Of a stretch of DNA of 64,000 bases, positions 1 through 64,000 are shown piece by piece (within the stretch, counting starts at the first letter, position 1; every line of letters begins with the position of its first letter). Made by a program: the position numbers and the translations under genes. Origin of the DNA: Gammaproteobacteria bacterium (GTDB lineage: Bacteria; Pseudomonadota; Gammaproteobacteria; Pseudomonadales; JAUIET01); contig JAUIHW010000015.1 in NCBI GenBank assembly GCA_030431775.1, positions 1 to 64,000 of the forward strand. Direction: 5' to 3'. The notes beneath the pieces were generated by a model. The model had not been told where the DNA came from. It was given only the letters and a program-made list of their open reading frames with translations, and searched no databases.

Positions 1-125
1 TGGGCAAGCACCGTAAGGGCAAGTCCTGCCTGTACATTCGCAAGCTGGAGGACATCAATCTGGACGTGCTCAAGGAGCTGATTCAAGCCGGCTGGAACGA
101 CATGCTGCAACGCTATCCGATCTGA
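1..125 (+). CDS. DUF1801 (YdhG-like) domain protein, C-terminal fragment
   Basis: This is the last 40 codons of a gene entering from the left edge, read from base 3 to the TGA at 123-125. The tail contains GKHRKGKSCLYIRKLEDI, which resembles the C-terminus of DUF1801 proteins, small cytosolic proteins of undefined biochemistry. The start and most of the domain lie outside the window, so nothing can be said about its operon. Confidence 0.6.
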   Translation, partial: GKHRKGKSCLYIRKLEDINLDVLKELIQAGWNDMLQRYPI

Positions 126-216
126 GCGCTCCATGCTCAGCTGCTCTCCAGCTTGACTTGACCTGCAGAACCTTGTCGTCCTTCGGGGTATCAAAAGTTC
201 TTTTATAAAAGCAACC

Positions 217-236
217 TGTGACCTATACTTGTCACA
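217..236. promoter_or_regulatory. dyad overlapping a possible -10 box upstream of the hydrolase gene
   Basis: The sequence shows a perfect 6-bp inverted repeat TGTGAC-N8-GTCACA. Its spacer contains TATACT, a good -10 hexamer, 30 bases before the ATG at 259. A dyad over the -10 box is the usual position for a repressor operator. The spacing (10 bases between TGTGA and TCACA) does not fit a CRP site. No clear -35 box is seen. The function is inferred. Confidence 0.3.
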
Positions 237-258
237 TTGAAAGCTGTGAGTAGCGCCT

Positions 259-1053
259 ATGGCCGCATCCCGGTCTGTTGTAGCTCCTTCTCTGTTACTG
301 GCTTTGTTTGAGTGGCGGGCGCTTGCTGAAACCGCGCTCATGCCCATCGCCTACCAGTGCACCCCGCGTCTGCCGAAGGGCCAGGGGGCGCCGGTATTGA
401 TTATTCCGGGCTTCATGGGCGGTGATGAGTCCACCTATTTTCTGCAACGCTGGTTGCGTAATCTTGGCTATGTCCCTTATGGCTGGGAGCAGGGCGTTAA
501 TCTGGGCCTGCGGGACAAACTGCAGCGCGGACTTGCCCGACGGCTGCAGAAAATTCAGGCAGAACACGAGCAGCCGGTCAGGCTGATTGGCTGGAGTCTG
601 GGTGGTATCCAGGCGCGGGCGCTGGCGCATGAAGCGCCAGCGTGGGTCAATAACGTCATTACCATGGGCAGTCCGTTTCGTATGCCCGGCAAGCGTAATG
701 TGCGAGGCCCCACGGCGCGAATGTACAGACGCATTAATGGCAATGAGCTTGAAGCGCTGCTTGACCCGAACGCGGCCTGGCAGAATCCGCCACCCGTGCC
801 GTGCACCGCGGTGTACAGCCGCTCGGACGGCATTGCAAACTGGGACCTGTGCGTGGATAAGCTTGATAAAGGCCAGGCAGAGAACATCGGTGTGGTCACC
901 AGCCACCTGGGCATGAGCAGCAACCCCATGGTGTTGCTGTTATTGGCTGATCGGCTCAGCAAAAATAAAGAGCAGTGGCGTTATTTTAAGGCGTCTGGTG
1001 TGCAAAAACTGTTGTATCAGTGCGAGCGGGCGGAAGCCTTGCGTGACGCCTAG
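259..1053 (+). CDS. alpha/beta-hydrolase, lipase/esterase-like (264 aa)
   Basis: Probable cytosolic or membrane-associated esterase or lipase. An oxyanion-side loop PVLIIPGFMGG (residues 45-55) precedes a nucleophile elbow GWSLGG with Ser113. The triad is completed by Asp190 in YSRSDG and His216 in VTSHLG; these three assignments rest on motif and order. The N-terminus (SLLLALFEW) is mildly hydrophobic but is not a convincing cleavable signal. The gene has its own upstream region with a dyad over a possible -10 box and converges with an SDR gene 11 bp downstream. The next plus-strand genes include a wax ester synthase/DGAT homologue, which suits a role in neutral-lipid or ester turnover. The substrate is unknown. 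Confidence 0.75.
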   Translation: MAASRSVVAPSLLLALFEWRALAETALMPIAYQCTPRLPKGQGAPVLIIPGFMGGDESTYFLQRWLRNLGYVPYGWEQGVNLGLRDKLQRGLARRLQKIQAEHEQPVRLIGWSLGGIQARALAHEAPAWVNNVITMGSPFRMPGKRNVRGPTARMYRRINGNELEALLDPNAAWQNPPPVPCTAVYSRSDGIANWDLCVDKLDKGQAENIGVVTSHLGMSSNPMVLLLLADRLSKNKEQWRYFKASGVQKLLYQCERAEALRDA

Positions 1054-1064
1054 TATCCGGTCTG

Positions 1065-1826
1065 TTATAAGGAGTTGCTGGCATGCCCTCCATCCACCGT
1101 AATGCTTGAACCCGTCATATAACGTGAGGCGTCGGAGGCCAGCAGCATAAAAGCCCCATCCAGGTCTTCCGGAGTGCCAAGACGGCGTTGCGGTATTTGT
1201 TTTTGCAGGCGTTGCAGAGCGTGCTCATCCATTTCAGTGAGCTCGGTGGGAATAAAACCCGGCAGCAGGCTGTTCACGCGTATTCCGTAACGCGCCAGTT
1301 CCACGGCCATGCCGCGGCTAAGGTGAATAACGCCGGCTTTGGTGGTGGCGTAGGCGGCCGCCATATTGCCCGGCCGCGCGCCGAGAATGGAGCCCACGTT
1401 AATAATCGAGCCGCCTTGTCCGCGGGCTTTCATTGCAGTCGCCGTATGGCGGGCCACAGTGGCCAGACCGATCAGGTTGGTGTCTATCAGCTTACGCCAG
1501 TCTTCGTCCTTGGTATCGAGAAAGGTCTTGGTAATGGAAATGCCTGCGTTGTTCACCAGCACATCAACCGGAGCGAAGTCTGAATCCACCTTAAGCAAAG
1601 CGTCGGTAATACTGGTTTCATCGCACACATCCATTACCACTGCCAATGCCTTACCGCCTCGTTGTCGAATATTATCGCGGTGTTGCTCGATACGTTCTTG
1701 GCGGCGCGCGGCCAGCACCACCTGTGCGCCTGCGTTCGCGGCCAGGTTAGCAAAGTGCGCCCCCAGGCCACTGGAAGCGCCAGTGATCAACACGCAACGG
1801 TCTTTTATGTCCAGTGTGTAAGACAT
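1065..1826 (-). CDS. short-chain dehydrogenase/reductase (SDR), 253 aa
   Basis: NAD(P)-dependent oxidoreductase of the classical SDR family, cytosolic. It has the cofactor motif TGASSGLG at residues 15-22, NNAG at 92-95, catalytic Ser146 (NVGSILG) and YATTK with Tyr159 and Lys163. The length is typical of classical SDRs. The C-terminus (SSITVDGGHAS) is the usual FabG-type ending. It is divergent from the WS/DGAT gene at 1923 and shares a 96-bp upstream region with it. The substrate cannot be read from the sequence; the lipid and isoprenoid neighbours suggest a hydroxyacyl or alcohol substrate. Confidence 0.88.
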   Translation of the reverse strand: MSYTLDIKDRCVLITGASSGLGAHFANLAANAGAQVVLAARRQERIEQHRDNIRQRGGKALAVVMDVCDETSITDALLKVDSDFAPVDVLVNNAGISITKTFLDTKDEDWRKLIDTNLIGLATVARHTATAMKARGQGGSIINVGSILGARPGNMAAAYATTKAGVIHLSRGMAVELARYGIRVNSLLPGFIPTELTEMDEHALQRLQKQIPQRRLGTPEDLDGAFMLLASDASRYMTGSSITVDGGHASNSL

Positions 1827-1922
1827 AGGCTGCTCCTGTGGGTTGTGCTTGAACCCGATACGGGCATAGGTTAGTCTATCTATGCAAGTTTCGCTTGTCC
1901 ACCCAGCAGACGAAGGCCCCGC

Positions 1923-3422
1923 ATGCGGCAGCTCACCGGTCAGGATTCAAATTTCATATTTATGGAGGCGGCTAATTCCCCGCTCCATCTGACCTCTATT
2001 TATATCTACGACCCATCCACCGCTCCGGGCGGGAAAATCACCCACAAGCAGTTACTGCAGCATATTAACGAGCGCATCCATACTTCGTCGGTGTTTACCC
2101 AGCGCTTGCGCAAAGTGCCCATGAATCTGGATTTCCCCTATTGGGTCGATGATCCGAATCTGGATATTGAGTTTCATGTTCGGCACATCGGTTTGCCGTC
2201 TCCGCGCGATTGGCGCCAGCTGTGTATTCTTGTCTCTCGCCTGCACGCCAGGCCGCTGGACCTGTCGCGGCCGCCATGGGAGATGTATATCATCGAGGGG
2301 CTGGACAATGTCGAAGGCGTGCCGGCCGGTAGTTTCGCCATTCTGTCCAAATACCATCACGCCGCCATCGATGGTGCCTCCGGAACCGAGATCGTCAGTG
2401 CATTGCACGACACCCAGCGGGAGACAGCGGCGCGCCCGGCGGTCAGGCCACAGCGACCAGACGCTGTCCCTGCTGACTGGTCATTATTGATGAAAGCCGG
2501 CCTGAACAACATCCGTCGACCTTTTCACCTCGCGTCGGTGCTGAGTGCATCAACGCCGAAACTGGCCTCGCTGTGGCAGAAGAAGGATGACGCACCGGCC
2601 AGCTTAGCGGTACCCAAAACCCGCTTTAATAACCCCGTTTCACCGTATCGCGTGTTCACTGGCGTTGAATTCAGTCTGGATGACTTCAAAAAAATTCGCC
2701 GCGCAGTGGATGGCGTGACCATTAATGATATTGTCCTGGCCATTTGCGCGGGTGGATTGCGCAGCTACCTGCAGCACCATGATGAGCTGCCAGATACGCC
2801 ATTGGTTAGCGCGGTACCGATTAACACTCGCACTGAGGCGGATAAGGATGTCACCGGTAATGTGGTGTCCATGATGTTAATCAAGCTACAAACCCAGATT
2901 GAGGACCCGCTGGAGCGCCTGCAGTCCATAAGCGACATCACCCGACGGGAAAAAACCATGGAGAAGGCGGTCAGTGCCCGCCAGATGACCGATATCAATC
3001 TGCATTTGCCGGCCGCAACGCTGGCAATGGCCGGCCGACTGATCACAGCCACCGGGCTGGCTTACCGCACCAAGCCGGTGCTCAATGTGGTAATTACCAA
3101 CGTACCGGGCCCACAGATTCCTTTGTATCTGTGTGGCGCAGAACTGTTGCAAACCTGGGGCTGTGGCCCGGTGATGGATGGTATGGGCCTGATAGTGTCC
3201 GCGCACAGTTATAACGGTAAGCTGTTTCTGTGCGCCGGTGCCTGCCGGGAAATCATGCCAGACCCGGCACGGTTTTCCGATTGTCTGCAAGCCAGTTTTG
3301 CAGCCCTCAAAATTACCGCACTGCCCAAACAGACAAAGCCCCGGCATCGTAAGGCCGCCAGCAAATCGAAAACCACTCAACACAATAAGAAGAGCAAACA
3401 TGCAAGAAAGCAACACGCCTGA
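1923..3422 (+). CDS. wax ester synthase/diacylglycerol acyltransferase family protein (499 aa)
   Basis: Member of the bacterial WS/DGAT family, which transfers acyl groups from acyl-CoA to long-chain alcohols or diacylglycerol at the membrane surface. The condensation motif HHAAIDG (His145-His146, Asp150) is intact. The N-terminus MRQLTGQDSNFIFMEA is the family's usual start. PLDLSRPPWEMY and the later NVVITNVPGP block are also characteristic. The length (499) is close to the family norm. The last ~30 residues are rich in Lys, an unusual basic tail that could contact membranes or lipid bodies (inference). Its end overlaps the start of the MFS gene by 23 bp, so the two are probably co-translated. 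Confidence 0.88.
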   Translation: MRQLTGQDSNFIFMEAANSPLHLTSIYIYDPSTAPGGKITHKQLLQHINERIHTSSVFTQRLRKVPMNLDFPYWVDDPNLDIEFHVRHIGLPSPRDWRQLCILVSRLHARPLDLSRPPWEMYIIEGLDNVEGVPAGSFAILSKYHHAAIDGASGTEIVSALHDTQRETAARPAVRPQRPDAVPADWSLLMKAGLNNIRRPFHLASVLSASTPKLASLWQKKDDAPASLAVPKTRFNNPVSPYRVFTGVEFSLDDFKKIRRAVDGVTINDIVLAICAGGLRSYLQHHDELPDTPLVSAVPINTRTEADKDVTGNVVSMMLIKLQTQIEDPLERLQSISDITRREKTMEKAVSARQMTDINLHLPAATLAMAGRLITATGLAYRTKPVLNVVITNVPGPQIPLYLCGAELLQTWGCGPVMDGMGLIVSAHSYNGKLFLCAGACREIMPDPARFSDCLQASFAALKITALPKQTKPRHRKAASKSKTTQHNKKSKHARKQHA

Positions 3423-4758
3423 ATTCTCGCAGGAACACGACTCACCCATCTATTCCTGGTATGTGGTGGTAGTGCTCATGCTGTGTTACGCACTGTCTTT
3501 TATTGACCGTCAGGTATTAAGCCTGCTGGTGGAGCCTATCAAGGCGGACCTCCATCTGTCTGACACTGAGTTCAGTCTTTTGCAGGGCATCGCTTTCGCG
3601 CTGTTCTATACATTCGTCGGTCTGTATATGGGCAAGCTGGCCGACAGTACCAACCGCCGAAACCTCATAATGGTAGGTGTTGCTGCCTGGAGTGCCATGA
3701 CCGCACTGTGTGGCCTTGCAAAAAGCTTTACCCACTTGTTCATTGCTCGTGTTGGTGTAGCGGTGGGGGAGGCGACGCTGTCGCCGGCGGCGTACTCGAT
3801 CACTGGTGACTATTTTCCCAAAGACAAACTGGCCCGCGCGATGAGCACCTATTCTGTTGGTGTTTTTCTTGGCAGCGGGCTGGCCTTTCTGGTGGGCGGC
3901 ACGCTGATTGCGAGCATTCCGGAAACGGCAACCTTGCCATTGGTGGGCGAACTGAAAGCCTGGCAAATGGTGTTTTTAATTGTCGGGTCCGCCGGTATCC
4001 CCTTCGTACTGATTTTGCTGACCATCAAAGAACCGGCGCGCGGCCGTTACAGCGCGCCCAGTACTGATGATGAACAGGAAGCCAGTATTGCGCGCTCAGT
4101 GCGGTATTTTATGCGGGACTGGCCGTTTTACCTGCCGCATTTTGTCGGCTGCTCCATGCTGACCATGATCGGCTACGCTTTTCATTCCTGGGTGCCGGCA
4201 TACTTCATTCGTGTTCACGAGTGGCAGGCCAGTGAAATTGGCATTATCTACGGCACCCTGAATATTATCGTCGCCCCGTTGGGCGTACTGGCCGGTGGCT
4301 GGTTCGGTGACCGCCTGACACGTAACGGCTATCATGACGCCTATCTGCGTGGCCCCATCATTGGTGCACTGTTGCTTTGGTTGCCCGCCAGCCTCGCAAC
4401 TTCGCCGTGGTTGGGTGCACCTACGCTTATTCTGGCTTGTCTGGGTGTGTTGCATTTCTTCGCCAGCTTTCATGCCGGTATGGCAGTGGCCGCATTGCAC
4501 ACCGTTACCCCGTTGCGCATGCGCAGCCAGGCTACGGCGGTGTATTTGTTTGTCATTAACCTGATTGGTCTTGGAGGCGGGCCCTTACTGGTTGCTCTGC
4601 TAACGGATTTTGTTTTTTACGATGAAATGGCGCTTGGCTCATCATTGATGCTGGTGGGCATGGTGGCCACACCATTGGCCGCATTGTTGCTGTGGATTTC
4701 CAATAAAACATACCGGCAACGGGTCGCGGGCTTAAACCTGACTACAGCCGAAGGGTGA
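3400..4758 (+). CDS. Spinster-like MFS transporter (452 aa)
   Basis: Inner-membrane major facilitator with about 12 hydrophobic segments. I place the start at the ATG at 3400, preceded by AAGAAGAG. An in-frame ATG at 3238 would only add residues that overlap the previous gene. SWYVVVVLMLCYALSFIDRQ at the first helix and GLYMGKLADSTNRRN (MFS motif A between helices 2 and 3) are typical of the Spinster/sphingolipid-transporter-like MFS group common in marine gammaproteobacteria. The gene sits between a WS/DGAT and an FAD oxidoreductase in one tight plus-strand unit. It may therefore move a lipid or isoprenoid intermediate; the direction of transport is unknown. Confidence 0.85.
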   Translation: MQESNTPEFSQEHDSPIYSWYVVVVLMLCYALSFIDRQVLSLLVEPIKADLHLSDTEFSLLQGIAFALFYTFVGLYMGKLADSTNRRNLIMVGVAAWSAMTALCGLAKSFTHLFIARVGVAVGEATLSPAAYSITGDYFPKDKLARAMSTYSVGVFLGSGLAFLVGGTLIASIPETATLPLVGELKAWQMVFLIVGSAGIPFVLILLTIKEPARGRYSAPSTDDEQEASIARSVRYFMRDWPFYLPHFVGCSMLTMIGYAFHSWVPAYFIRVHEWQASEIGIIYGTLNIIVAPLGVLAGGWFGDRLTRNGYHDAYLRGPIIGALLLWLPASLATSPWLGAPTLILACLGVLHFFASFHAGMAVAALHTVTPLRMRSQATAVYLFVINLIGLGGGPLLVALLTDFVFYDEMALGSSLMLVGMVATPLAALLLWISNKTYRQRVAGLNLTTAEG

Positions 4759-4761
4759 ACT

Positions 4762-6060
4762 ATGCAAAGCAATTACGATGTCATTGTGCTGGGTTCTGGT
4801 GTGGGTGGTTGTTGTGCCGCCGCTCTGCAAGCGTATCAGGGCAAGAGGGTATTGCTGGTGGAAAAGCGGGCCTATCTAGGGGGGCGATTCTCTACGGTGG
4901 ACCGTGACGGTTTTCAGTGCGCTACTGGCGGGCTGGCCGTGCCGACCGGGCAGAGCCTGGAGCAGGTATGTGAGACGGTTGGCATACCGTCAGGCGTTAA
5001 GCCCAGCACCAAAATTGCCACCTGGCTGGATGGCAAGTTTTATGACCACAAGCACGGTGTGACCCGCCGAATCATTCGCGAAGTTGCGGAGAGTCCCGAG
5101 GAAGCCGACCGCGTGCTGGCCGCTCTTAATCGTGCCATGGCTTGGGAAACGCCGGGTAATGACATCAGTTTCGGCGCCTGGTTAACCCAGTACACCAGCA
5201 ATCACCGCATTCACGGTATGTTCCAGTCAACCATATCGTCCTTGCTGACGGTAAACAGCAACGAATTACCGGCCGGGGAGTACTTCAAGGTCATGAAAGT
5301 GAGCGCGCCGCTGCGCTTCGGGTTTATCGAAGGCGGTAGTATCCGGCTGTGGGAACGCATGGCGGACCTGGTTCGTCAGGCCGGCGGTGACGTGCTGTTG
5401 GGAGCGGCGGCCAAAACTGTTTCGGTCGACAACTTTCGAGTCAGCGGAGTCACACTGCGTTATCAGCAGCAAACTCATGAGGTGTCGGCACCTGTGGTCA
5501 TCAGTAATCTCGGGCCGGCGGTCACATTGGAACTGATTCCCGAGCAGTACCAGGAACTGAGTTATCTGGAGGCCATGAAGCGCGTCACGCCAACCGCTAT
5601 TATTTGGCTGCACTTTGCCAGCGACGAGCTGTTGCTCGATTACTCAGCGATTGGTGTGGGATGCAGTCGTCGGGTGAACATGATTGATATCCCGTCCCTG
5701 GAAGCCGAGGGCGTGGCACCACCCGGCAAGCATTTGTACACCGTTGGGGCAGCACCGTTGGATGCACTGAACCCGGTGGATCTCGACGGGGAGTTTGCCG
5801 CAGTGATGGATGACCTGCGCGATATTATTCCGGAGTTTGATGAGCTTTGTACTGTGCTGACCAAAACCTGCTATCGCGGTAAGTGGCCAGGTTTTCGTAC
5901 GGTACCGGGCTCACGCCCTTCGCATCGCTCGCCAGTGGAGAACCTATATAACGTGGGCGATGGTGTGTGCCCGCCCGGTTATGAAGGCTCGATGGGCGCA
6001 GCGCGTTCAGCGCAACTAGTCAGCGAGGAAATTGCACAGCGCGGGACGCTTAGTTCTTAA
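4762..6060 (+). CDS. NAD(P)/FAD-dependent oxidoreductase, phytoene-desaturase-like (432 aa)
   Basis: Flavin amine oxidase/phytoene desaturase-type protein. The N-terminal dinucleotide fold has VLGSGVGGCCAA followed by the acidic strand end LLVEKR and YLGGRFS. The C-terminal FAD-binding block reads NLYNVGDGVCPPGYEG. No signal peptide is seen. It follows the MFS gene after 3 bases, completing the unit WS/DGAT-MFS-oxidoreductase. It is a recognisable paralogue of the convergent gene at 6050-7366, and the two coding ends overlap by 11 bp. The likely chemistry is desaturation, isomerisation or saturation of a hydrophobic polyene or ring; the precise substrate is unknown. Confidence 0.82.
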   Translation: MQSNYDVIVLGSGVGGCCAAALQAYQGKRVLLVEKRAYLGGRFSTVDRDGFQCATGGLAVPTGQSLEQVCETVGIPSGVKPSTKIATWLDGKFYDHKHGVTRRIIREVAESPEEADRVLAALNRAMAWETPGNDISFGAWLTQYTSNHRIHGMFQSTISSLLTVNSNELPAGEYFKVMKVSAPLRFGFIEGGSIRLWERMADLVRQAGGDVLLGAAAKTVSVDNFRVSGVTLRYQQQTHEVSAPVVISNLGPAVTLELIPEQYQELSYLEAMKRVTPTAIIWLHFASDELLLDYSAIGVGCSRRVNMIDIPSLEAEGVAPPGKHLYTVGAAPLDALNPVDLDGEFAAVMDDLRDIIPEFDELCTVLTKTCYRGKWPGFRTVPGSRPSHRSPVENLYNVGDGVCPPGYEGSMGAARSAQLVSEEIAQRGTLSS

Positions 6061-7366
6061 GAATCATCGCTACGGCTTCGCGCGCGGACGCGGCGGCACT
6101 TTCCGTGCCGATCGTGCCGCTGGGTGCGGCGCCGTCGCCCACGTTGTACAAGCCCTTGATGGATGTGTTCACCGGCATACCGCGGCCAATCCAGCGGTGC
6201 ATGCCCGGCGACTGGCCGCGGTGCTTGGCTTTCACCAGAAACGTCGCTTCTTCGCTGACGCCCGGGAAGTTGTCCTCCAGCTCTTGCAGCATGATCTCGA
6301 ACTCGCGGTCCAGATCCGGCTTGGCAGCGTCTCTTGGAGCGCCGTAGGCGGTATGCAGGTATTTTCCCTTGGGCGATACGGAGGGTGAAATTTCTGATGG
6401 GATTTCCAGGTAGATCAGGTTTCGGGTGTTACCAAGCACCATGCAGCCGTCAAAGCCTTCCATCACAGGCCGGTCCATCACAAAGCTCGCATGCATGATG
6501 GGCGCATCGTGCGCATCGGTGTGCAGGCGCGCAACATAGCTGCGCTCAAAAGCGGCTTCACCACCTGCCAGTTCAACCGTTTTATCCGGCCCGGTGTTTG
6601 ATAGCACGAGGGGGGCGCGGATAATCTGATCCTGGCCTTCGTTGTTATTGATTTTCACGCCAGTGACACAGCCGTCTTCCACCAGTATCTGTTTACACCC
6701 GCTCTGGCGACGAACTTCCGAGCCACGGGCCTGCATTGCCGCGGCCAGCGTTTCCATTAATGCGGCGTTGCCTTCACGGGCCATGCCAAATCGACTGCCC
6801 TTACTGCTGTATTTCAGAAAGCCGAAAAATTCGCTGGCGGGAATCTCATACAGATTCACGCCCATCAATGCGGCCGCGTAACCGTTGAACAGGTTTTTGA
6901 CTTCCTGGTTATCCGTGTATTGGTCGAACCAGTCGTGAATGGTGATCGAACTGAGCGGGGTCCATTCAAACAGTGCGTTGAGTAATTGCTGATACAGCGC
7001 TTTCGCAGCCGCTTCGTCCTGCATCGCAAACTCGATCATGCCGTACAGGCCTCCGCCGTCGTCGGGCGTATCGTAATCGCCGTGGGCCAGCCGGTAGCGC
7101 ATGCGCCCGGTCAGATCGACCATGTCCATATCGGCGCCGACCGCGTCGAATGCCTCGCGGATTGCGCTGCGCGGGCCCATTGGCACCATTAATGCACCGG
7201 TGGTCACTTCGCAATCTTCCCGGGTTCGGTGCGAGCAGCGTCCACCGAGATAGGGCGACTTCTCAACCAGCAGTACTTTTTTGCCGGCACCGGTCAGGCG
7301 GGCAGCAGCGCACATGCCGCCCATGCCGGCGCCGATCACAATTGCATCAAAAACTTCGTCACTCAT
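6050..7366 (-). CDS. NAD(P)/FAD-dependent oxidoreductase, phytoene-desaturase-like (438 aa)
   Basis: Second flavoprotein of the same family. Residues 8-20 carry the Rossmann motif VIGAGMGGMCAA, then LLVEKSPYLGGRC, with a C-terminal GLYNVGDGAAPSG block that binds FAD. It is the last gene of a minus-strand run TonB receptor-HMG-CoA reductase-LLM oxidoreductase-this gene, with a 19-base gap after the LLM gene. It converges on its paralogue at 4762-6060, so similar enzymes end two opposing units. Duplication with inversion is a reasonable explanation. The substrate is not identifiable. Confidence 0.82.
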   Translation of the reverse strand: MSDEVFDAIVIGAGMGGMCAAARLTGAGKKVLLVEKSPYLGGRCSHRTREDCEVTTGALMVPMGPRSAIREAFDAVGADMDMVDLTGRMRYRLAHGDYDTPDDGGGLYGMIEFAMQDEAAAKALYQQLLNALFEWTPLSSITIHDWFDQYTDNQEVKNLFNGYAAALMGVNLYEIPASEFFGFLKYSSKGSRFGMAREGNAALMETLAAAMQARGSEVRRQSGCKQILVEDGCVTGVKINNNEGQDQIIRAPLVLSNTGPDKTVELAGGEAAFERSYVARLHTDAHDAPIMHASFVMDRPVMEGFDGCMVLGNTRNLIYLEIPSEISPSVSPKGKYLHTAYGAPRDAAKPDLDREFEIMLQELEDNFPGVSEEATFLVKAKHRGQSPGMHRWIGRGMPVNTSIKGLYNVGDGAAPSGTIGTESAAASAREAVAMILKN

Positions 7367-7385
7367 TTCCTTCGCCTGCTTCTGA

Positions 7386-8351
7386 TCAGAGTCGTTGGCT
7401 CATTATCTCCAGAGTCTTGGCACCGCCCGGGTCATCGGCGGTCGCGGGCACAATGCATACCTCGTCCAGGCCGGCCTTGCGGTAAGCTTCCAGGCGCTGG
7501 TCGATGTCGCTGGCCTCACCGATCAAACCGCTCGCCGCAATTAACTCATCTGGCATGGCCGCTAACACCTCTTTGGGATGTGGGCGGGTTCGGGCAAACT
7601 TCACCAGGTCGCCGAAACCGGCCTCAATAAACATTTCGCCATAACCCGGTGCAGCCAGATAACCCACTTTGGCGCGCAGCATTTGTTGTATGGTTTCGGG
7701 TGCCGGGTTGACGGCACAGGCCAGCCAGGCGGCCAGTATGGGCGCCGGCTTGCCCGCTTTATGGGCCGCGTCTTCCATTTGCTCACGCAGTCGGGCAACA
7801 CTTTCGGGGGTGACCATGTTCAACAGCATGCGGTCCGCATGGCGTGCTGCAGCGCGCACGGCCGCCGGGCCAAAAGCGGCGATGGTCACGGGGCCGGCTA
7901 CCGGATCCAGCCGTAAGCGATAGCCTCGGCAACGGGCCAGTTCACCGGAGAAATCGACTTTTTCGCCTGCCAGCAAGGCGCGAGCGATCTGCGCGGACTC
8001 CGCCAGATGGGTGGCCGTTCTTTCCCGCGCCCGACCGTGCCATTCTTCCACGACCACATTGCTGGAAGCACCCAGCGCCAGGGCCGTGGGGCGACCGGTC
8101 AGGTCAGCGACCGACGCAACGCCCATGGCCATGGTCATGGGTGAGCGAATCGATACGCCCAGCGGGCCGATGGCCAGGCTGATCTGCGAGGTGTTCAAGC
8201 CAATCGCCGTGGCCAGCGAAAAGGCATCGTAAGTGGCCATTTCCCCAATCCATAACTCCGGAAAGCCAAGTCGGTCGGCGTTGCGGGCGATTTCCAGATT
8301 TTCGCTGGCGGGTCGGTCCTGCCACAATGGGGTAACTACACTGAGCTTCAT
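7386..8351 (-). CDS. LLM class (luciferase-like) flavin-dependent oxidoreductase (321 aa)
   Basis: TIM-barrel flavin enzyme of the bacterial luciferase-like monooxygenase family. It opens with MKLSVVTPLWQD and has LGFPELWIGE near residues 29-38, the typical second strand. IGPLGVSIRSPMTMAM around residues 62-77 is the usual active-site segment, and ALALGASS follows. In gammaproteobacteria the likely cofactor is reduced FMN supplied by a separate reductase, although many relatives are annotated as F420-dependent; this cannot be decided here. It lies between HMG-CoA reductase (18 bases upstream) and the FAD oxidoreductase, in the same unit. Confidence 0.82.
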   Translation of the reverse strand: MKLSVVTPLWQDRPASENLEIARNADRLGFPELWIGEMATYDAFSLATAIGLNTSQISLAIGPLGVSIRSPMTMAMGVASVADLTGRPTALALGASSNVVVEEWHGRARERTATHLAESAQIARALLAGEKVDFSGELARCRGYRLRLDPVAGPVTIAAFGPAAVRAAARHADRMLLNMVTPESVARLREQMEDAAHKAGKPAPILAAWLACAVNPAPETIQQMLRAKVGYLAAPGYGEMFIEAGFGDLVKFARTRPHPKEVLAAMPDELIAASGLIGEASDIDQRLEAYRKAGLDEVCIVPATADDPGGAKTLEIMSQRL

Positions 8352-8369
8352 TGGTGCTTGGTTCTCCGG

Positions 8370-9500
8370 TTAATCTCGGTCTTTCAGACTGGCGTGAGCG
8401 TTGACCCACTCGTTGGAACAAATTGCCCCCCAGAAAGATATCTCGTTGGCCATTGAAGCCACCGCGCAAAGCTCTGCAAATTTGTTGGCCTGGCCGCTAC
8501 CGGCACAACCCATGAGTTCCAGGCACTCCCGCTGCGTGGGCAAGCCGGTGCCTCCACCGACGGTTCCGACCGTGAGGTTGGGGATATGCAGGTCCCAGTG
8601 CAACACGCCCTGGTCGTGGTCGTACTCCAGCAGATTTTGCGCCTGGCTGCATTCCGGCAGGGTGGCTACGTCCTGGCCGGTGGCGATGAAAATTGCGGCG
8701 GCGACATTGGGCAGGCTATGGTGGGTGTTGCGATTGCCGCCCCACATGGAGAAATTGGCATAATTCTGGTGCAGCCGGGGCAGGTCGGCAACGTCGGCCC
8801 GGGTAATACGGTGCATGACCGCGTATGGAATGCTGACGCTGGCGGTTACTGCCTTACCGCGCCCCAACAACATATTCAGGTTGGCCGGCACTTTTTCACC
8901 ACTCAGTCCACCGGCCATCAGGTAACGCCTGATAGTGGGGAATTTCTCAGTCAGCGCCTGCGCGGCCTTTTGCGCCGAAATGCTGACCATGTTCTGGCCG
9001 GACGCGTCGCCCGGGTCCATGGTCATTCGAATGGTGACCAGGCGGCTCATCTGCCAACAGCGGATGTCGAGTACCTTGCCGTGCGAGGTTGTGGACTCCA
9101 TGACCGGTACCAGCCACTGCCAGTCATCGTTCAGCTCGCTGGCAAATTGCCGGGCATCATCAATCGTGTGGAATTCAAACACCGGTGCCCGTTGCACGCC
9201 ACCGTTACGAGTCACGCGAACCCGGATTCCACCGGATTCGTTGATCACCTTCATGCCACGGCTGGTTGAAGCAACCAGCGTGCCTTCCGTGGTTGCCATG
9301 GGGATGTAATATTCCCCTTCGGCGTATTCTCCTTGCACGCTGACCGGCCCGGCCAGCCCGATGGGTACGCGCGCGGTCCCTATGAAGTTTTCGATGTTGG
9401 CCGCTGCCGGTTTCTGATAGCTGTCTTTATCCTGTTGCAACAGCAAATCCCCGCGCTGCAGCGCGGGGATTTGCGGATGGTCACTGCTAGTCTGGCCCAA
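8370..9500 (-). CDS. hydroxymethylglutaryl-CoA reductase family protein
   Basis: HMG-CoA reductase, which interconverts HMG-CoA and mevalonate with NAD(P)(H). All four expected catalytic residues are in place, counted from the TTG at 9500. They are Glu72 in TTEGTLVAST, Lys203 in SGEKVPANLN, Asp277 in ATGQD and His369 in VNAHAS. The cofactor motif PGDASGQNM and GTVGGGTGLPTQ are also present. No ATG is available near the N-terminus. Either the TTG at 9500 or the TTG at 9440 (QQDKDSYQKP) may be the start; the latter leaves a 32-bp palindrome in the gap after the TonB receptor. The MEP-pathway gene ispG is also in the window, so mevalonate here may serve catabolism or a special product. Confidence 0.85.
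   Translation of the reverse strand: MGQTSSDHPQIPALQRGDLLLQQDKDSYQKPAAANIENFIGTARVPIGLAGPVSVQGEYAEGEYYIPMATTEGTLVASTSRGMKVINESGGIRVRVTRNGGVQRAPVFEFHTIDDARQFASELNDDWQWLVPVMESTTSHGKVLDIRCWQMSRLVTIRMTMDPGDASGQNMVSISAQKAAQALTEKFPTIRRYLMAGGLSGEKVPANLNMLLGRGKAVTASVSIPYAVMHRITRADVADLPRLHQNYANFSMWGGNRNTHHSLPNVAAAIFIATGQDVATLPECSQAQNLLEYDHDQGVLHWDLHIPNLTVGTVGGGTGLPTQRECLELMGCAGSGQANKFAELCAVASMANEISFWGAICSNEWVNAHASLKDRD
9443..9474. repeat. perfect 32-bp palindrome near the 5' end of the HMGR gene
   Basis: Bases 9443-9474 read the same on both strands, centred on CTGCAG, with GC-rich arms (CCCCGCGC). It begins 28 bases after the stop codon of the TonB receptor in the direction of transcription. It would form a very stable hairpin in the polycistronic mRNA. 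No U-run follows, so it is not a standard intrinsic terminator. It could be a processing or stability hairpin between receptor and reductase, or a dyad operator. Confidence 0.75.
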
Positions 9501-9501
9501 C

Positions 9502-11718
9502 TCAGTTCCAGTAGTAGTTGAAGCTCAGGCCATAGGTTCGAGGTGGCGCATAAATGCGGGTTGCGCCACCCAGGCTGCCATTGATGTGGTGCACAGAGTA
9601 CAGCTCATCGCTGAGGTTTTTACCCCACAGCGTGACGTCCCAGTTTTCACTTGCGCCTGTGTATTTGGCGGAAGCGTCAACGATGGTGACATCACCTTCC
9701 AGGCCGCGCGGGTCATTGCTCAACTCGAAGTGATACTCGTCGGTAAACGACGCGGTGGCGCCAAAGCCCAGCATAGCACCCCCATTAAGAGGTACCGACA
9801 AATTTGCAGACAGTGACCAGGTTTGATCGGGTGCGCGGGGCATGTCATTGCCGGCATTGGCGCCTTCCACGAATTCCCCGTCCATGGTGGCAAAATTTCC
9901 ACTGAGGCTGAAGTTTTCGGTAATCGCGAATGCAAAATCCGTTTCAATGCCGGTGACTTCGGCCGAGGCGTTATCAGCGATCAACACGAAGTCGATCAGG
10001 CTCCAGGTCTGCAGATCATCATATTCAAGATCAAAATAAGTGATGTTGAAGCGGATCCGGTCGTCTAACCATTGAGTTCTGGCGCCAATCTCGTAGTTGG
10101 TTGCAAGCTCCGGCAGAATTGGCACGGCCGCAACGACCGCACTGGACTGCGAGCCGTTGAAAGCACCACTCTTGAAGCCTTCCGAGTAAGTCGCATAAAT
10201 CATATGGTTGTCGCTTATGTTCCAGTCAACGGTTGCCCGAAAGGTCACCTCATCCCAGGTTTCCGACGCTGAGACAGAATAGGGAGGGCCTACCAGTGGG
10301 ATACCGGTAAAGCCGGCCGCGGTTGGTGCGATGTTGGTGACCGCGGCGTTGTCGATGTCTTTTTCATCCTCGGTGTAGCGGGCACCCAGTGTTAGCGCCA
10401 ATGCATCGGTAAAGTTCCAGGTGAACTGGCCGAAGGCCGCGATGCTGGTGGTGGATGCGGCCTGAATGAAGCTGACATCCCCCGGGCTGGTTAAGCTGGT
10501 AACCCCCGGGCTGATCGGGTCCCAGTAGGTGATGAAGCGCTCGTCCTTGTCGACATCTTCCTTGTAGTAATACAGGCCAGCAACCCACTTCAAACGGTCA
10601 GACTCTGCCGCCAGGCGGATTTCCTGGGAAATCTGGTCAGCTTCCTGCATCGCGCCATCGTCAACCTCGAACAGGCCGGTTCCACCGTCCTCATTGGACA
10701 GCACCGGTACCAGCGCCTGAAACCACTCAGATTCGCTTTCCCGATACGCAGTGATCGAGGTAAGCGTGGCCCATTCCATGTCGAAGTCCACTCGCAGCAA
10801 CAGCCCCATCAGTTCCTTTTCAGAAGTCTGGATTTCGTCGTGGCTGGATTTGCGTGGGTCGTTACCAAATACTTCGTTGGCAGCAATCATCGGTGCGGTA
10901 AACACCTCTGGGAACGGGTCGATATCAAAATTTGTCAGGAAACGGTTACTGCCGCTGGTATCGATATCCGTGTAATCAAAACCGAGTAACACCTCCACCG
11001 CATCCGATGGGGTGAACAGCAACTGGCCGCGCACGCTCTTGGTGTCGTCGTCTTCCAGGTCCTGCCCGGTGGTTACGTTTTCGGCAAAACCGTCGCGTTT
11101 GCGAAAGTTAACCGTCAGCTTGCCGGCCACCGTGTCGGCGATTGGGCCATTGATGTAGCCACGGAAATTCAGAAGGGCTTCATTGCCAACCGTCACCCCG
11201 GTTTTGGCCTCGAACTCCTGCTGCGGTTTTTTGGTGAAGATGTTTACCGCACCGCCCGCTGAGTTGCGCCCGTACAGCGTGCCTTGCGGGCCGCGCAACA
11301 CTTCAATTCGTTCGAGATCGTACAGATCGGTCGATGTTCCGCTCGGCCGGCCGATGTAGACGTCATCGATAAATACCGCCACGGCGGGATCCGAGCCCGC
11401 GGAATCATTAGTGGTACCGATGCCCCGCAAATAAAGTTGCGGCTCGGTGATATTGAACGAGGTCATCTTGAAGTTCGGTGTTTGCACGGCGATGTCTTCC
11501 ATGCTGGTAATCCCACCCTGGCTCACCATGTCGCCGGTGAAGGCGGTGACTGACATGGGCGTTTGTTGTAAGGATTCCGCGCGCCGCTCAGCGGTCACGA
11601 TTATCTCTTCCAGCATTGCCGCCTGGGCGTTTACCTGGGTCGCGCTGCTGACTGACAACATGCTCGCCGCTATCATTGCGGTACGTAATGCAACAGTCTG
11701 ATGCTTTTTCTGCTTCAT
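9502..11718 (-). CDS. TonB-dependent outer-membrane receptor (738 aa)
   Basis: Outer-membrane beta-barrel for energised uptake. It has a signal peptide of about 32 residues (basic MKQKKHQ, hydrophobic core, NAQA end). A TonB-box-like LEEIIVTAERR follows at 36-46, then a plug domain with LRGIGTTNDS and VEVLRGPQGTLYGRNSAGG (about 139-156). The barrel ends in ...LSFNYYWN with the expected aromatic tail. The length is normal and the gene appears intact, unlike the receptor at 33384-35244. It heads the minus-strand unit with HMGR, LLM and FAD oxidoreductase and is divergent from the HxlR regulator, so it probably imports the substrate of this locus. The ligand is unknown. Confidence 0.92.
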   Translation of the reverse strand: MKQKKHQTVALRTAMIAASMLSVSSATQVNAQAAMLEEIIVTAERRAESLQQTPMSVTAFTGDMVSQGGITSMEDIAVQTPNFKMTSFNITEPQLYLRGIGTTNDSAGSDPAVAVFIDDVYIGRPSGTSTDLYDLERIEVLRGPQGTLYGRNSAGGAVNIFTKKPQQEFEAKTGVTVGNEALLNFRGYINGPIADTVAGKLTVNFRKRDGFAENVTTGQDLEDDDTKSVRGQLLFTPSDAVEVLLGFDYTDIDTSGSNRFLTNFDIDPFPEVFTAPMIAANEVFGNDPRKSSHDEIQTSEKELMGLLLRVDFDMEWATLTSITAYRESESEWFQALVPVLSNEDGGTGLFEVDDGAMQEADQISQEIRLAAESDRLKWVAGLYYYKEDVDKDERFITYWDPISPGVTSLTSPGDVSFIQAASTTSIAAFGQFTWNFTDALALTLGARYTEDEKDIDNAAVTNIAPTAAGFTGIPLVGPPYSVSASETWDEVTFRATVDWNISDNHMIYATYSEGFKSGAFNGSQSSAVVAAVPILPELATNYEIGARTQWLDDRIRFNITYFDLEYDDLQTWSLIDFVLIADNASAEVTGIETDFAFAITENFSLSGNFATMDGEFVEGANAGNDMPRAPDQTWSLSANLSVPLNGGAMLGFGATASFTDEYHFELSNDPRGLEGDVTIVDASAKYTGASENWDVTLWGKNLSDELYSVHHINGSLGGATRIYAPPRTYGLSFNYYWN

Positions 11719-11999
11719 GGTTTTTCCTCACCGTGGCCGGTTACTTATCTGTCTGTTATTGCCGGTTGTGAGCGATGGCTAATCCACGCTCACTGACCAT
11801 GGGCAATGCTAACGCGAAAAGTCTTGTTAAGCAAGTTGATGAATTGGCTTGATAGAAGCTTTGAAAATGGCGGAATTCCCGGTGCCTGGAACTCCGTTTC
11901 TGTGTGCAAAAAATCGTCACGCCCGCGCTCGGAATTCCCTGAGTGCTTGCAGTTATTTCTATTACAGGCACAATTCAACGCTTGTACAAAAGGCCCGCA
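11719..11999. promoter_or_regulatory. divergent control region between TonB receptor and HxlR regulator
   Basis: This 281-bp gap drives two diverging units. It contains two copies of CGGAATTCCC (11871-11880 and 11930-11939), each holding the palindrome GGAATTCC, with starts 59 bp apart. It also holds a TGAGCG-N12-CGCTCA dyad at 11769-11792. The pair of identical palindromes close to the regulator's own start is the best candidate for its operator. No -10/-35 pair is clear enough to assign. Confidence 0.35.
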
Positions 12000-12950
12000 A
12001 TGAGCAAGCTTACGACCCGCGCCAGTTCCATCAATCGTGCCCTGGATGAAATCGGCGACAAATGGTGCCTGCTGATTATTCAGGAAGTGTTCTGGGGCAT
12101 CAATTCCTTCAGTGAAATGCTGGCCGCTACCGGCGTGTCACGCGGTGTGCTGACCAATCGCCTGAACTGGCTGCAGGAGGTGGGCTGTCTGCGCAAAACC
12201 GCCGACAAAGAGGGCGGCCGGCGAATGCACTACCACCTGACGCGTAAATCAATTGCCCTATATGACTCGGCATTGATGGCGCTGGCCTGGGAGCGGCGCT
12301 TTTTCAGCACCCCGGAACTTGATTACGTGGTATTGCAGCATCGAAACTGCGGCAAGGCGTTTAACCCGGAAATGCGCTGCCGGCAGTGTGATCGTGAAGT
12401 GGTTGCCGCGGATGTCAGCTATCGTCCCGGCCCGGGTGCAACCATGGATGAGCGCGACAAAAAAGTTCGCCGTCGCTCGTCCATCGCCGTACATGAAGCC
12501 CCGGCGGCACGCGCGGTATACAAGAACCTGATCCATGTAACGGGCGACCGCTGGACCGCCAACCTGATTGCACTGGCGTTTCACCGTCTGCACCGTTTTG
12601 ATGAGTTTCATCGCGAACTGCCGGTTGCCACCAATATTCTCAGCGACCGGCTCAAGTTCCTGGTGAACGAGGGGGTGTTTCGGCAACAGGCCTACCAGCA
12701 CAAACCGCTGCGTTACGAATATCATCTGACTGATAAAGGAGAAGCCCTGTTTCCCTGGTTCATTGCCATTCAACAATGGGGCGACCAGTGGTGCGACCCG
12801 GAAGGGAAAGGTAAACCGGTCATCGCCAGCCATGACTGCGGTGGAGAATTGGTTGGCGAGGTGCGCTGCGGCGCTTGCGGCGAATTACTGCTGGCTCACG
12901 AGGTGGACTTTTCGGTCAACGAGCCGGCGACCAATGGTGCAGCCAACTAA
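12000..12950 (+). CDS. tandem-domain HxlR family transcriptional regulator (316 aa)
   Basis: DNA-binding regulator with two HxlR-type winged-helix domains in one chain. They lie at residues about 5-105 (IGDKWCLLII ... SRGVLTNRLNWLQEVG) and 170-265 (VTGDRWTANLIALAF ... ATNILSDRLKFLVNEG). Each is followed by a similar Cys cluster: His114/Cys117/Cys127/Cys130 and His278/Cys280/Cys290/Cys293, with spacing C-x9-C-x2-C. These could bind zinc. Single HxlR proteins act as dimers, so this looks like an internal-duplication pseudo-dimer. I chose the ATG at 12000 rather than one at 11943, because homology begins there. It is divergent from the TonB receptor and upstream of the oxygenase gene, and probably controls both units. 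Confidence 0.85.
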   Translation: MSKLTTRASSINRALDEIGDKWCLLIIQEVFWGINSFSEMLAATGVSRGVLTNRLNWLQEVGCLRKTADKEGGRRMHYHLTRKSIALYDSALMALAWERRFFSTPELDYVVLQHRNCGKAFNPEMRCRQCDREVVAADVSYRPGPGATMDERDKKVRRRSSIAVHEAPAARAVYKNLIHVTGDRWTANLIALAFHRLHRFDEFHRELPVATNILSDRLKFLVNEGVFRQQAYQHKPLRYEYHLTDKGEALFPWFIAIQQWGDQWCDPEGKGKPVIASHDCGGELVGEVRCGACGELLLAHEVDFSVNEPATNGAAN

Positions 12951-13017
12951 CTTGCATTATCAGACCAACGCTAGTAGTATTTGGATGGTGACTAAAATTT
13001 AGCTTGGAGGTCTGCTC

Positions 13018-14469
13018 ATGGGCGCAGCATTTGAAAACCCGGACGCACCGTTTGGATTCGAACATGGCCCTTTCGTTACCGGTGCCTTTGCTCCCCTGTT
13101 TGACGAAGAGGTCCACGAGAGTTTGCCGGTCGATGGCGAGATTCCGGCCGATCTGAATGGCGTGTACTTGCGCAATGGCCCCAACCCGCGTTTTGAACCG
13201 AACGGCATTTACCACCCATTTGATGGCGACGGTATGGTGCATGCGGCCCATTTTGACCGCGGCCGCGTTGTGGTTCGTAATAAATGGGTACGAACGGCCG
13301 CCTGGCAGGAAGAAGATCAAAGCGGTAAGGCTGAATACTGGGGTGTGCGGGAAACCCTGAAAGGCCGCGCGGACCGTCCAATCAAGGACAATGCCAATAC
13401 CGACATCATTGGTTACGGCGGCTATGCGTTGGCAACCTGGTATTTGGCGGGCACTCCCTATTTACTGGACCCCATCACTCTGGAAACCGTGCGCGCGGCG
13501 GACAATTTCGTCCAGAAGCCCGGCTTTGGTGTGTCGGCCCACCCGAAGGTTGATGAATTCAGCGGCGAGCTGATGTTTTTCGATTACTTCCACGAACACC
13601 CGCACATGACCTATGGCGTGGCCAATGCGCAGGGTGAGCTGGTACACCACGTGCCCATCGAGTTGCGCGGCAATCGTCTGCCACACGATATGGCGATTAC
13701 TGAGAACTATTCCATTCTGCACGACTTGCCGGTGTTTCATGACGAGGCAGCCTATGCGGCTGGCCGGCACAAGATCTTGTTTGACTCCAAGATTCCCACC
13801 CGCTTTGGGGTTATACCCCGCCATGGTGCGGCCGATACCATTCGCTGGTTTGATTTCACGCCGTGCTTTTTGTACCACGTGGTAAACGCCTGGGAAGAGG
13901 GCGATGAAGTGGTCATGGTGGCCTGCCGGTTCATGCCACAGCGCAAGCCGGACGGTAGCATCGATGAGCAGCGTACTGCGCATGTAATCGGGCACCTGGG
14001 CATGGACGCCAGACTGTGGCGTTACCGCATGAATTTGAAAACCGGCGCCTGCAAGGAAGAGTGCCTGGACGCCGACTACAATATCGAGTTTCCCGGCTAC
14101 AACAGTGCACTGACCGGGCGCTACACCCAATGGGGGTACCTGGTTGATCATGATCCGGACACTTTGCGCTGGACCGGCCTGAACAAATACAACACCGACA
14201 CCGGTGAGCGGGTGGGTGAATGGACTGACGGCCACGATTGTTGTTGGTATAGTGAGCCCTGGTTTGCACCGGCCGACAATGCGCGCAGCGAAGATCATGG
14301 CTATGTGGTGGCCTTTGTCTGGAACGATTCCACCGCTAAGCAGGAGCTGCAGATATTCGATGCGCAGAACATGAGCCCCGGGCCGATTGCACGGGTGAAA
14401 ATGCCTCATCGCATTCCACCTGGCTTTCACGCCTGCTGGATGAAGCCGGAGCAAATCGCGACCAAGTGA
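13018..14469 (+). CDS. carotenoid-cleavage-type oxygenase (483 aa)
   Basis: Non-haem Fe(II) dioxygenase of the carotenoid oxygenase/lignostilbene dioxygenase family, which splits C=C bonds into carbonyls. Family blocks are LRNGPNPRFE (51-60) and YHPFDGDGMVH (65-75). The four iron-binding His residues can be placed: His175 (SAHPK), His223 (PHDMAIT), His287 (YHVVNAWEE) and His471 (GFHACW). The length is normal and a good ribosome site (TTGGAGG) precedes the ATG. No signal peptide is seen. It follows the HxlR regulator and precedes a CoA ligase by 31 bases. Carotenoid, apocarotenoid and stilbene-type substrates all remain possible. Confidence 0.92.
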   Translation: MGAAFENPDAPFGFEHGPFVTGAFAPLFDEEVHESLPVDGEIPADLNGVYLRNGPNPRFEPNGIYHPFDGDGMVHAAHFDRGRVVVRNKWVRTAAWQEEDQSGKAEYWGVRETLKGRADRPIKDNANTDIIGYGGYALATWYLAGTPYLLDPITLETVRAADNFVQKPGFGVSAHPKVDEFSGELMFFDYFHEHPHMTYGVANAQGELVHHVPIELRGNRLPHDMAITENYSILHDLPVFHDEAAYAAGRHKILFDSKIPTRFGVIPRHGAADTIRWFDFTPCFLYHVVNAWEEGDEVVMVACRFMPQRKPDGSIDEQRTAHVIGHLGMDARLWRYRMNLKTGACKEECLDADYNIEFPGYNSALTGRYTQWGYLVDHDPDTLRWTGLNKYNTDTGERVGEWTDGHDCCWYSEPWFAPADNARSEDHGYVVAFVWNDSTAKQELQIFDAQNMSPGPIARVKMPHRIPPGFHACWMKPEQIATK

Positions 14470-14500
14470 ATTTGTAAGCGCCAATGGGGGGCGAACCGGC

Positions 14501-16201
14501 ATGAGAACGTCTTCTGAAGAGCGTATCCGCGACTACACCGAGAAAGGCTGGTGGACGGAGCACACGCTGCATGGCCAACTGGCGCACTGGGCCAGTCAAA
14601 CCCCGGAAGCCATCGCTGTTGCCGACCAGCCGGATCGTGCTGAGCTGTGCGGTGCTGCACCGTATCGTCTGAGTTTTGCTGAACTGGATCGGGCCAGTGA
14701 CCACCTGGCGGCGCAGTTACTGGCCGGTGGCGTGGGTCGCGATGACGTGGTTTTGGCACAGCTGCCCAATATCACCGAGTTGCTGGTGCTGTACTATGCC
14801 GTCAGCAAGCTCGGAGCAATTATATCGCCGGTACCGGTGCAATACGGCGAGCACGAACTGCAGCACATACTGAACAAGTTAGAGCCAGCGGCATTCGTGA
14901 CCATTGATCATTTCAAGGATCAGCCTTTGGCGCAGGCGGCGGAGTCGATGCTCAGCGGCCACGGCAAAACCCGCTTAATGGGTTTTGGTGATCCGCTGCC
15001 CGACTCGGCGTTTGCGTTGACGCTGTCGACTGATCAGGACGAGCAATCGACGCAGGCTCTTGAATCACATCGTGGCAGTTTCAGTGATGACCCGTTTTCT
15101 ACCGTGACCATCTGCTGGACGTCTGGTACCACCGGCACCCCAAAAGGCGTGCCGCGTTCGCACGCAATGTGGTTCTCCACCGGGCGCAACACGTCGGAGG
15201 CCGGTGGTTACCAGCCGGGCGAACGCTTGCTGAACCCGTTTCCGTTGGTCAACATGGCGGCCCTCGGCGGCTTTTTGTTTCCAAGTATGCTGTTTGGCCT
15301 GTCAATATTTCTGCACCATCCTTTGAATCCGCCGCTGTTTTTGCAGCAAATTCAGCAGGAAGGTATCAATTTCACCATCGCTCCGCCTCCATTGTTGAAC
15401 CAGTTAGCAAAGAGCCGCGACATGTGGGAGCAGTTTGATTTTTCTGCGCTGCGCGCCGTTGGTTCGGGTTCTGCACCATTATCGCCCAGCATGATCGATG
15501 TGTTTGATAACCAGTACGGCAAACAGATCGTCAATTTTTATGGTTCCAACGAAGGCATCAGCCTGTTCTCCACGCCCGCTGTTGCCTCTGAGCCCGAGGT
15601 TCGCGCCAGTATGTTTCCGCGTCTGGGCAGCGGTGTGGGTGACTGGCAGGGCAATGCGTCGCGAACCTTGCAGACCAAGGTGGTGGATACGGCAAATGGC
15701 GCGGAGATTCGTGAACCAGGACAAGCCGGCGAGTTGCTGATTGCCGGTGCCACAGTGTTTGATGGCTATCTGGACACCGATAACAGCGATGTGTTCACCG
15801 AAGACGGGTTTTTCCGCACCGGTGACCTCGTGGAAATCTGCGGTGAACCGCCGCATTACTACCGCATAGCCGGGCGCTGTAAAGACATCATCAATCGCGG
15901 TGGTATGAAAATTTCACCCAGTGACATCGATGTGTTACTGGAAGGTTTCCCACAGAGCGTGGAGGCGGCCGTGTGTGCCTATGAGGACGAGCGGCTGGGT
16001 GAAAAAATCTGCGCCTGTCTGGTGGTTGCCGAAGGCGATGAAAAACCGCGCCTGGAAGAAATCAATGAGTTTCTGCTGGCGCGCGGTCTTGCCAAATTCA
16101 AACTGCCGGAACGATTGGAATTCTTCGATGCGCTGCCTCGCAACCCACTGGGTAAGGTGCAGCGCTTTGTGTTACAGGACGCCGTCGCGGAGCGAACATG
16201 A
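14501..16201 (+). CDS. acyl-CoA synthetase, AMP-forming (566 aa)
   Basis: Adenylate-forming ligase that activates a carboxylic acid to its CoA thioester, cytosolic. The ATP-binding P-loop reads TICWTSGTTGTPKG. YGSNEG takes the place of the usual YGxTE, RTGDLVEI is the hinge region, and INRGGMKISP lies close to the C-terminal domain. The catalytic Lys is in NPLGKVQR near the end. The length is normal. Its last four bases (ATGA) overlap the thiolase start, indicating translational coupling. Placed after the oxygenase, it could activate an acid made from the cleavage product; the acid itself is not predictable. Confidence 0.9.
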   Translation: MRTSSEERIRDYTEKGWWTEHTLHGQLAHWASQTPEAIAVADQPDRAELCGAAPYRLSFAELDRASDHLAAQLLAGGVGRDDVVLAQLPNITELLVLYYAVSKLGAIISPVPVQYGEHELQHILNKLEPAAFVTIDHFKDQPLAQAAESMLSGHGKTRLMGFGDPLPDSAFALTLSTDQDEQSTQALESHRGSFSDDPFSTVTICWTSGTTGTPKGVPRSHAMWFSTGRNTSEAGGYQPGERLLNPFPLVNMAALGGFLFPSMLFGLSIFLHHPLNPPLFLQQIQQEGINFTIAPPPLLNQLAKSRDMWEQFDFSALRAVGSGSAPLSPSMIDVFDNQYGKQIVNFYGSNEGISLFSTPAVASEPEVRASMFPRLGSGVGDWQGNASRTLQTKVVDTANGAEIREPGQAGELLIAGATVFDGYLDTDNSDVFTEDGFFRTGDLVEICGEPPHYYRIAGRCKDIINRGGMKISPSDIDVLLEGFPQSVEAAVCAYEDERLGEKICACLVVAEGDEKPRLEEINEFLLARGLAKFKLPERLEFFDALPRNPLGKVQRFVLQDAVAERT

Positions 16202-17400
16202 CTACAGCCTATATTTATGATGCCATTCGAACACCGCGTGGGCGCGCCAAAGCCAGTGGCGGCCTGGCCGATCTAACACCGCTGCAATTGCTGGCAACTC
16301 TGTATGAAGCACTGCAGCAACGGAATGGTCTCGATCCGGCACAGATTGAAGACGTTGTGCTGGGTTGTGTCACCCAAAGTGGTGAACAGGCGGGTAACGT
16401 TGCCAAAGCATCGCTGCTGTACGCTGGCTGGCCCGACCATATCCCGGGCATCACCATCAACCGCTATTGTTCTTCCGGGTTGGATGCGCTGAACTTTGCC
16501 GGCCTGAAAGTACAGGCCGGGCAGGCACGTGCTGTGTTGGCCGGCGGCGTTGAAATGATGTCGCGCGTGCCAATGATGTCTGATAAGGCCGCCATTTTTT
16601 CTGACCCGGCGCTGATCGCCCAATGCCGCATGCTAATGATGGGCAGCGGCGCTGACCTGGTGGCGAGCCTTGGCGAGATAAGCCGCGAGGAAGTTGACCA
16701 GATTGCCTATCAGAGCCAGCAGCGCGCCGCCGCCGCGAGGGCCGAAGGTCGTTACAAGTCCATTATCCCCGTGCAAAACCCGGTTAAGGACATCACCGTC
16801 AGCGAAGACGAGTGCATTCGCGCGGATACTACTCTTGACAGTCTGGCCGCCATGGAGCCGGTGTTTGCTGAACTTGGTAAGCAAGGCGCGGACCAGCTGC
16901 AACTTGCTACGCATCAGCAGCTCAGCAGCATTCAGCATGTGCACACGGCAGGGAACTCGCCGGCAATGGCGGATGCGGCGGCGTTGATCCTGGTGGGCGA
17001 CGCGGCGCTTGGCGAGCAGCTGGGTATCGCGCCGCGCGTCGAGATCGTATCGGCCACCAGTATTTGTGAAGACCCACTGGAAGTGATCTCCGGTTGTGTG
17101 CTGGCAGCACAGCGCCTGCTGGAGCAGCAGGGCATGAACAGCGCCGATGTTGACCTGTTTGAAGTGCACGAAGCCTTCGCCGCAACCTCAATCAAGTGCA
17201 TGCGCGAACTGAACATTCACGCCGACAAGCTGAACGTCAACGGTGGCGTCATCGCGCTCGGCCACCCCATGGGTGCGACCGGGGCCATTATGCTGGGCAC
17301 CTTGCTCGATGAGCTGGAGCGCCAGAATCTGGGCAGCGGCCTTGTTGCGGCCAGTGGCGCCGCGGGTACCGGTACGGCCATGCTGATTCGTCGCGTTTGA
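16198..17400 (+). CDS. thiolase family protein with Cys-to-Ser change at the second active-site cysteine (400 aa)
   Basis: Acetyl-CoA acyltransferase/thiolase fold. The acylated nucleophile is present as Cys91 in NRYCSSGLDA. VHEAF (His324) matches the trifunctional-enzyme beta-type thiolases, and GHPMGATG (His356) is normal. The third signature departs from the family. Where FadI/HADHB proteins read LVAACAAGG, this one reads LVAASGAAG, putting Ser386 (codon AGT) at the general acid/base Cys. It may still transfer acyl groups, work slowly, or act on a different reaction. It is coupled to the CoA ligase by an ATGA overlap and ends the oxygenase unit. No terminator is seen in the following 93 bp. 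Confidence 0.88.
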   Translation: MTTAYIYDAIRTPRGRAKASGGLADLTPLQLLATLYEALQQRNGLDPAQIEDVVLGCVTQSGEQAGNVAKASLLYAGWPDHIPGITINRYCSSGLDALNFAGLKVQAGQARAVLAGGVEMMSRVPMMSDKAAIFSDPALIAQCRMLMMGSGADLVASLGEISREEVDQIAYQSQQRAAAARAEGRYKSIIPVQNPVKDITVSEDECIRADTTLDSLAAMEPVFAELGKQGADQLQLATHQQLSSIQHVHTAGNSPAMADAAALILVGDAALGEQLGIAPRVEIVSATSICEDPLEVISGCVLAAQRLLEQQGMNSADVDLFEVHEAFAATSIKCMRELNIHADKLNVNGGVIALGHPMGATGAIMLGTLLDELERQNLGSGLVAASGAAGTGTAMLIRRV

Positions 17401-17493
17401 TGGAGTGAGCGCAGCGAGCCGGCGAAGGGCGGCCAGGCGAGCCATAGTCTTACAAGGCAATTTAGTCCGGTCGTCGGCCTCATACCCAGGCCT

Positions 17494-18285
17494 TTAAGGG
17501 TGGGGCGGCCGCGGAATCAAACCACTGGTGCGTCGTACATAATCCGCATACTCCGGTTTCTCCCGGGTTAGCTTTTTGTCCAGAGTCGCCTGACCGGTCA
17601 CCTTGATGACCAGCCAGCTGTAAACCAGCGGGCCGATCACGCCCAGCCAGGCCCAGGGTGATGCCAGCGCGATCAAAAACAGCCCCCACCACTGGGTGAG
17701 CTCACCAAAGTAATTGGGGTGGCGGGTATACCGCCACAGGCCGCTGTCCAGGACCTTGCCCTTGTTGGCCGGGTTGGCCTTGAAACGGCTCAGTTGATAG
17801 TCCCCCAGTGTTTCGAAGACGAAGCCGAGCAACCAAACCAGCGCTCCGGCGATCGCCAGCGCGCCAATTGGGCCACCGGTAACAGCGGCAATCTGTTGCG
17901 GCAGGGTTAATACCCAGATAACCACGCCCTGCAACAGAAACACCTGACGCAGACTCAGCAGGTAAAAAGGCAGGCCCTCAGCTACCCAGCTCCGCAGGCG
18001 GGTATAACGCGGGTCTTCGCCGTGCCCCCAGTTACGGTGCACCAGGTAAACGGTCATGCGTAATGCCCAGACAGCGATCAGTATCAGACTTAACAACGGC
18101 GCGCCTTCGGGTTGCCCGGCACTGCGCCAGGCAACAAACACCAGCCCGAATATGATGGCGGAGAACGCCATGTCGATGATGCTGACATCACGCAGCGGGA
18201 TGCTGATCAGCCACAGGGCCAGAACCAGCAGCAGAGCGGCACCGGCGGTTGTGGTCAGTACCGGGAGAAGTTCGTTGAACGGCAT
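17494..18285 (-). CDS. DUF1295 membrane protein, steroid 5-alpha-reductase/ICMT superfamily (263 aa)
   Basis: Polytopic inner-membrane protein with about six hydrophobic helices. The signature LWRYTRHPNYFGELTQWWG near residues 191-210 is the NADPH- or SAM-binding motif shared by DUF1295 proteins, steroid 5-alpha-reductases and isoprenylcysteine methyltransferases. DUF1295 proteins usually occur with lipid modification genes, and here the neighbours are a thiolase and a hydroxyacyl-type SDR. It is divergent from the SDR at 18341. The reaction is not known for this member; reduction or methylation of a hydrophobic substrate is the family expectation. Confidence 0.82.
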   Translation of the reverse strand: MPFNELLPVLTTTAGAALLLVLALWLISIPLRDVSIIDMAFSAIIFGLVFVAWRSAGQPEGAPLLSLILIAVWALRMTVYLVHRNWGHGEDPRYTRLRSWVAEGLPFYLLSLRQVFLLQGVVIWVLTLPQQIAAVTGGPIGALAIAGALVWLLGFVFETLGDYQLSRFKANPANKGKVLDSGLWRYTRHPNYFGELTQWWGLFLIALASPWAWLGVIGPLVYSWLVIKVTGQATLDKKLTREKPEYADYVRRTSGLIPRPPHP

Positions 18286-18340
18286 GCGTGGTACACTCCC
18301 TTATTATGTTTCTTTATGCAAGTAACTAAGGTAACACACA

Positions 18341-19228
18341 ATGACTGGCCATACATCCCCTCAACGCCCCCAGAGTTTGACCGGACGCGTTGCTATAGTG
18401 ACCGGTGCTGGTAAAGGCCTGGGGCGGGCGTATGCCCTGCAATTGGCTGCAGCGGGTGCGAGCGTGCTGGTGAATAATCGTTCGCACGCTGGCCAGCCCA
18501 GCAGCGCGGACGCTGTGGTTGCTGAGATTCAGCAGAGAGGTGGTCAGGCCCAGGCCAGCTATTGCAGCGTGGAAGACCCGGCAAGTGGTGAGCAGATGGT
18601 TGCCGAGGCCATGGAGCACTTTGGGCAACTGGATATCGTGCTGGCCAATGCCGGAGTGGACCGCCCGCAGACCTTTCATAAGCAGGCATGGTCGGATTTT
18701 GACGAAATTTTTGCGATCAATTTTCACGGGACTGCGCGTTTGCTGCACGCTGCCTGGCCGCTGCTGCGCAGTCGTGGCTATGGCCGACTTCTGGTATCCA
18801 CCTCCACCGCTGGTCTGTATGGAAACCACGGACAGGCTGCATACGCCGCGTCCAAGGCGGCTCTGCTGGGCCTGATGCGCAGTCTGGCCATCGAAGGGCG
18901 CTCACATGGCCTGCTGATTAATGCGCTCGCGCCTTACGCCATGACCCCATTGACCGCGCCGTGGTTCCCCGAACAGCAGGCAGCGCGTTTTACCCCGGAG
19001 CCGGTCGCGGAATTAGCGACGGCTCTGCTCGCTGAGTCATGCACGTTGACCGGACAATGCATCATTGCAGGCGCCAACGCACTGCGGATTGCTGAAGTCC
19101 GCGAGTCTGGCTCGCTGGTGGCGGGTGAACATGCCAGCAACCTACTGGCTAAGCTTGCTGATCTGGAGTGTCATCTGCCGCAGGAAAGCGCGACCGCTGA
19201 ATTTGCCGCGTTTATTCGTGCGCTGTAA
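18341..19228 (+). CDS. SDR oxidoreductase similar to multifunctional-enzyme hydroxyacyl-CoA dehydrogenases (295 aa)
   Basis: Classical SDR fold. TGAGKGLGRAYAL near residues 21-33 is close to the motif of peroxisomal MFE-2 (HSD17B4-like) 3-hydroxyacyl-CoA dehydrogenases. LANAG, Ser in LLVSTSTAG and YAASKAALLGL (catalytic Tyr and Lys) follow. At 295 residues it is longer than most SDRs and has extra C-terminal sequence that I cannot assign. The context of CoA ligase and thiolase genes supports a beta-oxidation-type dehydrogenase. It stands alone, 139 bp before the next gene. Confidence 0.85.
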   Translation: MTGHTSPQRPQSLTGRVAIVTGAGKGLGRAYALQLAAAGASVLVNNRSHAGQPSSADAVVAEIQQRGGQAQASYCSVEDPASGEQMVAEAMEHFGQLDIVLANAGVDRPQTFHKQAWSDFDEIFAINFHGTARLLHAAWPLLRSRGYGRLLVSTSTAGLYGNHGQAAYAASKAALLGLMRSLAIEGRSHGLLINALAPYAMTPLTAPWFPEQQAARFTPEPVAELATALLAESCTLTGQCIIAGANALRIAEVRESGSLVAGEHASNLLAKLADLECHLPQESATAEFAAFIRAL

Positions 19229-19367
19229 AACCCTGCCAGTCTCCGCGCTGTGACGCTCGCAGTTTGAGCAATATCAACTAGGCTTAGTAGAGACGGCCTG
19301 CAAATATCTCCATGCAACAGGCTGATTCTGGATACAGCGTCAACAGGGATAATGGAAAGCGTGACTT

Positions 19368-19571
19368 ATGGATGAGAGCCAGCACTGTCGTTTTGCCAGC
19401 CGATGCCCCATGTACCCCAAATTCAAGAATGAGTTTGGCCTGAACGTATTCAAGACGAGCTATTGCCATTCGAGCCGGCATGAGCAATGTTCTCGCTTTG
19501 CCCTGGCATCCAAAGGTACTATGCCGCCCGCCGATTTATTGCCCAATGGTAAAACCCTGCCGGCTGCCTGA
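19368..19571 (+). CDS. small cysteine-rich protein (67 aa), unknown function
   Basis: A 67-residue protein with four cysteines spaced C-x5-C-x19-C-x7-C (Cys7, Cys13, Cys33, Cys41). It ends in a GTMPPADLLPNG stretch. The pattern CPMYPKF ... YC ... C.RF ... PPADLLPNG resembles small conserved Cys-rich proteins found beside signalling genes, but I cannot name a family. GGAAAG lies 9 bases before the ATG. It ends 8 bases before the GGDEF/EAL gene, so the two are very likely co-transcribed. Metal or Fe-S binding and a sensory role are inference only. Confidence 0.65.
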   Translation: MDESQHCRFASRCPMYPKFKNEFGLNVFKTSYCHSSRHEQCSRFALASKGTMPPADLLPNGKTLPAA

Positions 19572-19579
19572 CGCCTGCC

Positions 19580-21682
19580 ATGAATGAACAGCCGTCGGTT
19601 TTAGTGCTTGATTTCGCCGGTTACGCTGAGTCGGACGAAGCCAGCGCTGCGCTTGATGCCAGCTTATGTCAGGTTGAGGTATACACGGACGCCAAGCTTG
19701 CATTCTCAGCAGTACGCTTAAAACGCCCCGATCTCATCGCACTGTGTACTGCCGAGGTAGACGACGGCATTTTGAATCTGTGCGCTGGTCTTGAACACGC
19801 GAATCCGGACGGAAGAGTGTACACAATATTGGTCACGCCAGCCGAACAGGTAGACCCACAGCGTGTTCAGGAATGCAGCATCGTGTATTTTGCTGAACCA
19901 CCGACGGACTGGGAGGTGTTCGCCCGGCAAGTCTTCCTGATGGCGCTGACCGGCCGCAAAGCCGGTGTTCTGGAAAGTGCGCTGCGCGATAGCAATACGG
20001 CACTACGAGCAGTGGACAGCAGCTCCTGCACCATCGACATCGCCACTGAATCCTGCGCTATAGCGCCACCATTATTGCGCCTGCTGGAAATACCGGCCAA
20101 GGATCAGCAGAGCTTTTACGGGTTTGTTCACTGGCGGACACTTTTGCCAAGCATTTATCCGGACGATCGGGCTGCTATGGAATCGCTGATTCAGGCAGCA
20201 CTGAAAACCGGCCAGGGAATGTGCGGGGACGTACGGCTGGCGCTTAAACCGGATATTCGCATCGGTTGCACGATCACAGTGCGGTCCAACGGTGAACGGC
20301 AGGCCTATCAATTGCATCTGACCTGGCACCGCCTTGCTGAGCGAACCAGTAGGCAGCGGGATATCCAGCTGTCGTCGCCGGAAGCAAATCTGCAACAGCT
20401 GACTCGCTTGGGCGAAACCATGAACAGTCTTGCCAGCGGTTCAATTCTGTTCGTACGGCTGGATGATTACTCCGCAGTTTGCAAAACCCTTGGGTTTATG
20501 ACCGGCCAGAAATTGTTAGAGCAGGTGCGCGAGCGTGTACTACAGGAGTTAAGAGCGACCGACCGGGTATTGCAATTTGCTGGCGCGGACGACGATCGGG
20601 TGGCGCGCATTGGTGGAGCTGAGCTGGTGGTTTTGCTGAGCGAGATAGCGGATCAGCGCCAGCTGGGACGTATCCGGCAGCGGGTTTGTCAGGCTCTCCA
20701 ACGCCCCATTATTCTGGATGGTCGTGCGGTGCCATTTAAGGCCGCGGTTGGCATGGCAATCTGGCCGCAAGACGGTTTAAGCCCTGATGATCTGCTGACC
20801 TCGGCCTCGATCGCGGCCGATGAGCCCCAGCACAGCTATGAAGCGCCGCAGGGAATGGATCGCACTCAACAAAAAATCCGCGCCGCGAGGGATGCCTTGC
20901 GCCTGGAAGCGGACCTTTATGACGCGATCAGTAATCAGGAACTCAAACTACTGTTTCAACCCAAATACTCGTTAGCCACAGGGGCCATCGCCGGGGTTGA
21001 AGCATTGCTGCGATGGCATCAGAACCACAGTAATTGGGTTAGTCCGGATGTTTTCATACCGATTGCAGAGCGCAACGGTCTGATCAACACAATTGGTGCC
21101 TGGGTTATCGATGAGGCAATACGCACCCACGCTTCCTGGCGCGACGATGGTTTTGGAGACATTCCCATGGCCATTAATATCTCTGCTTATCAGCTGAATG
21201 ATCCCGGCACATTGAATCAGTTAGTAAGCATCTGCAATGCCCAGCAGGTTGCCTGTGAGAATATCGAACTGGAAATCACCGAATCGTGTTTGATGGAAGA
21301 TGCCCAGCAGGCAACCCGCGTGCTCAGCGAATTGAGCCGCGCTGGTTTTAAGATAGCGCTGGATGATTTTGGTACCGGCTTTTCGTCGCTATCATATTTG
21401 CGAACGCTGCCGCTGGATGTGCTTAAAATCGATCGATCCTTTGTTAGTTCACTTTGTGAAAATGATTATGATCCTGGACTTATTGTTTGCATCATCGGAC
21501 TGGGCTTAACTCTTGGTCTGTCCATTGTGGCAGAGGGTGTTGAGACTGAAGCGCAGTGGCAAATGCTCGGTGAATGGGGTTGCCATTATGGTCAGGGGTT
21601 TCTGATGAGCAAGCCAATCAGTGCAGAGAAAATTACCGACCTGTTGCAGCAAGGATATACTCCAGGAGCAGCAGCGGTCTGA
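19580..21682 (+). CDS. c-di-GMP phosphodiesterase with degenerate GGDEF and intact EAL domains (700 aa)
   Basis: Predicted to hydrolyse cyclic-di-GMP. Residues 1-125 look like a receiver-type fold without a clear phospho-acceptor pattern. Residues about 150-260 resemble a PAS region. The GGDEF domain (about 275-420) has GGAEL at 345-349, so the cyclase signature is lost. The EAL domain (about 445-695) keeps EALLRW (Glu474), NISAYQL, ELEITES, LDDFGTGFSSL, LKIDRSF and VAEGVET, all typical of active phosphodiesterases. No transmembrane segment is seen, so it is likely cytosolic. It is preceded by the 67-residue Cys-rich protein in the same unit. Confidence 0.92.
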   Translation: MNEQPSVLVLDFAGYAESDEASAALDASLCQVEVYTDAKLAFSAVRLKRPDLIALCTAEVDDGILNLCAGLEHANPDGRVYTILVTPAEQVDPQRVQECSIVYFAEPPTDWEVFARQVFLMALTGRKAGVLESALRDSNTALRAVDSSSCTIDIATESCAIAPPLLRLLEIPAKDQQSFYGFVHWRTLLPSIYPDDRAAMESLIQAALKTGQGMCGDVRLALKPDIRIGCTITVRSNGERQAYQLHLTWHRLAERTSRQRDIQLSSPEANLQQLTRLGETMNSLASGSILFVRLDDYSAVCKTLGFMTGQKLLEQVRERVLQELRATDRVLQFAGADDDRVARIGGAELVVLLSEIADQRQLGRIRQRVCQALQRPIILDGRAVPFKAAVGMAIWPQDGLSPDDLLTSASIAADEPQHSYEAPQGMDRTQQKIRAARDALRLEADLYDAISNQELKLLFQPKYSLATGAIAGVEALLRWHQNHSNWVSPDVFIPIAERNGLINTIGAWVIDEAIRTHASWRDDGFGDIPMAINISAYQLNDPGTLNQLVSICNAQQVACENIELEITESCLMEDAQQATRVLSELSRAGFKIALDDFGTGFSSLSYLRTLPLDVLKIDRSFVSSLCENDYDPGLIVCIIGLGLTLGLSIVAEGVETEAQWQMLGEWGCHYGQGFLMSKPISAEKITDLLQQGYTPGAAAV

Positions 21683-21711
21683 CGGAAAAATCATTGTTCG
21701 ACACGTGCTGA

Positions 21712-23889
21712 CTATTTCGTTAGCGTGGCGTCCTCGTTAGGGATGATTGTCAGCGGATAGCGTCGTTCACCAATCGATACCTGGTAATCACCGGGAGGCA
21801 GAGTAATGGCCGGACCATTCACGGTTCCGCTGGCCACGTTTTGTGCGCCGGCGTCGTAGACACTGAAGGTTGTCTGTAAGGATTGCTGCATTGCCTGACT
21901 CAGGGCGTCGGCGTCAGTCGCATCAAAATAGGCGCCGCCTCCCAGCTCCGCCCAGCGGGCGAACTCCTGCTTCAGTGCGTATTCATCTATCGCGAAGCCG
22001 ATGATGTTGATGCGAACCGCAAACCCGGAGTTTCGAAGTGCAGCAATGCTTGCTGTCGGGTCTCCATCGCAGGTTTCCTCGCCATCTGTTACCAGAATCA
22101 CCAACGCTTCTCTGGCCACACCGGCCAGGTCCTGACTGACTCTCGCCAGTGAATCGGCAATTGGTGTGCGGGCGAGATTTTTGGCCTGGATGCCATCGAT
22201 CACCGCGCTGGCCGTACTGCGGTTCAAGGGGCCCAGCGCCTGCACCAGTTCGGTATCGCAGGCATCCGGTTGCCGGTGCCCGAAAACCCGCAGCGCATAA
22301 GCGGTATTGGCGGGTAATAGCTCGTTAACCAGGCGCTTCAGTGTTTGTTTGGCGATGTTTATCCGGCGTTCGCCATCAAGTCGCTGCAACATGCTGCCGG
22401 AGGCGTCGAGAATCAGCTCGACGGCACCGAAGGCGCTGTCGGGCGTGCTGGCCTTGCTTGAAACCACCCGCAGCGTGCCGGGTTGGCGGGATGGCGTTAC
22501 AGTCAATGTCTGACTGGCCAGGGTATGTCGCTTCAGCCCGGTCAGATAATGCAGCTCATACTCACCCTGCTCCTCAGGCGCCTCTATCAGCACCGGGTTA
22601 CCGCGTCGGGTGTAGCCGTAGCTTCGGCTGTCCTTTGGATTTCCGGGAGGCGTTACGGCAATATAATCCGTTTGATTGCCGGGGCCTTCCCAGATCACCT
22701 GAAACACCTGCCCGGCTTCGACGGTGTCAGGTGCCTTCAAGCTTGCACTGGCGGGTAGAACAGTCAGTGGTGTGCGTGCAAGCACCCGGCGCTCACGGCC
22801 GGTCAGGTAGCGCAGCTCATAGGCGCCAGCGGTTTCGGACAACTGCAGTTGGCCACTGCTTCCAGTGCGGGCATACACGAAATGCTCATAATCACGGTTA
22901 TCCGCGCCCTCTGGAACGGCGGTTATATAGTCCTGATGATTGTTGGGTCCGGTCCAGGACACGGTGATGATACTGCCGGCCATTGCTTCGGCCGGCCCGC
23001 TGACACTGGCCGCTGTATCAACAATCTGCAGTGGCTCGCTGGCGAGAATATGATAACCGCCGCCAGTCGCGTTGATCAGGTAACGAATCTCGTAGTCACC
23101 GGCTATTTCGGGGAGCAGCAGCTCAACCGGATTGCCGGTTCGGGTGTATTTGTAGTTGGTATAGGCGTTGCGCTCTGCTCCCTGCTCAACCACGGTGATA
23201 AAGTCCTGCGGGTTACCCGGGCCTTCCCAATTAACAGCAAGCACACTGCCAATCGTGGCCGACGGCGTGAAACTCACTGCGGCGTCGGTCGCGGTGACTT
23301 CAATATCGGTTCGTCCAATGGTGCGATAGCTGCCGCCGGTCAGGTAACGGACTTGATACTGGCCCGGAGTGGTCGGCGCGGTCAGCTGCACCGGGTTGCC
23401 ACGCCGGGTGTTCCGGTACATGCCGTATTCACGTTCCGCTGCGTCGGCGGCAACAATGGTGATGAAGTCCTGCTTGTGGCCCGGTCCTTCCCAATGCACG
23501 TCAAAGTTTGCGCCCATGGCAACCGACTCAGGTGCCTGCACGCTGGCACTCACCGGATTCACGGTAAGCGGCAGCTTGTGCAGGGTGGGGTAGTTGCCGT
23601 CACCATCCAGCAGACGAATTTCGTAGCGGCCCGGGTTATCCGGTACCGTCAACTCCAGTTCCGCCTGGCGGGCATACACGTAATGGTCATAACCGCCCTC
23701 GGGTTTGTCCGGTGCAACAATGGTGACAAAATCCTGGCTATCGAAAGTACCGCTGATTGCCACCTTGATGTCACCACCGGCCGCGGCCGCGGCCGGCGCG
23801 CTCAGGGTTTGGGCATGCGCTGCATCGAACCCGACGCTAAAAAGCACAAAAAGAATCGACGCTAACAGCCCCTGGTATTTTTTGAACAT
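21712..23889 (-). CDS. exported vWA-domain protein with five Ig-like repeats (725 aa)
   Basis: Secreted or periplasmic protein. The signal peptide ends near AHAQ (residues 24-27). Five repeats of about 88 residues span about 28-466. Repeats 2-5 contain W-x-GPG-N/H-x-Q-x-D-F/Y-I and most end with YEIRYLTG-like strands; the first repeat is the most diverged. A von Willebrand A domain follows, with an intact MIDAS DASGSM at 495-500 and TDGEETCDGD later. A short beta-rich C-terminus ends the protein. It is the last gene of the DUF3604/alcohol dehydrogenase run, 78 bp after the third DUF3604 gene. The repeats suggest carbohydrate or protein binding; the partner is unknown. Confidence 0.85.
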   Translation of the reverse strand: MFKKYQGLLASILFVLFSVGFDAAHAQTLSAPAAAAAGGDIKVAISGTFDSQDFVTIVAPDKPEGGYDHYVYARQAELELTVPDNPGRYEIRLLDGDGNYPTLHKLPLTVNPVSASVQAPESVAMGANFDVHWEGPGHKQDFITIVAADAAEREYGMYRNTRRGNPVQLTAPTTPGQYQVRYLTGGSYRTIGRTDIEVTATDAAVSFTPSATIGSVLAVNWEGPGNPQDFITVVEQGAERNAYTNYKYTRTGNPVELLLPEIAGDYEIRYLINATGGGYHILASEPLQIVDTAASVSGPAEAMAGSIITVSWTGPNNHQDYITAVPEGADNRDYEHFVYARTGSSGQLQLSETAGAYELRYLTGRERRVLARTPLTVLPASASLKAPDTVEAGQVFQVIWEGPGNQTDYIAVTPPGNPKDSRSYGYTRRGNPVLIEAPEEQGEYELHYLTGLKRHTLASQTLTVTPSRQPGTLRVVSSKASTPDSAFGAVELILDASGSMLQRLDGERRINIAKQTLKRLVNELLPANTAYALRVFGHRQPDACDTELVQALGPLNRSTASAVIDGIQAKNLARTPIADSLARVSQDLAGVAREALVILVTDGEETCDGDPTASIAALRNSGFAVRINIIGFAIDEYALKQEFARWAELGGGAYFDATDADALSQAMQQSLQTTFSVYDAGAQNVASGTVNGPAITLPPGDYQVSIGERRYPLTIIPNEDATLTK

Positions 23890-23967
23890 GGCCAGACACT
23901 CTCCTGGGTACTTGCGATATCGCGGCGTTTATTCGTTTGACAGTCGATATGCTACCAAATTACCGGG

Positions 23968-25986
23968 CTACGGGCTGCCGCTGGTGCTTACCCAGATGGG
24001 TGAGGTCCAGGCTCGCTCCTGGATGACTGGCGAGTAAAATGGTTGCTCATCCGGGTTAAGGCAACATTTGCCGTATACATCACCCTTTGCTCCGCGTTCC
24101 TGAGCATCTGCAGTTGCAGCGTCAGCCTGTACCTGACATTGGCTTGAGAAAGGGTCTACGCCGGCGGCTTTGCATTGCCAGGTGCTCCAGCGGCAGCTGG
24201 GGTTTTCAACCACGCGAGCGTAATAGAAAGCGTTTTGTCCCTCGGTATAATTGTTATCCTGCCAGACGGCGCACAGTTCGCTGGCCCCCCGGCCGGTTGG
24301 CTGGCAACTGCTCTGGTTCACCCAGGCGCCATTGTCGGGGTTGCCGGCCACATCAAACACCTGTTCCTGGGGTTGGCCGTTGCCGTCAACCCAGCCTTTG
24401 ATGATCTGAATTCGTTGCAGGTCGGTGCCGGGGTGGCCGGCAATTCCCGGGTCTTTGCTAGCGGACACCAGAAATTGTGGGCCTTGCTCGTCGCCGTTGA
24501 TTTCAAGCTTGCCACCCATGGGTACGCCTGTTTGGTACGCCTGGGCTACCCGGTCGGGCGCTTCGCACAGGTCCTTGTCAAATTTGCTGGCGGCAAAAAA
24601 GCGTACGATCGGCCGGGTGCCGCTGGTGGCGTAAGTTTCCTTGCGCCGCATGCCGGCAAAGATTGCATCGCGGGAGTTTTCTTCAGCCCAGACCACGGCA
24701 TGGCCGCCGGGGTTGTCGAAAAAGTGGTCCTGCACGTTGCGGTAGCCGGAGTCACGCCGCCCTAAGTGGCCTTTATAATTGTCTTCCTCGGCTCCTCCGG
24801 GAGTCGCGGTGTGCGTGTCGGTGGAACCGATAAAGCCGAATTGAAAAGGGTTAACGCCGGTTTGCTTTTCCAGAGCCAAGCCGTCCTTGAGTGCATTGCG
24901 CGCCATATTTCGCCGGGCAAAGTCTTCGATGGCGACCGGTGCTGCCCGATCGGTCGCGACTTCGCCGTGCAATGTGCCCAGCATACTCAGGTTGTCAGCG
25001 AAGGCTTGCTCAAAGTCGCACAGCTCATCTTCGGTATCCACGCCAATTCCGCGTAACCGGTCAAAGCGGCATTCCGAGCTGGCCTTGTGCTGGGTCAGTT
25101 CAATCACAGGCTCAAAAAACAGTCGGTTTTGTGCCTCAAGCGCGCTCTCCGGATCGCGAAACATCAGGCCGCCCGCGAGGTTGGGGTTGTGCGGGATCGC
25201 CAGCACATCGCAGCCGGTACCTGCTTCTATGCATTGCTCGCGTAGCTTTACCCACAGTTCAGGGAAGTTGTACGAGCCGGTGTCGTAGGTGGATATCGCT
25301 TTCTCGGTTACCTTTTCATTGCGAAAAATCACGTTCCGGTGCATGTTTTTGTGTTCGGGCGCATCGGTGTATTCGTATCCCACGAAGGTTGTGAATTCAC
25401 AGGCCGAGCTGCGGTCATAATGGTCCTCGGCCGCCTGTTGGATTTTTTGCCAGTAATCGGTATGTCCGGCATCACAGTCTGACAGGGTGCAGGCAAAGCT
25501 CTGATCGCCACCCGGTGTGGTGACCGCACGGCTGGCCCACCAGTTGGCCGCCAACAACTGAACAATATAGATATCGGACCGGCTCATGATGCAATGTGGC
25601 CACCAATAGCCGAGTTTGCTGGAATCTTCAGTGCAAACATTCATTGGGCCAAGTAATTCCGAGTGGTCGGTCACCGCAGTAAAATCCAGCGGCCGCTGAA
25701 TTTGCGCAATCACCGTTTGCTTGCCGTCCTCGTCAGGAATGGTAATCGGCTCGCCTTTGGCATAACGATAGGCGCCCCAGGGGTCATTGCGTTGACTTGA
25801 CACATAAGAGTCGAACGAATAGCGCGTGTGTACATGCAGGTCGCCAAACATTGGTTGGCGCAATGGATCGTAATCAGCGCAGGGTTCGCGTTGCTCGGTG
25901 CGCTCGAAGGCGAGTGTCGTGTTCGTGACAGGTAGCAAAAGAAAAAGGATGGTGACCACTCGGGCTAATGTCCATATGACAGGCAT
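23968..25986 (-). CDS. DUF3604 protein, PHP-like metal motifs, Cys-rich subtype (672 aa)
   Basis: Third DUF3604 gene of the run. The start at 25986 is favoured by AGGA 8 bases upstream and gives a signal peptide MPVIWTLARV...NTTLAFE; an upstream ATG at 26019 has no ribosome site. Metal-type motifs occur in PHP order: FGDLHVH (His51, His53), VTDHSE (Asp107, His108), GYEYTDAP (Glu205), IPHNPN (His266) and GSTDTHT (Asp390, His392). The tail is ERAWTSPIW. About 15 cysteines suggest disulfides in the periplasm. DUF3604 is a family of unknown function. A metal-dependent hydrolase acting outside the cytoplasm is inferred from the motifs. Confidence 0.88.
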   Translation of the reverse strand: MPVIWTLARVVTILFLLLPVTNTTLAFERTEQREPCADYDPLRQPMFGDLHVHTRYSFDSYVSSQRNDPWGAYRYAKGEPITIPDEDGKQTVIAQIQRPLDFTAVTDHSELLGPMNVCTEDSSKLGYWWPHCIMSRSDIYIVQLLAANWWASRAVTTPGGDQSFACTLSDCDAGHTDYWQKIQQAAEDHYDRSSACEFTTFVGYEYTDAPEHKNMHRNVIFRNEKVTEKAISTYDTGSYNFPELWVKLREQCIEAGTGCDVLAIPHNPNLAGGLMFRDPESALEAQNRLFFEPVIELTQHKASSECRFDRLRGIGVDTEDELCDFEQAFADNLSMLGTLHGEVATDRAAPVAIEDFARRNMARNALKDGLALEKQTGVNPFQFGFIGSTDTHTATPGGAEEDNYKGHLGRRDSGYRNVQDHFFDNPGGHAVVWAEENSRDAIFAGMRRKETYATSGTRPIVRFFAASKFDKDLCEAPDRVAQAYQTGVPMGGKLEINGDEQGPQFLVSASKDPGIAGHPGTDLQRIQIIKGWVDGNGQPQEQVFDVAGNPDNGAWVNQSSCQPTGRGASELCAVWQDNNYTEGQNAFYYARVVENPSCRWSTWQCKAAGVDPFSSQCQVQADAATADAQERGAKGDVYGKCCLNPDEQPFYSPVIQERAWTSPIWVSTSGSP

Positions 25987-26097
25987 TTCTGGTTTCCTAT
26001 GCGACTGTTCAGGCCGCAAGCATACACAAAGTGTCGAGATGGCAGGGCAGTGGCGTGTGAACGTCCGGTAAGGTCGCCAGTGGCTTCTTGCTAACCG

Positions 26098-27933
26098 CTA
26101 TGGCTTATACCACACCGGTGAGGTGTACGCGCGTTCCTGAATAGTGGAGGGTATTCCCTCAGGATGCGCTTGCTGCAGTGCAATACTGTCGTAAAGCGAA
26201 TGCCTGGGAGTGGGTATTTGCAGCACTCTGGCGTAGTAAAAAGCGGCCTGCTCCGGGTTAAACTCCGGGTCGGTCCATACAGTCTGCAGGTGGGCGCTGC
26301 CAATGGAGTTGCTGTATTCAGCGCTGGCCAGATCAACACTGTTGCCTACCGCTGGCAGCTTGCCGTGCCGGTCAGGTTTACGGTCATCGGAGGCCGCCAC
26401 GTTGAATATTTTTTCCCTGGCCTGACCGTCACTGTCGAGCCAGCCTTTAACGATCTGAATGCGGTCGAGGTTGGCGCCTTTCGGGTCACGAGCCGCATCG
26501 ATCAGAAAGCTGGGTGCTGAGTTGTGGCTGGCTTTGAGCAGCTCGCCACCCATTGGTACGCCCTTGCGGTAGCCAACGGCCGCAAGGTTGGCTTCATCAA
26601 GGTCGCCTGCTGTGAACTCCCAGCCGGCAAACAGACGCACCTGAATCCGTGGCCCCGTGCTGGCATACACCTCTTTGCGCTGGAACGCGGCAACGATCGC
26701 TTCGCGGCTATTGTTTTCCGCCCACACAGCGGCCAGCCCGGATGCCGAATAATCCCAACCCGTAGGGCCGCTGTTACCGCTGCGAGTCTTGGGCCCGCGT
26801 TCGGGGATCGAGTCCAGAGCCATCTTGCCCTGAAAGTTGTTTTCTTCTGCGGATGCCAGGCTGGTGTGCGAATCCGTCGAGCCGATCATACCGAACTGAT
26901 AGGGGTTTGTACCCAGGGTGTTGCCAAGTTCCAGACCACGCAGTAGCGCGCTGCGGGCGTAGTCGCCGGCCGTTACGGTTGCGGTTTTGTCCGTATCCGG
27001 GCGGGCATCGATCAAGAAGCGATAGCGTTCAAAGTCAGCGAATTCGTCCTCGGGAGACAGTAGGGGATGGGTCTCGGAATCGCCCTTGATCTGTGTGACT
27101 TCGGCCACCGGCTCCCATTTATTTCGCAGACGAGCGTAGTCTGCGGAAAGCGCTTTATCGAACGAGTCCAGTAAGGGGAACATCCGGCCTTTTGACAGAT
27201 TCATGTTGTGTGGGATCGCAACAAAGTTGGCACCCACATCATCGGCAGTTGTCGCCAGCCAGGCCCACAGGTCTTCCGGATGAATGCTGTCGAGCATGCT
27301 GAAAGGCAGAAAGCTGGCTGCCGCGGTTGCATCACCGTCCATGAAAACCACGCGATGCAGATTGGCGGCATTCGGAATTGATGACCATTCCCAGCCGATC
27401 AAGGCGGTGAAAACGCCCGGTTGATTATGGTTATCAGCCGCGGCGGCAATTTCCCGCCAGGGCTTTTGCCGTATTGTCTCGCTGTTTAGCGACGCCAGCA
27501 CGCTTGCGTCCCCGGTGTTCGCGCCTGCTACCAAAGAATGAAACAGCTCGGCTTCTTTTCCCTGCTTCAGCAGCTGTATTGCCTGGCGGCCAAAATCGGT
27601 CGCCAGCATCTGCTCATCACCTTCAAAAAGGCGTTTAGGCACCGCGGTGAGTTCGGCATGGTCGGATATCACCAGAAAGTCCAGCGGCGTTTCAATTTGA
27701 ACGCGGGCGCGATGAAAGGGGTGTACCACAGGCAAGCCCCTGGCATAACGAAATGCAGTGTCAGGGTCGGCGGAACGGTTTTGAAACAGAAAGGCATCAA
27801 AGGAATAGCTGCTGTGCAGGTGGGTGTCCCCCCACAGCAGTTGGGTTTCTGTGTCGGCGATGGCGGCGAGGCAAAGCAGTCCGCACAGTAGGCCTGCGCC
27901 AATTGCTTTGTGCTTGGGTCGCAGACCAGTCAT
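26098..27933 (-). CDS. DUF3604 protein, PHP-like metal motifs (611 aa)
   Basis: Second DUF3604 gene of the run. Three close starts exist (27942, 27939, 27933). Only 27933 places AGGA at a normal distance, and its product begins MTGLRPKHKAIGAGLL with a signal peptide ending near AIAD. The upstream starts overlap the preceding stop. Motifs are WGDTHLHSS (His38, His40), ISDHAE (Asp91, His92, Glu94), GWEWSSIPN, IPHNMN, GSTDSHTSL and the tail ERAYTSPVWY. It belongs to the same subtype as the genes at 27939 and 50510. Tight linkage to a DUF3604 paralogue and to a periplasmic alcohol dehydrogenase suggests joint action on one substrate class. Confidence 0.88.
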   Translation of the reverse strand: MTGLRPKHKAIGAGLLCGLLCLAAIADTETQLLWGDTHLHSSYSFDAFLFQNRSADPDTAFRYARGLPVVHPFHRARVQIETPLDFLVISDHAELTAVPKRLFEGDEQMLATDFGRQAIQLLKQGKEAELFHSLVAGANTGDASVLASLNSETIRQKPWREIAAAADNHNQPGVFTALIGWEWSSIPNAANLHRVVFMDGDATAAASFLPFSMLDSIHPEDLWAWLATTADDVGANFVAIPHNMNLSKGRMFPLLDSFDKALSADYARLRNKWEPVAEVTQIKGDSETHPLLSPEDEFADFERYRFLIDARPDTDKTATVTAGDYARSALLRGLELGNTLGTNPYQFGMIGSTDSHTSLASAEENNFQGKMALDSIPERGPKTRSGNSGPTGWDYSASGLAAVWAENNSREAIVAAFQRKEVYASTGPRIQVRLFAGWEFTAGDLDEANLAAVGYRKGVPMGGELLKASHNSAPSFLIDAARDPKGANLDRIQIVKGWLDSDGQAREKIFNVAASDDRKPDRHGKLPAVGNSVDLASAEYSNSIGSAHLQTVWTDPEFNPEQAAFYYARVLQIPTPRHSLYDSIALQQAHPEGIPSTIQERAYTSPVWYKP

Positions 27934-27938
27934 GCGCA

Positions 27939-29774
27939 TCATTCCTGTTTAGCGGGGTGATACCAGATGGGGGATGTGTAAGCGCGCTCCTGGGTGATCA
28001 TCGGTACTTCGTCACTCATCGCAACCCCGAAGCGTTTGGCGTCATAGGCTGTCCAGCGCGGAGTCGGAATTTCCAGGACACGCACATAATAGAATGCTGA
28101 TAGATCGGGATTGAAATCCGGGTCCTGCCAGTCGGTTTGCAGTTGAGCGGCTCCAATGGTGTTGCTGTAGCTGGCGTCGGCAACGTTTACCGTATTGCCT
28201 ACCGGGGGCAATTTACCGTTCCGCTTCGCTTTGCGGTCTCCGGACCAGACCACGTCATACACTTTCTCCTCGCTGTCGCCATCGGCATTCAGCCAACCCT
28301 TGACCACCTGAATGCGGTCCAGGTTGGCGCCGATCGGGTCTTTGGCCGCGCTGATCGAGAATACCGGAGCGGGCTGTTTGGCTGTACCGTGCAGCTCGCC
28401 ACCCATTGGCACCTGTTGTTCTGCGTAGTTGGCGGCAAAGCGCACCAGTATTCTCGGGCCGGTGGTTGCGTAGGTTTCCTTGCGCATCATTGCGTCGAAG
28501 ATGGCTTCGCGGGTATTTTCTTCAGCCCAGACAGCGGCGTATCCGGACGCGGCCATCTGCCAGCCCAGGGTTATAAAGTCACCCACTTTGCCCAGTTCAC
28601 CTGACCAACGCCCTGCGGCAGGCTCCATGTAGCTCATCTTGCCGAAGAAGTTATCTTCCTCGCCAGTGGCCAGGGCGGTATGACTGTCAGTGGAACCGAC
28701 CATGCCGAACTGGTAGGGATTGGTGCCAAACTGCTGTTCCAGTTGCAAGCCGCGGCGCAGAGCGGCGCGGGCGTATTCAAACGGAATCATTTCCTTGGTT
28801 TTCTTGGTGCCGGCAAAATTGGCGCGGTCCCAGGTTTCATAGTCGGCAAATTCATCGTTTTTTGATAACAGCGGGTGGGTTTCCCCATCCCCTTTGATCT
28901 GGGTGACCTCGTACAAGGGCTCCCAGCGGGCCCGCGCTTCCACATACGCCGCCGTCATCGGTTTACCAAATTCCGTGCTTGTCTCCGGAAACATGAGCCC
29001 GTTGCTGATGTTGCCATTGTGCGCAAGCGCCAGTACTTTGCCACCGGTCTGTTGCTCATAATCCGCCATCCACTGCCACAGCTGTTGCGGGTCTGTGCTT
29101 TCTATCGTCGTGTGCGGAAGTTTCTGACCGGCCTGCTCGGCGCCATCGCGGTACAGCACGTTGCGGTGCAGGTTGCTGCCATTCGGGCCGGAGGTCCATT
29201 CATAACCGATGATCGCGGTGAACCGGCCGGGCTCGTTGTAGGCTTCAGCCGTGGCGATGTATTCGCCCCAGACTGATTCAAAGAAGCCACGGTCAAACAG
29301 CATGTCCGGTGCGTTACCCAGGGTCAGTGCAGTCATCACTTCCATGCGGGTTTTCAGAGCCGCAGCGCCGGTTTCATTGTTCAAGCGCCGATTCCAGTCG
29401 GCCACCACGTCGTTTGCCATGAACTCTTTATTGCCAGCGATTATTTCGGACATGGTACCCATGGCGTCGGAATGGTCGGAGACCACCAGAAAGTCCAAGG
29501 GCCGGGACAGCTTGACCCGCAAACCGTGGGTGGACGTGATCTCCTCACCACGAGCAAAACGGTAGGCGTCTTCGGGATCCAGCTGCACACCAAAAGCCCG
29601 CGCATCCAGCGACAAGGTAGTGTGCAAGTGCGTGTCCCCCCACAGTACGCGCTTGTTATCAGCGCTGGTTGAATAGGGGGAAAAGCTATTGCCCTGCGGT
29701 TCGGCACTCGGTGCTTGGCTGGCCAAAATACCGGCCAGCGTGATGGCGCTCAGCGCGCTCAGTTTGTTGAGCAT
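27939..29774 (-). CDS. DUF3604 protein, PHP-like metal motifs (611 aa)
   Basis: First DUF3604 gene of the run, 16 bases after the alcohol dehydrogenase stop. The ATG at 29774 has AGAGGA 7 bases upstream and yields a signal peptide MLNKLSALSAITLAGILASQ; longer in-frame versions overlap the upstream gene. Motifs are WGDTHLHTT (His49, His51), VSDHSD (Asp100, His101; Asp where paralogues have Glu), GYEWTSGPNG, LAHNGN replacing the usual IPHN, and GSTDSHTAL. The tail is ERAYTSPIWY. Between the HxH and DH motifs lies DPEDAYRFARGEE, shared with the gene at 50510. Catalytic function is inferred only from the motifs. Confidence 0.88.
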   Translation of the reverse strand: MLNKLSALSAITLAGILASQAPSAEPQGNSFSPYSTSADNKRVLWGDTHLHTTLSLDARAFGVQLDPEDAYRFARGEEITSTHGLRVKLSRPLDFLVVSDHSDAMGTMSEIIAGNKEFMANDVVADWNRRLNNETGAAALKTRMEVMTALTLGNAPDMLFDRGFFESVWGEYIATAEAYNEPGRFTAIIGYEWTSGPNGSNLHRNVLYRDGAEQAGQKLPHTTIESTDPQQLWQWMADYEQQTGGKVLALAHNGNISNGLMFPETSTEFGKPMTAAYVEARARWEPLYEVTQIKGDGETHPLLSKNDEFADYETWDRANFAGTKKTKEMIPFEYARAALRRGLQLEQQFGTNPYQFGMVGSTDSHTALATGEEDNFFGKMSYMEPAAGRWSGELGKVGDFITLGWQMAASGYAAVWAEENTREAIFDAMMRKETYATTGPRILVRFAANYAEQQVPMGGELHGTAKQPAPVFSISAAKDPIGANLDRIQVVKGWLNADGDSEEKVYDVVWSGDRKAKRNGKLPPVGNTVNVADASYSNTIGAAQLQTDWQDPDFNPDLSAFYYVRVLEIPTPRWTAYDAKRFGVAMSDEVPMITQERAYTSPIWYHPAKQE

Positions 29775-29790
29775 GATTGTATCCTCTGTA

Positions 29791-31905
29791 CTATTGTTGC
29801 CCGGCGTAGACGCGGTTCGCTTCCGACAACACATATTGCCGGACGGCTTCCGCGTCTTCGGCTGAAATGTACTCTTTGAAGCCAACCATACCGACCGGGC
29901 TCAATACACCATCGATAACAATGTCTTGCCAAATATTGTGTATACCTTCGCTGGAATAACGCAGGTCCGGCGTGAGGCCACCCGTGCGCAGGCCGTCGCC
30001 GTGGCAATAAGCGCAATGGCGCTGATAAATGACCTGTCCGTGCTGGACAGTCTGCGCGCTCGCCGTCACGGCCGCCGGCTTTGGCATTTCTTCCAGCGTA
30101 TCTTCCGGTTCCGGTAATTCATGCGTTCCGCCAAGCTTGTAAACCAGTACTCGTGAGCGGTTTGGTATCTTCCAATGGTGCGCAAGCGCACCTCCCTGAG
30201 CACCGAAGCCACCGCCGAAGCCGACCGCTATGGCCACATACTGCACGCCATCAATCGCGTAACTGATGGGGGCTGCCATCGCTCCTGTCTGAGTATGGTG
30301 CGACCACAGCTCAGCGCCGGTCTCGGCGTCGTGCGCGGTCAGGTTGCCATTCTTGCCGCCCTGAAACACCAGCAGGCCAGCGGTGCTCAGAGTACCCCCC
30401 ATCGTGGGTCGCTGCGGAGGCTGAACCCAAGCCTGTTCCTGCTTGACCGGGTCCCAGGCCAATAGCTGCCCACTGTATGACGCATCCAGCAGCGCGTTGA
30501 TCTCATTGACCGAGGCCGGAGGTGGAGCCATGCCCATATTGTCGAAGCCCAGGTGCCAGTAACCCTGGTTGGGTTTTTTATCGATGTCTCGAGTGGGCGC
30601 CAGATAGGTGGACGGAAACACCATCATTGGGAAGTACACCAGGCCGGTTTGCGGGTTGTACGACATGGGTGGCCAGTTATGGCCGCCACCCATGCTGGGA
30701 ATAACCGGTTTCTTGCCATCGAATACGCGCGCGCCGTCCGTTTCCACCGGTCTGCCCGTGGCCATGTTGACTCGTTCCGCCCAGGTGACGGTGGTGTATT
30801 TCTCCGCCGAGATCAACTCGCCATTAGTGCGGTCAAGCACATAAAAAAAGCCGTTTTTCGGTGCCTGCATCAGCACCTTGCGCAGCTTGCCGGCGATTTC
30901 CAGGTCGGCCAGCATAATATGCTGGGTGGCCGTGAAGTCCCAGGTTTCGCCAGGGGTGGTCTGGTAGTGCCAGACGTATTCGCCGCTGTCCGGTTTTAGG
31001 GCAACAATTGAGGCCAGAAACAGGTTGTCGCCACCTTCCGGGCTGCGCAACGATTGGTTCCACGGTGAACCGTTTCCAACACCGATATAAAGCAGATCCA
31101 ACTCGGGGTCGTACACCATGGAATCCCACACGGTGCCACCGCCGCCCCATTTCCACCATTCTCCGCTCCAGGTTTTGGCGGCCATTTCCATCACATCGTT
31201 TTCAAAGCCGTCGGCCGGATTTCCGGGAACCGTGTAAAAGCGCCAGGCCTGCTTGCCGCTGGCAATGTCGTAAGCGGTGACGTAACCACGAACACCCAGT
31301 TCCGCGCCACCGTTGCCGATGATTACCTTGTCGCCGGCGATTACCGGGGCGCCGGTAATCGTATAGGATTGTTCACGGTCGGTGGTTTGCACGTCCCAAA
31401 CCACGGCGCCATCGTTAGCGTCAAGCGCAATCAAGCGGCCGTCATAGGCGCCGACAATGATTTTGCCATCAGCATAGGCCACTCCGCGATTCACTGCATC
31501 GCAGCAACCCTTGGCAAGAAAAGAACGATCGACCTGAGGGTCATAAAACCATTTCTGTTCGCCAGTGACCGCATCCAGCGCGTACACCATTGACCAACTG
31601 CCAGTGACGTATAGTGTGCGGTTTATCATCAGCGGCGTGGCTTCCACGCCACGGCGGGTGGTCATATCGAACGACCAGTGCAGCCCAAGCTCGGCCACGG
31701 TACTGCGATTGATCTGGTCCAGGCGAGAGTAGCGCTGTTCTTTCCAGTCGTTGCCGTGCCCGGTCCATTCAACGGTTTCGCTCGCAGCTGCTGCCTGCTC
31801 TGCCACAGTGCCAGCTTTTTGTGTTAAGCGTTCCTCGGTTTGCTCTGTGCCTGAGCCGCAGGCCGTTAATACAGAAAGGACTATCAGCGGGGCGAATCTG
31901 CGCAT
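29791..31905 (-). CDS. PQQ-dependent quinohaemoprotein alcohol dehydrogenase, lipoprotein (704 aa)
   Basis: Periplasmic alcohol oxidation passing electrons through PQQ to a fused haem c. The ATG at 31905 (GGTGA upstream) gives a lipoprotein signal MRRFAPLIVLSVLTAC with Cys16; a TTG start 12 bases upstream is less likely. The propeller carries the vicinal cysteines Cys134-Cys135 (AKGCCDAVN) typical of PQQ alcohol dehydrogenases, and Glu88. A C-terminal cytochrome c domain has CAYCH at about 631-635. It is 21 bases after the aldehyde dehydrogenase gene and directly before three DUF3604 genes. Relatives oxidise primary alcohols; the natural substrate here may be released by the DUF3604 proteins (inference). 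Confidence 0.92.
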   Translation of the reverse strand: MRRFAPLIVLSVLTACGSGTEQTEERLTQKAGTVAEQAAAASETVEWTGHGNDWKEQRYSRLDQINRSTVAELGLHWSFDMTTRRGVEATPLMINRTLYVTGSWSMVYALDAVTGEQKWFYDPQVDRSFLAKGCCDAVNRGVAYADGKIIVGAYDGRLIALDANDGAVVWDVQTTDREQSYTITGAPVIAGDKVIIGNGGAELGVRGYVTAYDIASGKQAWRFYTVPGNPADGFENDVMEMAAKTWSGEWWKWGGGGTVWDSMVYDPELDLLYIGVGNGSPWNQSLRSPEGGDNLFLASIVALKPDSGEYVWHYQTTPGETWDFTATQHIMLADLEIAGKLRKVLMQAPKNGFFYVLDRTNGELISAEKYTTVTWAERVNMATGRPVETDGARVFDGKKPVIPSMGGGHNWPPMSYNPQTGLVYFPMMVFPSTYLAPTRDIDKKPNQGYWHLGFDNMGMAPPPASVNEINALLDASYSGQLLAWDPVKQEQAWVQPPQRPTMGGTLSTAGLLVFQGGKNGNLTAHDAETGAELWSHHTQTGAMAAPISYAIDGVQYVAIAVGFGGGFGAQGGALAHHWKIPNRSRVLVYKLGGTHELPEPEDTLEEMPKPAAVTASAQTVQHGQVIYQRHCAYCHGDGLRTGGLTPDLRYSSEGIHNIWQDIVIDGVLSPVGMVGFKEYISAEDAEAVRQYVLSEANRVYAGQQ

Positions 31906-31926
31906 CTTGGTCACCAAATTGCTTAT

Positions 31927-33366
31927 TTAACTTTTCATTTTCAGCAGTGTATTGAACACCTTGTCTGCAAATTTACCGTACGGCGGTGCCAGGTATTTCA
32001 TGGCTGTAAAACCGGCCTGGTAAAACACCGGGCGCATCTTCGAGCAGGCAACAAAACCTTCATAGCCGTGGTAGTGGCCCATGCCGCTGGGGCCTACGCC
32101 ACCAAAAGGCAGGTCGTGCTGGGCGACATGAAACAGGGCGTCGTTCACTGTGACGCCACCGGACATAATGCGTTCTATGTAGTGGTCGGCCAGCTCTTTA
32201 TTGTTGGTAAACGGGTACAGCGCCAGCGGCCGGTCGTGGGCGTTTACGTAAGCGATCACTTCCTCCGCTGTGTCATAGCTCAGCACCATCAGCAAGGGCC
32301 CGAATGTTTCGCGCTGGCGTATGGTCATGTCGTCGGTGGTGTTCAAAACAAGCTGCATGGGTATCTTGCGTGCCTCGATATTGGCTTGCTGTCCGCCACA
32401 GATGTTAACCAGAGTCGCACCTTTTGCCTGGGCGTCTTCCATAGTATCCAGCAGTCGTTGAACGCTGCGATCATCGATAATCGAGGTATAGTCCTTGTGA
32501 TTAATGTCGGGGCAATGCGCGGCACCATAGGCTTTTGCTTGCGCGACGAACTCGTCAATTTGACTATGGTGCACGAAGACATAGTCGACGTTGGTACAGA
32601 TTTGCCCTGCGTTGAACTGCTTGACAAACAGAATCCGCTCAACCGCTTTCTTGAGCGGGTACTGCGGGTCAATAATTGCCGGTGCCTTGCCACCCAGTTC
32701 GAGGATTACCGGAGTCAGGTTCTGTGCGGCCGACGCCATCACCGCCCGGCCGGTTTGTCCCGAGCCTGTGAAAATCAACAGGTCGAACGGCAGTTTGGAA
32801 AATGCTATTCCGACACCGCCGGTTTCCTCAAAAAAGGCGAGTTTGTCGGCTGGGAAATACTTCGGACTCAGCTCGATCAACAGTCTGGTCAGAGCAATGG
32901 AGTTTTCTGACATCTTAACCATGGCGCGATTACCCGCGGCAAACACGGCACACAACTGTGAAAAACTCAAATTGATCGGGAAGTTCCAGGGAATGATCAG
33001 GCCCACCACGCCAAGCGGCTGCGGAATGACCCGATTCTTGCCGCCGGCGAACATACTGACATCCACATGCCGTTTCTGCACCTTCATCCATTTTTTCAGG
33101 TGTTTGACGGTATCATTGATGCCATCAGTGACCGAGATGACTTCGGCGAACAGGGTTTCGTGCCGTGAGCGGTTGCCATAGTCGGCGCTGATGGCGTCGA
33201 CGATGGCGTCCACGTTCTCGCTGAGCATGCGCTTCAGCGCCAGCAGATCTTCCTTGCGCTGCTGGTAGTCGGGGTAGGGGTGCTCGAGATAGGCAGCGCG
33301 TTGCGACTCCAGTGAGCCGAACAACTGACTGTCGATCTCACTGGGCGCATTAATCGCTGTGTTCAT
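31927..33366 (-). CDS. aldehyde dehydrogenase, coniferyl-aldehyde-dehydrogenase-like (479 aa)
   Basis: Cytosolic NAD(P)-dependent oxidation of an aldehyde to an acid. Landmarks are PWNFPINLSF, FTGSGQTGRAVM (cofactor loop), LELGGKAPAI with Glu223 and FNAGQICTNVDYV with the nucleophile Cys257. The overall sequence, including GHYHGYEGFVACSKMRPV near the end, matches the coniferyl/fatty aldehyde branch (class 3-like, under 500 residues). It is in one run with the PQQ alcohol dehydrogenase, giving a plausible alcohol-aldehyde-acid route split across the inner membrane. The aromatic name reflects similarity, not proven substrate. Confidence 0.9.
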   Translation of the reverse strand: MNTAINAPSEIDSQLFGSLESQRAAYLEHPYPDYQQRKEDLLALKRMLSENVDAIVDAISADYGNRSRHETLFAEVISVTDGINDTVKHLKKWMKVQKRHVDVSMFAGGKNRVIPQPLGVVGLIIPWNFPINLSFSQLCAVFAAGNRAMVKMSENSIALTRLLIELSPKYFPADKLAFFEETGGVGIAFSKLPFDLLIFTGSGQTGRAVMASAAQNLTPVILELGGKAPAIIDPQYPLKKAVERILFVKQFNAGQICTNVDYVFVHHSQIDEFVAQAKAYGAAHCPDINHKDYTSIIDDRSVQRLLDTMEDAQAKGATLVNICGGQQANIEARKIPMQLVLNTTDDMTIRQRETFGPLLMVLSYDTAEEVIAYVNAHDRPLALYPFTNNKELADHYIERIMSGGVTVNDALFHVAQHDLPFGGVGPSGMGHYHGYEGFVACSKMRPVFYQAGFTAMKYLAPPYGKFADKVFNTLLKMKS

Positions 33367-33383
33367 TGCAGTACCCTTTAACC

Positions 33384-34235
33384 TTAGAAGTTATACCGGG
33401 CAACCAGCTCCCAGGTGCGTGGCGGATCGATGTGCTTGAAGTAGGTCTGGTCAAAACCGAACGCTCCCAGCGGCACGTCATTGCCCCAGGTGAAAGTTTT
33501 TTCGTCCGTCAGGTTTTTACCAACCAGGGCCAGCATCCAGCCGCTGTCAAGCGATGCCAGGGCCAGGCGTGCATTCAGCTTGCCATAACTGTCCTGAATC
33601 AGGTTGACGTCCTGGTCTGCACCGACAATCACATCGTCGGACCAGTTGTAATCGATATTGGTGGTCAGCTCCATACTGCTGCCCAGGCTCACGACGTACT
33701 CCAGGCCGATATTCGCGGTGTATTCAGGTGCGAACTGCAGTTGTGCGCCGGACAGGTCCTGCACACAGGCCCGTGAGCCGGTGGCGGCTGCCGCGGCGAG
33801 GATCTGGTCCACATTACAGGCCGCATTCGGGAACGACTTGTACTCAGCATCCAGGTAGGCAACCGCTGCATTCACGGTTAATGCGTCATTGACCGCAAAC
33901 ATAAGGTCGGCTTCAACGCCTCGCACTTCGGTTTCGGCTGCGTTGCCCACGACAAAAGCCGCGTTGCCGTCGAACGTACTGACCTGTACGTCTTCGTACT
34001 CGCTTTGGAAGATAGCGGCGTTCAGTCGGCCGCGGCCATCGGCCAGGGTGAACTTGCCGCCGATCTCAACGGTCGTAACGGTTTCGTCTTCGAACTGCGC
34101 AATATCGTCCAGCTCTCCGCTCGGTGTTACTTCTATTTCACGGCCCAGCGAGTTGTCTTCATCAAAGCCACCGGCTTTGTAGCCATTGCCCACTTCCAGG
34201 TACAGCATGGCATCGTCATTCACAAGTTCGGCCAC
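33384..34235 (-). pseudogene. C-terminal half of a broken TonB-dependent receptor
   Basis: Barrel end of a TonB receptor, from VNDDAMLYLEVGNGYKAGG to the terminal WELVARYNF, whose final Phe is correct for outer-membrane insertion. The reading frame differs from the N-terminal half at 34216-35244 and overlaps it by 20 bases; its apparent first codon is GTG inside the coding stretch. It cannot be exported alone because it has no signal peptide. Together with the N-terminal half it represents one receptor that lost about 150 residues of barrel and the reading frame. It could also be an assembly error. It lies 18 bases before the aldehyde dehydrogenase gene. Confidence 0.8.
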
Positions 34236-35244
34236 GGCTCAGAAAACTGAGTGGGCTATAGTCCGAATCCAGTGAGTTAGTGAACTCGTATTCGGTAAAA
34301 GCGGTGATGGAGCGCAGCGTGTGTTCGCCAATCGCCCAGTCTGCCGTTAGCTGGTACGCTGAAGACTCGGTGTCGTCGAAAAGCCCACGCTCCGGAAAGT
34401 TCAGGTCGTATTGCTGGTAATCGAAACCGGCCTGAAAATTGGGTGAACCAAAGGCCTGGTAAAGCGCCGTGGCTGTTGGGCTGGCCAACGGAATGTTCTG
34501 CTGGCGGCCCAGCACGTCGAACTGGCCGCTCTCGGCCTTGAAGGTCAGGCTCAGGTTTTCGGACACATCCCAGGCCAGGGAGCCGCGCACGTACAGGTTA
34601 TCCTGCTGCGGGCCGTCTTCGCCACCGACGGCCAGGTTTTCCACGTAGCCGTCATCGTCGTATTTCTTGACGGCCAGGCGTCCACGAACATTGTCAGAAA
34701 ACGGGCCGGACACAACCGCGGTAATACCGATGCCTTCCAGCTCGGTGCGGTAGCTGGCCTCAACATAGGCCTCAAATTCATCGGTGGGTTGAGCCGTGGT
34801 GATATTGATGGCCCCGGCGATGGTGTTTTTACCGAACAAGGTGGATTGCGGACCCTTCAGCACCTCAACCCGCTCCAGGTCCAGGAACTTGCCGCGTGCG
34901 CTGCGGCCACGGCCGTAGTACACGCCATCCACAAAAGTGCCCACCGACTGCTCAAAGCCGTAGTTGATGCCGGAGCCAATGCCACGAATAAACAGCTGGG
35001 TGCCCGCACCACCTTCCGCCACGTGAACATTGGGCAGGTAGGGTGTCATGTCTTCCAGGTTGGTCAGGGCTTTTTCTTCAATTTGTGCACCACTCATCAC
35101 CGAAATGGCAATGGGCACGTCTTGCAGGCCTTCGGCGCGCTTGGTGGCGGTCACTACCACCTCCTCAAGCATCTGGGCCGACGCGGTCTGGGCCAGGGTA
35201 ATGGCAAATGCCAGGGCCGATAGAGCAAAAGGTTTACGGTACAT
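34216..35244 (-). pseudogene. N-terminal half of a broken TonB-dependent receptor
   Basis: Signal peptide MYRKPFALSALAFAITLAQ, TonB-box-like LEEVVVTATKRAEG, complete plug (LFIRGIGSG, VEVLKGPQSTLFGKNTIAGA) and the first barrel strands up to RSITAFTEYEF. The frame then runs into stop after SPLSFLSRGRTCE. The ATG at 35244 has AGAGGA 7 bases upstream. Compared with the intact 738-residue receptor at 9502, the segment from about residue 345 to 500 is missing. A secreted plug with part of a barrel would not be functional. It heads the dehydrogenase/DUF3604 run and is divergent from the AraC regulator, so it was probably the importer for that system. Confidence 0.8.
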
Positions 35245-35346
35245 GGGCGTTTCCTCTGTAGCGGATGTGAGTATGGCTGCCTCAAGGCGGCTCATTGTTA
35301 GGTGGCGCGGATGATAGTGCTTTAGCGCGCACTTTTATAGGCTTTC

Positions 35347-35436
35347 GAAGACAAATTTTTGACTTCAGAAGACAGCCGGCCGTTTCTGGCCATCAGTTAT
35401 TGACGCGAAGGCGAATTTTTTTGACAATAGAAGACA
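35347..35436. promoter_or_regulatory. three direct GAAGACA repeats between receptor and AraC gene
   Basis: GAAGACA occurs at 35347-35353, 35368-35374 and 35430-35436, all on the plus strand. The first two start 21 bp apart (two helical turns) and the third about six turns from the second. Direct half-sites two turns apart are typical of AraC-family operators. The third copy lies 20 bases before the AraC start codon, so it may mediate autoregulation. Assignment is by pattern and position only. Confidence 0.45.
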
Positions 35437-35455
35437 TAATAAGCCTGATAAAACC

Positions 35456-36466
35456 ATGACAGCTACTGTACGGGTTGCCGTGCTTCGCGGCATTGATCGA
35501 ATCCTGACCGAGCTTGGTGGCAACGCCGAGCGGCTCTGTGCGGATTGCGGTTTCGACCTGCGCCTCCTGGATGACCCCAATGCACTGATGCCGTATGAGG
35601 TGCTCGTTGAGCTGCTGGAATACTGTTCGGAGCAATTGCAATGCCCGGATCTGGGACTCAAAGTCGCCATCAAGCAGGATATTGATGTGCTGGGCCCGCT
35701 GGCGCTGGCGATGCAAAACTCCGACACCATGGCCGAGGCCATGCATTGTGCGGCCGCTTATATGTACGTTTTGACCCCGGCGATGCAATTGAACATAACG
35801 CCACTTGGCAGTGAGACCAAAGTCGGCCTGGCGATCCGCTTGCCAGGACTGCAAGCCCATCAGGCGCGCCAAACTTATGATAAAACGGCCGCTCTGACGC
35901 ATCGGGTGATGAGCTTACTGGCCAAAGACGCCTATCAACCCATTTCGGTGGCCCTGCCGCACGAACCGTTGTGCAAACCAGAAGTGTACCGCGAGTATTT
36001 CGGTGTGCCCGTGCATTTCAATGCCGACCGGGTGGAACTGCTGGTACCCACGGAATGCATGGAAATCAACCTGGAGTCCAGCAATGCCCACATCAAGCAG
36101 ATTGCTCTGGACTTTTTGCGCAGCGAAAAACCTGCTGCCAATGCCAGCATTAGCGAACGGGTGGAGCAGGTGATTTTAAGTACCCTGGGCACCGAAAGTT
36201 GTAATCGCGATGATATTGCCGCTGTGTTGAGTATGCACCCGAGAACCCTGCAGCGTCACCTGGATGCTGAAGGCGTAAGCTTTAACGAATTGCGCGACCA
36301 GGTGCGCAGGGGCCGCGCTGATTACTATGTACGCGAAACACGCATTCCGCTGTGTCAGGTGGCGGCCATGATCGGTTACAGCGACCAGACCATACTCACC
36401 CGCAGTTGCCGGCGCTGGTTCGGTGCAACACCACGCCAGCTGCGCATCAATAGTGCGGCCGGTTGA
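35456..36466 (+). CDS. AraC family transcriptional regulator (336 aa)
   Basis: DNA-binding regulator with an N-terminal arabinose-binding-type domain (about 15-200; LMPYEVLVELLEYC, DIDVLGPLALAMQNS) and a C-terminal AraC helix-turn-helix pair (about 235-330). The latter includes LSMHPRTLQRHLDAEGVSFNE and PLCQVAAMIGYSDQTILTRS, ending in FGATPRQLR. Length and layout match OruR-type AraC proteins that often control alcohol, alkane or amino-acid breakdown. It is divergent from the receptor/dehydrogenase/DUF3604 run and is followed on its own strand by a short membrane gene and another DUF3604 gene. It is therefore the likely regulator of both arms. Confidence 0.9.
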   Translation: MTATVRVAVLRGIDRILTELGGNAERLCADCGFDLRLLDDPNALMPYEVLVELLEYCSEQLQCPDLGLKVAIKQDIDVLGPLALAMQNSDTMAEAMHCAAAYMYVLTPAMQLNITPLGSETKVGLAIRLPGLQAHQARQTYDKTAALTHRVMSLLAKDAYQPISVALPHEPLCKPEVYREYFGVPVHFNADRVELLVPTECMEINLESSNAHIKQIALDFLRSEKPAANASISERVEQVILSTLGTESCNRDDIAAVLSMHPRTLQRHLDAEGVSFNELRDQVRRGRADYYVRETRIPLCQVAAMIGYSDQTILTRSCRRWFGATPRQLRINSAAG

Positions 36467-36506
36467 TCTGGCTCACGACGCCAACAATAAACAGGAGCTA
36501 ACCCCA

Positions 36507-36650
36507 ATGTTCGACTTTTCCGATCTCAACTGGTGGGCAATTCTGCTGTCGACAGCGCTGGCCTTTGTGCTGGGCGGGTTGTGGTATGGGCCTCTCTACC
36601 GGGTTTCCTATAGCGTTCTGATGGGCGCTGTATTAGGCGCCTGGCAATAA
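36507..36650 (+). CDS. DUF1761-like membrane protein with apparent internal deletion (47 aa)
   Basis: A 47-residue protein with AGGAG 9 bases upstream of the ATG. The first part, DLNWWAILLSTALAFVLGG then LWYGPL, is like the N-terminus of DUF1761 membrane proteins. The last part, YRVSYSVLMGAVLGAW, is like their C-terminus. The family is usually about 130 residues, so 80-90 central residues seem to be missing while the frame is kept. It may be a decayed gene, an assembly collapse or a genuine small membrane protein. It lies between the AraC regulator and a DUF3604 gene, with 13 bases before the latter. Confidence 0.55.
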   Translation: MFDFSDLNWWAILLSTALAFVLGGLWYGPLYRVSYSVLMGAVLGAWQ

Positions 36651-36663
36651 CAAGAGTCATATT

Positions 36664-38772
36664 ATGAAAAAGTTATTCCTGGGCCTGGTGGTCTTAATCG
36701 CCCTGGTGTTGCTTGCTGCCTGGTTAGTGGGGTCGGCCAGCTTTGTGAAACAACCCCAAGCCAAAGCCACGCTCAACGAGCCCAATCCAGGCTTGGCGGC
36801 CACAGATACAGCCGGCTCGGAAATTCTGTTCGGTGATTTGCATGTGCACAGCAACTACTCGATGGACGCGGCGATTTTTTCCACACCAATGATGAAGAAC
36901 ACCGGCTACCGAACGCCGGTGGATGCTTGCCACTTCGCTCGTTATTGCGCTGGCCTGGATTTCTGGAGTATCAACGACCACGCTGAGGGATTGGCACCGT
37001 GGCAGTGGCAGGCTACTAAGGAGGCGGTGCGCCAGTGCAATGCCAATGCCGACTCGATGGTGGCCTTTCTGGGCTGGGAGTGGAGTCAGGGCGGCCCGGT
37101 TGACTCGCACTGGGGCCACAAGAACGTTATTTTGCGCGGCCTGGCCGACGATGAAGTGCCCACCCGTCCCATCGGCTCCGGAGACAAAAATATCTGGCGG
37201 GTCATCGGCCAGTCACCCGCCGTGGTGCGTGGCTTGGCGCTCATGGCAATGAGCCGTCTGAACCTGTCGGACTACCAGACACTGGCCCAGCATTTGCAAT
37301 CCACCGCCGACACCCCGCCTTGTGCATCGGGCGATGTGCGCGAGTTGGGCGCAGATTGCCACGAAACGGCCAGCACTCCGCAGGAACTCTTCGAGCGGCT
37401 CGATCAATGGGGTTTCGATGCCCTGGTGATTCCCCATGGTCTGGCCTGGGGCACCACCAACCCGACCGGCGCAGATTTTCAGGTGCAGATGAACCAGTTG
37501 AACAGCCGCTACCAGCGCTTGCTGGAAGTGTACTCCGGGCATGGGAATTCCGAAGTTTACCGCGATCTGGAGCAAGTAACTTCGGCGAGTGAGTCCTGTG
37601 CGGCACCCTCTAACGGTTATATGTCGTGTTGCTGGCGCGCCGGGGAGATTATTGAGAATCGGTGTCGTGCCAATGGCGGCAATGATTGTACCGACCGTGC
37701 CGCAGAAACGCGGCGCCTGTACCTGGAAGCCGTGCAAGCCGGCTCTCCCTTGCACTCCCCGCTGTCCGTCGTGCCGGGTGCCAATGCGGATGATTGGGGG
37801 CAATGTGACCAGCTGGTCGGTGCCTTTCAGCCCGCACACAATTACCAGCCGCGCCAGTCTGCGCAATACATACTGGGCTTGGGCGACAAAGACTCCGAGC
37901 GCTTTCGGCCCGGCTTCATCGCGGCCAGCGATATTCATACTGCTCGGCCGGGCATTGGCTATAAGGAAACGGCACGCTTCCACTTTACCGATACCAAGGA
38001 TACCGGCCGGCGAGCGCTGTTCGATCCATCAGCCGATCGGCCTCAGGAAGTTCAGAAATACAGTATGTTCGATGTGGAAGATGGAAAAGATGCGTTCTAC
38101 TTTACCGGCGGGCTGGTGGCTGTACACAGCAATGGTCGCGACCGCGATGCCATTTGGGATGCGCTCTATCAGCGCCGTGTGTATGGCACCTCCGGGCCAC
38201 GCATCAAGTTGTGGTTTGAGCTTGAAGGCGAAAACGGCAGTCTTCATCCGATGGGCAGTGAGCTTAAATTGGCCGGCGAACCCATATTCCGCGTGCGTGC
38301 CCAGGGCAGTCTGAAGCAGCTGCCAGGCTGCCCCGACCATGCGGTCGAGGCGCTCGGTGAGGCGGGTGTCGCTGATTTGTGCCGCAATGAATGCAATAAC
38401 CCCGGCAATGAAGCGTACCGTATTGAGCGCATTGAAGTTGTGCGCATCCGGCCGCGGCAAAGCGGTAGTGAGCCGCTCAGTTCACGCATTGATGACCCAT
38501 GGAAGGTACTGCCTTGCGAGTCTGCACAGCAGCAATGCGAAGTCAGCTTTAGTGACCCGGCTTATGCCCAGGCCGGCCAGGAAACACTGTACTACGTGCG
38601 AGCAATCCAGGAAGCAAGTGTCGCTATTCAGGGTGACCCAATGAATTGCCAATTTGATGAAAATGGCCAGTGTGTCCAAACCAATTATTGCCTGGGCGTG
38701 GAGCCTGAAGAAAACTGTTTGAGCCCGACACAACACCGCGCCTGGTCGTCACCAATCTATCTCAACCCCTAA
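36664..38772 (+). CDS. DUF3604 protein, divergent Cys-rich subtype (702 aa)
   Basis: Fourth DUF3604 gene, on the strand opposite to the run of three. An N-terminal hydrophobic segment (MKKLFLGLVVLIALVLLAAW) lacks a clear cleavage site and may be a membrane anchor. Motifs are FGDLHVHSNYS (His60, His62), INDHAE (Asp105, His106, Glu108), GWEWSQGG, IPHGLAWG (no Asn) and AASDIHTARPG. The tail is HRAWSSPIY. About 18 cysteines and inserts between the metal motifs make it the most distant of the five. It converges with a TMADH-type gene 10 bp away. Placement behind the AraC gene suggests it belongs to the same regulon. Confidence 0.88.
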   Translation: MKKLFLGLVVLIALVLLAAWLVGSASFVKQPQAKATLNEPNPGLAATDTAGSEILFGDLHVHSNYSMDAAIFSTPMMKNTGYRTPVDACHFARYCAGLDFWSINDHAEGLAPWQWQATKEAVRQCNANADSMVAFLGWEWSQGGPVDSHWGHKNVILRGLADDEVPTRPIGSGDKNIWRVIGQSPAVVRGLALMAMSRLNLSDYQTLAQHLQSTADTPPCASGDVRELGADCHETASTPQELFERLDQWGFDALVIPHGLAWGTTNPTGADFQVQMNQLNSRYQRLLEVYSGHGNSEVYRDLEQVTSASESCAAPSNGYMSCCWRAGEIIENRCRANGGNDCTDRAAETRRLYLEAVQAGSPLHSPLSVVPGANADDWGQCDQLVGAFQPAHNYQPRQSAQYILGLGDKDSERFRPGFIAASDIHTARPGIGYKETARFHFTDTKDTGRRALFDPSADRPQEVQKYSMFDVEDGKDAFYFTGGLVAVHSNGRDRDAIWDALYQRRVYGTSGPRIKLWFELEGENGSLHPMGSELKLAGEPIFRVRAQGSLKQLPGCPDHAVEALGEAGVADLCRNECNNPGNEAYRIERIEVVRIRPRQSGSEPLSSRIDDPWKVLPCESAQQQCEVSFSDPAYAQAGQETLYYVRAIQEASVAIQGDPMNCQFDENGQCVQTNYCLGVEPEENCLSPTQHRAWSSPIYLNP

Positions 38773-38782
38773 TGTTGCTTCG

Positions 38783-40852
38783 CTAAGCGTCTGCGAAGAA
38801 CTGGCGATCAATTTTTGCCGGACGGTCCGGGTCGATGTCGGCATCCAGCGCTCGGGCATACTTGTGGCCCGAATAAACGGCAGCAGCAATCAAGCCGGGG
38901 GCGTCGGCGTCGCCAATGCGTTGCACTGACTGAGGAGCACCGGCTTTGCTCTGCTCGATCGCATTCTGCAATTCAAAGTACAAAGAATCACGAGGCGTTC
39001 GGCAGCTCACCAGCACCACATTATCAGCCGTTACCTGGTGCTGATTTCCTGAGTATACGCAGCCCAGAGTCGCGTGCTTGCCGTCGAAGCCGTCCAGGCC
39101 GTGATTCAGTATGATGTCGATACCCAGTTGCATAAGACGCAATTGCACGCGCGCCTGCTCATCATTGTTAACACTCCATTCGGACACGCGACTGGTCGGG
39201 GTCAGGTAGGCAACATCCACGCCGGCGATTTTGAGCTGTTCGGCAATAGCGCTGGCGAGGTAAAAGCCGTCGTCGTCATACACCAGAGTGCGCCCCTGCG
39301 GCCGCCTACCGGCAAAAATATCCTCCGGCGTGAACACCTGCGGCTGCACGCTGCTCAAATCCAGTGGGGTGGTGTTGTAGTTTCCAAAAGCGTCGCGGCG
39401 CCAGCTTGAGCCGGTGGCAAGCGCAACATGTTCCACCCCCAGTTCAAGAATGTTCTCGACAGTCAGCTCACTTTCGCGATAAATCTCAACACTGTTGAGC
39501 TTCTGTAATTGCGTGACCCGGTAATCGCGCACCCGTGCCCATTCGGCAAACCCCGGCAGGCTGCTCTCGGCCGACACGCGCCCGCCCAGTTCGCGGCTGG
39601 CCTCGGCGAGCAGTACCGGGTAGCCACGCTGTCCCAAAGCACGCGCGGTCTCCAGCCCGGCAGGCCCGGCGCCTACCACCAACACGCTGCCTGACTCGCC
39701 TTTACGCGCAATACGCTCCGGGTGCCAGCCGCGCCGCCATTCCTCGCCCATGGTCGGGTTTTGTGTGCAGCGCAGCGGAACATGTCGGCTGTCGCCGGTG
39801 TAGCAGATGTTGCAACCGATGCATTCACGAATGTCTTCAATTCGCCCCTCTGCAATTTTGCGCGGTAAAAATGGGTCGGCAATGGAAGGACGCGCCGCAC
39901 CCACAAAGTCCAGAACCCCACGTTTCACCTGGCTGGCCATCGCATCCGGGGAGGTGAAGCGGCCCACGCTGACCACCGGTTTGCTGGTGAGTGCTTTCAC
40001 GCCCTGAACGTACTGCTCCAGCGAACCCTGTTCCACAAAACGGGAAACCCCCATCTCGAGGCTGTAATCATCCACATTAATGTCCCAGAGATCGGGCAGT
40101 TCGGCCAACTGCTGAAACAACTCCAGTCGATCGCCAAAGACCGGTGACTGGTCACCACCACCGCCATCATCAATGGCGAAGCGCACGGCTACTGCCATGG
40201 TGTCGCCCACGGCTTCCTTAGTGTCTTCGATGATCTCGCGCACCAGCCGGGCACGGTTTGTCAGCGAGCCACCGTACTCGTCAGCGCGGCTGTTAAGCTG
40301 CGGGTTCATGAAATTGTCCAGCAGATATTTGTGAGTTGCATACACATATACAATGTCGAAGCCAGCGTCACGGGCCCGCAATGCGGCATTGCGGTGCCAG
40401 CGGCGCACCTCGCGAATATCGGCCTTGTCCATCCTGCGGGTTTGCACCGGGTCATAGTTCCAGTTCGGCAGGCTGGCCACATCCAGGCCAACTTCCCGGC
40501 TGAACAGGTTGGCCACGCCGCGGCCACCCAGCCACAGCTCCACGCCTGCCAGCGCCCCGTGCTCGTGCACCTGCTCAGTCATCAGGCGGTGTGCTTTAAC
40601 GTCATGCTGGTCCCATAGCGCCTGCGTGGGGAAGGGCAGGTCGTCAATGGAGGGGTGCACCGAACAATATTCAGTACACACCACCGCCCAGCCGCCTTCC
40701 GCTTTTACGCCGCGCATATCGGCCAGCATTCGCGGGCGCTGCCAGCCCATGCCCGTGCAATGCGGCACCTGGTAAAAACGGTTTTTCGCGGTTACCGGGC
40801 CGATGCTGACCGGCTCAAATAAAATATCGTAACGCGGGTCGCGCTCATGCAT
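38783..40852 (-). CDS. TMADH/2,4-dienoyl-CoA-reductase-type FMN, Fe-S, FAD oxidoreductase (689 aa)
   Basis: Cytosolic three-part oxidoreductase. It has an FMN TIM barrel of the old-yellow-enzyme type (about 10-360; LNSRADEYGGSLTNRARL). A 4Fe-4S motif C-x2-C-x3-C-x11-C follows (CIGCNICYTGDSRHVPLRC). The FAD/NAD part contains VLVVGAGPAGLETARAL. N-terminal DPRYDILFEPVSIGPVTAKN is typical of trimethylamine dehydrogenase and related amine or betaine dehydrogenases; similar proteins also reduce dienoyl-CoA. I use the ATG at 40852. Its closest functional class cannot be settled without an alignment. It has no obvious partner gene nearby and converges with the fourth DUF3604 gene. Confidence 0.85.
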   Translation of the reverse strand: MHERDPRYDILFEPVSIGPVTAKNRFYQVPHCTGMGWQRPRMLADMRGVKAEGGWAVVCTEYCSVHPSIDDLPFPTQALWDQHDVKAHRLMTEQVHEHGALAGVELWLGGRGVANLFSREVGLDVASLPNWNYDPVQTRRMDKADIREVRRWHRNAALRARDAGFDIVYVYATHKYLLDNFMNPQLNSRADEYGGSLTNRARLVREIIEDTKEAVGDTMAVAVRFAIDDGGGGDQSPVFGDRLELFQQLAELPDLWDINVDDYSLEMGVSRFVEQGSLEQYVQGVKALTSKPVVSVGRFTSPDAMASQVKRGVLDFVGAARPSIADPFLPRKIAEGRIEDIRECIGCNICYTGDSRHVPLRCTQNPTMGEEWRRGWHPERIARKGESGSVLVVGAGPAGLETARALGQRGYPVLLAEASRELGGRVSAESSLPGFAEWARVRDYRVTQLQKLNSVEIYRESELTVENILELGVEHVALATGSSWRRDAFGNYNTTPLDLSSVQPQVFTPEDIFAGRRPQGRTLVYDDDGFYLASAIAEQLKIAGVDVAYLTPTSRVSEWSVNNDEQARVQLRLMQLGIDIILNHGLDGFDGKHATLGCVYSGNQHQVTADNVVLVSCRTPRDSLYFELQNAIEQSKAGAPQSVQRIGDADAPGLIAAAVYSGHKYARALDADIDPDRPAKIDRQFFADA

Positions 40853-40960
40853 GGGGCTTACCTGCCTGACTACTGTGCGCTGATGATACCAAGCCTGCAT
40901 CGCTCTAGCGTGAACAGACGCTATACTGCAGATATCGCCACCCTGACAGCTATTTGACCC

Positions 40961-41443
40961 GTGCTATTGGAACAACCGGAATACGCCAAGGAACCGACCG
41001 ACGAACACTGGATGCGCTTGGCCCTGAAACAGGCCGATAATGCCTGGCAGGCGGGCGAAGTGCCGGTGGGGGCGGTGCTCGTCAGAGATCAACAAGTCGT
41101 CGGCGTTGGCTGGAACCAGTGCATTAATCAGCGGGATCCAAGCGCGCATGCCGAAGTGGTTGCGTTGCGCCAGGCGGCGAGCCAATTGGACAACTACCGC
41201 CTGCCAGACAGCACCTTGTATGTAACGATTGAACCTTGTGCGATGTGTGTTGGCGCAATCGTTCACGCGCGGGTGCGCCGGCTGGTGTTCGGCGCTTATG
41301 AACCCAAGGCGGGCTGTGTGTGCAGCAATCCGGCTTTGCTGGACAGCGGGCATTTTAATCATCGTTTTGCAGTGACTGCCGGCGTGTTGCAGGGGGAGTG
41401 CTCGGCACTGATCAGTGGGTTTTTTGCCGCACGGCGCTCGTAA
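40961..41443 (+). CDS. tadA: tRNA-specific adenosine deaminase TadA (160 aa)
   Basis: Deaminates A34 to inosine in tRNA anticodons. Zinc site: His63 and catalytic Glu65 in SAHAEVVALR, and Cys93/Cys96 in EPCAMC. The GTG start keeps the N-terminal helix DEHWMRLALKQA found in E. coli TadA. The C-terminal half contains GCVCSNPALL where most orthologues have GAAGS, a local difference away from the zinc site. The order tadA-mltF-purL is the usual gammaproteobacterial arrangement, here with a CBS gene inserted after tadA. Confidence 0.93.
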   Translation: MLLEQPEYAKEPTDEHWMRLALKQADNAWQAGEVPVGAVLVRDQQVVGVGWNQCINQRDPSAHAEVVALRQAASQLDNYRLPDSTLYVTIEPCAMCVGAIVHARVRRLVFGAYEPKAGCVCSNPALLDSGHFNHRFAVTAGVLQGECSALISGFFAARRS

Positions 41444-41621
41444 CCCACTGTCAATATCCGGTGATTGGCTAGGCGTTCAATGGATGCCAAGGTGCTCAGC
41501 TTGCCATAGCGCAATCAACCCGGCCGCTCCGCGGTACCTTTCAACGGTCATTTGAGCAATGTCAAAGAAATGTGATCGATCAGCGGTTAAGGTGGCTTCA
41601 GTCATCCATAAGGAAGCCGAC

Positions 41622-42041
41622 ATGAAGAAGAATGAGCCCATTAAATCCATCATGAGTACCAACGTTGAAGCTGTTCAGCAGGGGCAGGCGTTGAGTGATG
41701 TGTACAAAATTATTTGCAATACCGGTATCCACCATGTGCCGGTGCTGGACGGTAAGAAGCTTGTTGGCCTGATCAGCTACACAGACATGATGAAGCTTGA
41801 CCTGGCTATTCATAATGTGGATGCGCACACCATCACCGCGGTCATGGATCAGCAGTTCGCTATAGCCGATGTCATAACCAATGAATTGGTCACTATTCGG
41901 GATTCCGATAATGTTCGCAGCGCGGCTGAACTGTTAGGTGAGGGCGATTTTCATTCCCTGCCGGTGGTGGATGCGGACGGTGCGCTGGTAGGAATCGTGA
42001 CGAGTACGGATCTTATTCGTTATTTGAGCAGTCAGTTTTAG
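41622..42041 (+). CDS. two-CBS-domain protein (139 aa)
   Basis: Stand-alone pair of CBS domains (about 6-60 and 78-136), including GIHHVPVLDGKKLVGLISYTD (split over the first domain) and HSLPVVDADGALVGIVTSTD in the second. Such modules bind adenine nucleotides and regulate partners. The ATG at 41622 has AAGGAAG close upstream; an earlier in-frame start at 41559 is less likely. It is a single gene between tadA and mltF, so the regulated partner is not apparent. Confidence 0.85.
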   Translation: MKKNEPIKSIMSTNVEAVQQGQALSDVYKIICNTGIHHVPVLDGKKLVGLISYTDMMKLDLAIHNVDAHTITAVMDQQFAIADVITNELVTIRDSDNVRSAAELLGEGDFHSLPVVDADGALVGIVTSTDLIRYLSSQF

Positions 42042-42140
42042 CCTGCACACACCGGGGTTCGGTTGCAATGCTCTCGCTTTGTGCCGGTATCGCGTCGCAG
42101 GGGCTGGCGGGCGATTGCCAGCGCCACATGTCCGCGTCGC

Positions 42141-43565
42141 TCAAATCGCCGGGATAGTCCGCAGCAGAATTTCCGGCGCCCGGTGTGAAACTTCCACTGG
42201 CGGTCGTGAGCGCTCCCGGGCAATCTGCAGCAAGCGCAATACCTGATAGTAATAGCGAATATTCTGCACATACGTCACTGGCTCATCACCGCGTGCGTAG
42301 CCGTAGCGCGTTCGGCTGTACCACTTGCGTTGCCGCAGTAACGGTAGGTGTTCTTTCACATCCAGCCAGATGTGCGGGTCGTGGTCCAGTGCTTCGGTCA
42401 GCTTGCGGGCGTCCTCGAGGTGTCCAAGGCCCACATTATAGGCGGCCAATGCAAACCAGGTGCGGTCCGGCTCGGCAATATCCTCAGGAATGCGCGCCTG
42501 CATACTACGAAAATACTCGGCACCACCACGCAGACTTTGCTCAAGGTTCTCCCGGTCTTCAATATTTACCTGCTGAGCCGTTGCTTCCGTGAGCATCATC
42601 ATGCCGCGGACTCCGGTGGGCGAGACGGCATTCGGGTTCCAGTGCGATTCCTGGTAGGAAATTGCCGCCAGCAACTCCCAGGGCATGCCGTATTCGGTGG
42701 CTACTGAACGAATCAGCTTTTCGTAAAGAGGCAAGCGGCGTTTGACATTGGCCGCGTACTCCAGCGCGTCGGCCTGGTCTATTCGCTCGAAATAGCTGAA
42801 GTAGCGCTCCTGAAGCTGGGCCAGCCGACCACTTTTTTTCATTTCCATCACGAAATTGTCCACTTCGGAATACAGCTCGGCATGCCTTCCCTGGTCACGC
42901 AATAAGGACCACGCCAGCTTGCGTTCCGGCCCCAGCCGAATGGACAGGCTCAGCTCCGGGTAGATTCCCCGGTGAGCAATGAATTCGTGTTCGCTGACCA
43001 CCGTGTAATCAGCTTGCTCCTTCTGTACCAGCTCAAGCAGATCCATGGTTTCCAGGTCGAACGCGTCCTGCCACTGCAACTCAGGGTGTTCTTTCCTGAT
43101 TTTCTCCAGCAAGCGGCTGGTATAACTGTCGGCACCGACTACTATTCGCTTGTTGTACAGATCGGACAGTACGCGCGGCTTGCGGCTACCCAATTTGTAA
43201 ATGACGCGAGGCTGTGCGTGGTAATAAGCCGGGGCGTAGCGAAAGTCTGGCAGTTGCTCGGCGGTAATGATGAGTCCAGCGGCCGCCAGGTCAGCTTTAC
43301 CCAGCTGTAGTTGCCGGTACACATCGTCGCGGCCATAAACACTGTAAATATTGAGCTCGACCCCTAGGTGCTTGGCAAATTCCCGCGCCAAGCGGTACTC
43401 GAAACCGTCAACGCCGTCGAGGGCCGGGTGGAAGGTGTGTGGACCGTTTCGGGTAACCACATTTAGAACACCCCGGTCTTTTATACGTTCTAACGCCGTT
43501 TGTTGCTCGCAGGCGAGCAGCCCGGTAGCCAGCAATAGAACGAGTAGTCGAGTTTTCAGGTCCAT
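42141..43565 (-). CDS. mltF: membrane-bound lytic murein transglycosylase F (474 aa)
   Basis: Outer-membrane-anchored peptidoglycan lytic transglycosylase. It has a lipoprotein signal with LLAC at Cys19 and an N-terminal solute-binding-protein-like domain (about 30-265; VLNVVTRNGPHTFHP). The C-terminal SLT domain has the catalytic Glu306 in YQESHWNP, then GVRGMMML and AAYNVGLGHL. I chose the ATG at 43565 because it gives the lipoprotein signal. It is divergent from purL, the common arrangement in gammaproteobacteria. Confidence 0.94.
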   Translation of the reverse strand: MDLKTRLLVLLLATGLLACEQQTALERIKDRGVLNVVTRNGPHTFHPALDGVDGFEYRLAREFAKHLGVELNIYSVYGRDDVYRQLQLGKADLAAAGLIITAEQLPDFRYAPAYYHAQPRVIYKLGSRKPRVLSDLYNKRIVVGADSYTSRLLEKIRKEHPELQWQDAFDLETMDLLELVQKEQADYTVVSEHEFIAHRGIYPELSLSIRLGPERKLAWSLLRDQGRHAELYSEVDNFVMEMKKSGRLAQLQERYFSYFERIDQADALEYAANVKRRLPLYEKLIRSVATEYGMPWELLAAISYQESHWNPNAVSPTGVRGMMMLTEATAQQVNIEDRENLEQSLRGGAEYFRSMQARIPEDIAEPDRTWFALAAYNVGLGHLEDARKLTEALDHDPHIWLDVKEHLPLLRQRKWYSRTRYGYARGDEPVTYVQNIRYYYQVLRLLQIARERSRPPVEVSHRAPEILLRTIPAI

Positions 43566-43677
43566 GGTTTTATTGTAACGCCCCTTTGCGCTTGTCGCAG
43601 CGCAGTCGTAAAATGGCGCCTGCCTCAAGGAACCACTTCCGCATGGTACCTCCCTACAACCACTACCTCAGGATAGG

Positions 43678-46600
43678 ATGCGAATGATATTGCGCGGTAC
43701 GCCTGCTCTTTCGGCATTTCGGCAAGAAAAACTGTTGCGCAAATTGCAGCAGGCCAACCCGGCTGTGACCGGGCTGTATGCCGAATACATGCATTTTGTG
43801 CAATTGTCAGGCGACCGCCTGGATGCTGAGCAAAGCGCCACGCTGGAGCGTTTGCTGCATTATGGGCCCAGTCAGGCTCCCAGCGCGCCACAGGGGCAGC
43901 TTTTCCTGGTGTTGCCGCGTTTCGGCACCATCTCACCGTGGTCCAGTAAGGCCACCGATATTGTGCATGTTTGCGGGCTCAGCGCGGTCCGGCGAGTGGA
44001 GCGGGGGCTGGCTTACTACCTGAGCGGCCCGTCCAGCTTATCCTCAGACGAAAGCCGGGAGTTGGCTGCTTTGCTGCACGATCGCATGGTCGAAGCTGTT
44101 GTGCATGATGAAGCCAGCGCCGAACAGATGTTTGCCCAAACCGAGCCGGCTGAAATGACGCGCGTCGATGTGCTCGGCGGCGGAAAGGCTGCCTTGCTGC
44201 AGGCCGACAAAGCGCTTGGTCTGGCCTTGAGTGACGACGAATGTGACTACCTTGTCGAGAGCTTCCAGGCCTTGGGCCGCAACCCCAGCGACGTGGAACT
44301 GATGATGTTTGCCCAGGCAAATTCGGAGCACTGCCGGCACAAAATTTTCAATGCCGACTGGCTGATTGACCAGCAGCCACAGGACCATTCCTTGTTCGCC
44401 ATGATTCGCAACACCTATCAGGCAATTGATGGCGCTGGCGTTCTCAGTGCCTACGCCGACAATGCCTCGGTGATTGAAGGCTTGCCCGCGCAGCGCTTTT
44501 ACCCGCATGCGCAATCCGGCCGCTACCAGCCCCATAGCGCCCACGCCCACGTGTTGATGAAAGTAGAAACCCACAACCACCCGACCGCGATCGCGCCCCT
44601 ACCGGGTGCGGCGACTGGTTCCGGGGGCGAAATTCGCGATGAGGGAGCCGTCGGGCGCGGTAGCAAGCCGAAAGCGGGCTTGACCGGGTTCACCGTGTCG
44701 AATTTGCAGATACCAGGCTTTTTGCAAGCCTGGGAAGGCGATTATGGCAAGCCTGGACGGATCGTATCGGCCCTGGACATCATGCTGGAAGGGCCAATCG
44801 GTGGGGCGGCCTTTAATAACGAGTTCGGCCGGCCCAATTTGTGCGGGTATTTTCGCACTTTTGAACAGCCGGCCAGGCCGGGCAGTGGAACGGACCGCTG
44901 GGGTTACCACAAACCCATCATGATTGCTGGTGGGCTTGGAAACATCAGTGCCGAGCACGTCGACCAGCACGAGATTCCGCCGGGTGCCAAGCTTATTGTA
45001 CTGGGTGGTCCCGCCATGCTGATTGGTCTGGGTGGCGGGGCCGCATCGTCAATAGCCAGCGGTAGCGGCAGCGCCGATCTTGATTTTGCGTCGGTACAGC
45101 GGCATAACCCGGAAATTCAACGCCGTTGCCAGGAAGTGATTGACCGCTGCTGGCAGATGGGCGAGCACAACCCTATTGCCTTCATTCATGACGTGGGGGC
45201 CGGCGGCCTGTCCAACGCTCTGCCGGAGCTGGTGAAAGACGGTGGTTGCGGTGGGCAGTTTGAACTGCGGGCCATTCCCAATGATGAACCGGGCATGTCG
45301 CCACTGGAAATCTGGTGCAATGAAAGCCAGGAGCGTTATGTTCTGGCGGTGCAGGCCAAGGATCTGGAGCGCTTTAGTGCCCTGTGCGAACGCGAACGCT
45401 GCCCGTTTGCGGTAGTGGGCGAGGCGCGGGCGGAACATCACATAGAGCTGGCTGATTCGCACTTTGGGAACAAACCGGTGGATTTACCCATGCAGGTATT
45501 GTTTGGCAAGCCGCCAAAGATGCAGCGCGCCTTTACCCGCCGGCCAGCGCAAGTGGCTGACGACGGTGGGCTGGCTGAGTTGCTGGCCCTGCCGCTGCAC
45601 GAGGCCTTGCAGGATGTGCTGGCCCTGCCGGGCGTGGCCAGCAAATCGTTTTTGATCACCATTGGGGACCGCACGGTAACCGGCCTGGTGGCCAGGGATC
45701 AAATGGTGGGTCCGTGGCAGGTGCCCGTGGCCGATTATGCCGCCACCCTGAACGATTACGAAGGCTATGGCGGTGAGGTGATGGCCATGGGCGAGCGCAC
45801 TCCGCTGGCCGTGGATAACGCCCCGGCGTCGGGTCGCATGGCCGTTGGTGAAGCGCTGACCAATATCGCTGCCTGCCCAATCGGTGAACTGGGCCAGATC
45901 AAACTGTCGGCCAACTGGATGGCTGCGGCCGGCCATGGCCACGAAGATGAAAAACTGTTTGATACCGTGCGGGCGGTAGGCATGGAGCTGTGTCCGGCGC
46001 TTGGCATTGCCATTCCGGTTGGCAAAGACTCGATGTCCATGCGTACCGCGTGGGAAGACGCCGGGCAGGCTAAATCGGTTACCGCACCGCTGTCGTTAAT
46101 CGTGTCGGCATTTGCGCCCATGCCTGATGCCCGTCAGTGTGTAACCCCTCAGCTTGCCAGCGATGAAAACACCCGGCTGTTGCTACTCGATCTTGGTCGT
46201 GGCCAGAATCGACTTGGTGGGTCGGCCCTGGCGCAAACCCAGCAGGCTGCAGCCGGCAGCATGCCAGACCTGGATTCCCCGGCGGACCTGCAGGCGTTCT
46301 TTCAACTGATTCAGGAAACACTGGCGCAAAACACGCTGTTGGCCTATCACGACCGCTCCGATGGCGGCCTGCTTACAGCCCTGCTGGAAATGGCGTTTGC
46401 CGGGCATTGTGGCCTGGACATCTCGCTGGAAAACCTGCCTGGCGCGACCAATGCGGTTTTATTTAATGAAGAGTTGGGTGCGGTTGTGCAACTTGCTGAG
46501 CCCGCTGTGGCGCGCTTTATCGCCCGTGGTGCTGAACTTGGGCTTGCCGATTGCATTCACGATATCGGTTCAACGAACATAGAGCAGAACATAACAGTGA

Positions 46601-47559
46601 GTCTGAATGGCGACGTACTGCTGCAGGCAGCGCGTGCAGAGCTACAGCAGCGTTGGGCGCGTACCAGTTTCGAGCTGCAGTCCCTGCGCGACAACGCAGA
46701 CTGTGCCCGTGAGGAGTACGAAGCGCTGGCGCTGGTTGATGACCCCGGCTTGAGCCCGGAGCTGAAATTTTCGATTCAACCCTTTGCGGCCGTAGGGGGT
46801 CGTTTGCCGAGAGTCGCTATTCTGCGCGAGCAAGGGGTCAACGGGCAGTATGAAATGGCCGCCGCTTTCACCCGGGCCGGCTTCGAGGCGGTTGACGTGC
46901 ACATGTCAGACCTGACCAGCGGGCGGGCCACCTTGCAGGATTTCCAGGGTCTGGCCGCCTGTGGTGGGTTTTCCTATGGCGATGTGTTAGGAGCCGGTGA
47001 GGGTTGGGCCAAGAGCATTTTGTTCAACAGTCAGTTGCGCGATGAATTTGCAGCATTTTTTCAACGCTCAGACAGCTTTGCTCTGGGTGTCTGCAATGGT
47101 TGCCAGATGTTGTCGGCGCTGTATGAGCTGATTCCCGGCAGCGGACACTGGCCACGTTTTGTGCGCAACTTATCCGAGCAGTTTGAAGCGCGCCTGTCCA
47201 TGGTGGAGGTACAGAAATCCGCCAGTGTGCTGCTGGCGGGTATGGAAGGCTCGCGCATTCCGGTGGTTGTTTCCCACGGGGAAGGGCGAGTGGAGCCGCG
47301 CGGTCATGCGGACGCACCGCCGGCCTGTTTGCGCTTTGTCGACAATTTTGGCCGCCCGGCAACGTTTTATCCGGCCAATCCGAACGGCTCGCCAGGGGGG
47401 GTTACCGGGGTGTGCAACGACGATGGCCGGGTAACCGCGATGATGCCTCACCCCGAACGGGTGTTTCGCTCCGTGCAGCATTCCTGGGCGCCCGGCGAAT
47501 GGGGAGAGGACGGCCCGTGGATGCAACTGTTTTACAATGCCCGGCGCTTTGTGACTTGA
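43678..47559 (+). CDS. purL: phosphoribosylformylglycinamidine synthase (1293 aa)
   Basis: Large single-chain FGAM synthase of purine biosynthesis, cytosolic. Starts [15 protein letters not shown] like E. coli PurL. It has the tandem synthetase halves ([20 protein letters not shown]; later [19 protein letters not shown]) and a C-terminal class-I glutaminase with [11 protein letters not shown]. The ending [10 protein letters not shown] ... [12 protein letters not shown] is typical. AGGATAGG precedes the first ATG; the ATG two codons later is an alternative. Length is as expected. It lies directly upstream of secD without an obvious terminator. Confidence 0.97.
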
Positions 47560-47683
47560 AATGCTCAGTTCAGCCCCCATCTTGAGCCGACGGACTGCGC
47601 GCGGGCGTGGAAAAAACCGAATTTGTCTTTTTCGTACTATATAATGCCGCGCTCTTTGCCGTCGCTGGCTGAATAAGGCTCCT

Positions 47684-49534
47684 ATGCTTAATAAATACCC
47701 CGTCTGGAAATACCTGCTCATTCTTTTTTTGCTGGCATTGGCCGCTGTGTATGCCGCGCCCAACTTGTATGCCCCGGACCCGGCCGTGCAAATTACCGCA
47801 CAAAGCAGCGGTCAAACCCTCACCCAGGGCGAGCTGGAACGTGCGCGCTCCGCGCTTCAGGAAGCCAATATTGAAGCGGCCAGGTTTGAGCTCAATGACA
47901 CCAATATTCTGATTCGCCTGACCGATAGCGAGGCGCAATTGCCGGCGCAATCGGCGCTGAAACGCAGTCTTGGGGATGACTATGTCGTGGCCCTGAACCT
48001 GGCGCCCACGACCCCGGCCTGGTTGCAATCCATGGGGGCCGAACCGATGAAGCTCGGGCTGGATCTGCAGGGCGGCGTGCATTTTCTGCTTGAAGTGGAT
48101 ACCGTGGCGGCCGTTGATAACCGCACCAAGATCAATTTCAGCGCCATCAAACGCGAATTACGCAAGGAACGAATTGTTGCGCGCTCCCAGCTCGAAGACG
48201 ATGGCTCGATTCTGCTCGATTTCTCCACCCGTGAAGCCCAAAGTGAGGCCAGAAGTGTTCTGAATGATAATTTTCCGACGCTGGCGCGCAGCAACAGTGA
48301 GCTTGACGGCCGGTTTCTGACCCGCCTTACCTGGACCGAGGCAGGCCGCAAGGAAATAGAGGACTACGCGATATCGCAAAACCTGACCACCCTGCGCAAT
48401 CGTGTGAATGAGCTGGGTGTGGCCGAACCGTTGGTTGCGCGTCAGGGACGAAATCGTATCGTCGTTGAACTGCCCGGGGTGCAGGATACCGCGCAGGCCA
48501 AAAAGATTCTCGGCAAAACCGCCAACCTTGAATTTCGACTGGAGGCCGAGGTCGACGCCTCCATGGCCAGCAAGGAAGAATTTCAGTTCCGCAGTGCGCT
48601 CGACGCGGGGCGGCGTGCCTACCTGGAGCGGGCTGTCATCATCACAGGTGAGCGCGTGTCCAATGCGCAGGCCAGCTTTGACGATAATGGCCAGCCACAA
48701 GTCAATATTTCGTTGGACAGCCAGGGCGGCGCATTGATGAACCGGGCAACCCGCGACAATATCAAACGCCGCATGGGCGTGTTGTTTATTGAGCGACGTA
48801 CCAAAACCGAGTACGGGGAAACGGGTGAGGTGCTCAGCAAGCAAACCGACGACGTGAAATCCATCATTAACCTGGCCACCATTCAGTCGGCGTTGGGCCG
48901 GCAGTTTCGTATTACCGGGCTTGATAATGTCGCTGAATCATCAGAGCTTGCTTTGTTGCTGCGTGCCGGTGCCCTGGCGGCCCCAATTGATTTTGTCGAG
49001 GAACGCACGGTAGGCCCGTCACTGGGTGCCGAGAATATTGCGCTTGGCGTCAAGTCGGTGCAGATCGGTCTGGCCCTGGTGCTGGTGTTCATGCTGGTGT
49101 ATTACAAGGTGTTCGGCCTCGCGGCCAATATCGCGCTGGCAGCCAATCTCGTCATGCTGGTCGCGGTGATGTCACTGCTGTCTGCCACGCTGACCCTGCC
49201 GGGCATTGCCGGCATCGTATTGACCGTGGGCATGGCGGTGGATGCTAATGTATTGATTTTTGCACGTGTGCGCGAAGAGTTAAAAAACGGCCTGTCGCCA
49301 CAGGCAGCGATCAACGCGGGCTATGACCGGGCATTTGTCACAATCATCGATGCAAACCTCACTACCTTGCTGGTTGCCATTATTCTGTATGCCGTAGGAA
49401 CGGGGCCGGTCAAAGGTTTTGCCGTTACGCTGTCGATTGGTATTGTGACCTCAATGTTCACCGCGATTGTCGGTACCCGAGCCCTGATTAACCTGATCTA
49501 CGGCGGCCGCCGTGTGAAGAAGCTGGCGATATAG
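47684..49534 (+). CDS. secD: protein translocase subunit SecD (616 aa)
   Basis: Inner-membrane accessory of Sec translocation, using proton motive force to aid release of exported proteins. It has an N-terminal membrane helix and a large periplasmic part (MKLGLDLQGGVHFLLEVD; NRIVVELPGVQDTAQAKKIL). Five C-terminal helices follow, with VGPSLGAENI and TVGMAVDANVLIFARVREE. AAGG lies about 6 bases before the ATG. TATAAT at 47640-47645 could be the -10 box of its own promoter. secF follows after 9 bases. yajC, often upstream, is not here. Confidence 0.97.
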   Translation: MLNKYPVWKYLLILFLLALAAVYAAPNLYAPDPAVQITAQSSGQTLTQGELERARSALQEANIEAARFELNDTNILIRLTDSEAQLPAQSALKRSLGDDYVVALNLAPTTPAWLQSMGAEPMKLGLDLQGGVHFLLEVDTVAAVDNRTKINFSAIKRELRKERIVARSQLEDDGSILLDFSTREAQSEARSVLNDNFPTLARSNSELDGRFLTRLTWTEAGRKEIEDYAISQNLTTLRNRVNELGVAEPLVARQGRNRIVVELPGVQDTAQAKKILGKTANLEFRLEAEVDASMASKEEFQFRSALDAGRRAYLERAVIITGERVSNAQASFDDNGQPQVNISLDSQGGALMNRATRDNIKRRMGVLFIERRTKTEYGETGEVLSKQTDDVKSIINLATIQSALGRQFRITGLDNVAESSELALLLRAGALAAPIDFVEERTVGPSLGAENIALGVKSVQIGLALVLVFMLVYYKVFGLAANIALAANLVMLVAVMSLLSATLTLPGIAGIVLTVGMAVDANVLIFARVREELKNGLSPQAAINAGYDRAFVTIIDANLTTLLVAIILYAVGTGPVKGFAVTLSIGIVTSMFTAIVGTRALINLIYGGRRVKKLAI

Positions 49535-49543
49535 GAGTTTCCC

Positions 49544-50506
49544 ATGGCAGCCCCCGAAGAAAAATCGTCGACGCCGAAAATTGTGCACTTTATGTCCTGG
49601 CGCAAGCTGGCGGCGGTTTTGTCCTTGCTGTTGGTTGCCGCCTCAATCGCGTCCCTGGCAACCCGCAGCCTGTCTTTCGGATTGGACTTTACCGGCGGCA
49701 CCCAGGTTGAAGTGGGCTATAGCAGTGCGCCCAAACTCGACGATATTCGTAACACGCTGGACACGGCCGGTTTTCGTAATGCCATCGCCGTACATTTCGG
49801 TTCGGATACCGACATTCTGGTGCGTTTGCAGAATGATGAAAGCCTGCAGAACATGAAGCCCGATGAGGTCGGCAGCCGAGTGCTGGAAGCGTTGCGCAGT
49901 AGCAGCAGCGCAGAGGTGGAGTTGCGACGCATCGAGTTTGTGGGCCCGCAGGTGGGTGAAGAGCTGCGCGAGCAGGGCGGGCTGGCGCTTATTATTGCGC
50001 TGGTGTTGGTGATGATTTATATCGCCATGCGTTTTCAGTACAAGTTTTCCCTGGGTGCAGTAGCCGCACTGGCACACGACGTTATTATCACACTGGGTTT
50101 CTTCTCATTTTTTCACTGGGATTTCGATCTGACGGTACTGGCCGCTCTACTGGCGGTAATCGGTTATTCGCTGAATGACACCATCGTGGTATCCGACCGC
50201 ATACGGGAGAATTTCCGTACTTTGCGCAAGCAGGACCCGGAAACAGTGATCAATATCTCGCTGACCCAGACTCTCGGCCGAACCTTGGTTACGTCGTTAA
50301 CCACCTTGATGGTGTTGGCCGCCTTGTCGATATTCGGCGGCGAGTTGATTCACGGCTTCGCGCAAGCCTTGATTATTGGTGTGATGGTGGGAACTTACTC
50401 ATCAATCTACGTGGCGTCCAACATTCTTTTGAGCATGAACATCAGCAAAGAGGATTTGCTGGTGCCAGAGAAAGAAGGCGCTGCCTTCGACGATGGCCTG
50501 CCTTAG
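49544..50506 (+). CDS. secF: protein translocase subunit SecF (320 aa)
   Basis: Partner of SecD in the inner membrane. Motifs include FGLDFTGGTQVEVGY, VGPQVGEELREQGGLAL and GYSLNDTIVVSDRIRENFR; the C-terminus carries the last helices. GGAG precedes the ATG. The gene ends 3 bases before the stop codon of the convergent DUF3604 gene, with no room for a terminator between them, so the transcripts are likely to overlap at their 3' ends. Confidence 0.97.
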   Translation: MAAPEEKSSTPKIVHFMSWRKLAAVLSLLLVAASIASLATRSLSFGLDFTGGTQVEVGYSSAPKLDDIRNTLDTAGFRNAIAVHFGSDTDILVRLQNDESLQNMKPDEVGSRVLEALRSSSSAEVELRRIEFVGPQVGEELREQGGLALIIALVLVMIYIAMRFQYKFSLGAVAALAHDVIITLGFFSFFHWDFDLTVLAALLAVIGYSLNDTIVVSDRIRENFRTLRKQDPETVINISLTQTLGRTLVTSLTTLMVLAALSIFGGELIHGFAQALIIGVMVGTYSSIYVASNILLSMNISKEDLLVPEKEGAAFDDGLP

Positions 50507-50509
50507 ACA

Positions 50510-52486
50510 CTATGGCGTGTACCAAATAGGCGAGCTGTAGGCTCTGTCCTGCACCTCGCGAGGTGCGTCTTCGGGTACCTCAAAGCCAAACCTTGCACGG
50601 TCGTATTCGCTCCAGCGCGGGGTTGGAATCTCCAGCACTCTGGCATAGTAGAACGCGCGATGATTCGGGTTGAAATCCGGGTCTTGCCAGACCACTTCCA
50701 GGTGCCCATTGCCAACCGAGTTGGCAAAGCTCACGGTCTCCAGGTCAACGGTTGATTGTACCGGCGCCACGCTGCCGTCTTCCCGCAGGGTCCGCTCGCT
50801 GGAAACCGCTACGTTATAGACTTTTTCGTATAAGCGTCCACCGGTGTCCAGCCAGCCCTTGATGATCTGCACCCGGTCCAGGTTTGCTCCCATCGGGTCT
50901 TTGGCTGCTAACACCATAAACGAAGGCGCGGCGGCTTTGACAGGCTTTGGCAGGTCGCCACCCATTGGCACAGCTTGCTGATACGCGAGCTGCACCCGGT
51001 TTGGCTTCGCCAGCAGAGCTTCGTTCAGAGTCCAGCCACCAAACAGGCGCAGTCCAATGCGGGTCCCGGTGGTGGCATAAACTTCCTTGCGGCGCATGGC
51101 GTCGAACACGCCTTCGCGGGTATTCTCCTTGGCCCATACTGCCGCATAACCCGAGGCCACCATGCCCCAGGCCATGATGGTGTTCTCGCCTGGAACGCGT
51201 GGGATAAACGGGTCTGCCAGACGCGCGAATCCCGGTTCGATCATACTGGCTTTGCCCCAGAAGTTTTCTTCTGCGCCTGTGGCCAGTGAAGTGTGGGCGT
51301 CGGTGCTGCCGATCATGCCGAACTTGAATGGGTTGACCCCACCGCGTGCCGCTTCGGTCAGCCCCAGTTTCAGCGCTGAGCGTGCGTATTCGTATTGCAG
51401 CATGGCGGGTTTTTTCGCAACGGCTTCCATGACATTCAGATTGCCTTTGTCCCAGGTTTCAAAATCGGCAAATTCATCGTCCGGCGACAGGTAAGGGTGG
51501 GTTTCCGCGTCACCTTTGATCTGGGTTACTTCGACAATCGGTTCCCAGCGCTGGCGCTGGCGACTGTAGGCCTCGGTGAACGGTTTGCCGGCGGAGTCTC
51601 TGAGCGCAAACATGCGGCCATTACTGACGTTGGCATTATGCGGTATGGCCATAATTTCCCCGCCGGTTTTTGCTTCATATTCCGCCATGAAGGCCCACAA
51701 CTCTTCCGGCGTCTGCCCATCCAGTGATGAAAATGGTGGCATGGATGCTGCTTTGTCGGCACCGTCTTTGTATACGACCACCCGGTGCAAGTTGTCCCCT
51801 TGTGGAAAGTAAGTCCATTCATAGCCGATCAAAGTGGTAAACCTTCCTGGCTGGTAATACTGGTCCGCCGTGGCGGAATTGGCTTTCCAGGAATCGAAGC
51901 TGAGTTCAGGCACTGCGTATTGCGCATCGCTGTTCATAAACGCCTGCCCGAGCATGGCAAACAACTGCGCCGCATTTTCAGGGCCGCCCGCCATACGTTG
52001 CAGATAGTCCTGCCCCTTTTCGTACTGTAACAAGGCACTGTCGCCGCTTCGAAGTCGAGGCAGAATGCCCAGGTATTCCGCATGGTCCGACACCACCAGA
52101 AAGTCCAGTGGTCGACTCAGGCGCACCGGCTGCCCGCTGCTGGCAGTAATGACCTCACCGCGAGCGAAGCGATAGGCGGCATCCGGACCGAGCGTTTCAT
52201 TGCCGGCGGAATTGGCATCAATACTTTGCGAGCTGTGCAGATGAGTGTCGCCCCACAGCAATTGCTGCGGATAGTCGGCGTCCACATAGGGCGAATAAGG
52301 TTTGCCGTCCAGTGTGCTGCGTTTATCCAGCACGGCATTCACAAACGGGTTGATACTCTCCTCATTCTGCTCATCGGCTTGGGATTGGGCGTTAGCGCCG
52401 GCAACACCCATAGCAAGGCTGATCGTCAGGGTGCGCAGCACATGGCGTGTGGACAATAAAGCAGTTGTGGAGGAGAGCGGGCGCAT
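50510..52486 (-). CDS. DUF3604 protein, PHP-like metal motifs, isolated copy (658 aa)
   Basis: Fifth DUF3604 gene, set between secF and a bactofilin gene within otherwise conserved housekeeping order. The ATG at 52486 has AGGAG 6 bases upstream and starts a signal peptide that ends near GANAQ (30-34). Motifs are WGDTHLHSS (His82, His84), VSDHAE (Asp134, His135, Glu137), GYEWTYFPQG, IPHNAN and GSTDAHTSL. The tail is DRAYSSPIWY. It is very similar in layout to the two 611-residue paralogues, with a longer N-terminal linker. It may have been inserted here relative to Pseudomonas-like gene order (secDF-suhB). Confidence 0.88.
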   Translation of the reverse strand: MRPLSSTTALLSTRHVLRTLTISLAMGVAGANAQSQADEQNEESINPFVNAVLDKRSTLDGKPYSPYVDADYPQQLLWGDTHLHSSQSIDANSAGNETLGPDAAYRFARGEVITASSGQPVRLSRPLDFLVVSDHAEYLGILPRLRSGDSALLQYEKGQDYLQRMAGGPENAAQLFAMLGQAFMNSDAQYAVPELSFDSWKANSATADQYYQPGRFTTLIGYEWTYFPQGDNLHRVVVYKDGADKAASMPPFSSLDGQTPEELWAFMAEYEAKTGGEIMAIPHNANVSNGRMFALRDSAGKPFTEAYSRQRQRWEPIVEVTQIKGDAETHPYLSPDDEFADFETWDKGNLNVMEAVAKKPAMLQYEYARSALKLGLTEAARGGVNPFKFGMIGSTDAHTSLATGAEENFWGKASMIEPGFARLADPFIPRVPGENTIMAWGMVASGYAAVWAKENTREGVFDAMRRKEVYATTGTRIGLRLFGGWTLNEALLAKPNRVQLAYQQAVPMGGDLPKPVKAAAPSFMVLAAKDPMGANLDRVQIIKGWLDTGGRLYEKVYNVAVSSERTLREDGSVAPVQSTVDLETVSFANSVGNGHLEVVWQDPDFNPNHRAFYYARVLEIPTPRWSEYDRARFGFEVPEDAPREVQDRAYSSPIWYTP

Positions 52487-52627
52487 GGGGAACTCCTGGT
52501 CGGTTTGCCAGCAGTTTACTACCGCTGGTCCTGTCCACAGCTTACAAAATTGGAAGTCCGTCACATTACTGTCTAATCTGATCAAAATATGATCAGTTCT
52601 TGCTAGGCTACAACATAAGGAGTAAGG

Positions 52628-53125
52628 ATGTCTGAAGAATTTTACCCAGGAAGTTTGAAGTCAGGGACCAGTATCGGTGCCACATCGGTAATCGCTGAAG
52701 GTGTTTACCTGAAAGGCAACCTGATTGGTGACAAAAACCTGATGGTAGCCGGCAGTATCGAAGGACGGATCGACCTGCGCTCCGGCGATGTTATCGTCCG
52801 TGAAAGTGGAACCGTAAAAGCGAATATCATTGCCGATCAAATTACTATTTACGGCACAGTGTATGGCAATGTCACCGGCCTCAAGCAAGTCAGTGTCAGC
52901 CGCACCGGCAAAGTGCACGGCGACATCACCTCACCTCAGGTTTCATTGGAAGAGGGCTGTACCTTCAAAGGCGCGGTAGACATGGAAGCCAAAGCCCTGA
53001 ACGCCGTCATTGCAACGCTGAAAGCCGTGGAAAGAGCGGTGGCCCAGGAAAGCGCGCCCGGCGACAAACTGGAAGATGAGGAAAGCATCGGCGAATTCTT
53101 GCAAAAGAAGGCGGCTAACGAATAG
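52628..53125 (+). CDS. bactofilin family cytoskeletal protein (165 aa)
   Basis: Polymer-forming beta-helical protein. It has a disordered N-terminus, then a core at about 18-120 with regular strand turns (GVYLKGNLIGDKNLMVAGSI; TITIYGTVYG-like repeats). A charged C-terminal tail ends KLEDEESIGEFLQKKAANE. Bactofilins form nucleotide-independent filaments at the membrane and take part in cell shape or polar organisation. A ribosome site AAGGAGTAAGG precedes the ATG. It is divergent from the fifth DUF3604 gene and followed by the repeat cluster. Confidence 0.9.
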   Translation: MSEEFYPGSLKSGTSIGATSVIAEGVYLKGNLIGDKNLMVAGSIEGRIDLRSGDVIVRESGTVKANIIADQITIYGTVYGNVTGLKQVSVSRTGKVHGDITSPQVSLEEGCTFKGAVDMEAKALNAVIATLKAVERAVAQESAPGDKLEDEESIGEFLQKKAANE

Positions 53126-53200
53126 CCGCTGTAGGGCACTTCTGCGCGGTAAGTTCGCAATGGTGCTATTAGCGCCGGCTTGCAGTCAAAAAGGGCTTTC

Positions 53201-53480
53201 ACTGCTTGGTTTGGCAGGTATATCCAAAGTGGTGCCACTAGCACCGGCAGCCGCTCGCGAGGGATTTTTGCTCCGCGACTTGCCCCCTCCGGGGTGCCCT
53301 CCATCAAAAAAATGCCTTTCGTTGAAAGTCATTTTTTCTCCTTCGGTCTGCGTCTTTTACCTTCGCAAAAGCCCCCCCCGCGAGCGGCTACCTTAACCCG
53401 AAGCAGGTTACAGTTTAGAGCTGAGGGGAAGCGATTGGAGATCTACGATAACGAGTTGCCCTAAAACTACTAAGGCATGC
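53201..53480 (+). repeat. direct repeat copy 1
   Basis: First tandem copy. Bases 53225-53433 match 53505-53713 with only two substitutions. Inside, imperfect inverted arms (53250-53271 and 53365-53388) flank a core that contains GTCATTTTTTCTCCTTCGG and GCGTCTTTTACC. Confidence 0.85.
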
Positions 53481-53757
53481 ACTGTGTGATTTGGCAGGTG
53501 CTTTCAAAGTGGTGCCACTAGCACCGGCAGCCGCTCGCGAGGGATTTTTGCCGCGCGACTTGCCCCCTCCGGGGTGCCCTCCATCAAAAAAATGCCTTTC
53601 GTTGAAAGTCATTTTTTCTCCTTCGGTCTGCGTCTTTTACCTTCGCAAAAGCCCCCCCCGCGAGCGGCTACCTTAACCCGAAGCAGGTTACAGTTTAGAG
53701 CTGAGGGGAAGCGCTTTGAGATCTACGATAATGATGTACCCCATAACTAAGGCTTGC
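53481..53757 (+). repeat. direct repeat copy 2
   Basis: Second tandem copy, offset by 280 bp. Its arms are at 53530-53551 and 53645-53668. The near identity to copy 1 points to recent duplication or gene conversion. Confidence 0.85.
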
Positions 53758-53898
53758 AGCCAAAAATGGCTTGCACGGAGGTAAAAGACGCCGGCCGAGA
53801 GAACCAAAATGACTAGCCGAAGGCGACGGCATTTTGGTGAGTGAGGGCACCGCGGAGCGGCCAAGTCGCGCAGTGCAAGCCATTTTTGGCTGCAAGCC
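53751..53898 (-). repeat. inverted, diverged copy with perfect 25-bp terminal inverted repeats
   Basis: A third version of the core on the minus strand, recognisable by GGTAAAAGACGC, AAAATGAC and GAGGGCACC in the plus-strand reading. It is bounded by perfect 25-bp inverted repeats (53751-53775 and 53874-53898) that are unrelated to the arms of copies 1 and 2. Confidence 0.8.
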
Positions 53899-53972
53899 GG
53901 CGCTAATGGCACCCCTTCCGGCGCTAATGGCACCCCTGTTCATGTGGCACCAAAACTCCGTTCCTGCCCCGG

Positions 53973-54779
53973 CTAATTATCCTTCAACAGTGGCCCGACA
54001 AGCTGCAACACCGCTTTGAAGCACTTCGGGTTACCGCACACAATATCGCCGCTGCGCAAAAAGTCCTGACCGCCGCGCATATCGCTGACCAGGCCGCCGG
54101 CCTCCTGCACCAGTAAAGCCCCTGCAGCAATATCCCACTCGCCCAGCCGGGTTTCCCAGAATGCCTCATACCGCCCGGCCGCGACGTAGGCGAGGTCCAG
54201 TGCGGCTGAGCCCATTCGGCGTATACCGGCGCAGCGCCGGGTGACTTGCTCAAGAGATTTCATGTACGCCGGTATCAGGTCTTCCTGGCGTGAGCGGTAC
54301 GGGATGCCGGTTGCCAATACCGCGCTGCTTAAATCGCTGCGGCTTGATACCCGCATGCGGTTGCCGTTCAACTGCGCACCCTTGCCGCGCGTGGCCGTAA
54401 ACTCCTCCTGCCGCACCGGGTCGTACACTACTGCGTGTTCCAGTCGGCCGTTGAGTTTGCAGCCGATGGAAATACAGAAATGTGGAATGCCACGAACAAA
54501 ATTCGTTGTACCGTCCAGCGGGTCAATGACCCAAACGGTTTCACTGTTCGCATCGCCAACACTGTAGCCGCCTTCTTCACCCAAAATAGCGTGGTCAGGA
54601 AAGGCCTTCTGCAAATGCTGGATAATCTCCGCTTCAACCTGGCGGTCAACTTCCGTTACAAAATCATTTTGGCCCTTCTCCTCAACCTTGATCCGATCCA
54701 GGCGGTCCATGGCTTGCAATATAATCCGTCCGGCGCTGCGGGCGGCTCTCAGGGCAACGTTTACTGTGGGGTGGTGCAT
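53973..54779 (-). CDS. suhB: inositol-1-monophosphatase SuhB (268 aa)
   Basis: Mg-dependent phosphatase of the IMPase family; in gammaproteobacteria SuhB also joins the rRNA antitermination complex. Metal motifs are GEEG (67-70), WVIDPLDGTTNF (83-94) and EWDIAAGALLVQEAGG near residues 214-229. Length is standard. The order suhB (minus)-trmJ (plus) divergent is the gammaproteobacterial pattern. AAGG lies close upstream of the ATG. Confidence 0.96.
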   Translation of the reverse strand: MHHPTVNVALRAARSAGRIILQAMDRLDRIKVEEKGQNDFVTEVDRQVEAEIIQHLQKAFPDHAILGEEGGYSVGDANSETVWVIDPLDGTTNFVRGIPHFCISIGCKLNGRLEHAVVYDPVRQEEFTATRGKGAQLNGNRMRVSSRSDLSSAVLATGIPYRSRQEDLIPAYMKSLEQVTRRCAGIRRMGSAALDLAYVAAGRYEAFWETRLGEWDIAAGALLVQEAGGLVSDMRGGQDFLRSGDIVCGNPKCFKAVLQLVGPLLKDN

Positions 54780-55111
54780 AGTATCTACCTTGTGGAGGGC
54801 GGGAAGTATATCAGTGCTGTATTACACTGTGGGGTAGACCGTTACCGCAGCTGGCCTGCTCAGCGCAATCTCACACCGCCAAATTCCTGTGCCGAGTTTC
54901 TTCTGCAGTAGAGATTGCTGATATAAAGCTGATTGCTGTAAGGTGATTTTTCCTACCGAGGTCATGCAAACAAGTGGATTGATCTTTACACTACCGCCAA
55001 TTTACCCTGCAGAATTTGTGGGAGGCGCTGCCTCGAATAGGCGTCGGTTGGGTCAGCGTCTGGCTGGCGACTCGCAACCCCGGTTTATGCATCCTGACAG
55101 AGGACACCACT
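54780..55111. other. divergent intergenic region between suhB and trmJ
   Basis: 332 bp with no supported gene. On the minus strand TATACT (revcomp of AGTATA near 54804) is a possible -10 box for suhB, but no good -35 is seen. An open frame from 55016 continues into trmJ but has no similarity to that family before 55112. No repeat or RNA structure was recognised. Confidence 0.5.
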
Positions 55112-55828
55112 TTGATCGACAACATCCGTATCGTGCTGGTTAATACATCGCACCCTGGTAACATCGGTGCCGCTGCCCGAGCCATGAAGAACATGGGTCT
55201 GTCCCGTCTGTACCTGGTGCAGCCGAAACAATTCCCCGCCGAGCAAGCGGTGTTTCGCGCGTCTAACGCTTTGGATATTCTGGACCAGGCCACCGTGTGC
55301 GAAAGCCTGGATGAAGCCCTGGATGGGGTAAGTCTCGTGGTTGGCACCAGTGCCCGTAACCGGCGCATTCCCTGGCCACTGCAAACACCGAGGGAGTTTG
55401 CTGAATCTCTGGCCACGCAAGGTCCGCGTGAGGTAGCGGTGTTGTTTGGCCGCGAAGACCGCGGCCTTACCAACCACGAACTGCAACGCTGCAGCGCACA
55501 TATTCACATTCCCACTGATGAAGCCTACAGTTCCCTGAATATAGCTATGGCGGTGCAGGTGATCTGCTACGAGTTACGCCTGGCCTGGTTACAGGACAAC
55601 CCGGTACCGGAGCAGCAGTGGGACGCACCCTGGGCAAATGAGGCCGACAAGGAGCGATTTTACACGCACCTGGAACAAACCCTTGTTGACCTGCAGTTTC
55701 TGGACCCTAAAGCACCGCGGCAATTGATGACCCGCTTGCGCCGTTTGTTTGGCCGGGTTGACCTGGACGAGATGGAAGTCAACATTTTGCGCGGTATACT
55801 GACCGCAGCCCAACAGACAAAGCGCTAA
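55112..55828 (+). CDS. trmJ: tRNA (cytidine/uridine-2'-O-)-methyltransferase TrmJ (238 aa)
   Basis: SPOUT methyltransferase modifying position 32 of tRNAs, cytosolic. Similarity to E. coli TrmJ begins at LIDNIRIVLVNTSHPGNIGA. I therefore place the start at the TTG at 55112, which has AGAGGA 7 bases upstream. Knot motifs are VLFGREDRGLTNHELQRC and YSSLNIAMAVQVICYE. The C-terminal LRRLFGRVDLDEMEVNILRG is typical. The last two bases of its stop codon are part of the left arm of the 210-bp inverted-repeat element. cysE/iscR, usually next, are missing. Confidence 0.95.
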   Translation: MIDNIRIVLVNTSHPGNIGAAARAMKNMGLSRLYLVQPKQFPAEQAVFRASNALDILDQATVCESLDEALDGVSLVVGTSARNRRIPWPLQTPREFAESLATQGPREVAVLFGREDRGLTNHELQRCSAHIHIPTDEAYSSLNIAMAVQVICYELRLAWLQDNPVPEQQWDAPWANEADKERFYTHLEQTLVDLQFLDPKAPRQLMTRLRRLFGRVDLDEMEVNILRGILTAAQQTKR

Positions 55829-56036
55829 TGGCTCAGCATTTCAGGTGTTTTTTTTGCGGTCGAGCTACCCATCGCTGCTCGCCTCGATCCGTCGGGCGCT
55901 GCGGAACTCGACCTCGCGCCGCTGGCGCTCGGGACTCAAACAGTCCTCGCGCTGTTTCCGCCGGCTCTCGGCTCACAAAAGCGCGATGTGATCGGTAGCC
56001 CGACCGCAAAAAAAACACCTAAAATGCCGAGCCATT
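55827..56036. repeat. 210-bp element with 43-bp inverted arms (MITE-like)
   Basis: Left arm 55827-55869 and right arm 55994-56036 are inverted copies with 40 of 43 bases identical. Each includes a run of eight T (or A) next to GCGGTC. The 124-bp centre is GC-rich and holds a further hairpin AAACAG-N8-CTGTTT around 55938-55957. No credible protein is encoded. It fills the place between trmJ and iscS where other genomes carry cysE or iscR. It could be a MITE or a structured RNA/terminator; the arms alone do not tell. Confidence 0.8.
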
Positions 56037-56060
56037 ACCCCAAATATACAAGAGGATGCC

Positions 56061-57251
56061 TTGAGCCGACCTGACCCGATTTACCTGGATTATGCTGCCA
56101 CAACCCCGGTTGACCCGCGAGTGGCGGAAAAAATGGCAGGCTGCCTGACGCTTGATGGTGTGTTTGGTAACCCGGCCTCTCGCACCCATGCCTTTGGCTG
56201 GCGGGCCGAAGAAGCCGTGGAAAATGCCCGCCGACAGGTGGCGGATCTGATTGCCGCCGACCCACGCGAGATCGTCTGGACTTCCGGTGCCACCGAGGCC
56301 GATAACCTGGCGATTAAAGGTGTGGCGCAGGCCAGTTGCGAGCGTGGCCGACACATTATCACCAGCAGCATAGAACACAAAGCGGTGCTGGATACCTGCG
56401 CCCACCTGGAAACTCAGGGCTTTGACGTGAGTTATCTACCGCCGGATGCAAACGGCATCGTCGCACCGCAGGTGCTTGAACAGGCCCTGCGCAATGACAC
56501 GATTCTGGTCTCGCTGATGCATGTCAACAATGAGCTTGGCTCCTGCAATGACATTGCCGAGCTTGGTGCCCTAAGCCGGGCGCGTGGCATTGCTTTTCAT
56601 GTGGATGCAGCGCAATCGGCCGGTAAACTGCCGATTGATGTCAAAGCCATGAATATTGACCTGCTGTCCATCTCGGCGCACAAACTGTATGGTCCAAAGG
56701 GGGTTGGGGCGCTGTATGTCAGCCGTCAACCGAAGGTGCAAGTGGCCGCGCAGATTCACGGCGGTGGCCACGAGCGTGGCATGCGCAGCGGTACCTTGCC
56801 CACCCATCAGGTGGTTGGCATGGGGGCGGCCTGCCAGTTGGCCGCTGAAGAAATGAACCAGAACCTGGAACACATTACCAGACTGGCCAAGCAGTTTCGT
56901 GCCGGTATAGAAGCCATTGAAGCCACTCATTTCAATGGCCACCCAACCCAGTGTTACCCAGGCATTATTAATGTAAGCTTTGAGTACGTGGAGGGTGAGG
57001 CGCTGATATTGGCGCTCAAAGACCTGGCCATTTCCTCGGGCTCGGCCTGCAGTTCGGCCAGCATGGAGCCGTCGTATGTACTGCGGGCACTGGGGCTTGC
57101 TGATGAGCTGGCGCACGCCTCGATTCGCTTCAGCCTGGGGCGTTTTACCCGCGAGCAGGACATTGTGGCCGCGCTGGAACAGATCAGACGGGCGGTCAGT
57201 CGCCTGCGATCTGTGTCACCACAGTGGAAACGCGCACAAAAATCTTTATAA
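56061..57251 (+). CDS. iscS: cysteine desulfurase IscS-like, C-terminally short (396 aa)
   Basis: PLP enzyme that takes sulfur from cysteine for Fe-S clusters and tRNA thiolation. It has [14 protein letters not shown] at the start, PLP Lys208 in [12 protein letters not shown] and persulfide Cys330 in SGSACSS. The TTG start has AGAGG 5 bases upstream. The last residues are [11 protein letters not shown]; most IscS proteins continue about 15 residues further to a WAHH-type end that helps bind IscU. No iscR, iscU, iscA, hscBA or fdx is adjacent. Its synteny (trmJ ... ndk) supports the isc origin; a role mainly in tRNA thiolation or with SUF proteins is inferred. Confidence 0.9.
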
Positions 57252-57269
57252 TAGAAAGGTTTATTCCCC

Positions 57270-57305
57270 AAACCTGCCGCTAAAGGCAGGTTTTTCATTT
57301 GTTTT
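57270..57305 (+). terminator. intrinsic terminator after iscS
   Basis: A 9-bp perfect stem (AAACCTGCC at 57270-57278 with GGCAGGTTT at 57285-57293) around a 6-base loop is followed by T-rich sequence up to 57305. It sits between iscS and ndk, separating the two transcription units at least in part. Confidence 0.8.
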
Positions 57306-57329
57306 TTGTTATTTGCCTGGAGAAACTGC

Positions 57330-57761
57330 ATGGCAGTCGAGCGTACTTTATCCATTATCAAACCCGACGCGGTCGCCAAGAACGTGATCGGTGACATCTA
57401 CAGCCGCTTTGAGCGCGCGGGTCTGCGCATTGTTGCGGCTAAAATGCTGCAGCTTGATGCCAGCAAAGCCGGCGGCTTTTATGCCGAGCACGAAGGCAAA
57501 CCTTTTTACAACGACCTGATCGAGTTCATGACCTCCGGGCCTGTTGTTGTGCAGGTGCTGGAAGGCAACAACGCAATTGCCCTCAATCGTGAATTGATGG
57601 GTGCTACCAACCCCAAAGAAGCGAATGCCGGCACGATCCGCGCGGACTTTGCCGAGTCAATCGATGCCAATGCTGTGCACGGTTCCGATTCGCCGGCTTC
57701 GGCTGAGCGGGAGATTGGCTACTTTTTCGATGCATCGGAGCTGTGTTCGCGCAGCGCCTGA
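57330..57761 (+). CDS. ndk: nucleoside diphosphate kinase (143 aa)
   Basis: Transfers the gamma-phosphate of ATP to NDPs through a phosphohistidine. Starts [15 protein letters not shown] with GGAG upstream at a good distance; catalytic His117 lies in NAVHGSDS. Length and C-terminus ([14 protein letters not shown]) are standard. It comes right after the terminator of iscS, so it probably has its own promoter, and is followed by rlmN after 23 bases. Confidence 0.97.
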
Positions 57762-57784
57762 TCCGGAGCGAGTGAGTCATTGCC

Positions 57785-58939
57785 GTGAGCGAGTGCCCCG
57801 AGCAGAAAACCAATCTTTTGGGTTTGTCGCCACAGGCCATGCGGGACTTTGTCACGGAGCTGGGTGAAAAACCGTTTCGCGCCCAGCAGCTGCTGAAGTG
57901 GATTCACCAGCGTGGGGTCGAGCGCTTCGAGGACATGACTGACCTCAGCAAAGCGCTGCGAGCGCGCCTTGAGCACTGCGCCGAAATTCGAGCGCCAGAG
58001 ATTGTCAGCGAACAGGCCTCGGCTGATGGCAGCTATAAATGGCTGGTGCGGGTCGAGGGCGGCAGCTGTGTGGAGACGGTGTTGATACCTGATGGCGGGC
58101 GCCGCACCTTGTGTATCTCCTCGCAGGTTGGCTGCGCCTTGGACTGCAGCTTTTGCGCAACCGGTAAACAGGGCTTTCAGCGCGACCTGTCCAGCGCAGA
58201 AATTATCGGCCAGGTGTGGCTCGCGTCAAAAGCCCTGGCGGCGGATGGCGAGCTGATTAAAACCGCGCTCAGCAACGTGGTGATGATGGGCATGGGTGAG
58301 CCGCTGCTCAACCTGGACAATACGGTATCGGCTGTGCAGTTAATGATGGACGACTGCTGCTACGGCATTTCCAAACGGCGGGTTACGGTCAGCACTTCAG
58401 GCGTGGTGCCGGCAATTGACGAGCTGGCACGCCGCAGCGACCCATCGCTGGCCCTGTCGCTGCATGCACCCACCGACGCATTGCGCAACCAACTGGTGCC
58501 ATTGAATAAAAAATACCCATTGGCCGAGGTGCTGGCCGCCTGCCAGCGTTATCTGGCCAGCATGCCGGACCGCAAGCGGCGGATTACGGTGGAATACACG
58601 CTGATCAAAGATGTGAATGATTCGCTGGAGCACGCGGCGCAAACGGCTGAGCTGCTGCGCGAACTGCCTTGCAAGATCAACCTCATTCCGTTCAACCCAT
58701 TCAACCTGGTGGACTATCAGCGCCCGAGCAATAACGGTATTAATCGCTTTCGTCAGCGCTTGTTGGAAGAAGGCTACACTGTTACGGTTCGCACTACCCG
58801 AGGTGACGACATCGCCGCGGCCTGCGGGCAGCTGGCGGGTGAGGTGCAGGACCGTACCCAACGCAGCGCTCGCTACCGTCGACTGGCGGCTGGCCGGCCA
58901 GCGTCGCCGGATCAGCCTGTGATAGTGAGGGCCTCATGA
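57785..58939 (+). CDS. rlmN: dual-specificity 23S rRNA/tRNA adenine-C2 methyltransferase RlmN (384 aa)
   Basis: Radical-SAM enzyme methylating A2503 of 23S rRNA and A37 of some tRNAs. The cluster motif C-x3-C-x2-C is Cys117, Cys121, Cys124 (CALDCSFC). [12 protein letters not shown] follows and the C-terminal methyl-accepting region reads [18 protein letters not shown]. The GTG start gives the usual [13 protein letters not shown] beginning. It overlaps pilW by four bases (ATGA). Confidence 0.96.
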
Positions 58940-59706
58940 TGACAAGGCATTGGAAAATGCTGCTGTGCGGCACGCTGTTGAGCTTGCTTGCGGCCTGCGT
59001 GACCACTGAAACCGGGGTGTTTACCGCTGACACCAGCCCGGACCGGGCGGTAGAGTCCCGGGTCAACCTGGCCATGAAATACTACCAGCAGAACGACCTG
59101 GATTCGGCTCGTCGTAACCTGGACGCCGCCCTGGAAATAGACAACCGCGCGCCGTCGGTGCACAACGCCTTAGCCCTGGTGTTCAGCCGTGAAGGTGATA
59201 CCAAGTTGGCGGAAAAGCACTTCAAGCGGGCGATTTCTCTGGATTCCGCTTACGCGCCGGCGCGCAATAACTACGCGGCCTACCTGTATGCTCAGGAGCG
59301 TTATGCCGACGCAATGAAGCAGTTGGAAATTGTAGCCAACGACGAATTATACGAAGGCCGCATGTTGGCACTGGGCAACCTGGGCCGAACGGCTTTGAAG
59401 CTGGGCGACAAAGATAAAGCCCAGGCGGTTTTCAAGCGCATGCTGAATATAGATTCACGCAATTTACTGGCGCTGCTGGAGCTGGCGCATCTCGCCTATG
59501 ATGACAAAAAATACGAATTGGCGTCGGCCCTGTACGATAAATATCGTACTCTGGCGCCACAACAGTCGGCTCGCGGCCTGTTTCTTGGCCTGCGTTTGTC
59601 TGAAGTCCTGACGGATACCGACGCCCGCGCCAGTTATGTTCTGGCGCTGCGAAACTTGTACCCGGAGTCGGACGAATACCAGCGTTTCGTCAGTGGGGAC
59701 TATTAA
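58936..59706 (+). CDS. pilW: type IV pilus biogenesis TPR lipoprotein PilW/PilF (256 aa)
   Basis: Outer-membrane lipoprotein that supports secretin (PilQ) assembly. The signal ends LLAAC with Cys21. About six TPR units follow, the clearest being [20 protein letters not shown] and [20 protein letters not shown]. The place between rlmN and rodZ is the fixed position of pilW/pilF in gammaproteobacteria. Start at 58936 or the adjacent ATG at 58939. Confidence 0.9.
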
Positions 59707-59712
59707 AACGCC

Positions 59713-60735
59713 ATGAACAGCTCGGCCCCGATTGATTCCGACCAGGCAACCGCCCTCAGCAGTGTTGGCCTGCTATTGCGCAAGGCGCGCGAGGATCAGT
59801 CAAGAACCCGTGAAGAGGCGGCCCACGAAATTAACCTGCGCATGGACCAGCTGGACGCACTGGAGCATGACCAGTTCGAGCGTTTGCCGGGCGACACTTT
59901 TGTGCGCGGCTATCTGCGCACCTATGCCAGGTGGTTGCATCTCGATGAGGATGATGTGCTTGCCATGTACATCGAACAGAGCGGGCAGTCGGAAGAAATT
60001 GCGCTCAGCAAAGACCTGCGCACCAGCCGCTCACTGCCTAAAACCCATGATCATGGTCGCCTGCTCAGCGCTGCGCTGGTGGTTGCCGTTTTGATCCTTG
60101 GCTTCTGGTTGTACAACGCCAATCGCGACCGGGTCAGCGAGTTGGAGATTACCGGCAATGAAACAGCCGTGGATACGTTCTCGGGCAAGCCACTCGAGGA
60201 TAAGGCGCCTGTGCCGCAGGAAGCGCTCAGCAGTGCCGAAACCGAAGTCGAAGCGGCTGCGCCTGCGCCTGCCAGCGCGTCATCACCTTGGGAAAACCCG
60301 TTTACGCAATCCACATCGGCTGCGCCAGCAGCTGAGCAGCTAGTTGCCGATACGGCGTCGGCCTTAGAGGCTGAAACTCCGGCTGAGCCTGAACCCGAAC
60401 CGCGCCCGGTTGCCGCGCCAGCAGCGAGGAGCGTTGCGCAGGCAGTGAGTAACTCCGCCGCTATGCCGGCCGAAACGGTTTATCGTGGACGTGGTCCGGA
60501 TGAAATTCAATTGCGCTTTACTGCCGACTGCTGGCTGGAAATCAAAAACGTCGACGGAAAAATCATTTACTCGGCCGTTCGAAAAGCCGGCCAGGGGCTG
60601 CAAATCAACGGTAATGGCCCTTTCTATCTGTTAATTGGCAAGGCCAGTGCCGTTGAGCTGTCTTATAACGGAGAAAGCATTCCGGTTCGCTCCAGAAACC
60701 GGCATAATTCGGCGCGGGTTACATTAGGCGGCTAA
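59713..60735 (+). CDS. rodZ: cytoskeleton protein RodZ (340 aa)
   Basis: Links MreB to the elongation machinery. Layout: N-terminal Xre-type helix-turn-helix (about 16-85; [19 protein letters not shown]), one membrane helix at 117-136 and an Ala/Pro/Glu-rich periplasmic linker (about 150-255). A DUF4115 beta domain (about 262-335; [19 protein letters not shown]) ends the protein. Order and spacing (6 bases after pilW, 4 before ispG) are as expected. Confidence 0.93.
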
Positions 60736-60739
60736 TCGC

Positions 60740-61858
60740 ATGCAACACGAGTCTCCGATCAAGCGCCGGCGGTGCAAGCAGATCTTTGTTGGCAATGTAC
60801 CAGTCGGTGGGGATGCACCGATTTCGGTGCAGAGCATGACCAACACCGACACCCTCGATGTGTCCGCAACGGTTGCCCAGATCCAGGCCATTCAAAACGC
60901 CGGTGCTGACATAGTGCGGGTGTCGGTGCCCAGCATGGAGGCTGCGGAAGCTTTCGGCCGGATCCGTAAGCAGGTGGATGTGCCACTGGTCGCGGACATT
61001 CATTTCGACTACAAAATCGCCCTAGCCGTTGCCGAGCAGGGTGTCGATTGCCTACGTATCAACCCAGGTAACATCGGTCGCGAAGACCGGGTGCGAGCGG
61101 TGGTCGATTGCGCGCGGGACAAAAACATACCCATTCGGATCGGCGTCAATGCGGGTTCGCTGGAGAAAGACCTGCAGCGTAAATACGGTGAACCAACGCC
61201 GGCGGCCCTGGTGGAGTCGGCCTTTCGCCACATCGATATTCTTGATCGCTTGAACTTCGACAACTTCAAAATCAGCCTCAAGGCCTCGGAAGTGTTTATG
61301 GCCGTGGCCGCTTACCGCCTCATTGCCGAGCAAATCGACCAGCCATTGCACCTGGGCATTACCGAAGCCGGTGGCCTGCGTTCTGGAACGGTGAAATCAG
61401 CCGTCGGCCTGGGCATGTTATTGATGGACGGCATTGGCGATACCATCCGAATTTCACTGGCGGCCGACCCGGTTGAAGAGGTCAAGGTTGGCTTTGATAT
61501 TCTCAAGAGTCTCAAGCTGCGCAGCCGGGGTATTAATTTCATCGCCTGCCCAAGCTGCTCGCGGCAGAATTTTGACGTAATCGGCACCATCAATGCGTTG
61601 GAGCAACGGCTTGAGGACGTGACCGAGCCCATGGATGTTGCCATCATCGGCTGTTACGTCAATGGCCCGGGAGAGGCCAAGGAGGCCGAAATCGGCTTGA
61701 CCGGCGCGTCGCCCAGCAACCTGCTTTACGTTGATGGCAAGCCGGACCACAAAATCCAGAACGATGACCTGCTCGACACTCTGGAAAACCGTATTCGTGA
61801 CAAGCTGGCTGCAAGGGAACATCGGGAACAAAGCCTGATCGCCAGCTCCGGTCACTAG
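60740..61858 (+). CDS. ispG: 4-hydroxy-3-methylbut-2-en-1-yl diphosphate synthase IspG (372 aa)
   Basis: Fe-S enzyme of the MEP isoprenoid pathway, converting MEcPP to HMBPP. It has [20 protein letters not shown] at the start, the TIM-barrel stretch VQSMTNTDT, and the cluster ligands in [10 protein letters not shown] and [10 protein letters not shown]. Length is standard. It shows that this organism makes isoprenoid precursors by the MEP route, which raises the question of why an HMG-CoA reductase is also present at 8370. Confidence 0.97.
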
Positions 61859-61868
61859 GTCCGGCAGC

Positions 61869-63152
61869 ATGAGTAAGCAAAGCTTCAACGCCGTGCGCGG
61901 CATGAACGATATTCTGCCCACGGAAACGCCGGCATGGCAGTTTCTGGAGCAGTGCGCGGCTGATGTGTTCGCGGCCTACGGTTATCAGGAAATCCGCCTG
62001 CCCATGGTGGAACCCACGGAATTGTTCGCCCGTTCCATTGGCGATGTGACCGACATTGTCGAGAAAGAGATGTACACCTTCCTCGACCGGAATGACCAGT
62101 CCTTAAGTTTGCGCCCGGAAGGGACCGCAAGCTGCGTACGCGCCTGTTTACAGCACGGCCTGCTGCACAATCAAACGCAACGCCTTTGGTACAGCGGGCC
62201 GATGTTTCGTTACGAACGGCCGCAAAAAGGCCGCCAGCGGCAGTTTCACCAAATTGGTGTGGAGGCCTTTGGCCTGGCAGGGCCGGACATTGATGCGGAG
62301 CTGCTGGCTATGAGTCGGCGGCTGTGGCAAGAGCTCGGCATCGATCAGCAAGTACGTCTGGAAATCAATTCTCTGGGTTCGCTGGAGGCGCGCGCCACCT
62401 ATCGCAGAGAACTGCAAGCCTTTTTGCGCGACCATATGGGTGCGCTCGATGAAGACAGTCTGCGCCGTCTGGACAGTAATCCGCTGCGCATACTGGACAG
62501 CAAAAACCCCGAAACCCAGGCGGTTTTGCAGGCTGCGCCGCGCCTGCAGGATTGGCTGGATCAGGAGTCTACTGAGCACTTTGCCCAACTGTGCGCCCAA
62601 CTGGATGCTCTCGGTATTGAGTATGTGCGCAACCCCCGCCTGGTGCGCGGTCTGGATTATTACAGCAAAACAGTGTTTGAATGGGTAACCGACTCGTTGG
62701 GGGCTCAGGGCACCGTGTGTGCCGGTGGCCGCTACGACGGTCTGGTGGAGCAGCTCGGTGGCAAGCCCACCGCAGGTATCGGGTTTGCAATGGGTATGGA
62801 GCGTCTTTGCCTGATGCTCGAAGAAACCGCCGGGCATGGATCAACGGGCGCTGTGGATGCCTACTTCATAGTCGGGGGCGATGCCCAGCAGCAAGAAGCG
62901 CTGCAATGGTGTGAACAGCTGCGCAGCCGGTTACCAACCCTGCGGCTGCTTATGCACTGTGGTGGTGGCAGTATGAAAAGCCAAATGAAAAAAGCCGACA
63001 AAAGCGGCGCCGCCTGGGCTTTGTTGTTTGGGGAACAAGAGCAGGCTGACGGCACTCTGACTGTAAAGAACCTGCGCGACCCGGCCATTACCCAGCAGGC
63101 CTTACCCGGCGAGCGGGTCGCTGAATATTTATTACCGTATTTGGGAATGTAG
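61869..63152 (+). CDS. hisS: histidyl-tRNA synthetase (427 aa)
   Basis: Class II aminoacyl-tRNA synthetase, cytosolic. Motif 1 lies around [33 protein letters not shown] and the RxxxFHQ motif 2 ([14 protein letters not shown]) follow. His-specific [15 protein letters not shown] and motif 3 ([11 protein letters not shown]) come later, with a C-terminal anticodon domain. Length is standard and it lies 10 bases after ispG. Confidence 0.97.
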
Positions 63153-63156
63153 CAAC

Positions 63157-63948
63157 ATGGTAGACGACTATCGCACTGAAGAAGAACAAATCGAGGCGAT
63201 CAAAAACTGGTGGGATGAAAACGGCCAAAGCACACTGCTTGCCGTAGCTCTGGCGCTTGCCGGCGTGTTTGGCTGGCAATACTGGCAGAGCAGCCAAACT
63301 GAAGCGCGTGAAGGCGCGTCGGCCCAGTACGAATCCCTGCTGGCCTCGATTCCGCAAGAAGGTGAGCAAACCGCGAGCCAGTTCGCGACTACGCAGCACT
63401 TGGCGGAAGAGCTGAAAACCAACTATTCCAGCCTCAATTATGCCTACTTTGCCGCGTTCCAACTGGCAAAACTGTATGTTGAACGCGATGAACTGAGCGC
63501 AGCGCGCGAACAGCTGCAATGGGTTGTGGACCAGAAGCCTTCGGAGCCGGCGATTGCCGCGTTGGCGCGGCTGCGGCTGGCGCGCGTGGTGTATGCCGAG
63601 GAGGGCGCTGAACAGGCGCTGAGCTTGATCGACAATGTCGAATCCGGGCCCTACACGGCCGAATACGCCGAATTGCGTGGCGACCTGTACGCGGACTTGG
63701 GGCAATTGGAGCAGGCGGAACAAAACTACAGCCTTGCGATAGACAGTGCCGCAGCGGCGCAGCAGCAGCCTGACCGTTTGTTACAGCTCAAGCACAAAGG
63801 CGTGCAGCGCCGCCTTGCAATGGGCGCTGCGGCGCCCGAACCGGCTGTTGAGGCGGCAGCAGTCGCAGCGCAGACGGAAGCACAAGCCCAAACCGATGAT
63901 AGCGAACCAACAGCGGCAGACAGCGATGAGAATGATGAAGAGAAGTAA
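63157..63948 (+). CDS. yfgM: YfgM-like TPR membrane protein (263 aa)
   Basis: Single-pass inner-membrane protein with a periplasmic TPR-like domain, thought to act as an accessory of the Sec translocon and PpiD. N-terminal YRTEEEQIEAIKNWWDENGQ, then a membrane helix at about 25-43. The helical repeats run to about 210. The last ~45 residues are a low-complexity Ala/Glu/Gln/Asp tail that is longer than in E. coli YfgM. Position between hisS and bamB is conserved. Its end overlaps the next start. Confidence 0.9.
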   Translation: MVDDYRTEEEQIEAIKNWWDENGQSTLLAVALALAGVFGWQYWQSSQTEAREGASAQYESLLASIPQEGEQTASQFATTQHLAEELKTNYSSLNYAYFAAFQLAKLYVERDELSAAREQLQWVVDQKPSEPAIAALARLRLARVVYAEEGAEQALSLIDNVESGPYTAEYAELRGDLYADLGQLEQAEQNYSLAIDSAAAAQQQPDRLLQLKHKGVQRRLAMGAAAPEPAVEAAAVAAQTEAQAQTDDSEPTAADSDENDEEK

Positions 63949-64000
63949 GCTGGGTAGAGGCGGCCGCCTGGCCCGGTTGACAGGGCTGCTGCTGTCTCTG
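63932..64000 (+). CDS. bamB: probable BamB, N-terminal fragment
   Basis: A frame starting at the ATG at 63932 (or 63935) overlaps the end of yfgM and runs off the window edge. The 23 visible residues (MMKRSKLGRGGRLARLTG, then LLLSL) form a basic and then hydrophobic export signal. BamB, the outer-membrane assembly lipoprotein, always follows yfgM in this synteny, so the name is based on position and signal only; the lipobox is outside the window. Confidence 0.6.
   Translation, partial: MMKRSKLGRGGRLARLTGLLLSL

Follow-up and report, generated by a model that had tools for sequence, protein, structure and literature searches.

The window, i.e. the whole stretch of 64,000 nucleotides that was analysed, contains a run of genes on the minus strand in the order receptor fragments, aldehyde dehydrogenase (ALDH), PQQ-dependent alcohol dehydrogenase (PQQ-ADH), three DUF3604 genes (DUF_C, DUF_B and DUF_A) and a vWA gene, and a divergent AraC-type regulator gene on the plus strand (Table 1). 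This order, the short gaps or overlaps and the divergent regulator had been described in an initial annotation and were confirmed by the open reading frames and Pfam matches. The gaps are 17 nt between receptor and ALDH, 9 nt between ALDH and PQQ-ADH and 16 nt between PQQ-ADH and DUF_C, if the ATG at 29774 is taken as the start of DUF_C, whose open reading frame extends to 29885 from a TTG. DUF_C and DUF_B overlap by 4 nt. DUF_B and DUF_A are separated by 111 nt with the shorter form of DUF_A, which begins at 25986, or by 78 nt with the upstream TTG start at 26019, and another 78 nt lie between DUF_A and the vWA gene. The scans for promoters (3 promoter-like sites vs 7.1 expected) and terminators (20 terminator-like sites vs 16.3 expected, sd 4.1) were uninformative and thus lend no support to co-transcription.

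Table 1 Features of the run and related genes in the window
Feature	Position	Strand	Evidence
TonB-dependent receptor, plug fragment, broken gene	34216-35295	-	PF07715 73.6 bits
TonB-dependent receptor, C-terminal barrel fragment, broken gene	33384-34235	-	PF00593 86.1 bits
ALDH, cytoplasmic	31927-33366	-	PF00171 257.5 bits; 82% orthologue in G001
PQQ-ADH with C-terminal cytochrome c domain	29791-31917	-	PF01011 256 bits; TIGR03075 619.6 bits; PF13442 36.9 bits
DUF_C, exported DUF3604 protein, predicted PHP domain and Ig-like domain	27939-29774	-	PF12228 767 bits; pLDDT 90.3; PHP matches
DUF_B, exported DUF3604 protein	26098-27942	-	PF12228 767 bits; ligand set as in other DUF3604 proteins
DUF_A, exported, more diverged DUF3604 protein	23968-25986	-	PF12228 535 bits; pLDDT 74.6; PHP matches
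vWA protein, exported, 264-nt repeats	21712-23889	-	PF13519 25.4 bits, just under cut-off 27
AraC-type regulator, divergent	35456-36466	+	PF12625 115.6 bits, PF12833 56.8 bits
Diverged DUF3604-like PHP protein	36664-38772	+	PF12228 104 bits; profile match to DUF3604 E 4.7e-37
DUF_D, fourth canonical DUF3604 gene, outside the run, adjoins secDF	50510-52585	-	PF12228 769 bits

The two receptor pieces match separated parts (positions 16776-17876 and 18453-19262) of a related receptor in locus L026. Thus, about 190 codons are missing between the pieces and the receptor is indeed broken, as had been annotated, but its open reading frame begins at 35295 and not at 35244. The PQQ-ADH lies above the curated cut-off of 480 bits of TIGR03075, which describes methanol/ethanol-type dehydrogenases. 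By eye, a lipobox-like LTAC is visible in this protein. No signal peptide was seen by eye in the ALDH and therefore at most the first oxidation would be periplasmic. A match to the vWA protein was found in 3 of 56 related genomes, this one included; that of the sister species G001 is 42% identical over part of the protein, that of G017 is weak, and a PHROGs search returned nothing. A conserved operon with the vWA gene was rejected because the only close match elsewhere among the 56 genomes lies away from DUF3604. The link of the vWA gene to the other genes of the run is doubtful, and its suggested place in the pathway is not borne out by conserved linkage.

The three DUF3604 proteins of the run all exceed the gathering score of PF12228 (20.4 bits) and carry apparent export signals by eye. 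The annotated motifs HxH, DH, (I/L)PH or LAH, and STDxHT were recovered in all three, one set per protein (HLH/DH/LAH/STDSHT, HLH/DH/IPH/STDSHT and HVH/DH/IPH/STDTHT). AlphaFold models cover DUF_C and DUF_A, and DUF_B is 46-47% identical to DUF_C. Both models have 3e38 (Z 15.9 for DUF_C and 16.0 for DUF_A) and 2anu (Z 15.5 and 15.8) as best structural matches; for DUF_C, the alignment covers 235 (3e38) and 213 residues (2anu) at 3.6 A, and all chains at ranks 1-16 bear a PHP domain, including some that we take to do so. Identity to PHP chains in the structural alignments is 14-16%. Moreover, all 132 full-length DUF3604 proteins taken from the surveyed loci (>560 aa and >300 bits) carry the same residues at nine presumed metal-ligand positions (H,H,D,H,E,H,H,D,H), and the same holds true for R281, K294 and R336. 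The pattern HxH(x5)D, H, E, H, H, DxH was assigned to the PHP positions by motif order and by what we take to be the ligand spacing of YcdX. The Pfam PHP model PF02811 did not match the three proteins, for which only PF12228 was reported at E 0.001, and a 32-row DUF3604 profile found no solved relative by sequence at E <=1; the search of solved structures gave one spurious match for DUF_B and four for the profile of the 36664-38772 protein. A CehA entry is absent from the fold-match lists, which excludes nothing. The models support a predicted PHP fold for DUF_C and DUF_A, and the predicted fold and the ligand set together support the earlier assignment of the trio to PHP-type metal hydrolases.

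The genome holds 16 full-length DUF3604 loci. Two DUF3604-type genes of the window that had escaped annotation are the diverged 36664-38772 gene and DUF_D, which is found in the same place in G001 (L027). The three copies of the run are 35-47% identical to each other and are placed in three separate clades, whose sisters are three different G001 loci (FastTree, local support only); for these reasons, recent tandem duplication was rejected. Orthologues of DUF_A and DUF_B stand elsewhere in G001. Each copy belongs to a separate clade and its orthologue lies dispersed, so that the three genes do not form a conserved unit. According to the tree, the trio consists of old paralogues gathered beside PQQ-ADH and ALDH and not of recent tandem copies. 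Copies from two species of the genus are found throughout the family tree and look like old, native genes.

In G001, a receptor gene is followed by genes for the orthologous ALDH, PQQ-ADH (69%), two WS/DGAT proteins, DUF3604 (76%), an Abhydrolase_3 esterase, a FAD oxidase and a 2-hydroxyacid dehydrogenase, the insertion between PQQ-ADH and DUF3604 being the two wax-ester-synthase-like genes. A second DUF3604-PQQ-ADH neighbourhood is common to both species (L011 and L024, DUF3604 62% identical), with the PQQ gene of L024 about 2.4 kb from DUF3604. One of five other PQQ-ADH orthologues (at least 65%) among the matches listed (at most 7 candidates per genome) stands beside DUF3604, and no DUF3604 gene was found within the 20 kb examined around the nearest PQQ-ADH of G001 (78%). 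For the nine PQQ loci of this genome that were counted, three C87 rows being left out as BamB-like, proximity to DUF3604 was found for 3 within 6 kb (p 0.006) or 10 kb (p 0.018), 2 within 5 kb (p 0.047) and 1 within 2 kb (p 0.19). No pqqE over the cut-off was detected in this genome and no pqqC in either species, cut-offs that no control passed either.

For the family-wide count, the best 80 of at least 536 loci by similarity to DUF_C were taken as the named loci; many are metagenome bins, the labels of which may be wrong. The count took in 78 of these, 11 G001 loci and 10 other loci of the order, with genes called by our own script; L024, L041, L100 and L105 were dropped because the DUF3604 gene was lost in gene calling, and the loss of L024 lowers the PQQ count of G001. 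Within 4 kb, PQQ-ADH was found at none and ALDH at one of the 78 named loci, and near-against-far comparisons gave p values of 0.96 for ALDH, 0.87 for TonB-dependent receptors and 0.20 for AraC, with genes treated as independent. The open-licence PMC literature held nothing joining PQQ-dependent alcohol dehydrogenase with the PHP domain. The association with PQQ-ADH does not reach beyond the genus, and within this genome it is modest. The hydrolase-dehydrogenase pathway suggested by the initial annotation is thus supported locally by the order ALDH-PQQ-ADH-DUF3604 kept in G001, but the survey of DUF3604 neighbours found no such linkage family-wide, an outcome that the annotation itself had named as speaking against it.

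DUF3604 genes in many bacteria accompany a foldase and a probable metal-capturing transporter, not the alcohol-oxidising genes seen here. Within 4 kb of the same 78 loci, a PpiC-type prolyl isomerase was encoded at 39, a HupE/UreJ-2 permease at 34 and a sulfatase at 15; for the 45 loci with >4 kb on both sides, the isomerase was found at 27 and the permease at 22. The near-against-far p values were 5e-11, 2e-8 and 0.013 for isomerase, HupE and sulfatase, respectively, with genes again treated as independent. The linked permease consists of PF13795 behind an N-terminal domain, and the apparent mature N-terminus of 40 such permeases is His in 32 and Asp in 7, with one giving no match (the motif was written after seeing the sequences, with no signal-peptide predictor). 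Among the 56 relatives, the isomerase occurs in 16 of 19 genomes with DUF3604 vs 1 of 37 without (p 3.7e-10, kinship ignored). The isomerase profile A4 was made from five sequences of four of these relatives (G001, G010, G019 and G046), and without them the counts are 12 of 15 vs 1 of 37 (by hand); 19 of the 26 candidates of G001 were scored. A class survey of 143 genomes, which shares only G000 with this test, found DUF3604 in 7, the isomerase in 7 and both in 5 (p 9.3e-7, or 1.4e-5 without G000, kinship ignored). In this genome, neither isomerase nor permease lies near any of the 13 DUF3604 loci examined, this run included; the one detected isomerase-permease pair, at C120, is without a DUF3604 neighbour, and its site is devoid of the DUF3604 gene that the sister species has there. 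A sulfatase or alkaline phosphatase adjoins the DUF_C relative in five of the best eight named relatives (L049, L050, L053, L054 and L056), three of which are Ruegeria and therefore not independent. The open-licence PMC literature yielded nothing joining HupE/UreJ with peptidyl-prolyl isomerase. We tentatively propose, rating the chance slightly below even, that a periplasmic module dedicated to maturation has DUF3604 enzymes as its clients. It would consist of a membrane-anchored foldase of the PpiC type and a metal-capture permease with an N-terminal His, which stand next to DUF3604 in loci from eight or more phyla. One pair would serve many paralogues in trans, and here 16 copies would share a single pair, the site of which no longer has a DUF3604 gene.

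The trio may be best understood as periplasmic metal-dependent PHP ester hydrolases that act locally in catabolism with PQQ-ADH and ALDH and belong to a family generally matured by the isomerase and the HupE/UreJ-2 permease, a reading to which we give an even chance. Each DUF3604 protein would be periplasmic and metal-dependent, with a PHP domain for catalysis and an Ig-like domain at the C-terminus. A substrate would enter the periplasm, where DUF_C would cut an ester bond, with DUF_B and DUF_A probably doing the same on related substrates; the quinohaemoprotein dehydrogenase PQQ-ADH would oxidise the alcohol thus released, and the aldehyde would then go to the cytoplasmic ALDH for the final step. 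In the family in general, formation of the active enzyme is probably assisted by the membrane-anchored prolyl isomerase and the metal-capture permease.

The DUF3604 proteins might instead be PHP hydrolases that serve some general purpose in the periplasm, the ALDH/PQQ-ADH neighbourhood being incidental, since in a genome with 16 copies some will adjoin anything. This would account for the lack of PQQ-ADH at the named loci, for the DUF_A and DUF_B orthologues standing apart in G001 and for the weak PQQ-DUF3604 enrichment in this genome; it is rather unlikely, however, given that ALDH-PQQ-ADH-DUF_C is kept in G001, that the gaps here are 9-16 nt and that a second pairing is common to both species. 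Carbamate or xenobiotic ester hydrolysis of the CehA/McbA kind (NF038032) is improbable. The CehA/McbA family, which we take to be PHP members, are exported ester hydrolases like the DUF3604 proteins, and DUF_A (18.7 bits), DUF_C (24.8 bits) and the 36664-38772 protein (31.3 bits) weakly match NF038032, but these scores do not come near the cut-off of 80 bits, DUF_B gives no match and the copies spread over the tree in two species look old and native. A TonB receptor gene lies upstream of cehA in one strain, according to the accessible part of that report (PMC8292978), which would fit this kind. Still less probable are metal-binding or binding-only proteins that keep the fold and are not enzymes; linkage with a metal-capture-like permease would suit such a role, but the invariance of nine ligands, R281, K294 and R336 is what a functional active site would lead one to expect.

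DUF3604 is widespread, with at least 536 encoding stretches confirmed in one scan, and in the open-licence PMC literature it is mentioned once, in passing, and PF12228 not at all. The predicted fold, the full metal site and the foldase/metal-permease partnership would allow DUF3604 to be treated as a class of exported metalloenzymes that is open to experiment and, if true, would provide a concrete client for the anglerase permeases, which were described recently.

The PHP metal-dependent phosphoesterases (3e38 BVU_3505, 2anu TM0559 and 7rty PsfC) share the predicted catalytic fold and the ligand motifs in PHP order, and the title of 3e38 describes a protein of two domains, one of them PHP-like; in contrast, DUF3604 proteins are larger and exported, have their own invariant R/K/E/Q residues and escape the Pfam PHP model. 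As far as the accessible part of its report goes, Sb-PDE of Sphingobium TCM1 is a secreted zinc-containing PHP phosphodiesterase that cleaves phosphate diesters and, like DUF3604, has a signal peptide and a PHP domain, but it has 441 aa and a Pfam PHP domain and is likened here by description (PMC5460133). Periplasmic carbamate hydrolases, from what is accessible of their report, provide a precedent for an exported hydrolase (PMC8292978). The accessible part of the paper on anglerase (Ang-1)-HupE/UreJ-2 permeases names neither DUF3604 nor the isomerase (PMC12537917). The DUF3604-linked permease resembles these permeases in having PF13795 behind an N-terminal domain, and the His at the apparent mature N-terminus of most of its members may correspond to that of the anglerase metal-capture proteins.

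The gene order that the initial annotation described at 21712-35244 is real, as judged by open reading frames and Pfam matches. Three genes for DUF3604 proteins (PF12228), named DUF_C, DUF_B and DUF_A, lie on the minus strand of the window downstream of genes for an aldehyde dehydrogenase (ALDH) and a PQQ-dependent alcohol dehydrogenase (PQQ-ADH). A TonB-dependent receptor gene, which is split over two open reading frames, forms the upstream end, and an AraC gene is divergent from the run. The tightest stretch extends from the receptor to DUF_B, with gaps of 17, 9 and 16 nt followed by a 4-nt overlap; DUF_A follows after 111 (or 78) nt and the vWA gene after a further 78 nt. The vWA protein carries 264-nt (88-aa) repeats N-terminal to its vWA domain. 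The genome of the window (G000; 4.67 Mb, 121 contigs, 98.3% complete) contains 16 full-length DUF3604 loci, and its congeneric sister species G001 has at least 13 and three of a diverged kind. DUF3604 proteins are present in 19 of 56 genomes, G000 counted, and in 7 of 143 genomes drawn from the class. Two fragment matches (L021, G000:C28:42351-42751) apparently mark a decayed copy. In the portions of the open-licence literature available, DUF3604 appears only as a table row, for the 622-aa protein CT_425 in a list of Chlamydia trachomatis transposon mutants (PMC11925237).

Features of the window discussed in the text
Feature	Position	Strand	Remark
Catabolic-looking stretch	4762-17400		amine oxidase, luciferase-like monooxygenase, HMG-CoA reductase, TonB receptor, HxlR regulator, RPE65-type oxygenase, AMP ligase, thiolase
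vWA protein	21712-23889	-	matches in 3/56 genomes, G000 counted
DUF_A	23968-25986	-	
DUF_B	26098-27942	-	
DUF_C	27939-29774	-	
AraC	35456-36466	+	
Diverged DUF3604-like PHP protein	36664-38772	+	just past AraC
Further DUF3604 copy	50510-52585		outside the run

A sequence-based search for solved relatives of DUF3604 returned none that is related. AlphaFold was run for DUF_C, with 32 family members in the input, and for DUF_A. In the DUF_C model (mean pLDDT 90.3, pTM 0.89), residues about 41-440 match PHP structures, namely 3e38 (Z 15.9), 2anu (15.5), and 7rty PsfC and endonuclease Q (12.6), followed by DNA polymerase III alpha chains and RNase AM, and residues 441-611 match an Ig-like sandwich. 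The top Foldseek match was 3e38 (E 1.8e-7). The model of the more diverged DUF_A (pLDDT 74.6, with stretches under 50) gave 3e38 (Z 16.0) and 2anu (15.8). Nine presumed PHP metal-site positions, assigned by motif order and by the residue spacing of E. coli YcdX, are invariant in 132/132 full-length DUF3604 proteins. R281, K294 and R336 are likewise invariant, an arrangement that would fit an anionic substrate. Sub-threshold matches to the NCBIfam CehA/McbA model were obtained for two of the three DUF3604 proteins of the run. The earlier assignment of DUF3604 to the PHP-type hydrolases agrees with the predicted folds and the presumed ligand positions, and this class is well supported by prediction. 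Profile comparison joined the diverged protein past AraC to DUF3604 (E 4.7e-37); it has many conserved cysteines and three relatives in G001 (42-58%), and a related gene on G000 contig C117 (L022) is broken into two open reading frames.

In G001, the core is kept in the order ALDH (82%), PQQ-ADH (69%), two WS/DGAT genes (L026:5609-8752) separating PQQ-ADH from DUF3604, and the DUF_C orthologue (76%), so that ALDH-PQQ-ADH-DUF_C predates the split of the two species. Past the orthologue lie genes for an Abhydrolase_3 esterase, an FAD-linked oxidase, a small protein and a D-2-hydroxyacid dehydrogenase, and TonB receptors flank the stretch at both ends. Other WS/DGAT genes close to DUF3604 were recognised by clustering in L040 and by eye in L016. 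Orthologues of DUF_B (72%) and DUF_A (77%) occupy other G001 sites, as does a partial 42% match, the only one, to the vWA protein. The tree separates the three window copies into three clades, in each of which the sister branch is the G001 orthologue of that copy. The triple array thus resembles a set of old paralogues brought together in the G000 lineage. Of the previously proposed ester-to-alcohol-to-aldehyde pathway, the ALDH-PQQ-ADH-DUF_C part is kept in G001, whereas vWA, DUF_A and DUF_B are unlinked there; a hydrolysis-oxidation pathway is plausible but local.

A family-wide tie between DUF3604 and dehydrogenases did not survive a survey of neighbours within 4 kb. Among 78 named loci from ten named phyla, counted from the best 80 of at least 536 DUF3604 stretches by similarity to DUF_C, PQQ-ADH was found at none, ALDH at 1, a TonB receptor at 2, AraC at 6, a sulfatase at 15, a HupE/UreJ-2 permease (PF13795) at 34 and a PpiC-type prolyl isomerase (PF13145) at 39. 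The 13 G000 loci gave PQQ-ADH 2, ALDH 2, TonB receptor 4, AraC 3, sulfatase 1, and neither isomerase nor HupE; the 11 G001 loci gave one each of PQQ-ADH, isomerase, HupE and sulfatase; and ten other loci of the order gave isomerase 4, HupE 4, sulfatase 2, and TonB receptor, ALDH and AraC 1 each. PQQ-ADH itself was surveyed in 145 genomes of the order (up to 7 matches scored per genome; 16 stretches fetched). Among the matches listed, the close group (at least 65%) has five full-length members besides that of the window, one of which (G001 C20) adjoins DUF3604. In G031, a partial PQQ-ADH (58%) and a diverged DUF3604 are 1.4 kb apart; in G114, about 3 kb separates a DUF3604 from a less similar PQQ-ADH (54%). 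Of nine PQQ genes in G000, three have a DUF3604 at a distance of at most 6 kb (p 0.006), two at most 5 kb (p 0.047) and one at most 2 kb (p 0.19). A second DUF3604 (L011; best match L024, 62%) has a TonB receptor-GST-PQQ cassette in its vicinity in both species. The association is local and of modest strength. G000 has about nine PQQ-dehydrogenase genes; pqqE in G000 and pqqC in G000 and G001 gave no match over the cut-off, which no control passed either, and dependence of G000 on scavenged PQQ is possible.

The more interesting result, new beyond the initial annotation, is a recurring partnership of DUF3604 with the isomerase and a metal-capture-like permease. The isomerase is on the DUF3604 strand in 38/39 loci (27 downstream, 11 upstream) and within 200 nt of HupE/UreJ-2 in 33/39, with the Pfam families assigned on examples; these loci span eight named phyla, five represented by one locus each. 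With kinship ignored, the isomerase occurs in 16/19 relatives with DUF3604 against 1/37 without (56 genomes; p 3.7e-10), at most 0.6 kb from a DUF3604 match in 14 of those 16, and HupE exceeds the cut-off in 17/19 against 13/37 (p 9.7e-5). In the class survey of 143 genomes, five have DUF3604 and isomerase, two DUF3604 alone and two isomerase alone. However, HupE is also common in genomes without DUF3604, half of the 78 loci have no isomerase nearby, the isomerase was not detected in three genomes with DUF3604 (G015, G027, G031), and G011 has it without DUF3604.

The single isomerase match in G000 adjoins its single HupE/UreJ-2 match on contig C120 (L145:6536-8624). This locus has collinear counterparts for 17/18 genes of G001 L030, the exception being the DUF3604 gene adjoining the isomerase. 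Because DUF3604 beside the pair is common elsewhere, its loss from C120 is likelier than a gain in G001. Retention of the pair, with the 16 DUF3604 genes of G000 at other sites, agrees with service in trans, and also with simple persistence or another role.

In the proposed mechanism, the DUF3604 protein would be exported, with the isomerase aiding its folding and the HupE protein perhaps helping to supply or guard its metal, although permeases of this type are regarded as metal importers and the client would be periplasmic. The mature enzyme would then cleave an ester; in the cluster studied here, the lipoprotein-like quinohaemoprotein PQQ-ADH may oxidise the freed alcohol and the cytoplasmic ALDH the resulting aldehyde. 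Since a sulfatase or alkaline phosphatase adjoins 5/8 of the closest named relatives of DUF_C, an oxyanion ester is a plausible substrate. In the excerpts consulted, Sb-PDE (PMC5460133), a secreted phosphodiesterase, and carbamate hydrolases of the periplasm (PMC8292978) provide precedents. Across all loci, the apparent mature HupE start is His in 32/40 and Asp in 7/40, as judged with a motif that was written once the sequences were known. An N-terminal His is, in the available part of the source, the mark of 'anglerase' Ang-1-HupE proteins (PMC12537917).
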